Part shown: in pieces, positions 1 to 64,000 of the stretch | Position numbering within the stretch: position 1 is the stretch's first letter | Layout: each line of letters starts with the position of its first letter | From: Woeseiaceae bacterium | Lineage (GTDB): Bacteria; Pseudomonadota; Gammaproteobacteria; Steroidobacterales; Woeseiaceae | Direction: 5' to 3' | NCBI GenBank assembly: GCA_030066075.1 | Contig: JASJCH010000008.1 | Coordinates: forward strand, 1 to 64,000 | DNA: 64,000 bases | The notes under the pieces: generated by a model | Told to the model about the DNA's origin: nothing | Databases searched by the model: none | The model's input: only the letters and a program-made list of their open reading frames with translations | Made by a program: the position numbers and the translations under genes

Positions 1-410
1 AGGCGATCAGCGCGATCGAGAACCAGAAAGGGGCGCCGGCGGAATCGGCGGAGGTCGCCGAACGGCTGGGCATCGGTATCGACGAGTACCACCGAATACT
101 CGCCGACAGCGCCGGTAGCCGCCTGTTCAGCCTGGAGGAGACGGAGAGCGAGCCGTCTGCCCTCAGGTCGCCGCCGAGGTCAAAGCTCGCAACGCCCGAA
201 CAGGAGCTTGACAAGGACCAGTTCCGGACGCGGTTGGCGGCGGCTATCGACAGCCTGCCGGAGCGGGAACGCCTGGTGCTGTCTCTTTACTACGAGAAAG
301 AACTGAACCTGAAGGAAATCGGCCGAGTCCTCGATGTTACCGAATCGAGGATCTGCCAGATTCACGGGCAAGCCGTCGTGCGCCTGCGCGGCGTCCTGGC
401 GGAAAGCTGA
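1..410 (+). CDS. fliA: RNA polymerase sigma factor FliA (sigma-28), 3' part only
   Basis: Open reading to TGA at 408-410: ...LPERERLVLSLYYEKELNLKEIGRVLDVTESRICQIHGQAVVRLRGVLAES, the sigma region 4 signature of FliA; 5' end outside window. Confidence 0.93.
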   Translation, partial: AISAIENQKGAPAESAEVAERLGIGIDEYHRILADSAGSRLFSLEETESEPSALRSPPRSKLATPEQELDKDQFRTRLAAAIDSLPERERLVLSLYYEKELNLKEIGRVLDVTESRICQIHGQAVVRLRGVLAES

Positions 411-598
411 TGGAGGATTTCGATATGGCTAATTTCGTTTCGGGCATCAAGCAAATCGGGCCGTCATACCCGATCAAGCCTGCGCACCCGGTTCGCAAGG
501 AAAAGAAACCGGAACAGCGCAAACAGAAACGTGAAGAACCGCCAAAGGATGACGGCGACAATGACGACCAGACCACACATATAGACGAGCACGCGTAA
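410..598 (+). CDS. small charged protein translationally coupled to fliA
   Basis: 62 aa ORF whose ATG overlaps the fliA stop (TGATG) and whose stop overlaps the next ATG (TAATG); MANFVSGIKQIGPSYPIKPAHPVRKEKK... Confidence 0.7.
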   Translation: MEDFDMANFVSGIKQIGPSYPIKPAHPVRKEKKPEQRKQKREEPPKDDGDNDDQTTHIDEHA

Positions 599-1023
599 TG
601 AACATCTCGACCACATTGACGACACACCTGCTCCTGATTGCGAATGCTGCCATGCTGGCTGCGGCGGCTATCGCCATCATTCGATTTCGCCAGCAGGCGA
701 GACGCTTCGAGAAATTCTGGGAAAGTCCGGTTGGGGCCGCCATGGCGGAGACCGAGGCGCTCAAAGCGCAGAGCGAATCGGCGCCGGATCCGGAGCTCTC
801 CAAGAAGGTCTCCGAGTTGCAAAGCATCGTCTGGACGTTGGCCCGGAAAGAACCGGCCACCGACAACGCCACAGCGAAGCGCCTGCCGATTGAAAACGCG
901 GTGCGCATGGCCAAGCACGGAGCCTCGATAGGCGAGCTGATCCGGAGCTGCGGATTGACGATCGGTGAAGCGCAGCTCATGCGCAAGCTGCATGGCAAGA
1001 ACTCTGCACGGACAGTCAACTAA
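598..1023 (+). CDS. DUF2802-type membrane-anchored protein
   Basis: N-terminal TM segment, C-terminal AVRMAKHGASIGELIRSCGLTIGEAQLMRKLH typical of DUF2802 proteins in flagellar loci. Confidence 0.8.
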   Translation: MNISTTLTTHLLLIANAAMLAAAAIAIIRFRQQARRFEKFWESPVGAAMAETEALKAQSESAPDPELSKKVSELQSIVWTLARKEPATDNATAKRLPIENAVRMAKHGASIGELIRSCGLTIGEAQLMRKLHGKNSARTVN

Positions 1024-1038
1024 AAAAAGGAAATTGCG

Positions 1039-1881
1039 GTGGCCCAGAACAATGACGAATTCAGGTTTGTCAGCCTGCTCGCGCTCGAATTGGACAACGG
1101 CGATATTTCATTGCCCTCCCTGCCCGATGTGGTGCTGAAGATCCGCAAGCTGCTTGCGGACGAGAATACTGACTTCGAACGCCTCAGCCGGGCGATCAGC
1201 ATGGATCCGGTGCTCGTATCGAAACTGTTCATCCATGCCAACTCGGCTTTCTACAATCGTGCCAACGTAGAGATCGAGTCGCTGGAGGTTGCGATATCGC
1301 GCCTGGGCATCGAAGCAGTGCGCAATACCGCGATGTCGCTGGCGATGCAGCAACTGTATTCATCCGAGAAGCACAGCCATGCGGGCCAGTATCTGCGCGG
1401 CGTATGGGCCCGCGGCATGAAGTTGTCGAGCATGGCGTTCGCGGTGGCAGCGCGCGACCCGGGCCTCAACAATGAGACGGCGTTTCTGTGCGGGCTCCTC
1501 AACGAAGTCGGCAAGCTGTACATCATTACGAAGGCTGAGGAGTTTCCCGATCTGCTGGGCCGCAAGTCGTCCTTCAACCAGGTCCTCGAGAAATGGAATT
1601 CCCAGATCAGCAAGAGCATCATCGAGTCGTGGGGATTTCCGGAGGAGGTGGCGCAATCAGCCGATCCGGTGACCTACGTTGACGGGGATGTGGATACGCC
1701 GGCGACGTACGCGGACGTAATGGCGGTCGCAAGGGGGCTCGTCGATTTCGGCCAGGACGGATCGCTCGACTTCGAGGCGGACCCGTCCTGCAACAAACTG
1801 AAAATCACCAGTGACTCCGTCGCCGGCGTCATGGAGTCCTATCGGGATAAACTCCAGTCGATGCAGCAGTCATTGACCTGA
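1039..1881 (+). CDS. HDOD domain protein
   Basis: GTG start; LPSLPDVVLKIRKLL...ISRLGIEAVRNTAMSLAMQQL...FLCGLLNEVGKLYI, HDOD pattern. Confidence 0.85.
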   Translation: MAQNNDEFRFVSLLALELDNGDISLPSLPDVVLKIRKLLADENTDFERLSRAISMDPVLVSKLFIHANSAFYNRANVEIESLEVAISRLGIEAVRNTAMSLAMQQLYSSEKHSHAGQYLRGVWARGMKLSSMAFAVAARDPGLNNETAFLCGLLNEVGKLYIITKAEEFPDLLGRKSSFNQVLEKWNSQISKSIIESWGFPEEVAQSADPVTYVDGDVDTPATYADVMAVARGLVDFGQDGSLDFEADPSCNKLKITSDSVAGVMESYRDKLQSMQQSLT

Positions 1882-1890
1882 CAGGACCGT

Positions 1891-2508
1891 CTAGTCGGCG
1901 ACCTTGTCCAACTGCAGGCGGCGCATCCGCAAGGTCTCGGATTCCAGGTTGAACATGTGCTGTATGAGCATTTCACGTTCACTCGGCATCATGCCGTGAA
2001 ACTCGACCGCGATTCCGACCTTGAAGGTATCGGGATCGTTGCCCGGTGGGGGCTCCGCATGACGCACCACGCGGCAGAACGTCTCGACGAGGCGCTTGTC
2101 GGAGGCAAGTAGCATCCGCAGGTGCAGCTTTGCGCCGACCTCAACCAGCTCCTTGCTCGGGAACACGATGCCATCGGCGCCAACATCGCATCGTACAAGT
2201 TGCTGCTGCGCCAGGTCAGCCTTGTTCTGCTGGACACCAGGCAAGGCATCGACCAGCAGATTGATCTTGTCGTTCAGGAGCGTGAAGCATTTCCCGACCG
2301 TATCGGACTCCGCGGTCATGCGGTACATCGTCTCGGATAGTCGCGCGTCAAGCTCCACGAGTCGGGCCCGCAGGTCATCATTCTCGCCGCGGCTGATCTT
2401 GCGGTGCGCAAGGCCCGATTCAAATTCCTTGTCTGTCAGGATGTCGTACTTGATGTATGCGGATTCGTTTACACGAAACGACCGCCTGTTTTCGTCGCCA
2501 TTGCTCAT
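1891..2508 (-). CDS. PilZ domain protein
   Basis: NRRSFRVNESAYIKYDIL start and late VGIAVEFHGMMPSEREMLIQHMF; stop overlaps motB start region. Confidence 0.7.
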   Translation of the reverse strand: MSNGDENRRSFRVNESAYIKYDILTDKEFESGLAHRKISRGENDDLRARLVELDARLSETMYRMTAESDTVGKCFTLLNDKINLLVDALPGVQQNKADLAQQQLVRCDVGADGIVFPSKELVEVGAKLHLRMLLASDKRLVETFCRVVRHAEPPPGNDPDTFKVGIAVEFHGMMPSEREMLIQHMFNLESETLRMRRLQLDKVAD

Positions 2509-3395
2509 GGTGTCGGTTCCTCGGTTGTTTCAGCTGACGCATCGGCGACGTCAGGCTGGGATGCGGCGCCCATAATGCTTGCGCTTCTGAGCTCGTCAAT
2601 TTCGGCGCCGCGGACAATACTCACGTCCACTCGACGGTTCTTGGCCCGGTCTTCCGGCGTGTCGTTGGACGCGCGAGGCCGGGTATCAGCGTGCCCCATG
2701 ATGGTCACCCGGGCAGCATCGATCGTCGATCGTTTGAGCAGCTCGTGTGTCACCGACACCGCCCTGGAGGAAGACAGCTCCCAGTTCGACCGGAATCGGG
2801 AATTGCTGATGGGCACGTTGTCGGTATGACCGGCCACGGTTACATCGCCGCTGTTGTCGTCAATCAGTTCGGCAATCTTGGCCAGCACCGGCACGAATTC
2901 GGGGCGGACGTCGGCGTAGCCCGAGTCGAACGACGCGTTTTCCATGATGTGAACGATGATCTTCATTCCCTCGGTCTGGATGGCGACGTCGCCCTTTTCC
3001 AGTTCCTCTTTCAGCGCCATCCTCAGTCGGCGCGCGTGCTCACGGGTTTCCTCGATCTCCTTGTACTCTCGCTCCAGCGCGTCAAGCGTGTTGCGATTCG
3101 AGTCGATCGTGAACTGCCGAACTTCGTTGAGCGCGGTCTGCTCGGGTTTGCCGGGGCTGAATTCCTGGGCGACCACGCTCGTTCCTTTGGGGATCGTGCG
3201 GACCTGGATCTCGGACTGCACGCCGAACGCTTCCTTCATCGAGCCGGACAGCTGCTTGAATTTCGCCACGTCCATCTCGGAGAAGGACAGCAGCAGCACG
3301 AAAAAGCACATCAGCAGCGTCATCAGGTCGGCGAAGGTCATTACCCACGCCGGGACTCCCTTCTTCTCCTGTTTTTGTGGCGCTCCGTCAGACAT
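2505..3395 (-). CDS. motB: flagellar motor stator protein MotB/PomB family
   Basis: VPAWVMTFADLMTLLMCFFVLLLSFSEMD plug/TM plus OmpA-like VAGHTDNVPISNSRFRSNWELSSSRAVSV. Confidence 0.93.
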   Translation of the reverse strand: MSDGAPQKQEKKGVPAWVMTFADLMTLLMCFFVLLLSFSEMDVAKFKQLSGSMKEAFGVQSEIQVRTIPKGTSVVAQEFSPGKPEQTALNEVRQFTIDSNRNTLDALEREYKEIEETREHARRLRMALKEELEKGDVAIQTEGMKIIVHIMENASFDSGYADVRPEFVPVLAKIAELIDDNSGDVTVAGHTDNVPISNSRFRSNWELSSSRAVSVTHELLKRSTIDAARVTIMGHADTRPRASNDTPEDRAKNRRVDVSIVRGAEIDELRSASIMGAASQPDVADASAETTEEPTP

Positions 3396-3415
3396 GGCGT
3401 TTCACCGGCAGTCGG

Positions 3416-4180
3416 TCAGCTTTCGATGTCGTCTTCACTGCGCTGCGAGCGCGGCAGATAGGCTTCGAGCATCGGTCCTATGACGCGTGGATTCTGCCCT
3501 GCCTGGATGCTCAGTAGCGCATCGATGATCAGCGACTTTGCCGTGTTCTCCTCGCGACTGCGAACCGCCAGTTTGTCGGCGATTGGCAGTGCAAACATGT
3601 TGGCGAGGATGGCGCCGTAGAGCGTCGTCAGCAGCGCAACCGCCATCGCGGGTCCGATCTGCTTGGGATCGTCCATGTTGGCGAGCATCTGCACCAGGCC
3701 GATCAGGGTGCCGATCATGCCCATGGCGGGCCCGACGTCGCCTATCGCTTTGAAAATATCCTGGCCGTCGTTGTGACGCGTGAGCGTCTGGTTCAGGTCC
3801 TTCTGCAGCATCGCGCGAACCGTTTCGGCCGGGTGCCCGTCGATCAGCAAGCCCAGCCCCGTCTTCATGAACGGGTCCGGAATCTCCGCGTCCTCCAGGG
3901 CAAGCAGTCCGCCCTGGCGTGCGGTCTTGGCCAGTTCGACGGACGTCGCGATCAGGTCTTCGGGCTTGCTGGGCTGATACAGGAATGCCTTGAGGGCGAT
4001 CGAGGCAGCACCGAGAAATTTGCCAAGGCTGAACTTGATCATCGTGACGAGCACGGTGCCGCCCAGCACGACCAGTAGTGAGGGGGTGTTGACGAATGTG
4101 CCGGCGGAACCGCCGAGTACGATCGACGTTAGTACGATCCCGAACGCGCCAATTAGCCCGATGAGTGTCGCCAGGTCCAA
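3416..4180 (-). CDS. motA: flagellar motor stator protein MotA/PomA family
   Basis: TTG start MDLATLIGLIGAFGIVLTSIVLGGS...; MGMIGTLIGLVQMLANMDDPKQIGPAMAVALLTTLYGAILAN. Confidence 0.93.
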   Translation of the reverse strand: MDLATLIGLIGAFGIVLTSIVLGGSAGTFVNTPSLLVVLGGTVLVTMIKFSLGKFLGAASIALKAFLYQPSKPEDLIATSVELAKTARQGGLLALEDAEIPDPFMKTGLGLLIDGHPAETVRAMLQKDLNQTLTRHNDGQDIFKAIGDVGPAMGMIGTLIGLVQMLANMDDPKQIGPAMAVALLTTLYGAILANMFALPIADKLAVRSREENTAKSLIIDALLSIQAGQNPRVIGPMLEAYLPRSQRSEDDIES

Positions 4181-4227
4181 ATCTGTCTCCCAATGCCAGC
4201 AAAAAGGCCCAACGAGCCTCTAATGTG

Positions 4228-4254
4228 TTATCGGCAGAAACGGCCCGGTCTTTA
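4228..4254 (-). promoter_or_regulatory. sigma-28 promoter of motA-motB
   Basis: Minus strand TAAAGACC-N11-GCCGATAA (E. coli consensus TAAAGTTT-N11-GCCGATAA), about 48 bp upstream of motA start. Confidence 0.85.
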
Positions 4255-4315
4255 GCGTTTTGAGCCTATTTGGACGCTCCGATCCGGTCGATTCATGCGT
4301 GCCGGGGGATAGCCC

Positions 4316-5380
4316 TCAGTCGGCACATTCGGCGGCTTTCCGGTCATTGGCTTTGGCGGCGTAGAGCGCCTGGTCGGCCCGCTGGATGAACGACTTGGCG
4401 GTGTCTTCGTCCTTGATCTGCGTGTAGCCGACAGAACAGGAAATGTCGTTGGCGCCCTGGAGTTCGGGAATTTTCAGGTCGCTGACCAGTTTCAGGAAGC
4501 GATCGACGATCTTGGCGGCATGGGTGGCCGAGGTGTCGTTAAGCACGACTGCAAACTCGTCCCCGCCATAGCGCGCGACGACGTCACCCTTGCGAATGAA
4601 CGAGCGCTCGAGGCACTCGCCGATGGCGCGCAGGACGGCATCGCCCGCCGCGTGTCCATAGGTGTCGTTGACCTGCTTGAATTTGTCGACGTCGATCATG
4701 ATCAGGGTGACCGGCAGGTTCAGCATGAAGTGCAGATTCAGGCTTTGGTCCACTGCCGAATCGAACGCACCGCGGTTGTAGACATCGGTGAGAGGATCCC
4801 GTTTCATCTCCTCTTTCGCGGCAACCAGGTCCTGGCGCAGGCTCGCGAGCCGGTGCTGCAGTTCGCCGACCTGCTCTTCGTAGGCGCGCCGCTGTTCGCT
4901 GAAGGTCTCGTCAACCTTGCGGACTGTCTCCTCGAGCACGGCCTTGACGTTGCTCAGGTCGCCCTCATCGACTGCTGTTCGGACATGCTTAAGGCCTTTA
5001 TTGACCGTGTCCTCGGTGCTCTTGTCTCGGGGACCGATGCTGCGCAAACCGATAACGAGGTCTTCGACAATTTCCCGGTAGTTACCCAGCCGTTCCATGA
5101 CGAACGACTTTTCCGCACGTCTCCGGTCCGCGACGAACACTCGCACCTTGGACCATTGCCGCTGCCCGTCAACCGTCTGGTTGACTTCGAATTCGGGGAC
5201 CTCCGCACCGTTCTCTACGTGCCTCGCGAACTCCTCACAATTGCCGCGGAACTGGTCGTGTTCCGAATCTCCGCCGAGCGGGAACGACTGGTCGCCCAGG
5301 ACCCGAATGACGGATCCGAGCGTGTCGATCGCGCCGTCTTCCAGAGAACAGGGTGCGTTCTTGTTGGTGGCATTTCTCAC
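4316..5380 (-). CDS. GGDEF diguanylate cyclase
   Basis: DPLTDVYNRGAFD...VVARYGGDEFAVVLNDT; likely GTG start at 5380 (MRNATNKNAPCSLEDG), longer ATG in ORF track. Confidence 0.88.
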   Translation of the reverse strand: MRNATNKNAPCSLEDGAIDTLGSVIRVLGDQSFPLGGDSEHDQFRGNCEEFARHVENGAEVPEFEVNQTVDGQRQWSKVRVFVADRRRAEKSFVMERLGNYREIVEDLVIGLRSIGPRDKSTEDTVNKGLKHVRTAVDEGDLSNVKAVLEETVRKVDETFSEQRRAYEEQVGELQHRLASLRQDLVAAKEEMKRDPLTDVYNRGAFDSAVDQSLNLHFMLNLPVTLIMIDVDKFKQVNDTYGHAAGDAVLRAIGECLERSFIRKGDVVARYGGDEFAVVLNDTSATHAAKIVDRFLKLVSDLKIPELQGANDISCSVGYTQIKDEDTAKSFIQRADQALYAAKANDRKAAECAD

Positions 5381-5634
5381 GGTATGTGGCTCTCCAGGAC
5401 ACGTTCTCAGCACCGTCATCCGGCTGCGGACGACGGTTGCCATACTAGTTATCGCCAGAAGACCGCAAATCTTGAGATTGAAGTCGAAAATGGGCATGGA
5501 AAACCATATAATAAGTCGTGGTATCTGCGTATGGTCTATATGGGTAAGCAAGCCTATTTTCGTGGCAGGAGTCGATCATTTATTGGGGATCCCGACCCAA
5601 TGCGCTCAAACCAACGGTGTGGCAGCCGAATCCC

Positions 5635-5904
5635 ATGAGTAGAGAGGAATTTGTAATCCTGGTAATTGGACGCTCGACGCAAGATGCTGAGAATCTGAAG
5701 CGCCTGATTGAATTTATGGATACGCCACGGGTCTGTGCCGCAAGGCTCAGCAACTGGCGCGAATCGCTTGACGGGCAGCGCCTGGAAGCGATGTTCGTTG
5801 GCCCGGACCTGACCAGCGACGAGGTCGATACGCTGGTTTCCGAGGTCGGCGAATACGACCCTAACGTGTCAATCGTTCTACCGGAAACACAGACCGCGAC
5901 CTGA
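5635..5904 (+). CDS. FleQ/FlrA-like N-terminal (degenerate receiver) domain as a stand-alone ORF
   Basis: MSREEFVILVIGRSTQDAENLKRLIEFMDTPR...NWRESLDGQRLEAMFVGPDL...YDPNVSIVLPE resembles the N-terminal domain of FleQ; no AAA+ domain follows. Confidence 0.6.
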   Translation: MSREEFVILVIGRSTQDAENLKRLIEFMDTPRVCAARLSNWRESLDGQRLEAMFVGPDLTSDEVDTLVSEVGEYDPNVSIVLPETQTAT

Positions 5905-5941
5905 CCGACACCCTCGTCGGTACGCAATCATCAACCTGGTT

Positions 5942-6955
5942 TCAGTCCAACTGCTTGTTGCAGTGAGGGCACCTTGCGGCTGCTTCTTCCTGCTGCAGCG
6001 CGGCCTGCACCATGCCGGCGTCGAGGATCTGGCTCGCCGTGGTCCGGTCGAGGCCCAGGTCCTGGCGCAGTTCCTCGAGGTCGTACAGTTCGTCGTCGCT
6101 GAGGATGCCATCGTCCAAAGCCTCGCTGGCCTTGTCGGCGTAACGATCCATGCTGAGTTTCAGCTGGCGCGCGTATCCGGTGGCGAGAATACTGGTTGGC
6201 AGCGCGACCATGCCGATTCCGACGACGGCGATCAACGCGCCGAAAATCTTGCCACCGTTCGTGATCGGCGTAACGTCCCCATAGCCCACCGTCGTGAGCG
6301 TGGCGAATGCCCACCACATGGCTGCCGGAATGCTGCCGAAGTCTTGCGGCTGGGAGGCGCGCTCGAAGTGATACATGCCGGCCGCGGCGAACAGCATGAT
6401 TGTGACCAGAATCAGGAATGACGCGGCCAGCGCCCGGCCGTTTTCTTTCACCGCAATGATCAGCATGTTCAGCGTAGCGAAATATCGCGTCAGTTTGAGA
6501 ACCCGGATCAGGCGGATTGCGCGCAGGAGCCGCATGTCGGCGACGCCGGGCGCCACGAAGGCGCTCAGGTAAAACGGCAGGATTGCCAGCAGGTCGATAA
6601 TGGCGTGGAAGGAGAAGATAAAGCGAAACCTGCGTGTGAAGGCATTGCCTCCCGAGGTTTCGCGATCCTCAATGCAGCTCCAGACGCGCAGCAGGTACTC
6701 GACCGAGAACACCGCGATCACGAACACATCGAACCAGTAAATCGCATCGCCATACTGCTCCTCGACCGCCGGCATGGATTCCAGTACGACGGCGGCTACG
6801 CTGCAGATAATGAGCGCTATCAGCAATATGTCGACGACGCGACTCGCGGTGTCATCCGGCTGCGCGGTTTCCAGCAGCCGGAATACGGTCGCACGTGTGG
6901 TCGAGCTGCGTCTGTTGGCGCCTATTGCGCCGGGCTTTGAAATGTCGTCGAGCAT
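5942..6955 (-). CDS. voltage-gated potassium channel (Kv-like)
   Basis: S4 RLLRAIRLIRVLKLTRY, selectivity filter TTVGYGD, C-terminal CPHCNK. Confidence 0.9.
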   Translation of the reverse strand: MLDDISKPGAIGANRRSSTTRATVFRLLETAQPDDTASRVVDILLIALIICSVAAVVLESMPAVEEQYGDAIYWFDVFVIAVFSVEYLLRVWSCIEDRETSGGNAFTRRFRFIFSFHAIIDLLAILPFYLSAFVAPGVADMRLLRAIRLIRVLKLTRYFATLNMLIIAVKENGRALAASFLILVTIMLFAAAGMYHFERASQPQDFGSIPAAMWWAFATLTTVGYGDVTPITNGGKIFGALIAVVGIGMVALPTSILATGYARQLKLSMDRYADKASEALDDGILSDDELYDLEELRQDLGLDRTTASQILDAGMVQAALQQEEAAARCPHCNKQLD

Positions 6956-7087
6956 GTTCGCGATTTCCGTCTCCTACTCGTGCTGTAGCGGCGCTGCCGC
7001 GCATTTCTTTAGGCCGCCCGGCTAAAGATTTCCGCGAAAATGGCGACAACCCGGAGGTAACAATTTCTCGGGAACAGGCAGTTGCGG

Positions 7088-8785
7088 ATGTCAGAAGGAA
7101 CACACCAACAAGAGACGGCGCAGCGCGCGCGTATAAACGCACGGGTCGCTGCGGCGATCGGTCGCGGACTAATCCTGCTGGCGGCGGCAAGCACCCTGTA
7201 CGGCTGTGCGGGCACGCGAGCCGTCGACATGTCCACGGGGCACCTGACCGAGCCCCCGGAAGTGCCCGAGGAGGCGCCGCCCCCCGTGGCCGAAGCGCCG
7301 GCAGTGCCGCCCCCGGCGCCGGCGCCGCCGGTCGAGACCTACACGGTTGTCGTCAAGGACGTGCCTGTCGTGGACCTGCTGTTTTCGCTGGCCCGCGATG
7401 CAGGGCTTGACGTCGATATCCAGGCAGCGGCCAACAAGACGGTTACGCTGAACGCGGTCGAGCGCCCGCTGCGCGAGATCCTGGCTCGAATCGCCGAGCA
7501 TTCGGAGCTTCGCTACGAGCTACGGGGCACGAACCTGGTCATCCAGGATGACCTGCCGTACTGGCAGAACTACCACGTTGATTACGTCAATATCTCCCGG
7601 TCGAGTCGAGGAGAAGTCGGCGTGGCGACCCAGATCGCCACGACCGGGGGCAGCGTCGGGGAGGAGAGCAGCCAGCAAAGCGACGCCGCAGGCAACACGT
7701 CGAAGACGACGGTCAGGAACAACTCCGACAATGACTTCTGGCCGGCTCTGAAGGCGGGCCTGACTTCGATTCTCAGCGGCAACAGGCAGGACGGCGAAGA
7801 CCTGGCGCCACAGGCGCATGACCCCGTTATCACCAACCCGATGAGCAGCATCGTCACCGTGTTCGCAACGCAGCGCGAGCAACGGCGCGTGCAGGCGTAC
7901 CTCGACGACATCATGGAGAATTCGCAGCGCCAGGTGCTGATCGAGATGACGATCGTCGAGGTCGCGCTTAGCGACAACTTCCAGGCCGGCGTCGACTGGC
8001 AGAAACTCTCCGAATCGTTGGGCGGCGAAGGCGATTTCTTCCTGCAAACCGACCTTATCGGCGGCGATTTGCAGACGGCGCCGTTCGTCGCCCTGGGCTT
8101 TGAAGGCATCGAGGCTCTCGGCGGCACGATCACGGCCACGATTCGCCTGCTGCAGCAATTCGGCGATACCAAGGTGTTGTCCAGTCCCAAGATCATGGCG
8201 CTGAACAACCAGACCGCCTTGCTCAAGGTGGTCAACGAAGAGGTGTTCTTTACCGTCGAGCTGGATATCCGGGACGCGACCAGGGACATCCCCGAGAGAC
8301 GGACATTCACAAGCGAGCTGCACACGGTTCCGGTGGGTCTCGTGATGAATGTCACGCCGCAGATCAGCGACAGGGGCTACGTAAGCCTCAATGTCCGGCC
8401 GACGATCAGCCGTATAACGGGTTTTGCCGTAGACCCGGCACCGCGCCTTGCCGGCGCTGATTTCGACAACCTGATCCCGGAGATCCAGGTTCGCGAAATC
8501 GAGTCGCTATTGCAAGTGCTCGACGGTCGCACCGTGGTCCTTGGCGGACTGATGCAGAACGAGCAGATCAGCTCCAAGGATGGCGTCCCCGGGCTGTCCA
8601 AGATACCGGGCGTAGGCAAGTTGTTCTCTTATACCCAGGACAACCTGGTCAAGACGGAGCTGGTCATCTTTCTCAAACCCACGATTGTGACGAACGGAAC
8701 TAATCCGGAAGGCAGTCCGCGTCCGGGCGACTACTACGAGGTGCCGCGCGACCAGCCTGTGGCATACAGTCCCGAGTATCGCTGA
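7088..8785 (+). CDS. mshL: MSHA-type secretin (MshL-like)
   Basis: Lipoprotein-like N-term (STLYGCAG), Pro-rich linker, secretin body QVLIEMTIVEVALSDNFQAGVDW...VLGGLMQNEQISSKDGVPGLSKIPGVGKLF. Confidence 0.9.
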   Translation: MSEGTHQQETAQRARINARVAAAIGRGLILLAAASTLYGCAGTRAVDMSTGHLTEPPEVPEEAPPPVAEAPAVPPPAPAPPVETYTVVVKDVPVVDLLFSLARDAGLDVDIQAAANKTVTLNAVERPLREILARIAEHSELRYELRGTNLVIQDDLPYWQNYHVDYVNISRSSRGEVGVATQIATTGGSVGEESSQQSDAAGNTSKTTVRNNSDNDFWPALKAGLTSILSGNRQDGEDLAPQAHDPVITNPMSSIVTVFATQREQRRVQAYLDDIMENSQRQVLIEMTIVEVALSDNFQAGVDWQKLSESLGGEGDFFLQTDLIGGDLQTAPFVALGFEGIEALGGTITATIRLLQQFGDTKVLSSPKIMALNNQTALLKVVNEEVFFTVELDIRDATRDIPERRTFTSELHTVPVGLVMNVTPQISDRGYVSLNVRPTISRITGFAVDPAPRLAGADFDNLIPEIQVREIESLLQVLDGRTVVLGGLMQNEQISSKDGVPGLSKIPGVGKLFSYTQDNLVKTELVIFLKPTIVTNGTNPEGSPRPGDYYEVPRDQPVAYSPEYR

Positions 8786-8796
8786 GAGCTGTTGAG

Positions 8797-10065
8797 GTGA
8801 AGAGCCCACTCGTTGAAGCACTGCGCAATGCCACGGAAGAGGCGGACGACCGGCACTCCGATGTTCCTGCGTCGCCGCTGCAGGAACAGACGCCGGCATC
8901 CGATCCCCCGGTTGACAGCAATCAACTGTCCGAGTCGGACGATCTCGAATTGATGGAGACCGCCGCTTTGCAGCGGCAGGAAAGCGATGCTGCAGAACCG
9001 GAAACGGAGCCGGACCCTGACTTTGCTGCAACCCGCTCGCTCGAGATTGACGACAACCTCGCGGCGAACGAGCCTGGTGATTCGTCGCCTGCGGATCGAC
9101 CGCATGGAATCCCGGGGCAGCGTTCTACCCGCCAGGCGCGCATGCCGCGGCTGGCGCTCTACGCGCCACTGCTGAGCCTCGGCGTCGGCCTGCTAGCGGC
9201 CGCCGGGCACCTCGGTTATCACTGGATTATCGGTGCGCAGCATAAAGCGGACCTGGCGGTGTTATCGGATCGGGATCGCGCGGAGCTTGTTGGCTCCACA
9301 GAGCCGCTGCCCGACAGGATCGCCAGCCCGTTCCTCCTGACGGCGGAGACGCCGCGATCCAGGCCCGAGCAGCCGGCTGCTAATCGTAACGTTGAAACGG
9401 CCCCTGCCGGGCCCGCACCCGCTCTGCCAAAGGCGCCGCCGTCGGCTACCGCTGAGGCTGCTCCCCTTCGCGCCGGCGTCGCCGATCCGGCATTCAGGGT
9501 GCTTTCCGCAGCCTTTGCCGCATTCCAGGCAGGTGACATCGCCGCGGCCGAATCGGCGTATCGAGAGGCGCTGGCGATCTCGCCGCGGCACCCGAACGCC
9601 CTGCAGAGCCTCGCGGCAATTCTCCACGCCACGGGTCGGCAAGATGAGGCAGCGGACATGTACGACACACTGCTGGCGGTCGAACCCGACAATGCTGCTG
9701 CCGCCGCCGCGCTGCTGAACTCGCGCGGCAACGTCGACGTCAGCGGGCTCAAGCACCTGGTCCAGCGGCACCCGGATTCGGGGCAGTTGTATTTCGCGCT
9801 CGGCGTGCAGTACTCCGAGCAGGGGAAGTGGGGGGAAGCCCGCGCCGCTTTTGCCGATGCCCTGCGGCTGGAGCCGGGCAATCCCGAGTACATGTTCAAC
9901 CTCGCCGTCACCCTCGAGCACTTGCAGCGCTACGACGAGGCGCGGGGGGTCTATGGCCTCACGCTGGCAAGTGCTGATTCGAGCTCGTACCTGGATCGAA
10001 CGCTGATTGCCCGCCGGATTGACCAGCTGAGCGCGTTGGGCGAAGAGTCGGGAGCAGGCCAATGA
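8797..10065 (+). CDS. TPR pilus biogenesis protein (MshN-like)
   Basis: GTG start; central TM, C-terminal TPRs (YREALAISPRHPNALQSLAAILHATGRQDEAADMYDTLLAVEPDN); overlaps mshE. Confidence 0.8.
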   Translation: MKSPLVEALRNATEEADDRHSDVPASPLQEQTPASDPPVDSNQLSESDDLELMETAALQRQESDAAEPETEPDPDFAATRSLEIDDNLAANEPGDSSPADRPHGIPGQRSTRQARMPRLALYAPLLSLGVGLLAAAGHLGYHWIIGAQHKADLAVLSDRDRAELVGSTEPLPDRIASPFLLTAETPRSRPEQPAANRNVETAPAGPAPALPKAPPSATAEAAPLRAGVADPAFRVLSAAFAAFQAGDIAAAESAYREALAISPRHPNALQSLAAILHATGRQDEAADMYDTLLAVEPDNAAAAAALLNSRGNVDVSGLKHLVQRHPDSGQLYFALGVQYSEQGKWGEARAAFADALRLEPGNPEYMFNLAVTLEHLQRYDEARGVYGLTLASADSSSYLDRTLIARRIDQLSALGEESGAGQ

Positions 10066-11789
10066 CCACAATCACAGTCCGCAAGCTGACCCCGGAAGAC
10101 CCGGGCTTGCCGCTGGGCGAACGCCTTATCGAGGCTGGACTGATCACGGAGGACCAGCTGCAGGTCGCGCTCAAGGAGCAGAGCCGCAAGGACGAGCCAC
10201 TGGGGCGCATACTGGTCAAGCTCGGCCTGATCTCGGAGGGCATGCTGCGCGATACGCTCGGCGAATCACTGGGTCACGACGCCGTTGACCTGTCGACAGT
10301 CATTCCCGATCCCGACGCGCTGCAGATGGTGCCGAAGAACATCGCTCGGCGGTACAACATGCTGCCGATCAACTTCGACAAGAACAACAAGATCCTGACG
10401 CTGGCGATGGCAGACACGTACAACGTCGTGGCGATGGACCAGGTTGGCGCATTGCTCGGCGCCGGCGTCGGAATAACCGCACTGGTCGCAGGAGAAGCCG
10501 AGATCGAAGCGGCTATCGAGCAGTTCTACGAGTTTGAACTGTCGCTGCAGGGCATCCTGCACGAGATCGATACCGGGGAGGCGGAGCAGCTTAGCGTCGG
10601 CGTCGAGAACGAGGAATACAACCACCCGCTGATTCGACTGGTGGACGCCATTCTCGCTGACGCCGTCAAGCGCGATGCATCGGATATCCACCTCGAGCCG
10701 GAAGCGGGTTTCCTGCGCGTGCGCTACCGAATCGACGGCGTAATGCGGCAGGTGATGGCGCTGCACCGCAGCTACTGGCCGGGCATGGTGGTGCGCCTGA
10801 AGGTCATGGCGAAGATGAACATTGCCGAGACGCGAGCGCCCCAGGACGGGCGTATCTCGCTGACACTCGCAGGCCGGCCGATCGATTTTCGCGTGGCCTG
10901 CCAGCAAACGTCGCACGGTGAGAACTTCGTGCTGCGCGTCCTGGACCGCAGCAAGGGAATCGTCCCCCTGGAGAAGCTCAACCTGGTCAGGGACACCCTG
11001 ACGTCCCTGCAGGTCATGATGGCCCGGCCGGAGGGGATCATACTTGTCACCGGCCCTACGGGTAGCGGCAAGACAACGACCCTGTACTCGATGCTCAACT
11101 GGCGCAACGACGAGACCGTCAACATCATGACCCTCGAAGACCCGGTCGAGTACCCGATGGCCATGATCCGGCAGACGTCGATCAACGAGGCCGCCAAGCT
11201 GGACTTCGCCAACGGTATCCGCTCGATGATGCGCCAGGACCCGGATGTCATCCTCGTCGGCGAGATTCGTGATGAAGAGACTGCCGAGATGGCCTTCCGC
11301 GCGGCGATGACCGGGCACCAGGTGTATTCGACGCTGCACACGAACTCGGCGCTGGGCGTCATTCCGCGACTGCTGGACATTGGCGTCAAGCCGCAGATCA
11401 TGGCCGGCAACATCATCGGCATCGTGGCGCAACGATTGGTGCGGCGCCTGTGTCGGCACTGCAAACAGGCGCACGCGCCCGACGACACCGAGAAGCAGCT
11501 GCTCGCGATCAGCAGCAGCAAACCGGTGTTGCTGTACCGCGAACAAGGCTGCGAGGCCTGCAATTTCACCGGCTTCAAAGGCCGGGTTGCAGTGATGGAG
11601 GTCCTCAAGATCAACGAACAGCTGGACGAGTTGATCGCCAGCGGAGCGACGCGACGGGAGCTTCACGAGGCGGCGGTCGCTGCCGGCCTGCGCGATCTCG
11701 CGGAGGATGCCGCTCGCCACGTGCTGGCAGGTACAACGAGCGTCGGAGAAGTTTCGCGCGTCGTCGACCTCACTTCGCGCGTCGGGTAG
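10062..11789 (+). CDS. mshE: pilus assembly ATPase MshE (GspE/PilB family with MshEN domain)
   Basis: MshEN-like repeats LPLGERLIEAGLITEDQL / PLGRILVKLGLISEGML; Walker A GPTGSGKTTTLYS; TLEDPVEYPM. Confidence 0.93.
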   Translation: MTTITVRKLTPEDPGLPLGERLIEAGLITEDQLQVALKEQSRKDEPLGRILVKLGLISEGMLRDTLGESLGHDAVDLSTVIPDPDALQMVPKNIARRYNMLPINFDKNNKILTLAMADTYNVVAMDQVGALLGAGVGITALVAGEAEIEAAIEQFYEFELSLQGILHEIDTGEAEQLSVGVENEEYNHPLIRLVDAILADAVKRDASDIHLEPEAGFLRVRYRIDGVMRQVMALHRSYWPGMVVRLKVMAKMNIAETRAPQDGRISLTLAGRPIDFRVACQQTSHGENFVLRVLDRSKGIVPLEKLNLVRDTLTSLQVMMARPEGIILVTGPTGSGKTTTLYSMLNWRNDETVNIMTLEDPVEYPMAMIRQTSINEAAKLDFANGIRSMMRQDPDVILVGEIRDEETAEMAFRAAMTGHQVYSTLHTNSALGVIPRLLDIGVKPQIMAGNIIGIVAQRLVRRLCRHCKQAHAPDDTEKQLLAISSSKPVLLYREQGCEACNFTGFKGRVAVMEVLKINEQLDELIASGATRRELHEAAVAAGLRDLAEDAARHVLAGTTSVGEVSRVVDLTSRVG

Positions 11790-11794
11790 CCGCC

Positions 11795-12994
11795 ATGCCG
11801 TTCTACAACTACAGGGCCCTGGATACCAGCGGCGGGATCTGCGAAGGGCAGCTCGAGGCGCCGAGCGAGCACGCGCTGGAGACCCAGCTGCGGCAGTCGG
11901 GTATCGAGCTTCTGCGCTGCGCCGAGAAAACCTCGCGATTCGGTCGTAGCAACAAGGTCAAGCGCAAGGACCTCATCAACTTCTGCTACCACATGGCCCA
12001 GATGACCCGGGCCGGGCTGCCGATCCTGGATGCGCTGTCGGACATGCGGGACAGCCTGGACCAGGGTCCGTTCAAGGAGATGGTTGCCCAACTCATTTCG
12101 TCGGTCCAGGTGGGCAAGACGCTGTCCGAGGCGATGGGCGAATTCCCCCAGGTCTTTGACGAAGTCTTCGTGAGCCTCGTTGCCGTGGGTGAGGAATCCG
12201 GCGAGCTGCCGGAGGTAATGCTCAAGCTGACTGATTCGCTCAAGTGGCAGGATGAGCTGATCTCAAAAGCCAAGACGGTAATCATCTATCCCGCCTTCGT
12301 CGGGGTCGTCGTGCTCGGGGTCATGCTCTTCATGATGCTGTACGTGGTGCCCCAGATGGTCGACTTCATTCGCGAGATGGGGCAGGAACTGCCGATCCAT
12401 ACGCGTGCGCTGATCGGTTTCTCCAACTTCCTGGTCAATCACTGGTGGTGGGCGGTGCCGCTGCCATTCGTGGTGCTTGTTGCGATCAAATTCCAGGCGG
12501 CCCGGAATGAGGCGTTCCGACTGCGGGTCGATGGCTGGAAGCTGCGCGCATGGCTCGTCGGGCCGGTCAATTCGAAGATCATCGTGAGCCGCTTCACGAG
12601 CTACCTCGCACTGTGCTATGGCGCCGGGCTGGACGTGATTTCGTCGCTGAAGATCTGCGAGAAGCTGGCCGGAAACGCCGTTATCCGCAACAGCGTATGC
12701 GACATCTCCGCCGGTATCGCCGACGGCAAGACGCTGAGCAGCAGCATCGAGGCGACGGAAATGTTCCCGCCGCTGGTGACACGTATGGTCAAGATGGGAG
12801 AAGCGACCGGCGCTCTCGACGAGGCTTTGTCCAACGTCAGCTATTTCTACGACCGCGAAGTAGAAGAGTCGATCGAACGGCTCAAGGCCATGATCGAGCC
12901 GGCGATGACGGTGGTGCTCGGGACCATCATGGGCTGGATCATGCTTTCGGTGCTCGGTCCGGTCTACGAGACGATCAGCAATATCGGAGTCTAG
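11795..12994 (+). CDS. mshG: pilus platform protein MshG (GspF/PilC family)
   Basis: MPFYNYRALDTSGGICEGQLEA...; GEESGELPEVMLKLTDSLKWQ; VTRMVKMGEATGALDEAL. Confidence 0.92.
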   Translation: MPFYNYRALDTSGGICEGQLEAPSEHALETQLRQSGIELLRCAEKTSRFGRSNKVKRKDLINFCYHMAQMTRAGLPILDALSDMRDSLDQGPFKEMVAQLISSVQVGKTLSEAMGEFPQVFDEVFVSLVAVGEESGELPEVMLKLTDSLKWQDELISKAKTVIIYPAFVGVVVLGVMLFMMLYVVPQMVDFIREMGQELPIHTRALIGFSNFLVNHWWWAVPLPFVVLVAIKFQAARNEAFRLRVDGWKLRAWLVGPVNSKIIVSRFTSYLALCYGAGLDVISSLKICEKLAGNAVIRNSVCDISAGIADGKTLSSSIEATEMFPPLVTRMVKMGEATGALDEALSNVSYFYDREVEESIERLKAMIEPAMTVVLGTIMGWIMLSVLGPVYETISNIGV

Positions 12995-12995
12995 T

Positions 12996-14591
12996 ATGGG
13001 TATCCAGCGCGCATTCTATGTCACCCAGGGAGCCCTGAGCGTCTGGGAATGCCAACGCGGGCAGCCCCGGCGCTGCGCGGAGTTCACCGACAGCGACGCC
13101 GGCCTGCAGGATTTCGACGCTTACATTGCGGAACACGGCGAACTCATCAGCAACGTCATCGTTGATGTGATCGAGGAAGAATTCTCGCTCGACAACGTCC
13201 CGAAGCTGAGCCTGAGAGACCGTAACGCCCTGCTGCAAAGGCGCCTGCAGCGCAAGTTCCCGCGCACGCCCTATCGCTTGCCGGTTTTTCAGAAGAACAG
13301 CGGTACGGTGCCCGGTACCGACGCGGTCGTTTACAGCGCGGTCTCCAATCACGAACTGCTCGAGCCCTGGATCCGGGTGATGCTGCGGCATGAGGTGCCG
13401 CTGGCCGGCATTTACTCGGTTCCCCTGATGGCGCCGGATTTATTGCGCCGCATCCGCAAGACTCAAGGATCGGCAATGCTGGTAACACAGCACGGTGGCC
13501 AGAAACTGCGGCAGGTATTCATGCACGGCAAGCAGGTGCAAAGCGCGCGCCTCTCACAGTCGCCCGACATAAGCGACCCGGAATACCCGCAGTTCATTCT
13601 CACCGAGATCAGCCGCAGCCGCCGCTACCTGGAGCGCAAGCGCCTGACCAGCAACCGCGCACAACTCGATGTCTACATCGTGGCGGAAGCAGATCTTGCC
13701 GAACGCATACTCGCGTGTCACCGCAACGAGACGCCGCTGCAGGTTCACTTCGTCAACCCGGTGTCCGCCGCCAGGAAGCTCGGCCTGGAATCGCCCCCGA
13801 GCCAGGAAAACCAGGAGCTGCTGTATCTCGCGCAGTCTTTCGCCTCACGACCGGGGCGCAGCTACGCGGTGTCCGGGGAAACCCGCTACGCACGCATGCG
13901 CAATATCCGGCGGGCGGTCATCGGGGGCTCGCTCGCCACCGCATGCCTGTGCTCGGCGATTGCCGGTGCAAACCTGAGCGCGGCCTGGATGTTGCACAGT
14001 CAGTCGACGTCAATCGAGCGCCAGCTCGAGCAACTCACGGAAACGTTCCGCCGGGAGAACGAGCGTTTCGATCCTCTCAAGGCGGATTCACACGAGATGA
14101 AACTGGCCGTCGACACCGGCGATTTCATCCTGTCGAACAGGCTGCCGGTACCTTGGGTGATGCAGCAGGTCGGACTGGTCATGGGAGATTACCCTGACGT
14201 GCAGATCAAGGGGCTCGACTGGTCGGTTGAATCAGCGGGCGGCGACGACCAGTCCCAACAGCGCATCGACCGGTCGATGCCGATAACGGTCCCGGTCAAG
14301 GCAATCGGTGCGGTCAGGGCCGAAATTTCGGCCGACATCGAGCCTTTCGGCGGCGACATGCGCAAGGCGTTTGCGCGCATCGACGCGCTCGCGGCGGACC
14401 TCGAGGAGCGGACCGAGTTCAGTCGTGTCGTTGCCGTGGAGTATCCGCTGGACGCCAGCCCGTCGGCGTCGATTGCGGGCGAGATCACCGGTGACAAGGT
14501 CTACGACGGCGCTCGTTTTCGCCTGCAGCTGCACTACGCGGTGAACACGACCGCCGCCGCGGTAGAGGAGGCAGATGATGCCCGCTTTTGA
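12996..14591 (+). CDS. pilus assembly protein, PilM/PilN-like in position (divergent)
   Basis: Large cytoplasmic N-terminal domain, single TM (IGGSLATACLCSAIAGANL), coiled-coil then periplasmic domain; in operon. Confidence 0.55.
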   Translation: MGIQRAFYVTQGALSVWECQRGQPRRCAEFTDSDAGLQDFDAYIAEHGELISNVIVDVIEEEFSLDNVPKLSLRDRNALLQRRLQRKFPRTPYRLPVFQKNSGTVPGTDAVVYSAVSNHELLEPWIRVMLRHEVPLAGIYSVPLMAPDLLRRIRKTQGSAMLVTQHGGQKLRQVFMHGKQVQSARLSQSPDISDPEYPQFILTEISRSRRYLERKRLTSNRAQLDVYIVAEADLAERILACHRNETPLQVHFVNPVSAARKLGLESPPSQENQELLYLAQSFASRPGRSYAVSGETRYARMRNIRRAVIGGSLATACLCSAIAGANLSAAWMLHSQSTSIERQLEQLTETFRRENERFDPLKADSHEMKLAVDTGDFILSNRLPVPWVMQQVGLVMGDYPDVQIKGLDWSVESAGGDDQSQQRIDRSMPITVPVKAIGAVRAEISADIEPFGGDMRKAFARIDALAADLEERTEFSRVVAVEYPLDASPSASIAGEITGDKVYDGARFRLQLHYAVNTTAAAVEEADDARF

Positions 14592-15210
14592 CATCGACTG
14601 GCGCTATGTTCGCCGCCACACGCTGTTGCCGGCCCTGACGGCGCTCATTGCCGCGGCCGCCCTCGCTGCCACTGCGTGGCTGCACGGCGAACAGCAAGCA
14701 TCGTTCCGCCAGGTGAGCTCCAACCAGGACGCCATGCACCAGGATTACGATGCGCTGGTCTACCGGCGTCGCCTGGTCGATCGCTACCACCGGCGCTACG
14801 AGCAGTTTTACGATATTGGGTTCGTCGGCGTGGAAAGCCGGCTCGAGTGGGTCGAGACCCTCAGGGAAACCTCCGTGGACCTGCTGCTGCCGCGCGTGAG
14901 TTACGCCATCGAGCCGCAACTGCAGGTGGTCGCACCGGTCGAGTCAATAAGGGCAGGGGAGGATATCTCGATTCGCGTCAGCCGCCTGCACCTCGAAGCG
15001 GGGCTCACGCACGAACTGGACTTGCTGCGCTTCTTCGATGAGTTGCAGCGCAGCGCGCCGGGACTGATCAAAGTCGATCGGTGTGCGCTTACCTGGCAGG
15101 CAGAGACCGCCGCGAATCTCGCGGCCGGCGCCAACCTGCTCGCCGACTGTGCAATCAACATCTACAGCGTGGTCACGTCCGACGTGATTTCCCCGGGTGC
15201 GGAGTCATGA
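14575..15210 (+). CDS. PilO-like inner-membrane pilus assembly protein (divergent)
   Basis: N-terminal TM LLPALTALIAAAALAATAWL then coiled-coil; overlaps neighbours in pilus operon. Confidence 0.5.
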   Translation: MMPAFDIDWRYVRRHTLLPALTALIAAAALAATAWLHGEQQASFRQVSSNQDAMHQDYDALVYRRRLVDRYHRRYEQFYDIGFVGVESRLEWVETLRETSVDLLLPRVSYAIEPQLQVVAPVESIRAGEDISIRVSRLHLEAGLTHELDLLRFFDELQRSAPGLIKVDRCALTWQAETAANLAAGANLLADCAINIYSVVTSDVISPGAES

Positions 15211-15593
15211 GGGCGCTATGGGTACTGGCGGCGCTGGCACTCGTGGCCGGGGCGAACGCGGGGGCGGATGAAAGCCCGGTCTATGAGTCGCTTGCGACTG
15301 CCAGTATCGGGCGGGTATTTCTCAGCCAGGAGCAGCGTGACCTGCTCGACCGTTTGCGGCTGCGCGATCCCGAGGCTGCGCAGCCGGCCGCGGGCGAGAC
15401 CGAAGTCAAGGAACAGCGCCCGGCTGCAGCCGGTTTCATCATTGGTCCTGACGGACGCTCGCGCACCTGGGACGAGGGGGATTTCGTCGATTCGACTCGT
15501 TCCCGGGCGCTATCGACGCGATTTCCCGGAGACATAGACGTCGAACGCAAGGCGGAACAGCTCGCAGCCGAAGATGATGAAACGTCTGAATAA
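15207..15593 (+). CDS. small exported pilus-operon protein
   Basis: ATGA overlap with preceding gene; signal peptide MRALWVLAALALVAGANAGA. Confidence 0.65.
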   Translation: MRALWVLAALALVAGANAGADESPVYESLATASIGRVFLSQEQRDLLDRLRLRDPEAAQPAAGETEVKEQRPAAAGFIIGPDGRSRTWDEGDFVDSTRSRALSTRFPGDIDVERKAEQLAAEDDETSE

Positions 15594-17013
15594 AATCGGT
15601 GCAGGGACACAGCGCGGCGCGGCGCTGCTCGTCATGATGTTACTGCTGATCACGGCGATGTCCGCAGTGCTGGTATCGCGAGTCAGCGTCAACAATGTGC
15701 GCAACCAGCAACTGGCCGATTCCAGCGAGGTGCTGGCGATGGCGCGCGACAGCCTCATCGACTACGCGGCCATTCTGCCGGACGTGGCTCCCGGGCAGCC
15801 CGCCAAGTTACCGTGCCCGGACATTGACGGTTCGGGCGGCTGGCGCGAAGGCGAGGCACATCGGGACGCCTGCGGCGCGACCGGCGTCACGGTGATTGGC
15901 CGGCTGCCGTGGCGGACGCTCGGGCTGGCGCCGCCGAAAGACGGCAGCGGCGCATGCCTGTGGTACGTCGTGTCCGGCAGCCATAAAGATTCGACGACCA
16001 GCAGCTCGCCCATGGTTAACCCGGATTCGAACGGGCAGCTGCAGGTCCGGGCTATCGACACCGACGACTGGCTCGCAGGGGCGGCGCCGGAGCAACGGCC
16101 AGTGGCGTTGGTAATCGCGCCAATGATGAGCCTTCAGGGGCAGTCGCGGCCAGCACCGGCCGGAGGCGCTGATTCGTGTAGCAGCGGCTTTGCCGCACGG
16201 GATTTCCTCGATGCCGACGCGGCATCGGGGATATCCAATGCGACGGTTTCCGGGCAGCCCGATGTCGTTGACGTCTTTGGCGTCTTTACCGGCAGCAGTG
16301 ACACACACAACGATCGCGTGGCCGTCATCACCCGAGCCGACCTGGCAAGGGCGGTAGAGTCGCGACACGACTACCCGGACCAGGTGCGGGAACTGGGCCT
16401 GGCGGTTGCCGGTTGTCTCGCAAACTACGCACGCAACAATCCCGGTGGCGCCGATGACAGGCGTTTGCCCTGGCCGGCGCCGGTTCGCATGGCCGACTAC
16501 CGGAGCGACAGCAGTTACGACGACGCCGCATCCGGGGTCCTGGCGGGCAGGCTGCCGAACGCTGTGGACGAAAGCAGCGCGCAGACCGGAAACAGCATCG
16601 CGCAGGCGTTGTCGGCATGCGACGCAGCCGCCGTGCCGCGGTGGACGCCGCAGATGCAGTCGGCGTGGAGCAACTGGAAGGACCACTTCTTCTACGCGGT
16701 GGCAGGTTCCTACGCGCCCGATGCGCCTGTGCCCAGCACCTGCGTCGACTGTTTCACCGTCAACGGCGCGGGCCAGCTTGCGGCAATCGTCATGTTTGCG
16801 GGCTCACGGCTGGACGGCCTCGGCCAGCGGCGTAACGCGCCGCCACTCGATGTGGACACGAAGGACGACGCAGCCAACTACCTCGAAGCGGAGAACCTGG
16901 CAAATATGGCCTATACCGGCGGCGCGGCGGATTTCCGCTCGGGCGCAGCGGCGGCCGATTTCAATGACCGGCTGTTTTGCATCGACATGGCACTGAACGT
17001 GGCGGAGTGCTGA
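15574..17013 (+). CDS. large PilX/minor-pilin-like protein
   Basis: QRGAALLVMMLLLITAMSAVLVSRVSVNN hydrophobic N-term typical of PilX/GspK-like proteins; globular part with LPCPD motif. Confidence 0.65.
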   Translation: MMKRLNKIGAGTQRGAALLVMMLLLITAMSAVLVSRVSVNNVRNQQLADSSEVLAMARDSLIDYAAILPDVAPGQPAKLPCPDIDGSGGWREGEAHRDACGATGVTVIGRLPWRTLGLAPPKDGSGACLWYVVSGSHKDSTTSSSPMVNPDSNGQLQVRAIDTDDWLAGAAPEQRPVALVIAPMMSLQGQSRPAPAGGADSCSSGFAARDFLDADAASGISNATVSGQPDVVDVFGVFTGSSDTHNDRVAVITRADLARAVESRHDYPDQVRELGLAVAGCLANYARNNPGGADDRRLPWPAPVRMADYRSDSSYDDAASGVLAGRLPNAVDESSAQTGNSIAQALSACDAAAVPRWTPQMQSAWSNWKDHFFYAVAGSYAPDAPVPSTCVDCFTVNGAGQLAAIVMFAGSRLDGLGQRRNAPPLDVDTKDDAANYLEAENLANMAYTGGAADFRSGAAAADFNDRLFCIDMALNVAEC

Positions 17014-17015
17014 TC

Positions 17016-17789
17016 GTGATTACCACACGACAACAACGGGGATTCTCGCTTGTCGAACTGGCGATTGTCCTGCTGATCATGGCCATCATACTGGGCGGAC
17101 TCGTGGCGCCTCTCGCCGCACAACGCGAGAGCGAGCGCGCCAACGACGCCCGGGACCAGTTGCGCGATGTCGAGAAGGCAATCTACGGATTTGCGGCTGT
17201 GAACGGCTTCATACCGTGCCCGGCAACGCCGGCAAGCAACGGCTACGCCGCTGCGAGCGGGGCCGGGTGTTCCGCCCAGCACGGTTTCGTTCCGGCAACG
17301 ACGCTGAATCTGAGCGGCACTCGCAATGACGACAACCTGCTGCTCGACCCCTGGGGCTCGCCGCTGCGCTACAGCGTGACGGCGGCAGACAGTAATGCCA
17401 ACGGACGCTGGGACTTCACGACGCCGGGCGAAATGCAGAGCGTCTCCATGGCGCTGTTGACTCCCGACCTGGTGGTTTGCTCTACGGCGGCCGGCAGTTC
17501 CGCCACGGCCTGCAGCGATCCGGGCACGACCCTGGCCGAGCAGAGCCCGGCCATCGTCTATTCCCTCGGGCGGGACTGGCCGTCGTTCAACTCGGCCGAC
17601 CAGCGGGAGAACGTTGGCGCCACGATTGCCGGCGGCGCCTCCGGGCAGCCGTACCGGGTGGCTGACGACAGCGTCTTCGTGCAGCGGGGACGCAGCGATC
17701 GAAACGGCGACGAGTACGATGACCTGCTGCTCTGGCTGTCCGCCCAGTCGCTCTACAGCCGCCTCGTCGAAACCGGGCACTTGCCGTAG
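17016..17789 (+). CDS. prepilin-type protein
   Basis: RGFSLVELAIVLLIMAIILGGLVAPL type III signal; start GTG 17016 (or GTG 17007) chosen over the track's 16977. Confidence 0.8.
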   Translation: MITTRQQRGFSLVELAIVLLIMAIILGGLVAPLAAQRESERANDARDQLRDVEKAIYGFAAVNGFIPCPATPASNGYAAASGAGCSAQHGFVPATTLNLSGTRNDDNLLLDPWGSPLRYSVTAADSNANGRWDFTTPGEMQSVSMALLTPDLVVCSTAAGSSATACSDPGTTLAEQSPAIVYSLGRDWPSFNSADQRENVGATIAGGASGQPYRVADDSVFVQRGRSDRNGDEYDDLLLWLSAQSLYSRLVETGHLP

Positions 17790-17852
17790 CGCATCGATCG
17801 TGACCCGGCGTAAATCCGTGACGGACTTAACAAAATTCGGGACCCCGCAGGC

Positions 17853-17879
17853 TAAAGCTTCGGCGCCTCGCGCCGATAA
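17853..17879 (+). promoter_or_regulatory. sigma-28 (FliA) promoter upstream of prepilin gene
   Basis: TAAAGCTT-N11-GCCGATAA, 15/16 match to the E. coli sigma-28 consensus with exact spacing; 168-bp intergenic gap. Confidence 0.85.
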
Positions 17880-17957
17880 ACCCTTTGAGTATCGGAGATA
17901 CGCACGACAGCGGCTTATCTCGATTACAGATCCCTATCGAAAATTGAGGAAACAGTC

Positions 17958-18578
17958 GTGAATATGGATTTGGCAAGCAGAAGGAAGCAGTCAGGATTTA
18001 CTCTCGTCGAGATCGCCATCGTGCTGGTCATTATCGGCCTCCTGATTGGTGGAGTACTCAAAGGCCGCGAGATGATCACCAATGCCAAGATCAAGCGTAT
18101 CGAGAATGATTTCGGCGGCGTGTCAGCGGCCATTTTCGCGTACCAGGATCGCTATGGCGTGCTGCCTGGTGACGATCCCGCCGCATCGAGTCGTTTCTCC
18201 GGCGATTGGCGCGGTTCCGACAATGGCAACGGTAACGGCAATATCTCCGGTGGTTGGAACAGCACCAACAACGGCGATGAGTCCCGCAAGCTCTGGAAGC
18301 ACCTGCGCGGCGCCGGACTGATTGCCGGCCCGGTCGATAATACTGATGCAAGCTACCAGCAGCCCAGCAACTCGTTCGGCGGCAATATCGGCATCGACCT
18401 GAATCTATATAACCTCAGCGGACACAATATTGTGTTCGGCGAGATCCCGGGCGACATTGCCCAGATCCTCGAGGCCCGCGGCGACGACAACGACCCGAGC
18501 ACTGGCAGCATTCAGTCGCACAGCTCGTCAACGACGTACGCGATTGATCGTCGCTACGACGTCGCCTTCAGGCAATAA
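17958..18578 (+). CDS. type IV prepilin (candidate major pilin of the MSHA-like system)
   Basis: GTG start with GAGGAA upstream; SGFTLVEIAIVLVIIGLLIGGVLKGREMITNAKIKRIENDFGGVSAAIFAYQDRYGVLPGDD. Confidence 0.88.
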   Translation: MNMDLASRRKQSGFTLVEIAIVLVIIGLLIGGVLKGREMITNAKIKRIENDFGGVSAAIFAYQDRYGVLPGDDPAASSRFSGDWRGSDNGNGNGNISGGWNSTNNGDESRKLWKHLRGAGLIAGPVDNTDASYQQPSNSFGGNIGIDLNLYNLSGHNIVFGEIPGDIAQILEARGDDNDPSTGSIQSHSSSTTYAIDRRYDVAFRQ

Positions 18579-18610
18579 ATTACAACCTCGCTGCTTGAGG
18601 AAGTGGTAAC

Positions 18611-18648
18611 AAGAGCCGTTGCAAGCCGCGTTGCTTGCAACGGCTCTT
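18611..18648. terminator. bidirectional stem-loop between convergent genes
   Basis: Perfect 16-bp inverted repeat AAGAGCCGTTGCAAGC - CGCGTT - GCTTGCAACGGCTCTT between stop codons of pilin and HDOD genes. Confidence 0.75.
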
Positions 18649-18664
18649 GCGCATAGTGCGAGTG

Positions 18665-19507
18665 TCAGCCGACGGACTGGCGCATCGACTGCGAGTGCAG
18701 GTCATACGCTTCACGAACGCTCGGCCAGCTATCCGTTGTCAGGCGCAGCCTGGCAATGATGTCATCCGTAGACTCCGCAAGCGGGTCGTCCTGATCGTCT
18801 TGCTGCAAAATCAGTTGCGCCGCGTAGATAACGTCGATCATTGACGCGGACGCATTGCCTTCTCGAATCAGGTGGTCCTCGTACTCGACGGAGTTTGCGA
18901 TCTCGTCGGGAAAGCCCCACGACTCTACGATCAGTTTGCCGACGCTGGCATACCACTCGTCAAGGACGCTCGAAAGCGATTCGGCGTCGCCGAGAAAGTT
19001 GGGGTAGTCCTGCGCCTTGGTGAGAATGTAGAGCTTGCCGATCTGGTGGAGCAGCCCGCAAAGGAACGCGTTGTCGGGGTTGACGGTCTCCGAATTGCGG
19101 GCGATGACGAAGCACATGGACGCCAACGAGAGACTGCTGCTCCAGATGTCCTTGATCGAACTCTTCAGCGCGTCATGTTGCGAGGCGTTGAAAATCTGTT
19201 CGACGGCCAGCGTTATGGCCATATTGCGAACGACTTCGAATCCCAGCCGACTGATGGCGAGAGCGAGGTCCGTAATTTCGATACCGGCACGATTGTGAAA
19301 TGCGGAGTTCGCTCCAACCAGCAGCCGCGCGACCAGCACGGCATCCGTGCGCACGACGTCGGCGAGTCTCTCGGACGAACACTGCGGATCCTCGAGCGCG
19401 GTGCGAATGTTGATCACTACATCCGGGAATGACGGTAGCTTGATGTTCTTGGAATTGAGATCTTCGGCGAGCTGCTGCAGGAATTGTGCTTGCTCTTCGG
19501 TTGACAC
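18665..19507 (-). CDS. HDOD domain protein, paralog of 1039-1881
   Basis: LPSFPDVVINIRTAL...AISRLGFEVVRNMAITLAVEQIF...AFLCGLLHQIGKLYILTKA matches the first HDOD protein along its length. Confidence 0.85.
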   Translation of the reverse strand: MSTEEQAQFLQQLAEDLNSKNIKLPSFPDVVINIRTALEDPQCSSERLADVVRTDAVLVARLLVGANSAFHNRAGIEITDLALAISRLGFEVVRNMAITLAVEQIFNASQHDALKSSIKDIWSSSLSLASMCFVIARNSETVNPDNAFLCGLLHQIGKLYILTKAQDYPNFLGDAESLSSVLDEWYASVGKLIVESWGFPDEIANSVEYEDHLIREGNASASMIDVIYAAQLILQQDDQDDPLAESTDDIIARLRLTTDSWPSVREAYDLHSQSMRQSVG

Positions 19508-19776
19508 TGGACTCTCCGGAAGTGTAACGGCGCCAGCCCGATACTATGACCGAGGTAATCGCCTCGGGCAACCTGTTGTGCTGCGAGACAAACGAAAAAA
19601 AACTCGGTGGTAACTACCGATTGCAACTACGGTTTCGCTAACCTATATTGGTTTACGAGTGAAAGGGTCGTTTGCATGTAAGCCTGTTTGAACAGCGACA
19701 CGCGAACTATCTGTCGATAACCAGAGTGGCGCGGCTTTATGCCATGCGTTAGAGCGAAAATTCCGGCGGTCGCGCC

Positions 19777-20904
19777 GTGAAGATAGACAGAATCCAGCGG
19801 CATCACCCCTGGGTGCGCCTGCACTCCCTTGACTATCCGGTCCGGCTCGACGCGCTCAGCGCCGTTCTTGATGAAATCCACGCCGAGCACCAGCCTGCTC
19901 GCAGCAATCGCCGCGCCGCCAGCGTCAACGGCATCATCGGCGAAAGTGACGGCATGCGGCAGGTGCGCAGGCTTGTCGACAAGGTGGCGCCGTCCATGGC
20001 GACCGTGCTCATCACCGGGGAATCCGGTACCGGCAAAGAGGTCGTTGCCCGGCAGCTGCATGCGCTGTCCGGTCGTGACGGGCGATTCGTGGCCGTCAAC
20101 TGCGGCGCGATACCGGAACAGCTCCTTGAAAGCGAGTTGTTCGGACACGAGCGAGGGGCTTTTACCGGCGCTGTGAGCGGGCGCGCGGGTCGCTTCGAGG
20201 AGGCGGAGGGAGGCACGTTCTTCCTCGACGAGATCGGCGACATGCCGCTCGCCATGCAGGTCAAGCTGCTGCGGGTCTTGCAGGAGCGCAGCGTGGAACG
20301 CGTCGGGGCCACGAGCAGCATCCCGGTGGACGTACGCGTCATTGCGGCGACGCATCGCGATCTGCCGTCACGAATCGAAGCCGGGGAGTTTCGCGAGGAC
20401 CTTTACTACCGGCTGAGCGTATTCCCCATTGAAATTCCGCCACTGCGCGATCGTCCGGAAGACATCAGGCCGCTGGCGGAGGCTTTTCTCGACCGCACCC
20501 GTTTCGATCTGGGCGTGGATCTCGATATTTCGGCCGACGCTTTTGACAGGCTCGAGCGTTACGACTGGCCGGGCAACGTCCGCGAACTCGTCAACCTGAT
20601 TGAACGGCTCTCTGTGCTGCGCCCCAACGGCGTAGTGAGAGAACAGGACCTGCCGTGGCCGATTGTTGAGGCCCAGCCGGAGCCCGAGGTGCTGAGTGCC
20701 GACGTTGCGCCGGTGGGGGCGGATCCGCACGTGACGCTGCCGAAGGACGGGCTCAATCTCAAAGAACACCTGGCCGCGGTGGAGCGGCAGATGATCCAGG
20801 ACGCACTCGCCCAGGCGGACGGCGTCGTCCAGCGCGCCGCTGAAATTCTGGGCGTCGGACGAACCACCCTCGTGGAGAAAATCCGCCGCCTGGACATCAA
20901 CTGA
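19777..20904 (+). CDS. FleQ/FlrA-like sigma-54-dependent activator lacking most of its N-terminal domain
   Basis: GTG start; [21 protein letters not shown] loop, [14 protein letters not shown]-terminal Fis [23 protein letters not shown] as in FleQ. Confidence 0.85.
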
Positions 20905-21003
20905 TTGCCAGGGCCCAACGGTTACACCTGAATCCGTGGGCTAACCCGGGCACAACAACTACACTAAGGGTGTTTGATGGTCTGACCTGGCAGGGGAGGC
21001 ACA

Positions 21004-22038
21004 GTGGCGCGCTCGATACCGGTTTTGTTCCTGGTGCTGATGGCAATGCCGCTCGCTGCGCAGGAAGGTGATCGCGCGGACCCGCTGTTTCAGGACACCG
21101 CGATTCTCGCCGTAACAATCACCGGACCGCTAAAAACCCTCGTCAAGGAACGGCCGAAAGAGGACTACCTCGACGGCTTCCTCGAGTACACCGAAGCAGA
21201 CGGCCGCAGCGTCAAGCTGGATCTCGAGATTCGGGCGCGGGGCCACTTCCGGCACGCCAATTGTGATTACCCGCCGGTCTTGCTGAACCTCAAGCGCAAG
21301 CAGACGCCCGGAACACTGTTCGAGAACCAGAACAAGCTGAAGCTCGTCGTCCAGTGCGACCGGTCCAGCCAATTCGAGCAGGCCGTTCTGCGAGAGTATC
21401 TTGCTTACCGGATTCTCAACGCCGTCACGGACAAGAGCTTCCGGGTGCGCCCGCTGAGCATCACCTACGTCGATACCGAGAAGCCTGACGGCAGAGAGCC
21501 GCGCTACGCGTTCCTGATCGAGCACAAGAAGCGCCTGGGCGAGCGATTCGGCGTGCAGGACCTCGCGATTGAGCGCACGGCGGTGAGCGCGCTCGATGGC
21601 GCGCAGCTCAACCTGACATCGATCTTCGGGTTCCTGATCGGCAATACCGATTTCTCACCGGTTGCCGGCGCGCCGGGCAGGGACTGTTGCCACAACTACG
21701 TGCTGTTCGGCGAAGACGGCATACCGCAATGGGCAGTCCCCTACGATTTCGACATGTCCGGCCTGGTCGACGCGCCGTACGCCACGCCCAATGAACGATT
21801 CAATTTGCGCACCGTGCGGCAAAGACTCTATCGCGGTCGATGCGTGAATAACGAGCACGTCGAGGCCTCGCTGCAGACGTTCAGGGACAATCGGGATGCG
21901 ATCTACGCGCTGGTCGATGAGCATGAGGGGCTGAAGCCTTACCTCCGCAAGAAGGTCACGAAATACATCGACGATTTCTACGAGTTGATCAACGATCCCC
22001 GCGATGTCGAGAGAAGAATCCTCGACGAGTGCATCTGA
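21004..22038 (+). CDS. secreted protein with possible kinase-like (CotH/HipA-type) core
   Basis: GTG start, signal peptide ending LAAQ; motifs VLREYLAYRILN, GNTDFS...CCHNYVLF...VPYDFDMSGLVDAPYA. Confidence 0.55.
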   Translation: MARSIPVLFLVLMAMPLAAQEGDRADPLFQDTAILAVTITGPLKTLVKERPKEDYLDGFLEYTEADGRSVKLDLEIRARGHFRHANCDYPPVLLNLKRKQTPGTLFENQNKLKLVVQCDRSSQFEQAVLREYLAYRILNAVTDKSFRVRPLSITYVDTEKPDGREPRYAFLIEHKKRLGERFGVQDLAIERTAVSALDGAQLNLTSIFGFLIGNTDFSPVAGAPGRDCCHNYVLFGEDGIPQWAVPYDFDMSGLVDAPYATPNERFNLRTVRQRLYRGRCVNNEHVEASLQTFRDNRDAIYALVDEHEGLKPYLRKKVTKYIDDFYELINDPRDVERRILDECI

Positions 22039-22200
22039 GTATTTTGTAACAAGTCGTCGCCGCGGTTACGCCTGGCAGCCTAAAAAGGGCGTGGGGGTCA
22101 AGGAATGCAGTGCGTTTCCACAGCCCCCGCCGCCCGTTTGCCCATGAAAACCCGAGATTGAGACGTTGTTCCGGATTCCTGCGGAGTCATGGACTACGAT

Positions 22201-22228
22201 CTCGACAGAGCAATGACTGCTTGTCGAG
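22201..22228 (+). promoter_or_regulatory. 5' UTR hairpin directly upstream of Nav channel gene
   Basis: CTCGACAgAGCA-ATGAC-TGCTTGTCGAG inverted repeat, 10 nt before the ATG, overlapping a GAGG Shine-Dalgarno candidate. Confidence 0.5.
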
Positions 22229-22237
22229 GGCTTTTCA

Positions 22238-23068
22238 ATGAACAGCAGGGCACTCGCTATATCGCACGCAAACGGGCTTCGTGACTTCGTCGAGTCACGC
22301 GCGTTTCAATTTTTCGTGACGGCCGTCATCGTCATCAACGCCGTCACCCTTGGGCTCGAAACTTCTCCATCTGCTGTCGAGAGATTCGGCACACAGCTAC
22401 ACGTCATCGACAGGGCGGCGCTGTGGGTCTTCACGATCGAGCTTGCTCTCAAGCTACTGGTTTACCGGGGCCGATTCTTCAAGGACGGCTGGAACGTCTT
22501 TGATTTCACGATCGTAACCATTGCCTGGATTCCGGCGGCAGGACCTCTGTCCGTATTACGGGCACTGCGTATCATGCGTGTGCTCCGTCTTATCTCCGTC
22601 ATTCCTTCCATGCGCAAGGTGGTCGGCGCGCTGTTCAGCGCGTTACCGGGCATGGGCTCAATTGTCTGTGTGCTAATGCTCGTGTATTACATTGCCGCCG
22701 TCATGGCGACCAACCTGTTCGGAGGCGCGTTCCCGAACTGGTTCGGCAGCATTGGTGAATCCATGTTCAGCTTGTTCCAGATCATGACGCTGGAGAGCTG
22801 GTCGACGGGAATCGTACGTCCTGTCATGCAGGTGTATCCGCAAGCCTGGCTGTTCTTTGTGCCGTTTATCGTCATCACGAGCTTTACCGTACTGAATCTC
22901 TTCATCGCTCTGATCGTCAATTCGATGCAACTGTTGAATGCCGAGACCAGCGACGAGATTCATGCCGAGGCAGAACTCGCGCACGGGGAGCGCGAGGCGT
23001 TGTCACAGCAGATCGATGCGCTGGCAATGCAAGTACGCAGGCTGCAACGCAGCTTGAACGACAGATAA
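22238..23068 (+). CDS. bacterial voltage-gated sodium channel (NaChBac/NavMs family)
   Basis: S4 LRALRIMRVLRLISVIPSMRKV, pore filter MTLESWSTG, S6 then C-terminal coiled coil. Confidence 0.92.
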   Translation: MNSRALAISHANGLRDFVESRAFQFFVTAVIVINAVTLGLETSPSAVERFGTQLHVIDRAALWVFTIELALKLLVYRGRFFKDGWNVFDFTIVTIAWIPAAGPLSVLRALRIMRVLRLISVIPSMRKVVGALFSALPGMGSIVCVLMLVYYIAAVMATNLFGGAFPNWFGSIGESMFSLFQIMTLESWSTGIVRPVMQVYPQAWLFFVPFIVITSFTVLNLFIALIVNSMQLLNAETSDEIHAEAELAHGEREALSQQIDALAMQVRRLQRSLNDR

Positions 23069-23105
23069 AAAAAGCCGCCCACCAAAAAGGTGAAAGCGGC
23101 TTTTT
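23069..23105 (+). terminator. rho-independent terminator after Nav channel gene
   Basis: AAAAAGCCGC ... GCGGCTTTTT inverted repeat starting right at the stop codon. Confidence 0.85.
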
Positions 23106-23113
23106 CTGATGAC

Positions 23114-23133
23114 TGGTCGGGGTGAGAGGATTT
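23114..23133. repeat. duplicate of tRNA-Pro 3' end
   Basis: TGGTCGGGGTGAGAGGATTT identical to 23298-23317 (3' end of tRNA-Pro incl. CCA). Confidence 0.9.
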
Positions 23134-23136
23134 CAT

Positions 23137-23229
23137 GGCGGGCATCCTGCCCGCCACCCTGCGGGCGCACTCGCTTTGCTCGTGCGTGCAAAATTGCATC
23201 CTGCAATTTTGTGAACCTCATTTCGGTTC
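23137..23229. repeat. cluster of short hairpins
   Basis: GGCGGGCA-TCC-TGCCCGCC (23137-23155), CAAAATTGCA-TCC-TGCAATTTTG (23189-23211), GAACC-N7-GGTTC (23213-23229). Confidence 0.85.
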
Positions 23230-23249
23230 CGTATCCCGCCCACGCCCAA

Positions 23250-23290
23250 AAAGAAAAAGGCCCCAACTAGACGTAAGGGCCTTTTTCTTT
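23250..23290 (-). terminator. terminator of tRNA-Pro gene
   Basis: AAAGAAAAAGGCCC ... GGGCCTTTTTCTTT 14-bp perfect inverted repeat just downstream of the tRNA. Confidence 0.85.
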
Positions 23291-23297
23291 CTGAACG

Positions 23298-23374
23298 TGG
23301 TCGGGGTGAGAGGATTTGAACCTCCGGCCCCTGCCTCCCGAAGACAGTGCTCTACCAGGCTGAGCTACACCCCG
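23298..23374 (-). tRNA. tRNA-Pro(CGG)
   Basis: CGGGGTGTAGCTCAGCCTGGTAGAGCACTGTCTTCGGGAGGCAGGGGCCGGAGGTTCAAATCCTCTCACCCCGACCA; cloverleaf, encoded CCA, anticodon CGG. Confidence 0.97.
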
Positions 23375-23420
23375 AACAGGCGCGCAATAATACACCCAGA
23401 TTTCGGGTGCGGCTACCCGC

Positions 23421-24155
23421 TCAATCACCAATTTCGGGCATGAAAATGCGTCTTTTGCCCTCATCGGAACCTAATTCGGGCTGGATTGCCGGGATGCCCG
23501 CCGCTTGCCGCCTGCGGGCCCAGTCCATGAGCGCGGCGACCGAGTCTTTGCCCTGGAAACTCTCTATGGTCCGCTGCGTCGGGAACGGAATCTCGCGTTC
23601 GCCGGACCGGGCCGAGGCAATCGCTTTGGCGACCGTCGCCCAGCAATAGTCGGTGATCTCGTTGCCGTCGGGCCGGACCGCCTGGCCTACGGGCATGGCC
23701 GCCAGGAAGAACCGCGTCGACCAGCGCTTGGGCAACGCCGAGGGCGTTATCCAATGGGCGAAGTACTGCAGCTCGTTACACGGAATGGTCAAACCGAACT
23801 CGTCCAGCAGTTCTTTCCATGACAGCTCGCCATCGTGCAGGCGGTTCCGATACTCGTCGCCCGGGGGAGCCTGCGCTCCCAGCAGCACGCCGGTTTCCTC
23901 GAACAGCTCGCGAACGACGGCGCCGTAGTAGTCGAGCGCGCCGGACTCGACGCCGAGCAGGGCGTCTGCCTCGTCTGAGGCAAGCCCCGAGCACATCGAT
24001 CGGGCTTCGGCTTCGTCCGGGTCGAGCACACCGCCGGGGAACGTGTAGCTGTCGCCGAAGGCGTCACCGGCGCGGCGGCGCACCAGCAACATTTCGGGTC
24101 CACGATCGGAATCACGGAGCAGGACAACTGTGGAGGAGGGCAGTGGTTCGGTCAT
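23421..24155 (-). CDS. NUDIX hydrolase
   Basis: SYTFPGGVLDPDE...GAVVRELFEETGVLLG Nudix-box-like (acetyl/acyl-CoA-type long form). Confidence 0.85.
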   Translation of the reverse strand: MTEPLPSSTVVLLRDSDRGPEMLLVRRRAGDAFGDSYTFPGGVLDPDEAEARSMCSGLASDEADALLGVESGALDYYGAVVRELFEETGVLLGAQAPPGDEYRNRLHDGELSWKELLDEFGLTIPCNELQYFAHWITPSALPKRWSTRFFLAAMPVGQAVRPDGNEITDYCWATVAKAIASARSGEREIPFPTQRTIESFQGKDSVAALMDWARRRQAAGIPAIQPELGSDEGKRRIFMPEIGD

Positions 24156-24158
24156 GGC

Positions 24159-25496
24159 TTAGCGAACGTGAGTGCGCCAGGCGAGGATACCGCCGATCGC
24201 CATCGGCACCGCAAACAGGTAGTAGTTCATCGACATGTCGAGCCCGGCCGCGATCAGGTGGCCCGCCACAGCGGGCCCGACGACTGCACCGAACCTGCCG
24301 AGCCCGATGGCCCAGCCGATGCCCGTGCTGCGGATGCTCGTCGGGTAGAGCTTGGCCGCCACCGCATAGAGTCCCATGAAGCCGCCCTGCTGCAGGAAGC
24401 CGATAACGAACGTGATCGCCAGCAGCAGGTCGAGGTTCCGCGGGGCGGCCGCAAAAGCAACCATCGAGAGCGACGACAGCAGCAGGAAGCTCGAAACGAG
24501 ACTGGACAGCTTCCAGCGCGTGGCGAGGAAACCCAGCGCAAAAACGCCGATGATCGCGCTCAGGTTGAACAGGAAGAACGCGTCGCGCCCGGCCTCGGCC
24601 GAGAACCCGGACTGTTCCATCAGGCGCGGTATCCAGCTCATCAGGAAATACAGCGTGCCGAAGCACATGAAGAAGGTCGCCCAGAGGATCAGCGTGCTCT
24701 TCCAGTGCTCTTCCGACAGCAGGAGCCGCATATTGCCGAACAGGTTGCGTTTGCTTCCGGCGTCTCCTGCTTCGACGCGCGGCATTGCGTCGATACCGGG
24801 CTTGCGGAGGCTGGTCAGTATCTTGTTTACACGCCCCAGCGCGTTACGTGGTCGCCGCTCGAACAGGTACTTGAGTGACTCGGGCAGCAGGACTATGGCC
24901 GCGACAGCCATGGCCAACGTCATGATGCCACCGAACCAGAACATGCCGCGCCAGCCATAGTCGGGCATGACGTAGCCGCCGATAACCGATGTCATCATTG
25001 CGCCCGCTGGATAGCCCGCTGTGACGACCGTGACAGCGAGCGCGCGGTATTTTTCGGGGCTGTACTCAGCAGCCAGCGTCGCCTGTGAGGCGAGCAGCGC
25101 GCCGCCGCCCAGTCCGCTGACGAAACGCAGCGCGATGAACTCGGTCAGCGTCGTGGCGCTCGCGGTCAGCATGACCGACACGCCGATCAGCAGCAGGCTC
25201 GCGATGATCAGTTTGCGTCGGCCGACGATATCGGACAGTGGTGCGAGGACCATGGCGCCAGCCATCATGCCGGCAAGCGCGAAACTGAAGGTCAGGCCGA
25301 GGCGGTCGGCTGACAGGTCGAGGTCAGCCGCGACACCCGAGGCGACGATGGCCATCGCGGTGATGTCGAAGCCGTCCACCATGTTGAACAGGACGCACAG
25401 CGCGATAACCAGGAACTGTCGGGTGCTCGCCTTACCGTCATCGATCACCCGGGCTACGAGATGGGCGCTCGACGCTGGCGCTGCAGATTCGGACAT
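24159..25496 (-). CDS. MFS transporter (AAHS-like)
   Basis: 12-TM pattern; NMVDGFDITAMAIVASGV, LSDIVGRRKLIIASLLLIG. Confidence 0.85.
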   Translation of the reverse strand: MSESAAPASSAHLVARVIDDGKASTRQFLVIALCVLFNMVDGFDITAMAIVASGVAADLDLSADRLGLTFSFALAGMMAGAMVLAPLSDIVGRRKLIIASLLLIGVSVMLTASATTLTEFIALRFVSGLGGGALLASQATLAAEYSPEKYRALAVTVVTAGYPAGAMMTSVIGGYVMPDYGWRGMFWFGGIMTLAMAVAAIVLLPESLKYLFERRPRNALGRVNKILTSLRKPGIDAMPRVEAGDAGSKRNLFGNMRLLLSEEHWKSTLILWATFFMCFGTLYFLMSWIPRLMEQSGFSAEAGRDAFFLFNLSAIIGVFALGFLATRWKLSSLVSSFLLLSSLSMVAFAAAPRNLDLLLAITFVIGFLQQGGFMGLYAVAAKLYPTSIRSTGIGWAIGLGRFGAVVGPAVAGHLIAAGLDMSMNYYLFAVPMAIGGILAWRTHVR

Positions 25497-25511
25497 GGAG
25501 CTGGCTCGGTA

Positions 25512-26510
25512 CTACGAACGTCGTTGTATGGCGAACTCGGCGACTGCGACCAGGGCCTTCTTGTAGTCGGAATCGGGAACGTCGGCGAGGGCCGCGATGG
25601 CCGTGTCGGCCGCCTCCCGCGCCCGGTCGGCCGTGTACGTCAGCGCACCCGTCGATTCGATAATGCGCGTGATCTCGTCGAGCTGGTCCAGGCCGCCATC
25701 AATAATCGCCCGGCGTATCAGGTCACGGTCGGCCTCCGAGCCCTCCTGCATTGCGAAGATCAACGGCAGCGTCGGTTTGCCTTCGGCAAGGTCGTCGCCG
25801 ATGTTCTTGCCGAGTTCGTCGGCGCTCGCGTTGTAGTCGAGCGCGTCGTCGATGAGCTGGAACGCGGCGCCGAGGTTTTTGCCGTAGGTAATCATCGCGG
25901 CCTCGTCGGCCGGGTCGCGGCCTGCCAGCACGGCTGCGATCTGGGCGCCGGCCTCGAAGAGCCGGGCAGTCTTGCGGTAGATGACCTGCCGGTAGGCTTC
26001 CTCGGTCGTGTCCGGGTCGTGCACGTTCATGAGCTGCATGACTTCACCGGCCGCGATCGTGTTGGTGGCATCGGCGAGGATCTGCATGACGCGCATGCTG
26101 TCGATGTCCACCATCATCTGGAACGCGCGTGAGTACAGGAAGTCGCCGACCAGCACACTGGCCTGGTTGCCGAATACGGTGTTGGCCGTGTCGCGGCCAC
26201 GGCGCCGGTCGGAGCCGTCCACGACATCGTCGTGCAGCAGCGTCGCCGTGTGAATGAACTCGATGATTGCCGCGGAACGTACGTGCTGTTCGCCGTCGTA
26301 GCCGAGGGCCCGTGCCGCAAGCAGCACGAGCAGCGGCCGCAGCCGCTTGCCGCCGCTCATGACGATGTACTGCGAGACCTGAGAGACCAGGGCGACGTCG
26401 CTTTCCAGGCTGGCCGTGATCAGCTTGTCGACGGCCTCCATGTCGTCCCGCGCCAGCTCGGTGACGTCGGAGAACGATGGAAAGACGAGGGATTCTTCTA
26501 CCGCGTGCAT
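25512..26510 (-). CDS. ispB: octaprenyl/polyprenyl diphosphate synthase
   Basis: GGKRLRPLLVLL, LLHDDVVDGSDRRRGRDT, LIDDALDY; start ATG 26510 preferred. Confidence 0.92.
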   Translation of the reverse strand: MHAVEESLVFPSFSDVTELARDDMEAVDKLITASLESDVALVSQVSQYIVMSGGKRLRPLLVLLAARALGYDGEQHVRSAAIIEFIHTATLLHDDVVDGSDRRRGRDTANTVFGNQASVLVGDFLYSRAFQMMVDIDSMRVMQILADATNTIAAGEVMQLMNVHDPDTTEEAYRQVIYRKTARLFEAGAQIAAVLAGRDPADEAAMITYGKNLGAAFQLIDDALDYNASADELGKNIGDDLAEGKPTLPLIFAMQEGSEADRDLIRRAIIDGGLDQLDEITRIIESTGALTYTADRAREAADTAIAALADVPDSDYKKALVAVAEFAIQRRS

Positions 26511-26627
26511 TAGAAACGCATGATGCCTGAAACGCCTGTTCTTGGCGACCGCGCCAGCCCGGTTCCAGGACATTGGAGCGTGTCCGCAAGCCATTGAATT
26601 CAGGGCTAAAATGGTGGGGCTACAACG

Positions 26628-26656
26628 TTGACCCGGGGCGGGGTTATCTATAGAAT
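26628..26656 (+). promoter_or_regulatory. sigma-70 promoter candidate for rplU-rpmA
   Basis: TTGACC-N17-TAGAAT in the ispB/rplU divergent intergenic region. Confidence 0.6.
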
Positions 26657-26778
26657 CGCTGCTCCCTTGTGGCAGCCGCCAGAGTTACGCCTGTGTGGCG
26701 ACCGGGCCGCTGCAAGAAAATCACTTAATTCTCAGTGAGTTGCGTCAAATCGCGAGTCACGACTTGGAGAGAAAAACG

Positions 26779-27297
26779 ATGTATGCGGTTTTTCGCAGCG
26801 GCGGCAAACAGTACCGCGCAGCTAAAGGCGATGTCCTGCGCGTCGAGAAAATCGACGGCGAAGAGGGCGCCACGATAAAGTTCGACGAGGTTTTGCTCGT
26901 CGGCGAAGGTGCGGATGTGAAGGTCGGTAGCCCGACGGTCGACGGCAGCTCTGTGAGCGCCAAGGTCGTGCGCCAGGGCAAGACCCGCAAGGTGCCGGTG
27001 GTCAAGTTCAAACGTCGCCAGAACTACCTGCGCCAGGGCTCGCACCGCCAGTTCTTCACCGAGGTGGAGATCACGGGCATCACGGGCGCCGGTGCAAAGA
27101 AGGCGGCGCCAGCGAAGGAAGAAGCGGCTGAGAAGCCGGCCGAGAAGAAGGTAGCCAAGAAAAAGGCAGCCAAAAAGACGGCGAAGAAGGCCGCAAAGAA
27201 AGTAGCCAAGAAGGCGGCGGCGAAAAAGGCGCCTGCCAAGAAAACGACCACCAAGAAGGCAGCCAAGAAGAAGGCTGCCAAGAAGTCAGCAGACTAA
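26779..27297 (+). CDS. rplU: 50S ribosomal protein L21 with Lys/Ala-rich C-terminal extension
   Basis: MYAVFRSGGKQYRAAKGDVLRVEKIDG... then KKAAKKTAKKAAKKVAKKAAAKK tail. Confidence 0.95.
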   Translation: MYAVFRSGGKQYRAAKGDVLRVEKIDGEEGATIKFDEVLLVGEGADVKVGSPTVDGSSVSAKVVRQGKTRKVPVVKFKRRQNYLRQGSHRQFFTEVEITGITGAGAKKAAPAKEEAAEKPAEKKVAKKKAAKKTAKKAAKKVAKKAAAKKAPAKKTTTKKAAKKKAAKKSAD

Positions 27298-27314
27298 CGT
27301 TAAGGTAACCGACC

Positions 27315-27572
27315 ATGGCACATAAAAAGGCAGGCGGCAGCAGTAAGAACGGCCGCGATTCAGAATCCAAACGACTTGGCGTGAAGATTTTCGGTGGCCA
27401 GGCAGTGCTCGCCGGCAACATCATCGTGCGCCAGCGCGGTACGCGTTTCCACGCGGGCACCAACGTCGGCATCGGCCGCGACCACACGCTGTTCGCGAAG
27501 AAAGACGGACACGTCAAGTTCGAGCGCAAGGGCCCGAAGAACCGCCAGTTCGTGAGTGTGGTAAGCAATTAG
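27315..27572 (+). CDS. rpmA: 50S ribosomal protein L27
   Basis: [48 protein letters not shown]. Confidence 0.98.
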
Positions 27573-27578
27573 ACAATG

Positions 27579-27624
27579 GTAGGAGCGCCCCATGGGCGCG
27601 ATCGCGGCCACGGGCCGCTCCTAC
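27579..27624. repeat. GTAG-headed REP-like palindrome, copy A
   Basis: GTAGGAGCGCCCCATGGGCGCGATCGCGGCCACGGGCCGCTCCTAC; 45/46 identical to reverse complement of copy B. Confidence 0.85.
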
Positions 27625-27630
27625 GATGAA

Positions 27631-27659
27631 AAAAAGCCCCGCCCTTGCGCGGGGTTTTT
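27631..27659 (+). terminator. rho-independent terminator after rplU-rpmA
   Basis: AAAAAGCCCCGC..GCGGGGTTTTT. Confidence 0.85.
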
Positions 27660-27674
27660 CGTATCTGCATTTAG

Positions 27675-28712
<1,038 letters not shown>

Positions 28713-28720
28713 GGGCGGGA

Positions 28721-28987
28721 TCAGGCGTTCAGTTCTTTGACGCGCTTGTTGAGGCGGCTCTTGTGCCGGGCAGCCTTGTTCTTGGTGACGATGCCTTTGT
28801 TGATCATCCTGTCGATAACGGGGACAGCGTCCTTGTAGGCCGCTGCGGCAGCGTCTTTGTCGCCGGCATCGCAGGCCTTGACGACATTCTTGATCTTGGT
28901 CCGCATCAGGGAACGCAGCGCCATGTTGTGCTTGCGGGCCTTCTCGGCCTGGCGGGCGCGTTTCCCGGCTTGTTTGATGTTTGCCAC
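28721..28987 (-). CDS. rpsT: 30S ribosomal protein S20
   Basis: GTG start at 28987: [37 protein letters not shown]. Confidence 0.95.
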
Positions 28988-29105
28988 TGGTTTTGACCGT
29001 GTCGGGTGTTCAAAGAGCCGCGTATTATTCGTGCCCGACCGCCCCTTGTCAATGACTATCCGCACACCCCGCGGGGGCGCCAATTCCGCTACACTCGGAC
29101 CCCGT

Positions 29106-30686
29106 ATGGCAGGCAAAAAAGTCACTGGATTCAAGCTGATGCTGAAGACCTCGGTGGTCAGCGGGATGACCTTCCTGTCACGGATCCTGGGGCTGGTGCG
29201 GGATATCGTCTTCGCCCGGTATTTCGGCGCCTCACTGGTCATGGACGCGTTCCTGGTGGCCAACCGTATTCCCAACATGCTGCGGCGCTTTTTCGCCGAG
29301 GGTGCGTTTTCAGCCGGATTTGTGCCCGTCATGGCCCGCTACCGTGAAAAGCACAGTCACGAGGACGCCCGTGAGTTCGTCGATGCGGTGGCCGGCACCT
29401 TCGGCGTCACCCTGTTCCTGGTAACACTCGCCGGTGTCATCGCGGCGCCCCTGCTGGTGGCGATCGTCGCGCCCGGATTCATCGGTGAGGACGGCCGCTT
29501 CGAAATCGCCACGCTGATGCTGCGGTTTACGTTCCCGTACCTGTTTTTCGTTTCCCTGACCGCGTTTGCGGGCGGGATCCTGAACACCTACGGCCGTTTC
29601 GCAGTGCCGGCGTTCACCCCGGTGATCCTCAATATCGTGCTGATCGCGGGCGCGATCTGGTTGTCGCCGCGGCTCGAGGAACCGGGGATGGCGCTGGCCT
29701 ACGCGGTGTTCATCGCCGGTGTATGCCAGCTGTTGTTCCAGGTGCCGTTCCTGATGCGCATCCGCGCGTTGCCCAGGCCGAAATGGGCGATCGGCCACGA
29801 GGGCGTAAGGCGGGCAGGGCGCTTGATGCTGCCCGCGATCTTCGGCTCGTCGGTCGCGCAGCTCAACGTGCTCGTCGGGGGAATCATTGCGTCGTTCCTT
29901 GGCGTCGGCAAAATCAGCTACCTGTACTACTCCGACCGGCTCATGGAGTTTCCGCTCGGACTGTTCGGCATTGCACTGGCCACGGTGACATTGCCGTACC
30001 TGTCGCGCCAATGGGCCAACGAGTCGCACGAAGAGTTCTCGGCAACGCTCGACTGGTCGATGAAACTCGTATTGCTGATCGCCGTTCCGGCCGCGCTCGG
30101 GCTCATTGTTCTTGCCGAGCCGCTGGTGGTAACGCTGTTCTACGGCGGCGTTCTGAGTGCTGATGATGTCGAAATGACGGCGCTGGCTTTGCAGGCATTT
30201 GCCGCGGGCCTGATCGGATTCTCCTACGTCAAGATTCTCGCGCCAGCGTACTTCGCACGCGAGGACACGAAGACGCCCGTCAAGATCGGGCTCATTGCGC
30301 TGGCCGTCAATTTCGTTCTGAGCGTAACGCTGGCCTGGTACCTGAGATCGATCGGCTTCGCGGGCACGCATGCCGGACTGGCCCTGGCGATCTCGGTGGC
30401 CGCGATCCTGAACGCCGCGTTGCTGTACCGGGGCCTGATTGCGGATGCCGTGCTGCGTCATTCGCCAGGCTGGATGTCGCTAATCGGCCAGGTCGCCATT
30501 GCCAATCTCGGGATGTTGCTCGTGATCGACCGGCTGCACAGGCCGCTCGTGTGGTGGCTCGATGCGACCGTCATCGACCGGGTCGCCTGGCTTGCCGCGA
30601 CCATCGGCGCCGGGGCCGGCACCTACTTCGTCGTACTCGTCGTGCTGGGCCTGCGCTCGTCGAGCCTCGGCATAAGGCCGCACTGA
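29106..30686 (+). CDS. murJ: lipid II flippase MurJ
   Basis: [30 protein letters not shown]...[24 protein letters not shown]. Confidence 0.95.
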
Positions 30687-30687
30687 C

Positions 30688-31629
30688 ATGCGTCTCGTCC
30701 GCCATATCAGGGACATTCCGTTCGCGGACCTCGAGCGCGGCAGCGTTGTCACGATTGGTGCCTACGACGGCCTGCATCTCGGGCACGAGCAGCTGCTGGC
30801 CCGCGTCAATGCCGCGGCCGCCGAGCAGGATTTGCCATCCGTGGTCATGAGCTTCGAGCCGACGCCGAGAGAGTACTTTTCATCGGGCAACCCACCGGCG
30901 CGCCTGATGCGTTTCCGCGAGAAATTCGAGGCCCTGGCCGACCACGGCATCGACCTGTTCTATTGCCCGCGGTTTGACGACCGCATGCGCGACATCAGTG
31001 CCGACGATTTCATCCGCCGCATCCTGGTGCACGGACTCGGGGCGAGGCACATCGTGATCGGCGACGATTTCCGTTTCGCCGCGCGGCGCGAGGGCACCCT
31101 GGAACACCTGCAGCGTGCGGGCAGGGCGCTCGACTACTCCGTCGAACAGGTGTCGAGTGTCATCGTCGACGGCGTCCGCGTCAGCAGCACGGCCATCCGA
31201 GACGCGCTGACGAGCGGCGAGCTGCCCACGGCCACGGCGCTGCTCGGCCGGCCGTATCGCATGTCGGGCAAGGTGGTCATGGGCGAGAGGATTGGCCGCA
31301 CGCTCGGCTACCCGACGGCCAACGTCGACCTGCGGCGCAAGCAAAGCGCGGTCATGGGCATTTTCGCCGTCCGCGTCCTCGGCCTGGCCGGTGGTGTGAA
31401 GGACGCGGTGGCCAGCGTGGGTTCACGACCGACGTTCAATGGCACCAAGCCGCTTCTCGAGGTCCATATCTTCGATTTCGATGAAGATATCTACGGTCAG
31501 TACATCCATGTCGACTTCATCGCACGCCTGCGGGAACAAGTGAAGTACGACGAGGTCGATGAACTGGTTGCGCAGATGCATCGCGATGCCGACAATGCGA
31601 GGTCCGCGCTAGCCCGCTACGCCACATGA
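30688..31629 (+). CDS. ribF: bifunctional riboflavin kinase/FAD synthetase
   Basis: VVTIGAYDGLHLGHEQLL; IGRTLGYPTANVDL. Confidence 0.95.
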   Translation: MRLVRHIRDIPFADLERGSVVTIGAYDGLHLGHEQLLARVNAAAAEQDLPSVVMSFEPTPREYFSSGNPPARLMRFREKFEALADHGIDLFYCPRFDDRMRDISADDFIRRILVHGLGARHIVIGDDFRFAARREGTLEHLQRAGRALDYSVEQVSSVIVDGVRVSSTAIRDALTSGELPTATALLGRPYRMSGKVVMGERIGRTLGYPTANVDLRRKQSAVMGIFAVRVLGLAGGVKDAVASVGSRPTFNGTKPLLEVHIFDFDEDIYGQYIHVDFIARLREQVKYDEVDELVAQMHRDADNARSALARYAT

Positions 31630-31639
31630 AGGAACATCG

Positions 31640-32158
31640 ATGACCGAAACCGCCGACCGGCCGATCCGCCGCTACATTGCCTGGATGGTTGTGGCGCTGC
31701 TCGTCGTGGTCGCGGACCAGGCGACGAAGTGGGCGATCGTCGAGTGGGTCCAGCTCTACGGCAAGGTGCCCATCAACTCGTTCATCAATATCACCCACCA
31801 GCAGAACACCGGGGCGGCCTTCAGCTTCCTGGCCGGCGCCGGGGGTTGGCAGCGCTGGTTCTTCGTGGTGCTGGCGACGGTCGTGAGCGTGGTCATCGCC
31901 GTCTGGCTCTGGCGGTTGCGCCACGAAGGCCCGCTCGTCCTGATGGCCGGTTTGTCGCTGGTGCTCGGTGGCGCCATCGGCAATCTCATCGACCGCGCCA
32001 GGCTCGGCTATGTCACCGACTTCATCCAGGTGTGGTTCGGCAACTGGGCGTTTCCGTCATTCAACGTGGCCGACTCGGCGATCAGCGTCGGTGCGGCCTT
32101 GCTGATCATCGACGCCCTGTTCCTGACGGGACGCGAGACAAAAAAAACCGGGGACTAG
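31640..32158 (+). CDS. lspA: lipoprotein signal peptidase
   Basis: VVADQATKWAIV, NTGAAFSFLAG, GGAIGNLIDR, FPSFNVADSAISVG. Confidence 0.96.
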   Translation: MTETADRPIRRYIAWMVVALLVVVADQATKWAIVEWVQLYGKVPINSFINITHQQNTGAAFSFLAGAGGWQRWFFVVLATVVSVVIAVWLWRLRHEGPLVLMAGLSLVLGGAIGNLIDRARLGYVTDFIQVWFGNWAFPSFNVADSAISVGAALLIIDALFLTGRETKKTGD

Positions 32159-32170
32159 CCCCGGTCTTTT
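32141..32170. terminator. bidirectional terminator overlapping lspA stop codon
   Basis: AAAAAAACCGGGG-ACTAG-CCCCGGTCTTTT between lspA and convergent pilE. Confidence 0.8.
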
Positions 32171-32205
32171 CCAGCGGCTGTCGCCGCTGTCCCTGAGAAT
32201 GTCGC

Positions 32206-32625
32206 CTAGCGGGCCGTCGTCCAGCAGTCGGTCTTGGGCTGCGAGGTCTGCGCGCCGCGCCCATCAACCGTAAACGAGCTGCACTTTGTCGCTTCGGAAC
32301 CGCCCTTTGTGTAGTTCGCCACCGCCGTAAAGTTACTGGCGTCGGGGGGCGGGTTGATCGTCACGTCGTACGAGCCGGTATCCGTGGTGATCGTATTACC
32401 GGCATAACCCAGTTCCGTCAGCGTCCCGTAGCGGTTGTTTTGCAGATAGAACCGCTCCTGGTTCTGGGCGATCTCCAGCAGGATAGCCTTGGCCTCGTTA
32501 CGCTGGGCGCGCGCGGCGAAATCGCGATAGTTCGGGTAGGCGATCGCGGCCATGATGCCGACGATGACCACCACGATCATCAGCTCCATCAGCGTGATGC
32601 CGCGCATGTACTTTTGCATCTGCAT
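32206..32625 (-). CDS. pilE: type IV minor pilin PilE
   Basis: MRGITLMELMIVVVIVGIMAAIAYPNYRDFAARAQRNEAKAILLEIAQNQERFYLQNNRYG. Confidence 0.9.
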   Translation of the reverse strand: MQMQKYMRGITLMELMIVVVIVGIMAAIAYPNYRDFAARAQRNEAKAILLEIAQNQERFYLQNNRYGTLTELGYAGNTITTDTGSYDVTINPPPDASNFTAVANYTKGGSEATKCSSFTVDGRGAQTSQPKTDCWTTAR

Positions 32626-32648
32626 AGCTCTTTCCTGTACGGGTTGCA

Positions 32649-35600
32649 TTAGTCTATACCATCCTGAGTCCACAGCGTCCGGACCGGAATGTTGTCAAAG
32701 TCCGGATCGAAACACTCTACGCCAACACAGGCCACCGGTCGCGTCTTGCACTCTTCGCCAATGCAGTCCGGGTCCCAGTGCGACGGGAACAGGAACACAG
32801 GCGCCGGTGCGATACCGCTCTGCTCGAGTTCGACAACGCGCGCACCGTCGATAACCTCCGGATCAGTGGTCTCCGTCGGTAGCGGTTCGCCGTCTGCCCA
32901 GACCGGGTCACCGTTCTGCACCGATACGCGATACAGACGGTTCGTGCTAAGACCCGCGCGGCACGGATCGGCAGCGTCGATCTCCGGCTGCAGCGTCACG
33001 AAGTAGATCAGGTCGTTGAACGTGCGAGAGTCCGAGAGCACCTTCTGCTTCTCGGGCAGGGCCAGCTTCCAGCCACGCCCGGATTCGGAAATGACGGTGT
33101 TGTACTCGCCCGCGACATCAACGAGATCATCATCCGTGATAATCGAGTAGCTGTTGTACTGCGCCTGGCTGAGAGGCGTCAGGACGTCCGGATCACGCAG
33201 CGAGTAGAAGCGGTCGGCCGCGCTGTTGTCGAGCGGGTGAGCGCGGTAACCGCTGCCGAGGCTGACCGACAGGTAGCGGCGTTGCTGCCGCTCGTCCGTG
33301 AACATCGCGACGTCGGGCGTCGTGTAGAAGCGGCGCGTTTCCGCAGCGCTCGGGCTGGTCAGGCCCTCGGCGCCGAGGCGGGCGATAACGCCGCCGGCGA
33401 CGAGATTAGACGGCTGTTTGTCGTAGCCGATGTCGAATCGCCAGACCTGTCCGCCGAGATCCGCCGCGTACATGCGGTTCGCGAAGCCATCGCCGGTCAG
33501 GTCGATGACGCTGATCCGGCTCGGGATCGCGCGCGTCATCTTGTCGTGCGACAGGTCCGCGTACGCATCCGCGCCGGCCCGCCACAGGACATCGCCGGAC
33601 TCTATATCCAGCATAAAGATGCCGGCGCCCTGCAGGTCGGGCGTATCCGGGTGCGCGGCGGTATCGTGCGTCGTGTCGTAACCACCGCCGACGATCAGTA
33701 CGGCGTCCTCGTCACTCACAACCTCGTTGCTGTCGATCTTGACGCGCGCCACGGAGGGCGTCGACCAGGTCTGGCCGAATTCCGGGAAGGTCCTGATCCA
33801 CTTCAGGCTCGGGCGCTCGGGGTTGGTCACGTCAAGCATGTAGTAACGGTCGCCGCCGCGCCGCATGCCGAAAACGACATAGACGAAGTCCGTGCCCACC
33901 TCGATCACACCGTCCTGGTTGAGGTCAGCGACGATGGGCACGACATCACCGTCAAGGCCGTAGTTCTTGTAGTCGACGTTGCGATTGAAGAACAGGTCCT
34001 TGAGGTTTGGCAAAAGAGTTTGGGGAACAAACGACCACAGCTCGCTGCCGCTGTCCGCATCGATCGCGTGGAGGTAACCGTCATTGGTGGCGCTGAAAAT
34101 GACGGTTCTCTGGGTGCCGCCGGCGGAGCCAAAAGCTACCGCGGCTGGCTGCGAGTGCAGCGAATCGCCCATTTGCATGCGCGCCGTCGTGTCGGGATCG
34201 TTGTCGTCATCCTTGACGTCCACGCCGCGGGCGAAATCGATCAGGTCCGCGATGCTGGGCTCGTCGTCGGCGCCCGTAAGGCCGAAGTCGTCCATGGTGT
34301 ACAGGCCCACGTTCGCGGCCGTGAGCGCATTGCCCGCCTGCGTCAGGTCGCCACCAATGTTGTTGGTGTATACGTTGCGGTCTTCGGGGTCAGGAAGCCT
34401 GCTGGCCGCGCCGCCCTCGTCGACGTTAGCGCCGTCAGCATCGGTGCCGTCTGTCCAGAAGTTCCTGGCGGTATCGGCAAAGAAGCCCGTGTTCGGATCC
34501 ACCGCGCTGCGGTCATCGGCGTCGCGAATCTCGTTCTCCTTGAGCTGGTACTTCTTCAGGTTACCGGGCCAGTACACCTCGTCCGTCGCGCGGAAGACCG
34601 ACACGTACAAGTCGTTGAGGTTCTGCGTGCGGTTGAACGTGTTGACCGCGACGGCCGGCGCCGTGAACGAGATGTCGCGATCGAAGATATCGGTCACGAT
34701 GTCGGTCAGGGCCGCCGTGAGTGATTTAACGTCCGACGCGAGATAGTACTCGCCGCCCGAGAGTTCAGCGGTGGACTTGAGGATCGGCAGGTCGACCGAG
34801 AAGCCGATCGTATAAGTCGTGACCGACTGGGTGCCCGGCACCAGCGGGTTGATATCGACCTTCGACAGGTATTCGGAGATGTCGTCAAGGCACGCGCCGT
34901 TCACGTCGCCGCCTGTGCAGTAGTTGCGGCCCATGACGTCGCCATACTCCGGCAGCGTCGGCGTCCTGCTGTAGGCGCCGCGGTCCCGGGTCGGCTCACC
35001 GTCGGTGAGCAGTACCACGAAGTTCTTGGAGCAGGCGTACTCCGCCGGCTGGTCATAGATCATCGGGTTGCTGCTGACCAGGGCGTCCGCATCCGTGTGC
35101 GTCGTGCCGCCGTATACGCCCGAGAGTCCCGACCAGTAGCGAGCGGCTTCGTACAGGGTCTCCGACAGCGGCGTCCAGCCACTGGCCGGAATAGCGTCGA
35201 CCACGGCATTGGCTTCGGCGCGATTGGCGTCCAGGTCCTTGACGGCGTGAATGACGGGGCCGCCTTCCTCGAAATGGAAGCGCATGAAGCCGACGTTGAC
35301 GTCCTTGATCGAGCCAAGGACGTTCTTCGTCACCGCTTTAACAATATCGGTACGGCGCATGCTCGAACCGGGGGGGTTGTAATACCAGTTGAGGTAGTTG
35401 CTGTCCCAGACCGTGATGATCCGGTGCGTCGGGGACGACCCCCAGTTGACGCTACGACGCGACTTGTCGTTATACATGGCGCGGTTCGTGCCGCGACGCG
35501 CATAAGTCTTGGGCGTCGGGGCGGAGTTCGAGCCGTGCACACCCGAGTCGGCCCGGCACTCGACCGGACTGTTCTGCAACGAGCGATACGGCTCGCGCCA

Positions 35601-36002
35601 GTAGGCGCGACCCTGGTAGCTGAAGTACATCGCCATCGTGTCGGTATAGGAACCCGAATCACGGGCCTGGTCCTTACCCTGCTCGCAGTAGAAGACGTCC
35701 TTCTTGAACTTGTACTGGTTGCCGCAATTCGGGATCGAATTGTTCGTCGACCAGTAGTACATGTCCGCGTCACACGGACCCGAGTAGGTCTCGGAGCCGT
35801 CGTAGGGTTCCTGGCTCTGTTCGACCGTTGTCATACTGCCCGACGAGTCGATGATGAACAGGATGTTCGGCTTGGCCGCGTTACCGGACTCCGGTGTCGA
35901 CAACAGGAGTTCAACGTCGTCGGCCCAGACCGGCGATGCGACCATCAGTGTGAGCAGCATTCCCGCTATTGCCCAAGCGGAGTGCAATCGGCACATAAAC
36001 AT
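32649..36002 (-). CDS. pilY1: type IV pilus tip-associated protein PilY1 (copy B)
   Basis: NILFIIDSSGSMTT VWA start; PilY1 beta-propeller VADLNQDGVIEVGTDFVYVVFGMRRGGDRYYMLDVTNP. Confidence 0.93.
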   Translation of the reverse strand: MFMCRLHSAWAIAGMLLTLMVASPVWADDVELLLSTPESGNAAKPNILFIIDSSGSMTTVEQSQEPYDGSETYSGPCDADMYYWSTNNSIPNCGNQYKFKKDVFYCEQGKDQARDSGSYTDTMAMYFSYQGRAYWREPYRSLQNSPVECRADSGVHGSNSAPTPKTYARRGTNRAMYNDKSRRSVNWGSSPTHRIITVWDSNYLNWYYNPPGSSMRRTDIVKAVTKNVLGSIKDVNVGFMRFHFEEGGPVIHAVKDLDANRAEANAVVDAIPASGWTPLSETLYEAARYWSGLSGVYGGTTHTDADALVSSNPMIYDQPAEYACSKNFVVLLTDGEPTRDRGAYSRTPTLPEYGDVMGRNYCTGGDVNGACLDDISEYLSKVDINPLVPGTQSVTTYTIGFSVDLPILKSTAELSGGEYYLASDVKSLTAALTDIVTDIFDRDISFTAPAVAVNTFNRTQNLNDLYVSVFRATDEVYWPGNLKKYQLKENEIRDADDRSAVDPNTGFFADTARNFWTDGTDADGANVDEGGAASRLPDPEDRNVYTNNIGGDLTQAGNALTAANVGLYTMDDFGLTGADDEPSIADLIDFARGVDVKDDDNDPDTTARMQMGDSLHSQPAAVAFGSAGGTQRTVIFSATNDGYLHAIDADSGSELWSFVPQTLLPNLKDLFFNRNVDYKNYGLDGDVVPIVADLNQDGVIEVGTDFVYVVFGMRRGGDRYYMLDVTNPERPSLKWIRTFPEFGQTWSTPSVARVKIDSNEVVSDEDAVLIVGGGYDTTHDTAAHPDTPDLQGAGIFMLDIESGDVLWRAGADAYADLSHDKMTRAIPSRISVIDLTGDGFANRMYAADLGGQVWRFDIGYDKQPSNLVAGGVIARLGAEGLTSPSAAETRRFYTTPDVAMFTDERQQRRYLSVSLGSGYRAHPLDNSAADRFYSLRDPDVLTPLSQAQYNSYSIITDDDLVDVAGEYNTVISESGRGWKLALPEKQKVLSDSRTFNDLIYFVTLQPEIDAADPCRAGLSTNRLYRVSVQNGDPVWADGEPLPTETTDPEVIDGARVVELEQSGIAPAPVFLFPSHWDPDCIGEECKTRPVACVGVECFDPDFDNIPVRTLWTQDGID

Positions 36003-36066
36003 GTGTCCTTACCTCTTTTATGTCAGTCCGTGACCTAATCGCTCACTCAGTCACATCACAGGTTAA

Positions 36067-36420
36067 CTACCTCGCAATATCAATACTCGTAACGACTTTT
36101 GTTGTTGTGTCTACGCTTAGCAGCGCGTAGCCGTCCTTGTCGTTCCTTGCCAGCGCGAATTCCTCCTGGAATTCTTCGAACTTCACGGCTGCGCCGCGGA
36201 CGGTGAACCTCGTCTCGGGGCTCAGCCGGGCGCGCTCGTAGTCCGCGTCACACTCATCGGCGCACGGTTTGTACGTCATCATGCCGCTCGTGGAAGCCGG
36301 CAGGATCATGTTGGACGGTGACAGCTCGACCGCCTGAACCAGCGTGACTATCTCGAAGTTGGCCGCGGTGGCCGGCGTTGCGAAAATGGCCATTGCCGCT
36401 GCAAATAATCGGATTCTCAT
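36067..36420 (-). CDS. small exported protein, paralog of 39871-40212
   Basis: Signal peptide MRIRLFAAAMAIFATPATA; motif GMMTYKPCADECDADYERARLS; located just upstream of pilY1 copy B. Confidence 0.75.
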   Translation of the reverse strand: MRIRLFAAAMAIFATPATAANFEIVTLVQAVELSPSNMILPASTSGMMTYKPCADECDADYERARLSPETRFTVRGAAVKFEEFQEEFALARNDKDGYALLSVDTTTKVVTSIDIAR

Positions 36421-36445
36421 CTTCCTTTCCTCCAATCCTAATCGG

Positions 36446-39400
36446 CTACTGGATGCCGTCCTGGGTCCAGAGCGTCCGCACCGGGTTGTTGTCGAAGCCC
36501 GGATCGTCGCACTCGACGCCAACACAGTAGATCGGCGGCGGCGAGCAAGCGGCGCCCGTGCAGTTCGCGTCAGGACTCGGGAACAGGAACCGCGGCGACG
36601 GTGCAATGCCGCCCTGCGCGAGGTCCTCGACACGCTCGTTGTCTTCCTGGCCGGGCACGATCTGGCTCAGGTCCGTGATCGGATCGCCGTTGACGACCGA
36701 CATGCGGTACAGGAAGTTCTTGCCGCCGCTGGCCGTGCAGGTTGCGGCGCCCGCGGCATCCGGCGAGAAGGCTACGAAGAAGATCTCGTTATTGAACGTA
36801 ACCGAGCTCGACAGCACCTTCTGATCCGCCGGCAGCGTGAACTTCCAGCCGGCCTGGTTCTGACCGATCGCCGTACCCGTCGAGCCGCTGACCTCGACCA
36901 GGTCGCCATCGGTATACGGTGAGAACGCGTCGTATTCGGCCTGCGTCATCGCGTTGAACACGTTGCGGTCGCGAACCGAGAAGAACCGATCGGTGTTCGT
37001 GTTATCGAGCGGATGCGCCCGGTAACCACTACCGATGCTGATGGCCATGAAGCGCCGGTTCTGAAGATTGTCGTTGAACATCGAGACGTCCGGCGACGTG
37101 TAGAAACGCCGCGTCTCGGCATCCGTCGGCGTGGCGAGACCTTCCGCACCGAGCTGGGCAATTACGCCACCAGTGACCAGCGCGTCGGTGCCGATACCGC
37201 CGGGGGCCTTGCCGTCGAAAACATCGAAACGCAGGAGCTGGCCGCCCATGTCTGACGCGTACATGCGGTCGACGAACGTGTCGCCATCAAGGTCGATAGC
37301 CTGCACCTGGCTGACGATCGAGCGAGTCATGCCAGGCAGCTGCAGGTCAGCGCCGTTATCGGCGCCGGCCCGCCAGAGCACGGCGCCCGACTCCAGGTCG
37401 AGCATGTAGATGCCAGCACCCTGTGCGTCCGCGGTTGCCGGGTGGCTGATCGTGTCGTGCTGGGTGTCGTAGCCGCCGCCGACAATGACGACAGCCTTGT
37501 CGGCATTGAGGCCATTGTCGTTCATGTCGACACGGGCGATCGTCGGCCGCGACCAGCTCTGGCCGAACTCGGCCTCCGACGCGCGCCACAGCACTTTCGG
37601 GCTGAACTTGTTGGTGACGTCCAGCGCATAGTAGCCGTTACCGCCGCGGCGCATGCCGAAGATGATGTAGACGAAGTCACCGTCGGCAACCTCTACGACA
37701 CCGTCATTGTCGCGGTCGGCCGTCACGGCCACGATGTCGCCGTCGATACCATACTGCTTGAACGATGAGTCCGGGTTGAAGAACAGGTTCGGCAGCTTCG
37801 GCAGGAACTCCTTCGGCATGAAGGACCACAACTCCTGGCCCGTGGACGCGTCCACCGCGTGCAGGTAACCGTCATTGGTCGCTGAATAAACGACGATGTC
37901 CGGGTTGGCCTGGGTTCCGCCGTAAACAACGGCAGCAGGCTGCGAGTGCAGCGGGTCGCCCATCTGGCGGCGAATGCTCGTGGTCGGGTCGAGGTCCACG
38001 TCCGTGATGTCCTCGCCGCGCGCAAACCGGATAAGCTGTTCGACAGTCGGCTCACCGGCTGCGCCGGTCATACCGAAGTCGGCCGGCGTGAACGCCATCA
38101 GGTTGGACGCAGACAGCGCGTTGGCGCCTGCCGTCAGGTCCGGGTCGGCCGAGTTATTGGTATAGAGATTACGCACGGACGGATCCGGGAGGTTCTCCCT
38201 GGCGCCGCCCAGCTTCACATCGTTGCCGTCGGCGCTCGAAGACCAGAAGCTCGTTGCCGTGTCCTGGAAGAGTCCCGACGCCGGGTTCACGGCCGGCACG
38301 CCGAACTTGTCGACCACGACACCATCATCGATGCGGTACTTCTTGAGGTTGCCCGGCCAGTGGTACTGCTCGCTGGCCGAGAACGTCGACAGGTACAGGT
38401 CGTTGAAGTTCTGCGTGCGGTTGAACGTGTTCACCGCAACGGCGGGGGCTGCGAACGACAGCGAGCGGTCCGTGATGTTGTTGACAATCTCGAGCAGCGC
38501 GAGCGTCAGGCTCTGAACGTCATCCGCCTGGAAGTACTCGCCGCCACCGCGGAGCGCGGCTTCCTGCAGGATCGGCAGGTCGATGGCGAAGCCGATCGTG
38601 TGCGTCGTGACGGTCTGCACGCCCGGCTCGTTCGGCGCGATATCGTCGTTGTAGAGGTAGGCCGCGATATCGTCCAGGCAGGCGCCGTTACCGGTGCCGG
38701 TGCAGCCGGAGTAGCCCTGCGTTGCGACCCAGTTGGGCAGATTGTCCACGAGCGTCGCGGGATCCGTATCCTCCGTGGGCGCGCCGTCGGTCAGCACCAC
38801 GTTGAAGTTCTTGGCGCAGGCCATGTTCGGCGGCGCCTGGTAGACGTCAGGCGACGTCGACGCCAGCGCCAGCGGGTCGGTCGTATGCTCGTTGATCAGG
38901 TTGTCGTAGTGCCCCGGGAGGCCGCGCCAGTAGTGAGCGGCTTCAAACAGGGTCTCCGACACCGGCGTCCAGCCACCGGCGTTGATGTTGTTGATCGTGG
39001 TGAGAATTTCCGCACGGTTTGTGTCCAGGTCCTTCATCGCCTGGATGACCGGGCCGCCCTGCGTATTGTTGAAGCGCATGACGCCAACGTTGATACCGCT
39101 GATCGAGTTCAGGATGGCGGTCGCCGTGTTGTTGACGATGTTAATGCGCGAGTCATCGATGAAGACCGGGTTCTGGATGTAGTTCAGGTAGTTGCCGTCA
39201 TACATCGTGACGTTCTGGTTGGTCGGCCACGATCCCCAGGCGACCTGGTCGTCCTTGTCGTCGGTAAAGGGATCCACGTCGCCGCCCTTTTGCGCGTATA
39301 CAGCAACGCCATCGGAGCCATCACCATGCTTGCCGCGGTCTTTCGAGCACTCGACGATGCTGGTCTCGTTGCCAGGCTGCAGGTTCTGCCAGCGCGCTTT

Positions 39401-39841
39401 TGACAGGCCGAGGAAGATGCTGAGGAAGCCCGAACCACCGGTGCGGTACTGGGCCATGCGGCCGTTGTAAATACCGATGCCCTGGATCTGCATGGATGCA
39501 TGGTCGCAGACGAATGCAGTTTTGAGGATGCGCTGGGTATTGGCCGGGTCGCAGCTCGGTACTGCCTTTTTAATCGTAGACCAGTACAGGTAGTTCGTAT
39601 CGCAGGCGTTCGCGCCGCCGACGTACGGAATCGAGGAGTCATAGACTTCGCGCGTCTGTTCCGTGTTGCCCATCGAGCCCGAGGAGTCGATGACCAGCAG
39701 CACGTTCGGAATGGACTGCGTGGCCGCATTCGGGTTCAGTAGCAGCAGCTCCGTATCGTCGGCATAGGCCGGCGTCCCGGTCGTCAGGACCAGTAACAGA
39801 CCGACGCACATCCATTTCGTCTTCTGAATTGCCTTATTCAT
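36446..39841 (-). CDS. pilY1: type IV pilus tip-associated protein PilY1 (copy A)
   Basis: NVLLVIDSSGSMGN; TADRDNDGVVEVADGDFVYIIFGMRRGGNGYYALDVTN; same C-terminal tail as copy B. Confidence 0.93.
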   Translation of the reverse strand: MNKAIQKTKWMCVGLLLVLTTGTPAYADDTELLLLNPNAATQSIPNVLLVIDSSGSMGNTEQTREVYDSSIPYVGGANACDTNYLYWSTIKKAVPSCDPANTQRILKTAFVCDHASMQIQGIGIYNGRMAQYRTGGSGFLSIFLGLSKARWQNLQPGNETSIVECSKDRGKHGDGSDGVAVYAQKGGDVDPFTDDKDDQVAWGSWPTNQNVTMYDGNYLNYIQNPVFIDDSRINIVNNTATAILNSISGINVGVMRFNNTQGGPVIQAMKDLDTNRAEILTTINNINAGGWTPVSETLFEAAHYWRGLPGHYDNLINEHTTDPLALASTSPDVYQAPPNMACAKNFNVVLTDGAPTEDTDPATLVDNLPNWVATQGYSGCTGTGNGACLDDIAAYLYNDDIAPNEPGVQTVTTHTIGFAIDLPILQEAALRGGGEYFQADDVQSLTLALLEIVNNITDRSLSFAAPAVAVNTFNRTQNFNDLYLSTFSASEQYHWPGNLKKYRIDDGVVVDKFGVPAVNPASGLFQDTATSFWSSSADGNDVKLGGARENLPDPSVRNLYTNNSADPDLTAGANALSASNLMAFTPADFGMTGAAGEPTVEQLIRFARGEDITDVDLDPTTSIRRQMGDPLHSQPAAVVYGGTQANPDIVVYSATNDGYLHAVDASTGQELWSFMPKEFLPKLPNLFFNPDSSFKQYGIDGDIVAVTADRDNDGVVEVADGDFVYIIFGMRRGGNGYYALDVTNKFSPKVLWRASEAEFGQSWSRPTIARVDMNDNGLNADKAVVIVGGGYDTQHDTISHPATADAQGAGIYMLDLESGAVLWRAGADNGADLQLPGMTRSIVSQVQAIDLDGDTFVDRMYASDMGGQLLRFDVFDGKAPGGIGTDALVTGGVIAQLGAEGLATPTDAETRRFYTSPDVSMFNDNLQNRRFMAISIGSGYRAHPLDNTNTDRFFSVRDRNVFNAMTQAEYDAFSPYTDGDLVEVSGSTGTAIGQNQAGWKFTLPADQKVLSSSVTFNNEIFFVAFSPDAAGAATCTASGGKNFLYRMSVVNGDPITDLSQIVPGQEDNERVEDLAQGGIAPSPRFLFPSPDANCTGAACSPPPIYCVGVECDDPGFDNNPVRTLWTQDGIQ

Positions 39842-39870
39842 GATTCTTCCCTCTTAATCCTGACGCTCTG

Positions 39871-40212
39871 CTACGGAATCAGAATCCAGACCTTGGTGAC
39901 CTGGTTCGATTCGAGGTGATGCAGTACCTGCACCGGGATATTCTGTGAGCGATCGACACCTGCAAGCGCACGGCGGAACTTCTCGAGCGACATCCGCTGG
40001 CCGTTGAACTCATAGACCGTTCCCTCGCTAACGCGCCGGGTCTGGTAATCGCAGTCGTCACACTCTTTAAAGCCAATAGTGCCGACTTCGCTTTGCGGTA
40101 GCCGCACATCGCTGATCCGGACTTCGTAAGCCTCGGCGATCGTCTTGAACTGTGCCGCGGCCGTCAACGAGAGGCTGAGCAGGAGGGCGGTAATTATCAT
40201 CTTGATCTTCAT
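39871..40212 (-). CDS. small exported protein, paralog of 36067-36420
   Basis: Signal peptide MKIKMIITALLLSLSLTAAA; motif GTIGFKECDDCDYQTRRVS; located just upstream of pilY1 copy A. Confidence 0.78.
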   Translation of the reverse strand: MKIKMIITALLLSLSLTAAAQFKTIAEAYEVRISDVRLPQSEVGTIGFKECDDCDYQTRRVSEGTVYEFNGQRMSLEKFRRALAGVDRSQNIPVQVLHHLESNQVTKVWILIP

Positions 40213-40237
40213 TAGAGTACTCCGTTACATCTACCGC

Positions 40238-40723
40238 TTACGGTGCGGTGGGCACTATCTCATTCCGGGTAGGCCCGACAATGTAGAAAGCCTGGGTATG
40301 GGTTGCCAGGGAATCGCGATCGGTCTCCGAACCGGGGGCACGCCGCGACTCTGCGCTGGCCGTCGCGAGAAAGTGATAGGCAACGATGCCGCTGCCTGAG
40401 CCCAGGCTGAATGCCTTGTCCGGCACAATCGTGGGCGGATTCTCGGGCTGAATCTGAGCGGTCACCTTGTCATTGGAATTGATGATGTAGGTGACGTCTG
40501 GCATGCCGGCGGGATTGAACGAACCCAGCCCCAGCACCTGCTCGAGGCCGGTCTCTGCCGCCTGGAATGCGTTCTCGTAGTTCTGGTCGTTGCGCGCCAT
40601 CGCGAGTTCGGTCGTCGCCGTGTTCATGCCGGAGATCGCCAGCACCGAGATGACGACGAGCAGGATCAGCCCGACGACGAGCGCGGCGCCCTTTTGATTC
40701 TTATGGAATCGCATGGTTTTCAT
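40238..40723 (-). CDS. pilX: pilus assembly protein PilX
   Basis: NQKGAALVVGLILLVVISVLAISGMNTATTELAMARNDQNYENAFQAAETGLEQ. Confidence 0.88.
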   Translation of the reverse strand: MKTMRFHKNQKGAALVVGLILLVVISVLAISGMNTATTELAMARNDQNYENAFQAAETGLEQVLGLGSFNPAGMPDVTYIINSNDKVTAQIQPENPPTIVPDKAFSLGSGSGIVAYHFLATASAESRRAPGSETDRDSLATHTQAFYIVGPTRNEIVPTAP

Positions 40724-40724
40724 A

Positions 40725-41711
40725 TCAGGTCCTCGCGTTGCGCAGCAGGATCGTCTTCGATACCTGCATGCGGCGGAATCCGTCGTTATAGGTGCCGAGG
40801 TCGACGTCACCCGGCTCGTAATCGCGGTTGTCGACGATGCCGACCTCCGGGGCCAGGCCGCGGACGACCAGCCATACCCGCGCCGTCATGATGCGCGCCC
40901 CCGGGATGTAGCCGGGAGCCTCCGGGTCATACACTTCGTCGCCCGGGTTGACGTAACGGTCAACGGTGTTGTCCTCGTTCGTGTCCACGCCGAACTGGAT
41001 CTGCAGGTTCTCGACGCCCGGTGCAATCTCCTGGTCGACGATAACCGGCGCGCCGCCTGCCGCCATCAGGGTCTTGCGCCGCAGCGTGGGCGTGCCGGGA
41101 ATCAGCGGCGAATCGTCAGCCACGTAATAAGTGTTGACGATCAGGTTGTGGGTCGACGAGCCGTCGGCCGCCGAAAACGGCGGGGGCACCGCGCCGTCGG
41201 CAAATGCAGCGCCCTGGATGCGCGACGTCTGAATCTGCAGGCGCCCGGCTTCGAGCGCCACCGCCTCGACCGTGGCCCGGCGGACTGTGAAGTGGTCAGA
41301 GTTGCCCTGCGCGGCGGGTTGCGCAGCGCACAGCAGGTTGTAATCGTTGTTCTCGCCGTCGACCGTCATCGCGAAGTCGAGGGCCCAGCCGTCGCCGCAG
41401 TCAGCCGGCTCCGGCAGCCCGGCAGGATTGGCGTCGCCGATGACACTGCGCCCTTCGATGGCCAGCGGCCGGCTCGTGCGGCCCCAGTTGCTCGCCATGC
41501 GCAGGTCCGCCTCGATCGTGTCCATCGCAAACTGCGCGGTCTCCTGGACCCGGGCGATGGATTCGTTGACGACGAACGCCTGGCGGCTCTGGTTGTAGAT
41601 CTGGACGGCGCCGATGATCAGGAATGACCCGATCGCGAGCGCGACGAGCAATTCAACCAGGGTCAGGCCAGTCTGTCGCTGCATGTCGTTGATTCGCTGT
41701 TCCATCATCAA
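40725..41711 (-). CDS. pilW: minor pilin PilW
   Basis: RQTGLTLVELLVALAIGSFLIIGAVQIYNQSRQAFVVNESIARVQETAQFAMDTIEADLRMA. Confidence 0.92.
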   Translation of the reverse strand: MMMEQRINDMQRQTGLTLVELLVALAIGSFLIIGAVQIYNQSRQAFVVNESIARVQETAQFAMDTIEADLRMASNWGRTSRPLAIEGRSVIGDANPAGLPEPADCGDGWALDFAMTVDGENNDYNLLCAAQPAAQGNSDHFTVRRATVEAVALEAGRLQIQTSRIQGAAFADGAVPPPFSAADGSSTHNLIVNTYYVADDSPLIPGTPTLRRKTLMAAGGAPVIVDQEIAPGVENLQIQFGVDTNEDNTVDRYVNPGDEVYDPEAPGYIPGARIMTARVWLVVRGLAPEVGIVDNRDYEPGDVDLGTYNDGFRRMQVSKTILLRNART

Positions 41712-42175
41712 ATACCCAGTACCGGAATCGTGATCTCGTAGTTCAGAGGCGCGTTCGGGTCCTCGCCCGGCTCGTCCCAGTCGATGCGGATGGTGTACTC
41801 GGGAGGAAGAACCGTGTCGTCGAAAGTCACCGTGACGGTGCCATTCGGCAGCGACTCGTCAACCTGTGCGTCCCACAGGAAAATGTCGTTGGCGGCCATT
41901 TCCGCCTCATTGCAGTCGATTCCCGCGCCAACACAGCCGTTGTCGGCCGGCTGGCCCTGGTAAGCGATGCCGGCGCGCGGATTCGCGCGAATACGGTCCG
42001 CTACGTCGCCTGCCATCGTTACTGCCTGGTGGCGGAACATCGAGGTGCGTCCCGCCTGCATGCTCTGCACGAACAGTGTGGCGATGCCCAGCATGCCAAC
42101 CGACATAATGATCAGCGCGATCAGCACTTCGACGAGCGAGAAGCCGCGCTGCTGTTTTCGTGAGTTGATCAACAT
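41708..42175 (-). CDS. pilV: minor pilin PilV
   Basis: QRGFSLVEVLIALIIMSVGMLGIATLFVQSMQAGRTSMFRHQAVTMAGDVADRIRAN. Confidence 0.92.
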   Translation of the reverse strand: MLINSRKQQRGFSLVEVLIALIIMSVGMLGIATLFVQSMQAGRTSMFRHQAVTMAGDVADRIRANPRAGIAYQGQPADNGCVGAGIDCNEAEMAANDIFLWDAQVDESLPNGTVTVTFDDTVLPPEYTIRIDWDEPGEDPNAPLNYEITIPVLGI

Positions 42176-42200
42176 CGAATCGTGTCCTTGTCCTAATGCC

Positions 42201-42806
42201 TTACGGGCAGGTTGCACCCATGTTGCCCAGTGCGGTGCCGATCAGGGCCTTGTCCCGCAGAATCGTCGCGCGGCCGAGCGGCGTGGCGACGAACAACCGT
42301 GCCGCCGAGTTGCCGCCGGCGGCGGTGATATTGCCGCGGTCGTCGCACATGACGACCTGCGTCAGCGCCGGGTTGCCGCCTACGTCCCCGCGGCCGAGGC
42401 CGGTGGACGCATAGCTGAAGAAGGTGGCGTTGTTGGCGACGGCCAGGATGATTTCGTCATCGAGCGGGCCGTGCGCCCGCAGCACCGTCTCGTCCGCCCC
42501 GGCGCGGGCGATATCGCCATTGTCATCGAGAAAGACGATGAAGCCCTGCTCCCAGGTGCCGCCGCAGTCAGCGTTGCCGGCAAACGGGTCGGCGCTTGCG
42601 CAAATCGTGATATTGGTCTTCGCGCGTGCCGCCTCCGAGCGCGCCAGCTGGAAGGCCGCGTGCAGATCGTTGGCGGCGCCGGTCAGTCGGCTGTTGGCCG
42701 AGAATTCCGACAGGTTGGGGATGCCGAGCGACAGGATGACGCCCACCACCAGCAACGTGATCAGCAATTCGTAAAGCGTGAAGCCGTTTTGGAGTCGTTT
42801 CTTCAT
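42201..42806 (-). CDS. FimT/GspH-like minor pilin (copy 2)
   Basis: QNGFTLYELLITLLVVGVILSLGIPNLSEFSANSRLTGAANDLHAAFQLARSEAARA. Confidence 0.88.
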   Translation of the reverse strand: MKKRLQNGFTLYELLITLLVVGVILSLGIPNLSEFSANSRLTGAANDLHAAFQLARSEAARAKTNITICASADPFAGNADCGGTWEQGFIVFLDDNGDIARAGADETVLRAHGPLDDEIILAVANNATFFSYASTGLGRGDVGGNPALTQVVMCDDRGNITAAGGNSAARLFVATPLGRATILRDKALIGTALGNMGATCP

Positions 42807-42904
42807 GCGCGCAATATACTGCGCGGGCTGCGGCCATTAATAAGTAGCCGACGAGCGGCCGAATGCCGCCGACCAACGGTCGATATCCCGTCCGTCGACT
42901 TGAC

Positions 42905-43438
42905 TTAATCCGCGCAGGAATAGGGTTGGCCACGAGGATCCTCCTCGGCGGCCCGCGGCCGGCCGGTGTAGCTGACCACGAGGGCCAACGGATCGGCGCG
43001 CCCTGCCACGTCGCAAAACACCAGGGTGCCGTTGGTCGCCCGCTTCTGGGTGGCCCGCAGGGAGAAGCCGCGGCGGTTGGCGACGATACGCACACTCTCG
43101 TGCACCCGGTGGGTCTGCAGCAGCGGCTCGTCCGGGTCGCGGCGCGGTGGCTCGTCGCGATCGCTGTTTTCGAACATCAGCCAGCCCGCGGACCAGTCGC
43201 GCCCGGGTTCGCAGTGCAGTCCGTCGCGGCTGGGGCACAGCGAAACGACGCGTCGGCGCATGATGGATTCCTTGCGCGCCAGGTGTATGGCGTGAAACAG
43301 CGCGTTGACCTCGACGCGCATTTTCGAGCGGGCCAGCATGCTGCCGAAAGAGGGCAGGCCGAGACCCGCGATGAGGGCAACGAGCGTGAATGTCATGAGT
43401 AGCTCGTAGAGTGTGTAACCCAGCCATTTGCGGCGCAT
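42905..43438 (-). CDS. FimT/GspH-like minor pilin (copy 1)
   Basis: LGYTLYELLMTFTLVALIAGLGLPSFGSMLARSKMRVEVNALFHAIHLARKESI. Confidence 0.85.
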   Translation of the reverse strand: MRRKWLGYTLYELLMTFTLVALIAGLGLPSFGSMLARSKMRVEVNALFHAIHLARKESIMRRRVVSLCPSRDGLHCEPGRDWSAGWLMFENSDRDEPPRRDPDEPLLQTHRVHESVRIVANRRGFSLRATQKRATNGTLVFCDVAGRADPLALVVSYTGRPRAAEEDPRGQPYSCAD

Positions 43439-43541
43439 GCGGACCTCCTTGTCGCGCCATCAGAATAGGTCTTTTCCGCATTGTCGGCGGTCCGAGAAAC
43501 TGGGCTATAATCGCCGAATAGCAACACTGAGGAGTCCGGAA

Positions 43542-43946
43542 ATGACCCGTTCAGGCATCCGCTCCCTGATCGAGAAGCACGGCATCCTGCCCACGCCGCA
43601 GCGCGTCGAGGTTGCCGGGATACTGCTGGACAAGCCGCAGCACCTGTCGGCGGAACAGATCATAGAAAGGCTGAAGGCGGCCGATAGCGGTGTGTCGAAG
43701 GCTACGGTCTACAACACGCTAAACCTGTTCTCGGAGCGCGGCCTGATTCGTGAAGTCATGGTGGACCCGGTGCGCAAGTTCTATGACTCGACGACCCGGC
43801 CGCACCACCATTTCTACAACGTCGACACGGGCGAGCTCGCCGATATTCCCGACGAAGAGGTGGCGTTCGGGCAACTGCCCGAATTGCCAGAGGGCACCGA
43901 GCGCGAGAGCGTCGAGGTGCTGATCAGGGTGCGCGGCAAAGCCTGA
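43542..43946 (+). CDS. Fur-family transcriptional regulator
   Basis: LIEKHGILPTPQRVEVAGILLDKPQHLSAEQIIERL...VSKATVYNTLNLFSERGLI...PHHHFYN. Confidence 0.9.
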   Translation: MTRSGIRSLIEKHGILPTPQRVEVAGILLDKPQHLSAEQIIERLKAADSGVSKATVYNTLNLFSERGLIREVMVDPVRKFYDSTTRPHHHFYNVDTGELADIPDEEVAFGQLPELPEGTERESVEVLIRVRGKA

Positions 43947-43963
43947 AAATCGCCGCTAAGCCT

Positions 43964-43991
43964 TTGACAAACAGGGCGCGACCGCTATACT
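43964..43991 (+). promoter_or_regulatory. sigma-70 promoter of tRNA-Thr
   Basis: TTGACA-N16-TATACT ending 16 bp before the tRNA. Confidence 0.8.
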
Positions 43992-44007
43992 GCGCGCCCT
44001 CCCAAGT

Positions 44008-44083
<76 letters not shown>

Positions 44084-44093
44084 ATTCCTCTCT

Positions 44094-45023
44094 TCAGAAA
44101 CGGTAGTCCGGGTTCTCCGGATCGAAGTCGAGATCCGTCAGGCCGACATTGAGTCGCACGTCCCGGTAGACGTAGCGCTCGTAGAGTTGGTCCTGCGCGT
44201 CGAAGATCTCGATCCGCGCTGGCAGCAGGCTGTCGGGTGCTACCCAGACGCTGCCCCGGGCCGAGTAATAGCGGGGAATGAACAAGCGCTGACCGGTCTT
44301 CAGCTTGCGCGGGCCCCTGACGTCCGGGTTCGCGTACCAGACGACATACATCGGCCGGCCATGGGACTCGGCGATCGACCACAGGCTCTCGCCGGCGACG
44401 ACTTCGTGCGTATCCCCAACGCCCGTCGGGAATGAAAAGTCCAGCCGTAACAGGCAGGCATTGGCGGCATCGCAGTCTTCCTCCACGCGAATTTCACCCT
44501 CGCCGTTGTCCACGGCCCTGCGCACGTTACTTGCGATCCTGTCGATGGTTGCTCCGATACTGGCGTCTGTGGCGGTCTGGTGCTGCCACTCGCCGAGCAT
44601 CGGGTCATCCAGGCGAAACTCCGTCGGCACGACTTTCCGCAGAATAACGGTCGCCTGGAGGAACCGCGCCAGGCCACCTTTAAACCCGCCGGCGTGGGCG
44701 ACCGCGAGCTCCGAGCCTTCCCGGGCCGGGAAGATCAACTCGCCGCCCTTGTTCGGGCCCTCGAGGACCGTCATGTAGTACTGCTCGGGCTGCCGGAACT
44801 TGACGAAGACGGTTTGCTCGGTGACGTCGCCGTTGACCAGCCGCTCGCTCTTGTCGACCAGCTTGGTGTAGTCGTCGACTGCGGACCACGCCTCTTCCAT
44901 ACCGGCCAGCAGCGCCAACGCTTCCTCGAAGGCCGCCCCGGCGGCATGGGCAGGCGCGGCGAGGCCCTGCCACAGCAGGGCCAGGCTCAAGAGAGTGGTT
45001 GCGCAAGTAGTCCTGAACCGCAT
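44094..45023 (-). CDS. exported DUF1571-like protein with embedded LysM domain
   Basis: Signal peptide; VFVKFRQPEQYYMTVLEGPNKGGELIFPAREGS; internal LysM DTHEVVAGESLWSIAESHGRPMYVVWYANPDVRGPRKLKTGQRLFIPRY. Confidence 0.75.
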   Translation of the reverse strand: MRFRTTCATTLLSLALLWQGLAAPAHAAGAAFEEALALLAGMEEAWSAVDDYTKLVDKSERLVNGDVTEQTVFVKFRQPEQYYMTVLEGPNKGGELIFPAREGSELAVAHAGGFKGGLARFLQATVILRKVVPTEFRLDDPMLGEWQHQTATDASIGATIDRIASNVRRAVDNGEGEIRVEEDCDAANACLLRLDFSFPTGVGDTHEVVAGESLWSIAESHGRPMYVVWYANPDVRGPRKLKTGQRLFIPRYYSARGSVWVAPDSLLPARIEIFDAQDQLYERYVYRDVRLNVGLTDLDFDPENPDYRF

Positions 45024-45065
45024 TTACCAGTAATCTCCCGGCTGGTTCTGGTTGCCGTAGCAGTC

Positions 45066-46991
45066 ATGGTGAGTACCGACCTGAAACAGGGATTCTACCT
45101 TGGCGAGTGGGAAGTGCGCCCACTGCAGCTCGAGCTCGTGGGCCCTGACGGCGCACAGCATGTCGAGAAGCGCTGGATGGAGGTCCTCGTCATGCTCGCG
45201 AGCCGCGCCGGGGAAGTCATCGAGCGCGACGAGATCCTGGAAGTCGTCTGGGAGGGTCGGGCGATGAACGACGAACCTCTCAACCGCTGCATCTCCCAGC
45301 TGCGCAAGGCGCTCGGGGATTCGCCGCAGAAACCCGAGTTCATCGCCACCATCACCAAGGTCGGCTACCAGCTCATAGCGCCGGTACGGCCGCTGGAGCC
45401 CGTAGCGCAGGAATCCGAACCTGCTGCCGCAGGGCCAACTGGCGAAGCGCCGCGCACCACCAATAGCCTGCGAGCGCTCGGCCTGGCCGCCGCCGCGCTG
45501 ATCGCCGTGGGCACAATGATCATCTGGTTCGGCGGGTTTCCGGATCCGCAAGAAGCCTCGGTTGCCGTGTTGCCGTTCGAAAACCTCGGTGATGATCCTG
45601 ACCAGGACGACCTCGGTCGCGGCCTGGCTGAGGAGATTCGTCAGCGCCTTGCCAGTGTCGACGGGTTGACTGTCGCCGGCCGGACGTCGTCGCGGGCCGC
45701 GGCAGTATCGAACAAGGATGCCGCGACCATCGCCGACGACCTCGGCGTGGTTCACCTGCTCGAGGGTAGCCTGCGAATCGACGGCGACGACATTCGTATC
45801 GCGGCGTCGTTGTTGCAGGATGACGGTTACGAGGTCTGGAGCAAGACCTACGAGATGGCGCTGACGGATGTCTTCGCCATGCAGGATGAAATCGCCAACG
45901 ACATCGCGGGCCAGGTTGCGCCCGAGATCGTCGCCGAGGCGGCGGACTCACTGATCAGCACCCGGGCATCTACCCAGGTTCCCGAAGCGTACCTGTTGGC
46001 CGTGCGTGGCCGGGAACAGCTCGCGCAGCGCAGCGAGGGGCCGCTGCGGCGCAGCATCGCCCTGTTCGAGGAGGCCATCGAGCTGGATGCTTCCTACGGG
46101 GACGCCTATGTCGGACTTGCAACGGCGCATGCGCTGCTGCCGTTCTACTCCGACATGTCGATGGAGGCGTCATTCGACCTGGCCCGGTCCATTATCGCGA
46201 AGGGCGCCCGGGTCGACGACACGGTCGATACCCGGGCAGCAGGCATCGTCGCTTTCATGTTGTTTCACAGCGAGTGGCGCTGGATCGAGTCGGAGAACGC
46301 GTTCCGCGTCGCGCTGCAAAACTCGCCCAATGATGCCGAGTTGCTGAACTGGTACTCGCTGTTCCAGGCCAGCGTGGGCCGCGCCGATGAGTCGCTGCAG
46401 TTCGCAATCCGTGCACGGGACCTTGAACGCCTGTCCCCGGTCGTCAACCAGCGCCTGGCCGTGGCGCACTTGTGGGTTGGTCAGAACGACGAGGCGGAAG
46501 CGCAGTTCGCGGTCGCGGCGGAGCAGGGCATGCCGGTCACGACCCAACCCGAGGCCTACCTCGTACTGCTGCTGCGCCAGGACAAGCTCGAGCTCGCGCG
46601 GCTGCTCATGGCCGGGCAACAAAAGCTGCAGGGCCTGGACGCAGCCTGGGTGGACGCGCTGTTTGCCGCCATGCAGGACCCGTCCCAGAGAGCCGCAGCA
46701 GTCGCGGCCGTTGAGCAGGCGGTAGCGAGCGGCAACATCTCCGACCTGCACCTGTTCGGCGTCTGGGTATATCTCGAGGAGACGGAACGTGCGATCGACA
46801 CCGCGCTGCGTCTGACTGAGAACCGTATCCGGTTCATCCCCGAATTCCTGTTTGCGGTTGAAACCGCCGAGCTGCGCCGGCATCCGCGGTTCGCGGAAAT
46901 CGTCCGCGCCATCGGGCTCGACCGCTACTGGGATTACTTCGGCTGGCCCGACATGTGCCGGCGCGACGGCGACACTATCTCCTGCACCTGA
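45066..46991 (+). CDS. CadC-like winged-helix regulator with TM, TolB-like and TPR domains
   Basis: RDEILEVVWEGRAMNDEPLNRCISQLRKALGDSPQKPEFIATITKVGYQLIAPV; TM; SVAVLPFENLG; TPRs. Start 45066, not 44580. Confidence 0.88.
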   Translation: MVSTDLKQGFYLGEWEVRPLQLELVGPDGAQHVEKRWMEVLVMLASRAGEVIERDEILEVVWEGRAMNDEPLNRCISQLRKALGDSPQKPEFIATITKVGYQLIAPVRPLEPVAQESEPAAAGPTGEAPRTTNSLRALGLAAAALIAVGTMIIWFGGFPDPQEASVAVLPFENLGDDPDQDDLGRGLAEEIRQRLASVDGLTVAGRTSSRAAAVSNKDAATIADDLGVVHLLEGSLRIDGDDIRIAASLLQDDGYEVWSKTYEMALTDVFAMQDEIANDIAGQVAPEIVAEAADSLISTRASTQVPEAYLLAVRGREQLAQRSEGPLRRSIALFEEAIELDASYGDAYVGLATAHALLPFYSDMSMEASFDLARSIIAKGARVDDTVDTRAAGIVAFMLFHSEWRWIESENAFRVALQNSPNDAELLNWYSLFQASVGRADESLQFAIRARDLERLSPVVNQRLAVAHLWVGQNDEAEAQFAVAAEQGMPVTTQPEAYLVLLLRQDKLELARLLMAGQQKLQGLDAAWVDALFAAMQDPSQRAAAVAAVEQAVASGNISDLHLFGVWVYLEETERAIDTALRLTENRIRFIPEFLFAVETAELRRHPRFAEIVRAIGLDRYWDYFGWPDMCRRDGDTISCT

Positions 46992-47083
46992 ATGACCAAA
47001 CCCTGAGGCGAACCGCCAAGAGCGCCAGGGCGCTCTGCCACTACCTTGTTACGCAATGCAGAGCACTGCGGAAGGAGGTAGTA

Positions 47084-47260
47084 ATGATGGACATCAGCAA
47101 GATGCGGCAGCGGCTCATCGATGCCGGCCGCCTGAAAACCGAGCGCGACGCGCAACTGTTCGACGCGCTGGCAGCCAGCGCACCGGAGATGATCGCGCTG
47201 GTCTACGCCGCCGCCCTCGCGGGCGTTGTCGTTAGCGAAGAAAACCCCGATGCCGGCTAG
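47084..47260 (+). CDS. small hypothetical protein
   Basis: ATG preceded by GGAGGT; 58 aa MMDISKMRQRLIDAGRLKTERDAQLFDALAASAPEM. Confidence 0.5.
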   Translation: MMDISKMRQRLIDAGRLKTERDAQLFDALAASAPEMIALVYAAALAGVVVSEENPDAG

Positions 47261-49014
47261 GGCAGGGCTTTCTGCTCCTCGATCCAGGCCAGAATGGACG
47301 CGTGCAGCATCGGCAGCGTGATGCCGCCGAATCCCACGACCCGATCGTGAAACGCGCGCAGGTCGAAGCGGTCCCCGAGTTCCTCTTCGGCCTGCGCCCT
47401 CAGCCGCTGGATTTCCAGCATGCCCAGCATGTAAGCGGTGGCCTGGCCGGGCCAGGAGATATAGCGATCGATTTCGTTCTCGATGTCGATATCGGACCAC
47501 GAGGTGTTGGCCATCATATAGTCGACCGCCTGCTGGCGGGTCCAGCCCATCGTATGAATGCCCGTGTCGATGACGAGTCGCGCCGCTCGCGCGCCCTGGT
47601 CTGAATACAGCCCGATGTGATCCAGCGGGTCACGGTAGAGGCCGAGCTCGTCGGCGAGCCGCTCCGAGTAAAGCGCCCAGCCTTCGCCAAAACCGGCGTA
47701 ATAGGTGTAACGCGCTATCGGGTGCACCTTGTCGCCCAATTCCAGCGAGATCGCGCCCTGCAGGTGATGGCCGGGATAGGTCTCGTGGTACAGCGTTGAC
47801 AGCTGCCAGGCGCGCGTACGCTTTTCGGGTTCGATGACCGCGATGTAGTAGATGCCGGGTCGCGTGCCGTCCTCCGACGACGAGTGATACTCGCCGCTGC
47901 CGCTCGCAGCGAAGTCGGGGTAGGGCTTCACGATCACATCGGCTATCGGCATGTTGCCGAAGGCGCGCGGCATTGCATCTTTCGCAGCGTCGAGCCCGTC
48001 GATCGCGTACTGCAGCACCGCGTCTTCCGATTCGAACGTGAACTCGGGTTCGACATTGATACGCCGCAGGAACTCTTCGATAGGTCCGCCACCGAAGTGC
48101 TCGTCGATCGTTACGCGCATTTCGCCACGGATTTTCTCGATTTGCTCGAGTCCGAGCGCGTGGATTTCGTCGGCCGGCGTTTGCAATGTGACGAACGAAC
48201 GCACCCGCAGCGGATAACACTCTGCGCCGTCGGTGTTGGCGCTGAGCGCGATCGCTTCGCGGGCCTGATCGAGGTAGACGGTCTCGATGAAATCGGCGAA
48301 ACGATTCAGCGCGGGCACGATTTCCTCGTCGTAGATCACGCGCACCGCCGCCGCGAACTCTTCGTCGTCCGAACGCGAGGCGGGGTTGAGGAAGATGCTC
48401 TGGTCTCCGATCAGCGAGCGCACTTCCTGCGGTACTTTGACGACCGTGACCCGCGGGGCGCTGTAACCGCTCTCCAGTCCCAGCCGCAGGTTGGCGATCT
48501 CGGTGTCGATGAAGCGAGCGACCTCGCCAAGGCGCGCCAGCGTCTGCTCTCGATGTTCGGCGGTGTCGACAGGCTGGACCTCGAACAGGAACGGCAGGCC
48601 GCGGTGCCAGCCCGTGGCGCTGCTGGCCTGCCAGAGCTCGTTGCGGCAGGCCCGCAGTGCAATGGCTGAACTCAGTTCTTCGTGCAGGATGCCGTGCGTG
48701 ACCCAGTCGCGCGAACCGACGGCCTCGGGTTGCGGAATGGTATTCAGTCTCGCGAACCAGGCGTCTTCACGTTGCTGCCATTCGGCCAGCGCCTCCAGCG
48801 AATTGTCGAACAGCTTGTCGTGACGGGCCCCTTCGAGGCTCAGCTGGGTGCCGAGCGATGGGTAGCGTTCCAGGACAGCGGCGAGAAATTCGTCGGCCAA
48901 CGCCTCGGTGGCGCTGATCCCGGCTTCGGGATCAGGCGTTGGCTGGGTGGCCTCCCGGCCGCAAGCGACCAGGCAAAGGCAGGCGCCAAGTACAAGTAAC
49001 AGGTTCCTGTTCAT
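47257..49014 (-). CDS. DUF885 lipoprotein (putative metallopeptidase-like)
   Basis: Lipobox LCLVACG; HETYPGHHLQG and GFGEGWALYSERLADELG; start 49014. Confidence 0.87.
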   Translation of the reverse strand: MNRNLLLVLGACLCLVACGREATQPTPDPEAGISATEALADEFLAAVLERYPSLGTQLSLEGARHDKLFDNSLEALAEWQQREDAWFARLNTIPQPEAVGSRDWVTHGILHEELSSAIALRACRNELWQASSATGWHRGLPFLFEVQPVDTAEHREQTLARLGEVARFIDTEIANLRLGLESGYSAPRVTVVKVPQEVRSLIGDQSIFLNPASRSDDEEFAAAVRVIYDEEIVPALNRFADFIETVYLDQAREAIALSANTDGAECYPLRVRSFVTLQTPADEIHALGLEQIEKIRGEMRVTIDEHFGGGPIEEFLRRINVEPEFTFESEDAVLQYAIDGLDAAKDAMPRAFGNMPIADVIVKPYPDFAASGSGEYHSSSEDGTRPGIYYIAVIEPEKRTRAWQLSTLYHETYPGHHLQGAISLELGDKVHPIARYTYYAGFGEGWALYSERLADELGLYRDPLDHIGLYSDQGARAARLVIDTGIHTMGWTRQQAVDYMMANTSWSDIDIENEIDRYISWPGQATAYMLGMLEIQRLRAQAEEELGDRFDLRAFHDRVVGFGGITLPMLHASILAWIEEQKALP

Positions 49015-49691
49015 TCCAAGGGTTCCTTTGATACGGGTTCGAAGTCGCTGAACTCGATGACTTCGGTTTCTTCGAACCCAATGAAGAGCAGCATGCGACC
49101 GCCCACCCTGATTCTCATGCTCTGCGGCACGATCGGGCCGTTGATAACGGCTGGCCCAAACTCCATCCGAACCAGGAACGTGCCGATCTTCATGCCGAAG
49201 CCGGGCTTGATGTCCGCGCTGTTGCGCAGATCGACGAGCTGCAGGTAGCGCCCGTTCTTCATGATGCGCACCGAGGCATCGACGTTGTCGACAAACTCGA
49301 TCTCGTCTTCGTCCGGCACGAACCGTAGCAGCCACGCCTCGTCGTCTTCGCTGATGAGCTCGAGCGTCTCGATGCCAACGATATCGAGCCGCTGGCTGCT
49401 CGCGGAAGTCTCATAGTCTTCTTTGTCGTTCGCGAACTCACGCAGTTCGCCGTCGGTCGGCGCCCGACCGTCGACGCTCAGCAATTTCCAGCGCTCGCCC
49501 GCGGCACGGCGCGGGTCGAAACGCGACACCCAGAGAGTGTCGTCGCTCAGCCGCGACTCGGTGAAGGCCCACTGGTCTTCGAGGTCCCAGACGACCGCGG
49601 CGGCGGCCTCTTCGAACAGCGCCGCGTAGTCCTCCGCATGCGCCGCGGTCGCGGCGCACGCAAGGACCAACATCGCGAGGCTTCGTGTCAC
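49011..49691 (-). CDS. exported hypothetical protein
   Basis: GTG start overlapping upstream stop (GTGA); signal peptide TRSLAMLVLACAATAAHA. Confidence 0.65.
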   Translation of the reverse strand: MTRSLAMLVLACAATAAHAEDYAALFEEAAAAVVWDLEDQWAFTESRLSDDTLWVSRFDPRRAAGERWKLLSVDGRAPTDGELREFANDKEDYETSASSQRLDIVGIETLELISEDDEAWLLRFVPDEDEIEFVDNVDASVRIMKNGRYLQLVDLRNSADIKPGFGMKIGTFLVRMEFGPAVINGPIVPQSMRIRVGGRMLLFIGFEETEVIEFSDFEPVSKEPLE

Positions 49692-50371
49692 TGCACTTCG
49701 CGCAGGTGGAAATTGAATGCCGGCAGGGGCGTGAAGTTGTTGTGTATCAGCAGGATGGCCATGCCCTCGATCCATCGCGAGTGATCGATCGGGCCGAGGT
49801 CGATTGGATGCAGGTCGAGGCTCGCGACGATCTCGGCGACGCGGGCCTTGGCCGTTTCGTCATTGCCCGCGAGCGGAATCGAGATCGGCCCGCCCGACCT
49901 CGCAGGGTCGATCATGTACTCCCAGCTCAACACGTTGAACGCCTTCACCACGAATGCATCGGGCGCCGCCGCCTGGATGATCTCGCCGTTCGACGTCGGC
50001 ACGCCGTGACTCACGCCCTCGGCCGTGAAGTTCAGCGGGTTCGTCGGGTCGATGACGATTTTGCCCGACAGGTCGCCGAGGTTCTTCGTGATATCCCCGG
50101 CCAGCATGCCGGGCACTGCGAGGATAACGATGTCGGCGCCGGCGACAGCCTTAGACTGCAGCCGCGCGGTCGTTCCGTCGCCTGTTCTTGCGACGAGGTC
50201 GCGCACGGCCTCGGTGGTCGGGTCGCGGGAACCGTATACGATGGTATGGCCCTCGGCGGCGAGTTCGGTGCCCAGCGCGCTGCCGACCCTGCCCGTGCCG
50301 ATAACGGCGATCGTCTCCGCCGCCGACTGGGCGACGAACAGCAGTGACAATAAAACTGCAATGAACCGCAT
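49688..50371 (-). CDS. exported NADP-binding (F420 oxidoreductase-like Rossmann) protein
   Basis: MRFIAVLLSLLFVAQSAAETIAVIGTGRVGSALGTELAAEGHTIVYGSRDP; signal peptide followed by GxGxxG. Confidence 0.8.
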   Translation of the reverse strand: MRFIAVLLSLLFVAQSAAETIAVIGTGRVGSALGTELAAEGHTIVYGSRDPTTEAVRDLVARTGDGTTARLQSKAVAGADIVILAVPGMLAGDITKNLGDLSGKIVIDPTNPLNFTAEGVSHGVPTSNGEIIQAAAPDAFVVKAFNVLSWEYMIDPARSGGPISIPLAGNDETAKARVAEIVASLDLHPIDLGPIDHSRWIEGMAILLIHNNFTPLPAFNFHLREVQ

Positions 50372-50435
50372 GGAAAACTCCCCTGTGCTGCGAGCGCGTA
50401 TTATGCCGCAGTCAGATACGGTATGGTTTGGTCCC

Positions 50436-51380
50436 ATGCTGACCGTCAACGAGCTCTCCAAGAACTACGGTGACTTCGTCGCCGTGGATCGCATCAGTTT
50501 CAGCGCCGCGGCAGGGCAGGTTTTCGGCCTGCTCGGACCCAATGGCGCCGGCAAGTCGACGGCGATCAACTGCATATCCGGCCTGCTCAAGCCCACGTCG
50601 GGCCACGCCAGCGTCGCCGGTCACGACGTCGTCAGCGACGGCAAGGCGGCGCGCAGCAAGCTCGGTGTCGTGCCCCAGGAGCTGGCCCTTTACGACGACC
50701 TGCCGGCCATCGAGAACCTGCGTTTCTGGGGTAAAGCCTATGGTCTCGGCGGCAAGGAGCTCAACGACCGGGTGGCGGAGGTGCTCGAAACGATCGGCCT
50801 GGGCGATCGTGCCACGGACCTGCCGAAGGAATTCTCGGGGGGCATGAAGCGTCGTCTGAATTTCGGCTGCGGGGTCGTGCACAAGCCCCCCGTCATCCTG
50901 CTGGATGAACCGACGGTTGGCGTCGACCCGCAATCACGGGCGCGGCTCTTCGACCTCGTCGAGGCCGAGCGTGATGCGGGCGCCTGCGTGTTGTATACGA
51001 CGCATTACATGGAGGAAGCGGAACGGCTCTGCGACTCGCTGGCGATCATCGATCACGGCAAGCTGATTGCGCAGGGCAGCGTTGCCGAACTGCGGGCCAA
51101 GCTCGGTGCGCGCGACGTGCTGCAGCTGACCGGGCATTTTCCAGTCGAGCCGACCAAGCAGGCCATCGCCGCGCTCATCGAGCGCGGCAATGCCGATCTC
51201 GAGTTCCTGGCTCAGCAGGAAGACAGCATCACGCTGACGCTGTCGCAAGCATCGCAGCACCTGCCCGCGATCTATGAAGCGGTTGCGGGTACTGGCGGCA
51301 GTGTGACCGAGACCAGCCTGCGCAGCCCCAATCTGGAGACATTGTTCCTGTTGCTGACCGGCAAGGAACTGCGAGAGTAG
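50436..51380 (+). CDS. ABC transporter ATP-binding protein
   Basis: GLLGPNGAGKSTAINCISGLLKPTSG; EFSGGMKRRLNFGCGVVHKPPVILLDEPTVGVDP. Confidence 0.94.
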   Translation: MLTVNELSKNYGDFVAVDRISFSAAAGQVFGLLGPNGAGKSTAINCISGLLKPTSGHASVAGHDVVSDGKAARSKLGVVPQELALYDDLPAIENLRFWGKAYGLGGKELNDRVAEVLETIGLGDRATDLPKEFSGGMKRRLNFGCGVVHKPPVILLDEPTVGVDPQSRARLFDLVEAERDAGACVLYTTHYMEEAERLCDSLAIIDHGKLIAQGSVAELRAKLGARDVLQLTGHFPVEPTKQAIAALIERGNADLEFLAQQEDSITLTLSQASQHLPAIYEAVAGTGGSVTETSLRSPNLETLFLLLTGKELRE

Positions 51381-51383
51381 CGC

Positions 51384-52604
51384 GTGTCCTTCGCGCTGAG
51401 TTCTTTCCGCAAGGATATCGCTCGCTGGCGACAGGACTGGGTGTTGACCCTGATCTGGATAGCGATCCCGCTGATGGTCGGCACGCTGGTCACTATCCTG
51501 ATGGGATCCGATGTTAAGCCGAGCGGCACGCTGCTGCTCGTCGACGAGGATGAAACGTTCTTCAGCGAGCTGGTGGTAGGCGCTTACAGCGCGGGCGAAC
51601 TCGGCGAGTTTCTGACTGTAGAAAAAACGGACTACGATGACGGGCTCACGCGGGTCAATGACGGCGAGGCCAGCGGCCTGCTGGTTATCCCCAAGGGCTT
51701 CGCGGAGGCGTTCCTGGAGGCCGAGCCGGTTACGCTGACGTTACGCACCAACCCTTCACAGACGATTTTGCCGGGCATCATTCGCGAGGTCACCGAGATC
51801 CTGCTCGACGCCGGCTTTTATGCCCAGCAGCTATTCAGCGACGAGATCGAGACGCTGACGTCGATGAGCGAAAACCCGACGGATGCGCAGGTCGCGGCGA
51901 TAGCGATCGCCATACAGAATAAGGTAGAGGTCGTTGCACCACGGCTGTTTCCGCTTGTCATTGACGTCGAGATCGTCGAACCGCCGCAGGAACAACCCGC
52001 GCCGCCGCTCGCGTTGTTGTACATGCCGGGCGTCATCGTGATGGCCCTGGTCTTCTCGGCCAACGGGCTTGCCGGCGATTTCTGGAAGGAACGCGAACTG
52101 GGCACGCTGCGCCGGCTGGTCGCCGCACCGACCTTCCTTGGCGAGTTCCTGGCCGGCAAAGCGCTGGCAGCGGCGCTGATCATTGCCATCGTCGGCGGGA
52201 TCACGCTGTTTCTCGGTTTCCTTTATCACGGCATCGGCTGGGCTCACTACCCGGTCTCCCTGCTGTGGCTGGTGGTCTCGGGTGTCGCGCTGTTTGCATG
52301 GTTCAGCGTTCTGCAAATGCTGTTTAGCAACCAGAAGACCGCCGGCGTGGTCTCGACCCTGCTCGTGTTCCCGTTGCTGATGGCGGGCGGTAGCTTCTTC
52401 CCGCTGGCCGTCATGCCGGGCTGGATCGCTGCAATCGGCCGCGCATCCCCCAATGGATTCATGGCGGAGCGGCTGACGACGGAGATTACCTCGGTCGCGG
52501 CTGGCGCAATCGACGCTTCGAGCTGGGCTATCGTCGTCATCAGTACGGTCGTCGGTTTCGGCATCTGCGGCTGGCGGCTGCGGACGGGATTTGCCCGCGC
52601 ATGA
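51384..52604 (+). CDS. ABC-2 type permease
   Basis: N-terminal TM, large extracytoplasmic domain, C-terminal TM bundle GDFWKERELGTLRRLVAAPTFLGEFLAGKAL. Confidence 0.88.
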   Translation: MSFALSSFRKDIARWRQDWVLTLIWIAIPLMVGTLVTILMGSDVKPSGTLLLVDEDETFFSELVVGAYSAGELGEFLTVEKTDYDDGLTRVNDGEASGLLVIPKGFAEAFLEAEPVTLTLRTNPSQTILPGIIREVTEILLDAGFYAQQLFSDEIETLTSMSENPTDAQVAAIAIAIQNKVEVVAPRLFPLVIDVEIVEPPQEQPAPPLALLYMPGVIVMALVFSANGLAGDFWKERELGTLRRLVAAPTFLGEFLAGKALAAALIIAIVGGITLFLGFLYHGIGWAHYPVSLLWLVVSGVALFAWFSVLQMLFSNQKTAGVVSTLLVFPLLMAGGSFFPLAVMPGWIAAIGRASPNGFMAERLTTEITSVAAGAIDASSWAIVVISTVVGFGICGWRLRTGFARA

Positions 52605-53752
52605 GGAACATACTGTTCATCGCCTGGCACGACGTGCGTTACCAGCTGCGCCAGGGATCGACGTTGCTGTGGGTGTTCGTGCTGCCGGCCGTATTCTTCT
52701 ATTTTATCGGCACCGTCACAGCGGGCTTCTCCGGGACACTGTCGGGCGCGACGGCGACGCCGGTCGTCATCGCTGCGAGGAACCCGGGTTTCCTGCGTGA
52801 GCAGGTCGACCTGCGCCTGCGCGAGAACAGTTTCGAGACCGACTGGCGCGAGGAACTCGTGCCGGACGCGGAGGGCAATCTGCCGAGTCGCGTGCTGGTT
52901 ATCGACGATAACCTGAGCGACAAGGTTGCGGCGGGCGAGAGCGTCACGGCGAGCTTCGATACGCGCGCGTCGTCGCTGGCTCGGCAGTACGAGATCATTC
53001 GGATGCAGCGCAGTCTCTACACGGCGCTCGCCGATATCGTGACGGCCGATGCGCGGTCGGGCGGCGAGTTGTCCGCGGCGGCGCTCGTCGAACTCAACAA
53101 CGAAACGCGCGTCTGGCAACTCGACGTGGCGCCCGCTGGCCAGCGCCAGGTCATTCCGAGGGGATTCGAACAGGCTATCCCGGGCATGCTCGTCATGTTC
53201 ACCCTGCTCGTGCTGTTGACCAACGGCGGCTCAATGCTCGTTTTCGAGCGTAACAAGGGTTTGCTGCGGCGGCTTGCTTACGCGCCGATATCGCGCACCG
53301 AGGTCGTAGCCGGCAAGTGGGGCGGCCGCATGGTGCTGGCCGCACTGCAGATCATTACCGCCGTGCTCATAGGCACGATCGTGTTTGACATGCGGTGGGG
53401 TCCGGATATCCCGATGATCGTCGTCGTGCTGTTTGCCTGGGCCGGGTTCTGCGCTTCGGCCGGGCTGCTGCTCGGCAGCATCGCGAAGACCGACGGCCAG
53501 GCGGCCGGGCTTGGCGTGCTGGTGGCTAACGTGCTGGCGGCGCTCGGCGGCTGCTGGTGGCCGATCGAGATTACTCCGTCCTGGATGCAGAGCCTGCAGA
53601 ATCTCATGCCCACGGGCTGGACCATGGACGCCTTGCACAAGCTGATCAGCTTCCAGGCAGGGCCGCTGGCGGCGGTCCCTTACGTACTGACGCTGCTGCT
53701 GGCCTCGGTCGTTGTGACGGGCGTCGCCGTGAGGTCGTTCCGGTACGAGTAG
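52601..53752 (+). CDS. ABC-2 type permease
   Basis: Overlaps previous gene; SMLVFERNKGLLRRLAYAPISRTEVVAGKWGGRM. Confidence 0.88.
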   Translation: MRNILFIAWHDVRYQLRQGSTLLWVFVLPAVFFYFIGTVTAGFSGTLSGATATPVVIAARNPGFLREQVDLRLRENSFETDWREELVPDAEGNLPSRVLVIDDNLSDKVAAGESVTASFDTRASSLARQYEIIRMQRSLYTALADIVTADARSGGELSAAALVELNNETRVWQLDVAPAGQRQVIPRGFEQAIPGMLVMFTLLVLLTNGGSMLVFERNKGLLRRLAYAPISRTEVVAGKWGGRMVLAALQIITAVLIGTIVFDMRWGPDIPMIVVVLFAWAGFCASAGLLLGSIAKTDGQAAGLGVLVANVLAALGGCWWPIEITPSWMQSLQNLMPTGWTMDALHKLISFQAGPLAAVPYVLTLLLASVVVTGVAVRSFRYE

Positions 53753-54963
53753 GCATACGGCGCGATCGCGTCGGCCAGCCGTTCCGCGCTCGCCAGCGCC
53801 AGCGTCCAGCCGAGCGTGCCGTGACCGGTGTTGACGAACAGGCCGTCGAGCCGCGTGCCGCCGACAATCGGGCGGCCGTCCGGCGTCATCGGCCGATAGC
53901 CGCCCCAGGCGTGGTTGTCCGGGCAGCCGAAGTCAGCGACTTGCGGCGCCGCCGCGCGCGCGGTTTCGAGAAGATGCTGGATGCGCCTGCCGTCCTTGCG
54001 CGTTGAGAAGCCGACGAAATCGGCATACCCCGCGATGCGCACCTTTTCGCCGAGACGGGTGACGACGAAGCGCCTGCCATAGTCGGTCACGCTCGCGCTC
54101 GGCATCGTCCTGCCCGGCGGCAGGGTAAGGCTGTAGCCGCGCACCGGCGCAACGCGGATGCGGACATCCACTTTGCCAAGGAGCGCCGGGCTCCAGGCGC
54201 CGAGGCAGACGACGACGGCATCGGCCTCGACGTCGCCGCCGGCAGTTCTTACGCCGAGAATCGTGTCGCCCTCACGGATCAGGCCGGTGATCGAGGTTTC
54301 GAACAGGAAGCGTGCGCCGCGCTGCTGCTCGAGACGCTCGGCGAGCAGTTCTGCAAACTCCGACGAATCGCCCACATCATCACCCGGGGAATACACGGCT
54401 CCGGCATAGGGGCCGGCCATCGCAGCGATGGCCGGTTCGATATCGATGGCTTCCTCGATCGAGACCACGTTGGCGCGCACGCCGAGTTCGGCCTTGACCG
54501 CGCTCGCGCGGCGCGCGTCGTCCAGCTCCCGGTCGCTGCTCAGCAGGATCAACTTGCCGGCCTGGCGGTAGTGGAAGTCGGCCCGAAGTTCGTCACGCAG
54601 GTCGCGCAGCAACTGCGCCGACCGCACCGCCATCTCGAGATTGGCGCGCGTGTTTGCCGCCGCGCTGCTTCGCGTGCACTGGCCGAGAAACCCGAGGCCC
54701 CAGCGGATCAGGTCTGCGGTCAGCGGGGGTCGGACGTGGATCGCGGCGTCCGTGCCGGCGGTCAGTCCGGGCAGGCGCAGCAGGAAAGAGGGACTCGCCA
54801 TCACCTCCGTATAGCTGTAACTGAGCTGCGCCCCGTTGGCCGCGCTGCACTCCCTGGCGACACCCGGCGCCTGGTCGATGATCGTAACCTCGTGTCCGGC
54901 TTCGGCCAGGAAATGCGCCGTGGTGATGCCGACGACACCCGCGCCCAGAACGGCAACGTGCAT
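53680..54963 (-). CDS. dadA: D-amino acid dehydrogenase family FAD oxidoreductase
   Basis: MHVAVLGAGVVGITTAHFLAEAGHEVTIIDQAPGVARECSAANGAQLSYSYTEVMASP; GYRPMTPDGRPIVGGT. Confidence 0.88.
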   Translation of the reverse strand: MHVAVLGAGVVGITTAHFLAEAGHEVTIIDQAPGVARECSAANGAQLSYSYTEVMASPSFLLRLPGLTAGTDAAIHVRPPLTADLIRWGLGFLGQCTRSSAAANTRANLEMAVRSAQLLRDLRDELRADFHYRQAGKLILLSSDRELDDARRASAVKAELGVRANVVSIEEAIDIEPAIAAMAGPYAGAVYSPGDDVGDSSEFAELLAERLEQQRGARFLFETSITGLIREGDTILGVRTAGGDVEADAVVVCLGAWSPALLGKVDVRIRVAPVRGYSLTLPPGRTMPSASVTDYGRRFVVTRLGEKVRIAGYADFVGFSTRKDGRRIQHLLETARAAAPQVADFGCPDNHAWGGYRPMTPDGRPIVGGTRLDGLFVNTGHGTLGWTLALASAERLADAIAPYAYSYRNDLTATPVTTTEASSSVST

Positions 54964-55070
54964 GAGTTTCCCTCAATTGTTCTTTTGGTCCCATAGGGTA
55001 ATGGCCGGCCGCCGGCGTCAGCCAAGTCCGATTTGTCAGGCGGTCATAACCCGGGCTTATGGAATGCCTT

Positions 55071-55994
55071 TCAGACGTAGTCCGCGACGATGTCCGCGAG
55101 GTGGGCGATGAAACGGCGGCACAACAGCGACGGCGGCATGCTGTCTGCGCTGATGACGTCGATGGAGTAGGGCAGCGGCGGTTCCAGCTTCCAGCGGCGC
55201 ACATCTGCAGAGTGGCCCGAATTCGCCGTGATCGTGTCCACGATCGAGATGCCGCTCCCCCTCGCGACCAGCGCCTTGGCGACGTGGTAGGTCTCGGTAT
55301 ACACGACCTGTCGGAACTCGACGCCCGAGTTGTCGAGATAGGCGCTCAGCAGTCGGCCGAGCGGGCCGCGGGCGCTCAGCCCGATGAACGGCTGGTCGGC
55401 GAGCGCGTCCAGGGTAACCCGATCGTCGGCGCCCAGCTCGAGGTCCGGCGGGGCGATGACGACAAACTCGCCCTTTGCAAGCGTCTCGGAAGTGAGCCCT
55501 GGAACGGTCACCGAGTCGAATGCGAGGCCGATATCGATACGCGATTCGAGCAGCGCAGCGCCGATCTCGTCGTGGTGCAGCGTCTCGACCTCGAAGACCG
55601 TGTCGCCGTGATCGGCCAGGTAGCTGGCGATAGCCGCCGGTAACAGGTCGACGCCGAAGGCCGGCGTTGCGGCGACCCGGACCTTGCCGTGGTCGGATGC
55701 GCGCAGGTTGTCGGCAACGTGGCGTAATTGCTCGACATGATCGTAGACATTCGACACGAGGCCGAACAGGCGGTCCGCCTCGGGCGTCGGGACGAGCTTG
55801 CCGCGTACGCGTTCGAACAAGGGGTAGCCAAGCTGCTGTTCGGCGTGGGCGAGCACCTTGCTGACCGAGGGCTGCGAAACGTTGAGCAGCCGGGCCGCAT
55901 TGGTCATGGTGCCGCTCGTGTAAATGGCGTGGAACACCTCGATCTGGCGCAGGCGCATACCCGGGCTCCTATAGCTTGCGGTTATGGTCTGCAC
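55071..55994 (-). CDS. LysR-family regulator
   Basis: MRLRQIEVFHAIYTSGTMTNAARLLNVSQPSVSKVLAHAEQQLGYPLFERVRGKLVPT. Confidence 0.93.
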   Translation of the reverse strand: MQTITASYRSPGMRLRQIEVFHAIYTSGTMTNAARLLNVSQPSVSKVLAHAEQQLGYPLFERVRGKLVPTPEADRLFGLVSNVYDHVEQLRHVADNLRASDHGKVRVAATPAFGVDLLPAAIASYLADHGDTVFEVETLHHDEIGAALLESRIDIGLAFDSVTVPGLTSETLAKGEFVVIAPPDLELGADDRVTLDALADQPFIGLSARGPLGRLLSAYLDNSGVEFRQVVYTETYHVAKALVARGSGISIVDTITANSGHSADVRRWKLEPPLPYSIDVISADSMPPSLLCRRFIAHLADIVADYV

Positions 55995-56161
55995 CTATCT
56001 TAGCCGACGGGGCACTAATAAGTGCAGGTTCCCATAACTCCGGGCTATGGGCCGCCCACGGAAAGTATTTGCCTGAAAGGCCCGTCATTGCTAGTGTCGG
56101 ATGAGCGCAGCCATGCGCTCGGTACCGGCCGCAGAAGCCGGCAAAAAGCAGGGGAGAAAAC

Positions 56162-59100
56162 ATGTTGTCCGAGTACAAGTATCCGTGCGGCGTCCGCCGC
56201 CTGAGTTCATTGGTTCTTGCATTCCTGGCACTGCCGATGGCGGCAGGCACGGCGCTGGCCCAGGAAGACGCAGAAGACGATGAGCAGATTGAAGAAATCG
56301 TCACGGTAGGTTCGCAGATTCGCGGCGCCAATATCCGTGACGCCCTGGCCGTCTCGGTCGTTACCTCCGAGGACATCGAGGACCTCGGCGTCGATTCGGG
56401 CGATGAACTGCTCGAGTTCATGGCCGAGCAGGGTCAGAACTTCCTGAACGAAGCCGAAAATATCAGCGGCGGCGTCAACTCGGCGCGTGGCGACATTGGC
56501 GCCTACAACCTCAGGAATCTCGGCACGGGCAATACCCTCGTTCTGCTCAACGGCCGGCGCATGGTCAACGCGGCCTCTTACCAGACCGAACTGGTAGGCG
56601 GCAGCTTCGTCCCGGTCAACACGGTCAACTCGCAGACGCTGCCCGTCATGGGCCTCGAGCGCGTTGAAGTTCTCCGTGACGGCGCATCGGCCATTTACGG
56701 CGCGGACGCCGTGGCCGGCGTCGTCAACTACGTTCTCAAAGACGACTTCGACGGCTTCAGCGTGCGCGCCAGGTACGCGGGCTGGGAAGGCCTCCCGCGC
56801 AACGACTACAAGATCTCGATGGAGTGGGGCACTAACTTCAACGGCGGCGCCACTAACCTGGCCGTGTTCGCAAGCTACTACGACCGCGACCCGATCAACT
56901 CGCAGGACGATAAGTTCTGGTCCGTCTCCGATCATCGCTACCGGATACCCGAGGGCAACGCGTTCGAAGGCAGCACCCGGTTCCGGCGTGACAGCTCGAA
57001 TTCCGAGTTCGGCCAGTACGATGCCCGCTCAGGCACAGCCGACATCACCGACGGCAGTGGCGAATTCAATACGTACCCGCTGGATAGCGAATTTTGCGAA
57101 TTCCACCCGGACGATTATCCCGAGATTGCTGCCCTGTACCCGAACGTGTGTTTCGCCGTGGATGGAAACCCTGTTTACCGCCACAACCTGAACGCCGATC
57201 GAGACCTGCTCTCGGAGCTGCAGCGCACCAACGTTTTTGCGATGCTGACGCACGAATTCGGCAACGGGCTGGAGAGCTTCACTGAAGTGTCGGCCTATCT
57301 CTCGGATACGTACACGCAGCGTCATCGTTCCACGCGCCTGAGCGCCGTCTCCAAGTATCGCATCGCGGCGGACGCCTACTGGAACCCGCTGGGTGCGGTC
57401 GGCACGACGGCGCGACTGCCGGACAGCATCATCGGCACCGGCGTGCCGGTCGAAGGTCTCGCGATTGATCTCGACAACTTCGGCTGGGTCGAATCACCCC
57501 GCCGCGTGTTCAACGACGGTGAAACCTATCGCGTACTGACCGGACTACGCGGCCAACTGGGTTACTGGGATTGGGAAGGCGCGGTTCTATGGTCGCGCGC
57601 CGAGAAAGAAGACATCACCAAGGACCGTATCTCGAACACGCTGATGCAGGAAGCGCTCAATGACCCGACTCCTGCAGGCTACAACGCGTTCAATGGCGGC
57701 ATCGACACGAACGTCGAGCGCGCCCAAATCGACGTCTATCGCGAGAACGAGACCGAGCTCACTCTGATCGACTTCAAGATGTCGAATGCCGAGCTGTTCG
57801 ATACCTGGGCCGGTCCGGTCGGTTTCCTGGCCGGCGTCGAGTACCGCGAAGAGTCATTTGAAGACGACCGCGATCCGCGCCTCGACGGCACGATCCAGTT
57901 CGTGGACAACGCCGGCAACGGTTTCCCGATCGTATCCGACGTCATGAACTCGAGCCCGACGCTCGACAGTGAAGGCGACCGCGACGTGTTCTCGGCGTTC
58001 ACCGAGTTCCAGATACCGCTGCACGAAACCCTGGACGTCCAGGTTGCCCTGCGCTACGAGGACTTCTCGGACGTCGGCGACACGACGGTCGGCAAGGTGG
58101 CGGCAGGCTGGCGCCCGGTCGAGCCGCTGCTGATCCGCGGCTCATGGTCCGAGGCCTATCGCGTGCCGAACCTCGTTACGATCAACGAGAGCGGCGTTGC
58201 GCGCTCGAACACGGTCGACGACCGGGTGTGCCAGTACGTCGAGCAGTTCGATACGCAAGGTATCCTGGAATGTTCCTACGGCGTCCAGCGCGCCGCCGGC
58301 GGCAGCGCGCTGCTCGTGCCCGAGGAGTCCGAGAATACGTCGATCGGTATCGTCTGGGATATGACGGACAACCTGACGTTCACCCTCGACTACTGGGAGA
58401 TCGAGAAGGAAAAAACGATTGGCCTGTTCGGCGAGGAGAACCACACGGCGCTCGAGCTGGTGAACCTGCTGGAGGCCGGAACGGCAAACTGCCCGACGAC
58501 CGGCGGCCCCAGCATCGGCAACCCGGCCGTTATTCGTGACGATCCCTGGGATCCTGCCTCGGAAGAGGCAGCGCTCTACGCGCTGGCCGGAATCTGTAAC
58601 ACGGGCGAAGCCGCCAGGGTCAACGACCTGTACGCGAACCTCGACACCCGCAAGGTCAAGGGCCACGATATCGGCGTCTATTACACGACGGACACGCGTA
58701 TCGGCACGTTCGACTTCCGCTACATCGGTACGCGCCTCGACGAGTACGAGCAGGTGGCCGGCGGCCCGGCAGAAATACTCGTCCAGGCTGAGAAAGACGG
58801 CATCCTGCCTGCCGGGACGGCCATCGGTTTCGCGAATCTCGTGAAGCAGGACGGCAACCAGCGCTGGAAACACTCGGCGCGCCTGAACTGGCGCTGGGAG
58901 AACTGGGGCGCGGCAGTAACCGGTACGAAGCTCAGTGATGCGATCGACACCCGGCCGGGGACCGCCAGCGATGGCTCGCAGTGGAAGATCGACAGCATGT
59001 CCACGTATAACTTCTCGGCCGATTACAGTTTCGAGACCTTCGGCGACACGGCCGCCAGGGTACGCGTGGGTATACTCAACTTCACCGACCAGCGCGCGCC

Positions 59101-59191
59101 GTTTACGAGCGGCCGCTTCGGCTACAGCTCGGACATGCACCGCGACTGGGGTCGTTCCTGGTACGTGGACCTGCGCCTAGACTTCTTCTAA
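56162..59191 (+). CDS. TonB-dependent receptor
   Basis: Signal peptide; EEIVTVGSQIRGANI; plug LVLLNGRRMVNAASYQ...VERVEVLRDGASAIYGADAVAGVVNYVLK; C-terminal ...VDLRLDFF. Confidence 0.95.
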   Translation: MLSEYKYPCGVRRLSSLVLAFLALPMAAGTALAQEDAEDDEQIEEIVTVGSQIRGANIRDALAVSVVTSEDIEDLGVDSGDELLEFMAEQGQNFLNEAENISGGVNSARGDIGAYNLRNLGTGNTLVLLNGRRMVNAASYQTELVGGSFVPVNTVNSQTLPVMGLERVEVLRDGASAIYGADAVAGVVNYVLKDDFDGFSVRARYAGWEGLPRNDYKISMEWGTNFNGGATNLAVFASYYDRDPINSQDDKFWSVSDHRYRIPEGNAFEGSTRFRRDSSNSEFGQYDARSGTADITDGSGEFNTYPLDSEFCEFHPDDYPEIAALYPNVCFAVDGNPVYRHNLNADRDLLSELQRTNVFAMLTHEFGNGLESFTEVSAYLSDTYTQRHRSTRLSAVSKYRIAADAYWNPLGAVGTTARLPDSIIGTGVPVEGLAIDLDNFGWVESPRRVFNDGETYRVLTGLRGQLGYWDWEGAVLWSRAEKEDITKDRISNTLMQEALNDPTPAGYNAFNGGIDTNVERAQIDVYRENETELTLIDFKMSNAELFDTWAGPVGFLAGVEYREESFEDDRDPRLDGTIQFVDNAGNGFPIVSDVMNSSPTLDSEGDRDVFSAFTEFQIPLHETLDVQVALRYEDFSDVGDTTVGKVAAGWRPVEPLLIRGSWSEAYRVPNLVTINESGVARSNTVDDRVCQYVEQFDTQGILECSYGVQRAAGGSALLVPEESENTSIGIVWDMTDNLTFTLDYWEIEKEKTIGLFGEENHTALELVNLLEAGTANCPTTGGPSIGNPAVIRDDPWDPASEEAALYALAGICNTGEAARVNDLYANLDTRKVKGHDIGVYYTTDTRIGTFDFRYIGTRLDEYEQVAGGPAEILVQAEKDGILPAGTAIGFANLVKQDGNQRWKHSARLNWRWENWGAAVTGTKLSDAIDTRPGTASDGSQWKIDSMSTYNFSADYSFETFGDTAARVRVGILNFTDQRAPFTSGRFGYSSDMHRDWGRSWYVDLRLDFF

Positions 59192-60637
59192 TTGGAAGAC
59201 GCACGGCACCAGAAAATCGGCAGGGCCCTTGGCCCTGCCGTTTTTGTTGCGATGCTCGCCATGGAAGGCTGGCAGCAGGCCATGGACCCGCTGGCCTGGC
59301 GCGCCGCTGCCGCCGGGCTCTGGATGGCCATCTGGTGGGCGACCGAAGCGGTCCCGGTTCCTGTGACCGCGTTCCTGCCGCTGGTCATCTTCGAGCCGCT
59401 GGGTATCTCGTCACTGCGCGATGCCGCGGCGCCGTACGCCAACCCGATCATTTACCTGTTCCTGGGCGGATTCCTGATGGCGCTGGCGCTCGAGCGCTGG
59501 GACCTGCACCGACGCATCGCGCTGGCGATTCTCGACCGCACCGGCACGGAGGGGCGGCGCCTGATCCTGGGCTTCATGATCGTCTGCGCGGGGCTCAGCA
59601 TGTGGATGACGAATACCTCGACCACGATGATGCTGCTGCCGATCGTGCTGTCCGTGGTGTCGGTGATCCGCGAGAACGTCACGGACCTGTCGGAGCAGAA
59701 CCAGTCCGACTTCGAAATCGCGATGCTGCTGGGCCTCGCTTACTCGGCGAGCATCGGCGGGTTGGCCACGCTGATCGGCACGCCGCCGAACGCGTTCCTG
59801 GTCGGCTATCTTGCCGAGAACTACGATATCGAGATCAGCTTCGCGCGCTGGATGGTTGTCGGCATCCCGGTTACGGCCATCATGCTGCCGGTGGCGTGGT
59901 GGGTTCTGACCCGCTTCATGCACCCGGTGAAAGTGCCCGCCAGCGAGGAGGTCAACCGGCACCTGCACGAGCTGCGGGCAGAGCTCGGGCCGATGACTCC
60001 TGCGGAGAAACGCGTCGGCATCCTGTTCGGCCTGGTAATCATTTCGTGGATGCTGCGGCGGCCGCTGACCGAACTGGCCGGGCTCACCGGGGTTTCGGAC
60101 CCGGGCATCGTCATCACGGCCGCCATCCTGCTATTCCTGATCCCGAGCGGCGAGGGGCGCAGGCTCATGAGCTGGGACTACGCGCTGCGCCTGCCGTGGG
60201 GCGTGCTGGTGCTGATGGGCGGCGGCCTGAGCCTTGCGGCGGCCGTGTCTAACTCGGGGCTCGCACTCTGGTTGGGCGAGAGCCTCGCACCGCTCAACGC
60301 GCTCGGCCTGGCCGTGCTCGTCGTTGCGGCGGTGGCGTTGGTTATTTTCCTGACCGAGCTCACGAGCAACCTGGCGACGACAGCGACGCTACTGCCGGTC
60401 ATGGGCGCCATTGCTGTGCAGGCGGGCCTGCCGCCGCTTTACCTGACCGTGCCCATCACGATCGCCGCGAGCTGCGCCTTCATGCTGCCCGTAGCGACGC
60501 CACCAAACGCCATCATATTTGCGACGGGTCGCATAACGATCCCGCAAATGGTCCGTGCCGGCTTCGTTCTCAACATCATAGGTATCGTCATTGTCACTCT
60601 TGTCGCTCTCTACCTGGCGCCGAATGCGCTGGTCTAG
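59192..60637 (+). CDS. SLC13/DASS family Na+/carboxylate-type transporter
   Basis: MAIWWATEAVPVPVTAFLPLVIFEPLGI; LMVAIGGLATLIGTPPNA-type motif (ASIGGLATLIGTPPNAFLVGY); FMLPVATPPNAIIFATG. Start uncertain (TTG 59192 or ATG 59252). Confidence 0.88.
   Translation: MEDARHQKIGRALGPAVFVAMLAMEGWQQAMDPLAWRAAAAGLWMAIWWATEAVPVPVTAFLPLVIFEPLGISSLRDAAAPYANPIIYLFLGGFLMALALERWDLHRRIALAILDRTGTEGRRLILGFMIVCAGLSMWMTNTSTTMMLLPIVLSVVSVIRENVTDLSEQNQSDFEIAMLLGLAYSASIGGLATLIGTPPNAFLVGYLAENYDIEISFARWMVVGIPVTAIMLPVAWWVLTRFMHPVKVPASEEVNRHLHELRAELGPMTPAEKRVGILFGLVIISWMLRRPLTELAGLTGVSDPGIVITAAILLFLIPSGEGRRLMSWDYALRLPWGVLVLMGGGLSLAAAVSNSGLALWLGESLAPLNALGLAVLVVAAVALVIFLTELTSNLATTATLLPVMGAIAVQAGLPPLYLTVPITIAASCAFMLPVATPPNAIIFATGRITIPQMVRAGFVLNIIGIVIVTLVALYLAPNALV
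59218..59245 (+). terminator. terminator-like hairpin inside 5' end of SLC13 ORF
   Basis: CGGCAGGGCC-CTT-GGCCCTGCCG-TTTTT, perfect 10-bp stem and T-run, 27 bp after TonB receptor stop. Confidence 0.75.
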
Positions 60638-62213
60638 CATCCTGTTCGCCCTGCTCCTCGGCGCCTGTGCCCGGCAGGAGCCCTTCGACGCGCTGCTGGT
60701 CGGCGGCGAGGTTTACACGGGCGACGACACGCCACCGGTTGTCGCTGACGTGGCCATCCGGGGCGACCGCATTGTCGCGGTTGGCCAGCTCGACGGGCAT
60801 CCGGCGACACTGCAGCTCGACGTCAGCGGGCTGGCCGTGGCGCCGGGGTTCATCGACATCCACAGCCACGCGATCCGTGACAACCCGGACCGCAGCGGCA
60901 TCTACATCTGGCCCGATGCCGAGAACCTGATCCGCCAGGGCGTCACGACCGTAATCGGCGGTCCTGACGGGGGCTCGCCGCTGCCGCTCGAGGCCGACTT
61001 CCGGCGCCTCGAAGCCGAGCCCGCTGCCGTGAACTTCGGTTCCTTCGTGGGCCACGGCTCGGTTCGCGGGAAGGTCATCGGCTACGACGATCGGCCAGCG
61101 ACCGAGGAAGAACTCGAGGCGATGCGGGCGGAAGTTCGTGAAGCCATGGAGAGCGGGGCGTTCGGACTGTCATCGGGGTTGTTATATGCCCCGGGCAGCT
61201 TCGCGCCGGCCGAGGAGGTGATCGAGCTGGCGAAGGTCGTGAAGCCCTACGGCGGCATCTACATCAGCCACATGCGCAACGAGGCGCTCGGGCTGCTCGA
61301 ATCGGTCGAAGAGACCATCCGCATCGGCGAAGAGGCCGGCATACCGTCGCAGTTGACGCACCACAAGGCGATGGGCCAGCCCATGTGGGGGCGCTCCCGC
61401 GAGTCGCTGGCGCTGGTTGACGCGGCCAACGAACGCGGCGTCGACGTCACCATCGACCAGTACCCGTACCCGGCGTCGTCCACGGGACTGCGGGCCGTCT
61501 TTCCGCGCTGGAGTCTCGACGGCGGCGGTCCGGCCTTGCGCGCGCGGCTCGACGATCCCGAACAGCGGGCGCGAGTGAAAGAGGGCATCGTCTACGCACT
61601 GATCAACGAGCGCGGCGGCAACGATGCCTCGCGCGTGCACCTGGCGCAGTGCAGCTGGGATCCGTCGCTGAATGGCCTGAATCTCGAGGACGTGCTGCGG
61701 CAGCTCGAGATGGACGTCACGATCGAGAACGCCGCCGAACTGATCATGGACTTCGAGTATGCGGGCGGCTGCCAGTGCGTGTATCACGCAATGTCGATGG
61801 AGGATGTCGATCGCATCATGGTGCACCCGAAAACGATGATCGCGTCCGATGGCGGCGTCATGGCGCCCGGCGACAACAGCCCGCACCCGCGCAACTACGG
61901 ATCGTTCGCGCGCGTCCTGGGCGTGTTCGTTCGCGAACGGGAGCTGCTGCCGTTATCCACGGCCATCCACAAGATGACGATGATGCCCGCGGACCGCATC
62001 AGTCTCGCCAATCGGGGGCGCGTCGCGGTCGGCGCCGTCGCCGATATCGTCGTCTTCGACCCGGCAGAGATCATCGACACGGCGACCTTCGAGGAGCCGC
62101 ACCAGTATGCACTGGGCGTGCACCACGTGTTCGTCAACGGCGAACCGGTATTGCTTGGCAAGGAAATGACCGGCAAACGGCCGGGCAGGGTGCTGCGCGC
62201 GACGGACATGTAG
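60624..62213 (+). CDS. D-aminoacylase / N-acyl-D-amino-acid deacylase family lipoprotein
   Basis: Lipobox ALLLGACARQ; GFIDIHSHAIRDNP, GLSSGLLYAPGSFAP, YISHMRNE, ASDGGVMAPG; start 60624 overlapping upstream stop. Confidence 0.88.
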   Translation: MRWSSILFALLLGACARQEPFDALLVGGEVYTGDDTPPVVADVAIRGDRIVAVGQLDGHPATLQLDVSGLAVAPGFIDIHSHAIRDNPDRSGIYIWPDAENLIRQGVTTVIGGPDGGSPLPLEADFRRLEAEPAAVNFGSFVGHGSVRGKVIGYDDRPATEEELEAMRAEVREAMESGAFGLSSGLLYAPGSFAPAEEVIELAKVVKPYGGIYISHMRNEALGLLESVEETIRIGEEAGIPSQLTHHKAMGQPMWGRSRESLALVDAANERGVDVTIDQYPYPASSTGLRAVFPRWSLDGGGPALRARLDDPEQRARVKEGIVYALINERGGNDASRVHLAQCSWDPSLNGLNLEDVLRQLEMDVTIENAAELIMDFEYAGGCQCVYHAMSMEDVDRIMVHPKTMIASDGGVMAPGDNSPHPRNYGSFARVLGVFVRERELLPLSTAIHKMTMMPADRISLANRGRVAVGAVADIVVFDPAEIIDTATFEEPHQYALGVHHVFVNGEPVLLGKEMTGKRPGRVLRATDM

Positions 62214-62255
62214 GAGCGGCCCATGGCCGCGATCGCGCCCATGGGGCGCTCCTAC
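62210..62255. repeat. GTAG-headed REP-like palindrome, copy B
   Basis: GTAGGAGCGGCCCATGGCCGCGATCGCGCCCATGGGGCGCTCCTAC; includes TAG stop of upstream CDS. Confidence 0.85.
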
Positions 62256-63406
62256 GGCGCCTCGAGCATCGTGCGCATCATCTCCTCGGCGAACACGGGC
62301 GTGTGTTCGATGATCGCCGATCGATCCACTTCGTCGCCCATCTCGTAGGTGATCGCAGGAATCCCATAGCGTTTGAAGAAATAATTCTTGACGTTGCCTT
62401 GCCCCGATGGGGGGCGCGGGTCGTGCTTGAACTCGAAGTTATCGATGCGTTCGTCGACGCTGTCGAGCCATCTGCTCGAGAATCGTCGCGGCCTCGCGTC
62501 GTCGTCCGGCGTCTGGGTGTAGAAGATCATCGTCGGCCACATTTTCGTGGCGTGAAAGTCGAGAACCAGGCGCGGCGCAACGTCCCGGGCTTCCAGGTCC
62601 TCGAGCAGCGCGGCGACGGCCTGGGTTTCCGGCTGAGTGAACGGTCCCCAGTCGCGGTTGAGATCGGTCAGACCGGCATTGTGCCGCGCGTGCCCGAGCG
62701 CCACGCCATCGGGGTTGATGAGCGGCAGAATCACCAGCATGTAGCGCTCGCGGAACTCACGCGCGAGATCGGAGTTGCCCATGACGACATCGACGAACGT
62801 GCGCATCGCGATCGCGCCCGGCACCTCGACCGGGTGCTGGCGTCCGAGCAGCAGCACGGCTTCGCGCTTGTCCCGGGTACTGGCCAGGTGGATAGGCCGG
62901 CCCAGCACGCTTTCGCCGATAATCTCGGTCTCCAGCTCGAAGTGCCCGTCGAGCTGCACGAGCCAGTCGTCGTAGTAGCGCGACGTCAGCAATTCCTGCG
63001 CGGACACCCAGAGCCCGGTCTCGTCCACGTCGAGGGTCAGCGTCATGGACTTGCCGACTTCGCTGCGCTCGACGCCGTATTCGGGCGCCCGGATCCAGTT
63101 GCGGCCGTCGGTGCTCAGCTTGGGCCAGAAGCGCGCGTAGGAGTCCGGGAACTGCAACTTGATCTTCACCTCGCGGGGGCCGTCAGTAGCAACGCGAAAC
63201 GAAAACCAGGCGAACGCATCACTGACGCGGTAGTCTTCCGCCCGGAAAGTGAGCTCGACGACCTCGTCGGCGCTAAACTCGCAATGATCGAGTCGGCCAC
63301 CCTCGAAATGTGCGTCGATGGCCACTGAGCCGTTTTCACACGAGGGGTGAGCCAGCGCGAGCGCCGGCAAAGTCATGATGACAATAAGAACGAAGCGACA
63401 GGTCAT
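62252..63406 (-). CDS. exported M14-family zinc carboxypeptidase
   Basis: Signal peptide MTCRFVLIVIMTLPALALA; GRQHPVEVPGAIAMRTFVDVVMG; LPLINPDGVALGHARHNAGLTDLNRDWG. Confidence 0.85.
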   Translation of the reverse strand: MTCRFVLIVIMTLPALALAHPSCENGSVAIDAHFEGGRLDHCEFSADEVVELTFRAEDYRVSDAFAWFSFRVATDGPREVKIKLQFPDSYARFWPKLSTDGRNWIRAPEYGVERSEVGKSMTLTLDVDETGLWVSAQELLTSRYYDDWLVQLDGHFELETEIIGESVLGRPIHLASTRDKREAVLLLGRQHPVEVPGAIAMRTFVDVVMGNSDLAREFRERYMLVILPLINPDGVALGHARHNAGLTDLNRDWGPFTQPETQAVAALLEDLEARDVAPRLVLDFHATKMWPTMIFYTQTPDDDARPRRFSSRWLDSVDERIDNFEFKHDPRPPSGQGNVKNYFFKRYGIPAITYEMGDEVDRSAIIEHTPVFAEEMMRTMLEAP

Positions 63407-63409
63407 GCG

Positions 63410-64000
63410 ATGAAGTCTACTGGTAACCGATTGCTGTGGGTACTGCTGGCCGTGCTGGTGTTGTCGAGCTGGGGCGCATCGCTCGTCCAGACGTCGTTCG
63501 GTGACATCCGGGTGCACTCGATCAAGATGCCGGCCCACAACGGCCAGTGGGTCGTCGCCGACCTGTATCGGCCGCTGGCGGCGACCCGTGACGCGCCGGT
63601 GCCGCTGGTCTTCGTCGTGCCCGGCTTCCAGCGCGGCAAGGAGGCGCTGTCGAACGTGGCGATCGAGCTTGCGCGGCGCAACATGGTTGCGATCCTCATC
63701 GATCCCTACGCGCAGGGCGGCTCGAGCGCTTCGCTGAGCCGCATCGCCGCGACGACCGAGGGATACGGCATGTTTGCCCTCGTCGACTACGTGGCGAGCA
63801 CGCCCAATCTCAACTACGTCGACCGCACGCGCATCGGGGCAACCGGACACTCCGCCGGCGGTAATGCGGCAATCCGCGGCGCCAATTACTTCGGTCGTGA
63901 GGCGCAGCGCACCGGCGAGCCCAGCAAGCTGCACTCGGTGTTCGTGTCCGGCTACGTGCTCACGCTGCGCGACGACGTCCTCGAGGACGTCCGCTCGAAC
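63410..64000 (+). CDS. alpha/beta hydrolase-like protein, 5' part (runs off window)
   Basis: Open frame from ATG 63410: MKSTGNRLLWVLLAVLVLSSWGAS...PLVFVVPGFQRGKE...IGATGHSAGGNAA (GHSxGG nucleophile elbow). Confidence 0.75.
   Translation, partial: MKSTGNRLLWVLLAVLVLSSWGASLVQTSFGDIRVHSIKMPAHNGQWVVADLYRPLAATRDAPVPLVFVVPGFQRGKEALSNVAIELARRNMVAILIDPYAQGGSSASLSRIAATTEGYGMFALVDYVASTPNLNYVDRTRIGATGHSAGGNAAIRGANYFGREAQRTGEPSKLHSVFVSGYVLTLRDDVLEDVRSN

Follow-up and report, generated by a model that had tools for sequence, protein, structure and literature searches.

Flagella and pili are often cast as opposed programmes by which a cell either swims or sticks. In the Woeseiaceae locus considered here, flagellar and pilus genes are encoded together, and a prepilin gene of an MSHA-like cluster is preceded by what looks like a promoter of the flagellar sigma factor, sigma-28 (FliA), which raises the question whether this pilus is made as part of the flagellar regulon. 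The locus occupies the beginning of a stretch of 64,000 nucleotides that was analyzed as a whole (hereinafter, the window; Table 1).

Table 1. Genes, predicted promoter elements and other features of the locus (window coordinates)
Feature	Position	Strand	Basis or sequence
fliA (sigma-28), 3' part, cut by contig end	3..410	+	TIGR02479 match C17:3-398
motB (stator)	2505..3395	-	NF006508 over cut-off
motA/pomA (stator)	3416..4180	-	NF006527 over cut-off
sigma-28 site of motAB	4228..4254	-	TAAAGACC-N11-GCCGATAA
diguanylate cyclase (GGDEF)	4316..5362	-	PF00990, TIGR00254
sigma-28-like site before diguanylate cyclase gene	5449..5475	-	TCAAGATT-N11-GGCGATAA
voltage-gated-type ion channel	5942..6955	-	PF00520, PF07885
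sigma-28-like site before divergent ion channel gene	6985..7011	-	TAAAGAAA-N11-GCCGCTAC
sigma-28-like site before mshL, start of pilus operon	7023..7049	+	TAAAGATT-N11-GGCGACAA
secretin MshL	7088..8785	+	TIGR02519, 263.1 bits (cut-off 250.2)
TPR protein, MshN position	8797..10065	+	TPR families
extension ATPase MshE with N-terminal c-di-GMP-binding motif	10062..11789	+	T2SSE + MshEN (PF05157); NF053729, 66.9 bits (cut-off 38)
inner-membrane platform protein (MshG/GspF)	11789..12994	+	PF00482
four genes without family match (531, 211, ~129-170 and 479 aa)	12996..17013	+	order conserved
second prepilin of the cluster (minor pilin)	17016..17789	+	PF07963
-35 box, predicted sigma-28 promoter of pilin gene	17853..17860	+	TAAAGCTT
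-10 box, same promoter as the TAAAGCTT box	17872..17879	+	GCCGATAA; 11-nt spacer between boxes
expected pilin transcription start	17884..17890	+	inferred from usual -10-to-start distance
Shine-Dalgarno GAGG of pilin gene	17948..17951	+	invariant block in upstream alignment
prepilin, 206 aa, probable major pilin, GTG start	17958..18578	+	N_methyl, PF07963
hairpin 3' of pilin gene, possible terminator	18610..18649	+	17-bp stem

The pilus genes encode the MshL secretin, an MshE ATPase with an MshEN domain and a GspF-like MshG platform protein, i.e., the features of an MSHA-type machine; with this composition (MshL/T2SSE-MshEN/T2SSF and classical N_methyl prepilins), a Tad/Flp identity was rejected. 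In the c-di-GMP motif of MshE, each half has Pro where Arg is usual, and the last Gln is replaced by Ser; the relaxed form of the motif (PMC5013675) permits these substitutions. The four genes that no model matched occupy the place of MshI/J/K and of a large minor component, and no extra ATPase gene that would correspond to MshM was seen in the pilus cluster. The prepilin encoded at 17958 is likely the major pilin. Its predicted model is pilin-like (pLDDT 85) and the nearest solved folds are major pilins, with weak E-values; the profile match covers the N-terminal prepilin motif only, and no MshA-specific model matched.

The gene order, fliA-HDOD-PilZ-like-motB-motA-cyclase-(sigma-54 activator)-ion channel-mshL-TPR-mshE-mshG-four genes-minor pilin-pilin-HDOD, is retained in most of the members whose contigs are long enough, and synteny extends from the fliA side as far as the pilin in approximately 10 genomes. 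Two related HDOD proteins (1039-1881 and 18665-19507) are encoded on either side of the locus, and most relatives retain them. A sigma-54 activator without a receiver domain is encoded downstream of the pilin (19777-20904); in the relatives, this gene is found between the channel and the cyclase. The fliA gene that the preliminary description placed at the window start is indeed there. The same genome bin contains a second, clearly different fliA, at a contig end (L208; G000:C65:8082-8797), which follows fliP-flhB-flhA-flhF-flhG-like genes and for which the best alignment spans 171 nt with 71% identity. The presence of two fliA genes may mean either that the bin is mixed or that there are two flagellar systems.

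The two boxes reported upstream of the prepilin gene were found exactly at the positions given originally, and so was the promoter of identical architecture upstream of motAB. The 168-bp leader of that account corresponds to the entire gap between the preceding gene and the pilin gene, both on the same strand (17790-17957); the leader itself would be only about 70 nt long, with the -10 box ending 78 nt before the GTG start. The pilin site matches 15 of the 16 consensus positions of FliA with the spacing of 11 (E. coli extended form: -35 TAAA(G), -10 GCCGATAA) and is the only match to TAAAGTTT-N11-GCCGATAA with one mismatch in the window. A pattern search of the genome (2.58 Mb, 80% complete) identified the exact TAAAGNTT-N11-GCCGATAA at the pilin site only, which is the top sigma-28 match outside the flagellar genes. 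The window contains four matches with at most three mismatches, compared to 0.11 expected from shuffles, none of which reached four; all four are located in the initial 18 kb, where they precede motA, the diguanylate cyclase gene, mshL and the pilin gene.

These sites were further scored with a weight matrix derived from 15 sites of motA, flgM, flgA and flgK only, so that no pilus gene was included in the training; the training sites were picked by pattern, and the matrix accordingly captures the shape of the motif, not its frequency at flagellar genes. The matrix was applied to the window, and the whole genome was scanned by pattern searches. The top sites of the window precede motA (26.2 bits), the pilin gene (25.1), the ion channel gene (19.0), the cyclase gene (13.8) and mshL (13.8), whereas 20 simulated 64-kb windows yielded 0.1 matches above 13 bits and none above 15 bits. 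In shuffled upstream regions, the best match per region scored 7.3/12 on average, with 11/12 reached in 0.03% and 12/12 in none. Together with the shuffled and simulated windows, these values rule out a chance match as the source of the pilin site.

The site is preserved in all 18 distinct Woeseiaceae orthologs, from six genera, a count that is not one of independent cases given that the compared genomes are kin; the records with matching loci carry the names of Woeseiaceae or Gammaproteobacteria MAGs. Each of the 18 promoters scores 11-12/12 and is located 59-87 nt before the start codon, so that both boxes, whose conservation in orthologs the preliminary description had singled out as the test of its proposal, are kept throughout. 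In an upstream alignment of seven orthologs (218 columns), three blocks show no variation: CTAAAG, G.CGATA and GAGG, the last being the Shine-Dalgarno sequence. Since all members come from one family, the boxes could look conserved simply because the genomes are close or by chance. We give this explanation virtually no credence because the spacer and the flanks are each only 30% identical, about the level of unrelated DNA, compared to 95% for the boxes, and because orthologs from a sister family (f15, see below) are at the level of shuffled sequences. The contrast between boxes and background implies that the site is kept by selection, and on this comparative evidence it is a predicted promoter under selection. 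Thus, the proposed tie between pilin expression and the late flagellar genes is supported.

Even so, the pilin could be expressed mainly by read-through from the mshL operon or from a promoter inside the upstream genes, with the sigma-28 site serving as a minor extra start. The gap before the pilin gene is a mere 168 bp on the same strand, no T-tailed terminator was found in it, and the mshL operon has a sigma-28-like site of its own, so that the coupling to FliA would stay in this case as well. However, the pilin site is stronger than that of mshL (25.1 vs 13.8 bits) and is under selection in every ortholog, and we consider read-through unlikely as the main source of the transcript. Downstream of the pilin gene, the 86-nt segment that includes the hairpin has a predicted folding energy of -41.8 kcal/mol (z -5.5), and there is no T-run at this hairpin. 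Because of the 17-bp hairpin, the pilin gene looks like a separate, strongly transcribed unit, and the hairpin is a possible terminator. No sigma-28 site was found for the minor pilin gene.

Another possibility is that the resemblance to a sigma-28 promoter is of little effect and the pilin is mainly under other control, either by sigma-54 with an enhancer-binding protein encoded nearby or from a housekeeping promoter. The activator gene within the locus fits the former version, but no conserved -24/-12 element was detected upstream of either the pilin gene or mshL in 13-14 genomes, and sigma-54 control of the pilin was rejected on this ground. The housekeeping version is at odds with the lack of any sigma-70-like site in the region 17600-18700, and under either version, it would have to be explained why the conserved upstream elements are the sigma-28 boxes. 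We therefore regard such control as highly improbable. A search for a c-di-GMP riboswitch in the pilin leader found none, and the only such RNA feature in the first 24 kb was a tRNA.

The remaining sigma-28-like sites of the locus show the same pattern of conservation. The boxes and the spacer are, respectively, 98% and 39% identical for motA (13 orthologs), 96% and 35% for the ion channel (13 orthologs; -10 form GCCGYTA), 92% and 43% for mshL (14 distinct orthologs; form TAAAG-N14-GGCGACA), and 86% and 29% for the cyclase (13 orthologs). The sites of mshL, the channel and the cyclase deviate from the consensus and may be weak. Between the divergent channel and mshL genes (6955-7088), the sites are arranged back to back, with the -10 departures GCCGYTA and GGCGACA, respectively. 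These two sites deviate in the same way across the family, and because the departures are identical family-wide, the promoter strengths look selected, suggesting that they are selected weaker promoters.

Taken together, these comparisons lead us to conclude, with a probability of about 90%, that a strong predicted sigma-28 promoter of its own drives transcription of the Woeseiaceae pilin gene at 17958, and that the operon beginning with mshL has another one, conserved but weaker. By the same reasoning from sequence, we infer that the pilin promoter depends on fliA. The stator, the c-di-GMP synthase, MshE and the pilin are supported as members of one predicted FliA regulon. The original proposal of one hierarchy for the flagellum and the pilus is hence extended, with the mshL, cyclase and channel sites conserved as well, and the swimming and surface-attachment machineries are probably built by one programme.

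The distribution of the site helps to define its evolutionary scope. FliA was detected above the cut-off in 37 of the 107 genomes of the family, and the pilin in 18, namely, 17 of the 37 genomes with FliA and one of the other 70 (Fisher 1e-8, a value that ignores kinship); the sole pilin-bearing genome without FliA (G283) is 82% complete. FlgM is also present. The sister family f15, which belongs to the same order, shares this pilus cluster (pilin ~70% and MshE ~63% identical), with no fliA/motAB neighbor within the 20 kb examined, and fliA is present in 10 of its 14 pilin-bearing genomes. All 13 upstream regions of the f15 pilin score 6-8/12, which is the shuffle level, and five clusters also lack a site before mshL. 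In the MshE tree, the site-bearing Woeseiaceae all belong to one clade and f15 forms another (100/100 for each). Upstream of approximately 60 more distant homologs of the pilin, the sigma-28 site is at the background level, with a single exception, so that the site was rejected as a feature common to this pilin family. Given that f15 and nearly all of the more distant homologs lack the site, the predicted sigma-28/pilus wiring is a lineage trait rather than a property of MSHA pili in general; it may be a trait of the Woeseiaceae or an older one that was lost in f15. The exception is a gammaproteobacterial MAG outside the family, in which TCAAGTAC-N11-GCCGATA precedes the pilin gene (L107:6470-6497; pilin 52% and MshE 72% identical) and may reflect either an independent gain or older ancestry.

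Furthermore, the Woeseiaceae possess a second type IV filament cluster (L209:3926-16339, G010:C21; L210:3278-15315, G028:C19), which encodes a GspG-like pilin, GspF, a GspH-like protein, PilM, PilO, a T2SSB-like protein, a secretin and a 1401-aa LamG/CBM96 protein with a prepilin-like N-terminus. The GspG-like pilin, which is unrelated to the pilin at 17958, has a sigma-28 site 19-29 nt before the start in all 16 close orthologs (identity 0.90 in the boxes and 0.33 in the spacer), all from FliA-bearing genomes. The site is absent in two distant GspG-like copies from genomes without FliA (G009, G013), and the window's own genome, which is incomplete, yielded no copy of this gene. That two pilin genes were recruited independently makes it more credible that surface filaments belong to the sigma-28 regulon. 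In five related genomes, exact TAAAG-N14-GCCGATA sites lie ahead of flgM, flgK, flgA and motA, as named by family models, as well as ahead of the pilin gene and a few c-di-GMP and sensory genes, so the predicted regulon is wider than flagella and pili. Among the genes with such exact sites are those for a GAF-GGDEF cyclase, a CHASE4 histidine kinase, a PAS-like sensor and two Cache-domain proteins (L064, L068, L074, L075, L077).

FlgM keeps FliA inactive until hook assembly is finished, and the export of FlgM then frees FliA. By analogy with this standard flagellar biology, a finished hook in the Woeseiaceae would trigger FlgM export and activate FliA, which would turn on the stators, the diguanylate cyclase, the ion channel, the pilus machine and the pilin together, as a late flagellar class. 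The strong pilin site combined with the weak sites of the machine genes would provide for many subunits per machine. Binding of c-di-GMP to MshE would then cause the pilus to extend, as extrapolated from the work on the MSHA of V. cholerae (PMC4624765, PMC7096442), so that a new flagellated swimmer would carry a pilus ready for near-surface capture. In its broadest form, which in our judgment has an even chance of being correct, the FliA regulon would be a surface-encounter programme in which one hook/FlgM checkpoint governs the stators, the cyclase, the channel and both type IV filament systems, unrelated to each other. Promoter strength would be tuned (pilin strong, machine weak), and the pilus would be a late product like flagellin that cannot be made without a finished hook. 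For this abundant but hardly cultured family of marine sediments, comparative genomics thus indicates one transcriptional checkpoint for both organelles, in a locus that also encodes the synthase of the second messenger and its predicted pilus receptor. If so, surface attachment would be prepared during flagellar assembly rather than after it. The promoter motif offers a clear signature for metatranscriptomes.

Genomic analysis of the Woeseiaceae has noted flagella and type IV pili without addressing regulation (PMC12175321), and in the open-access literature, a scope that makes this weak evidence, we found no report of sigma-28 control of an MSHA-type pilus or of such control in Woeseiaceae. 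Control of pili by flagellar-type sigma factors as such is already known; its predicted and apparently new extension to an MSHA-type pilus is well supported by comparative genomics. The MSHA system of V. cholerae has a similar MshL-type secretin, MshE with the c-di-GMP motif and GspF-type platform, as well as a link with the flagellum and stator (PMC4624765, PMC4624772, PMC7096442, PMC7098655): extension of the MSHA and attachment near surfaces are both promoted when MshE binds c-di-GMP (PMC4624765, PMC7096442), and stator loss lowers surface MSHA (PMC7098655). In these papers, however, the link runs via c-di-GMP and MshE activity, and we found no sigma-28 promoter reported for msh genes; the Woeseiaceae pilin, for its part, does not match any MshA-specific model. 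In Acidithiobacillus caldus, the expression of a prepilin gene, a pilZ gene and a pelD/pleD-type c-di-GMP gene is decreased in an rpoF (sigma-28) mutant, which is a change in expression only, with other pil genes going up (PMC6543871).

The closest parallels come from more distant bacteria. In Rubrobacter, type IV pili are controlled by WhiG, which is held by the c-di-GMP-dependent anti-sigma factor RsiG (PMC8325347), and according to the same source and works cited there, FliA/WhiG-family sigma factors are common to flagella and pili in Actinoplanes, and flagellar-type promoters (TAAA / GCCGATAA) precede pil and c-di-GMP enzyme genes. These are Actinobacteria, whereas here a flagellated gammaproteobacterium has FliA as a neighbor, and FlgM. 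In Bdellovibrio bacteriovorus and B. exovorus, FliA controls the operon of a Tad (type IVb) pilus (PMC5430801; promoter map PMC3627812), so that flagellar sigma-28 acts on pilin genes, in that case along with flagellins, as shown with E. coli reporters. The Bdellovibrio pilus is of the Tad/Flp type, and these are obligate predators in which FliA is a global attack-phase regulator; in the Woeseiaceae, the machine is of the MSHA type and belongs to a sediment gammaproteobacterium, with a compact locus that combines fliA, the stator and a c-di-GMP synthase. If the Woeseiaceae pilus is indeed controlled by FliA, at least three lineages far from each other, Bdellovibrio, Actinobacteria and Woeseiaceae, would have acquired the same wiring.
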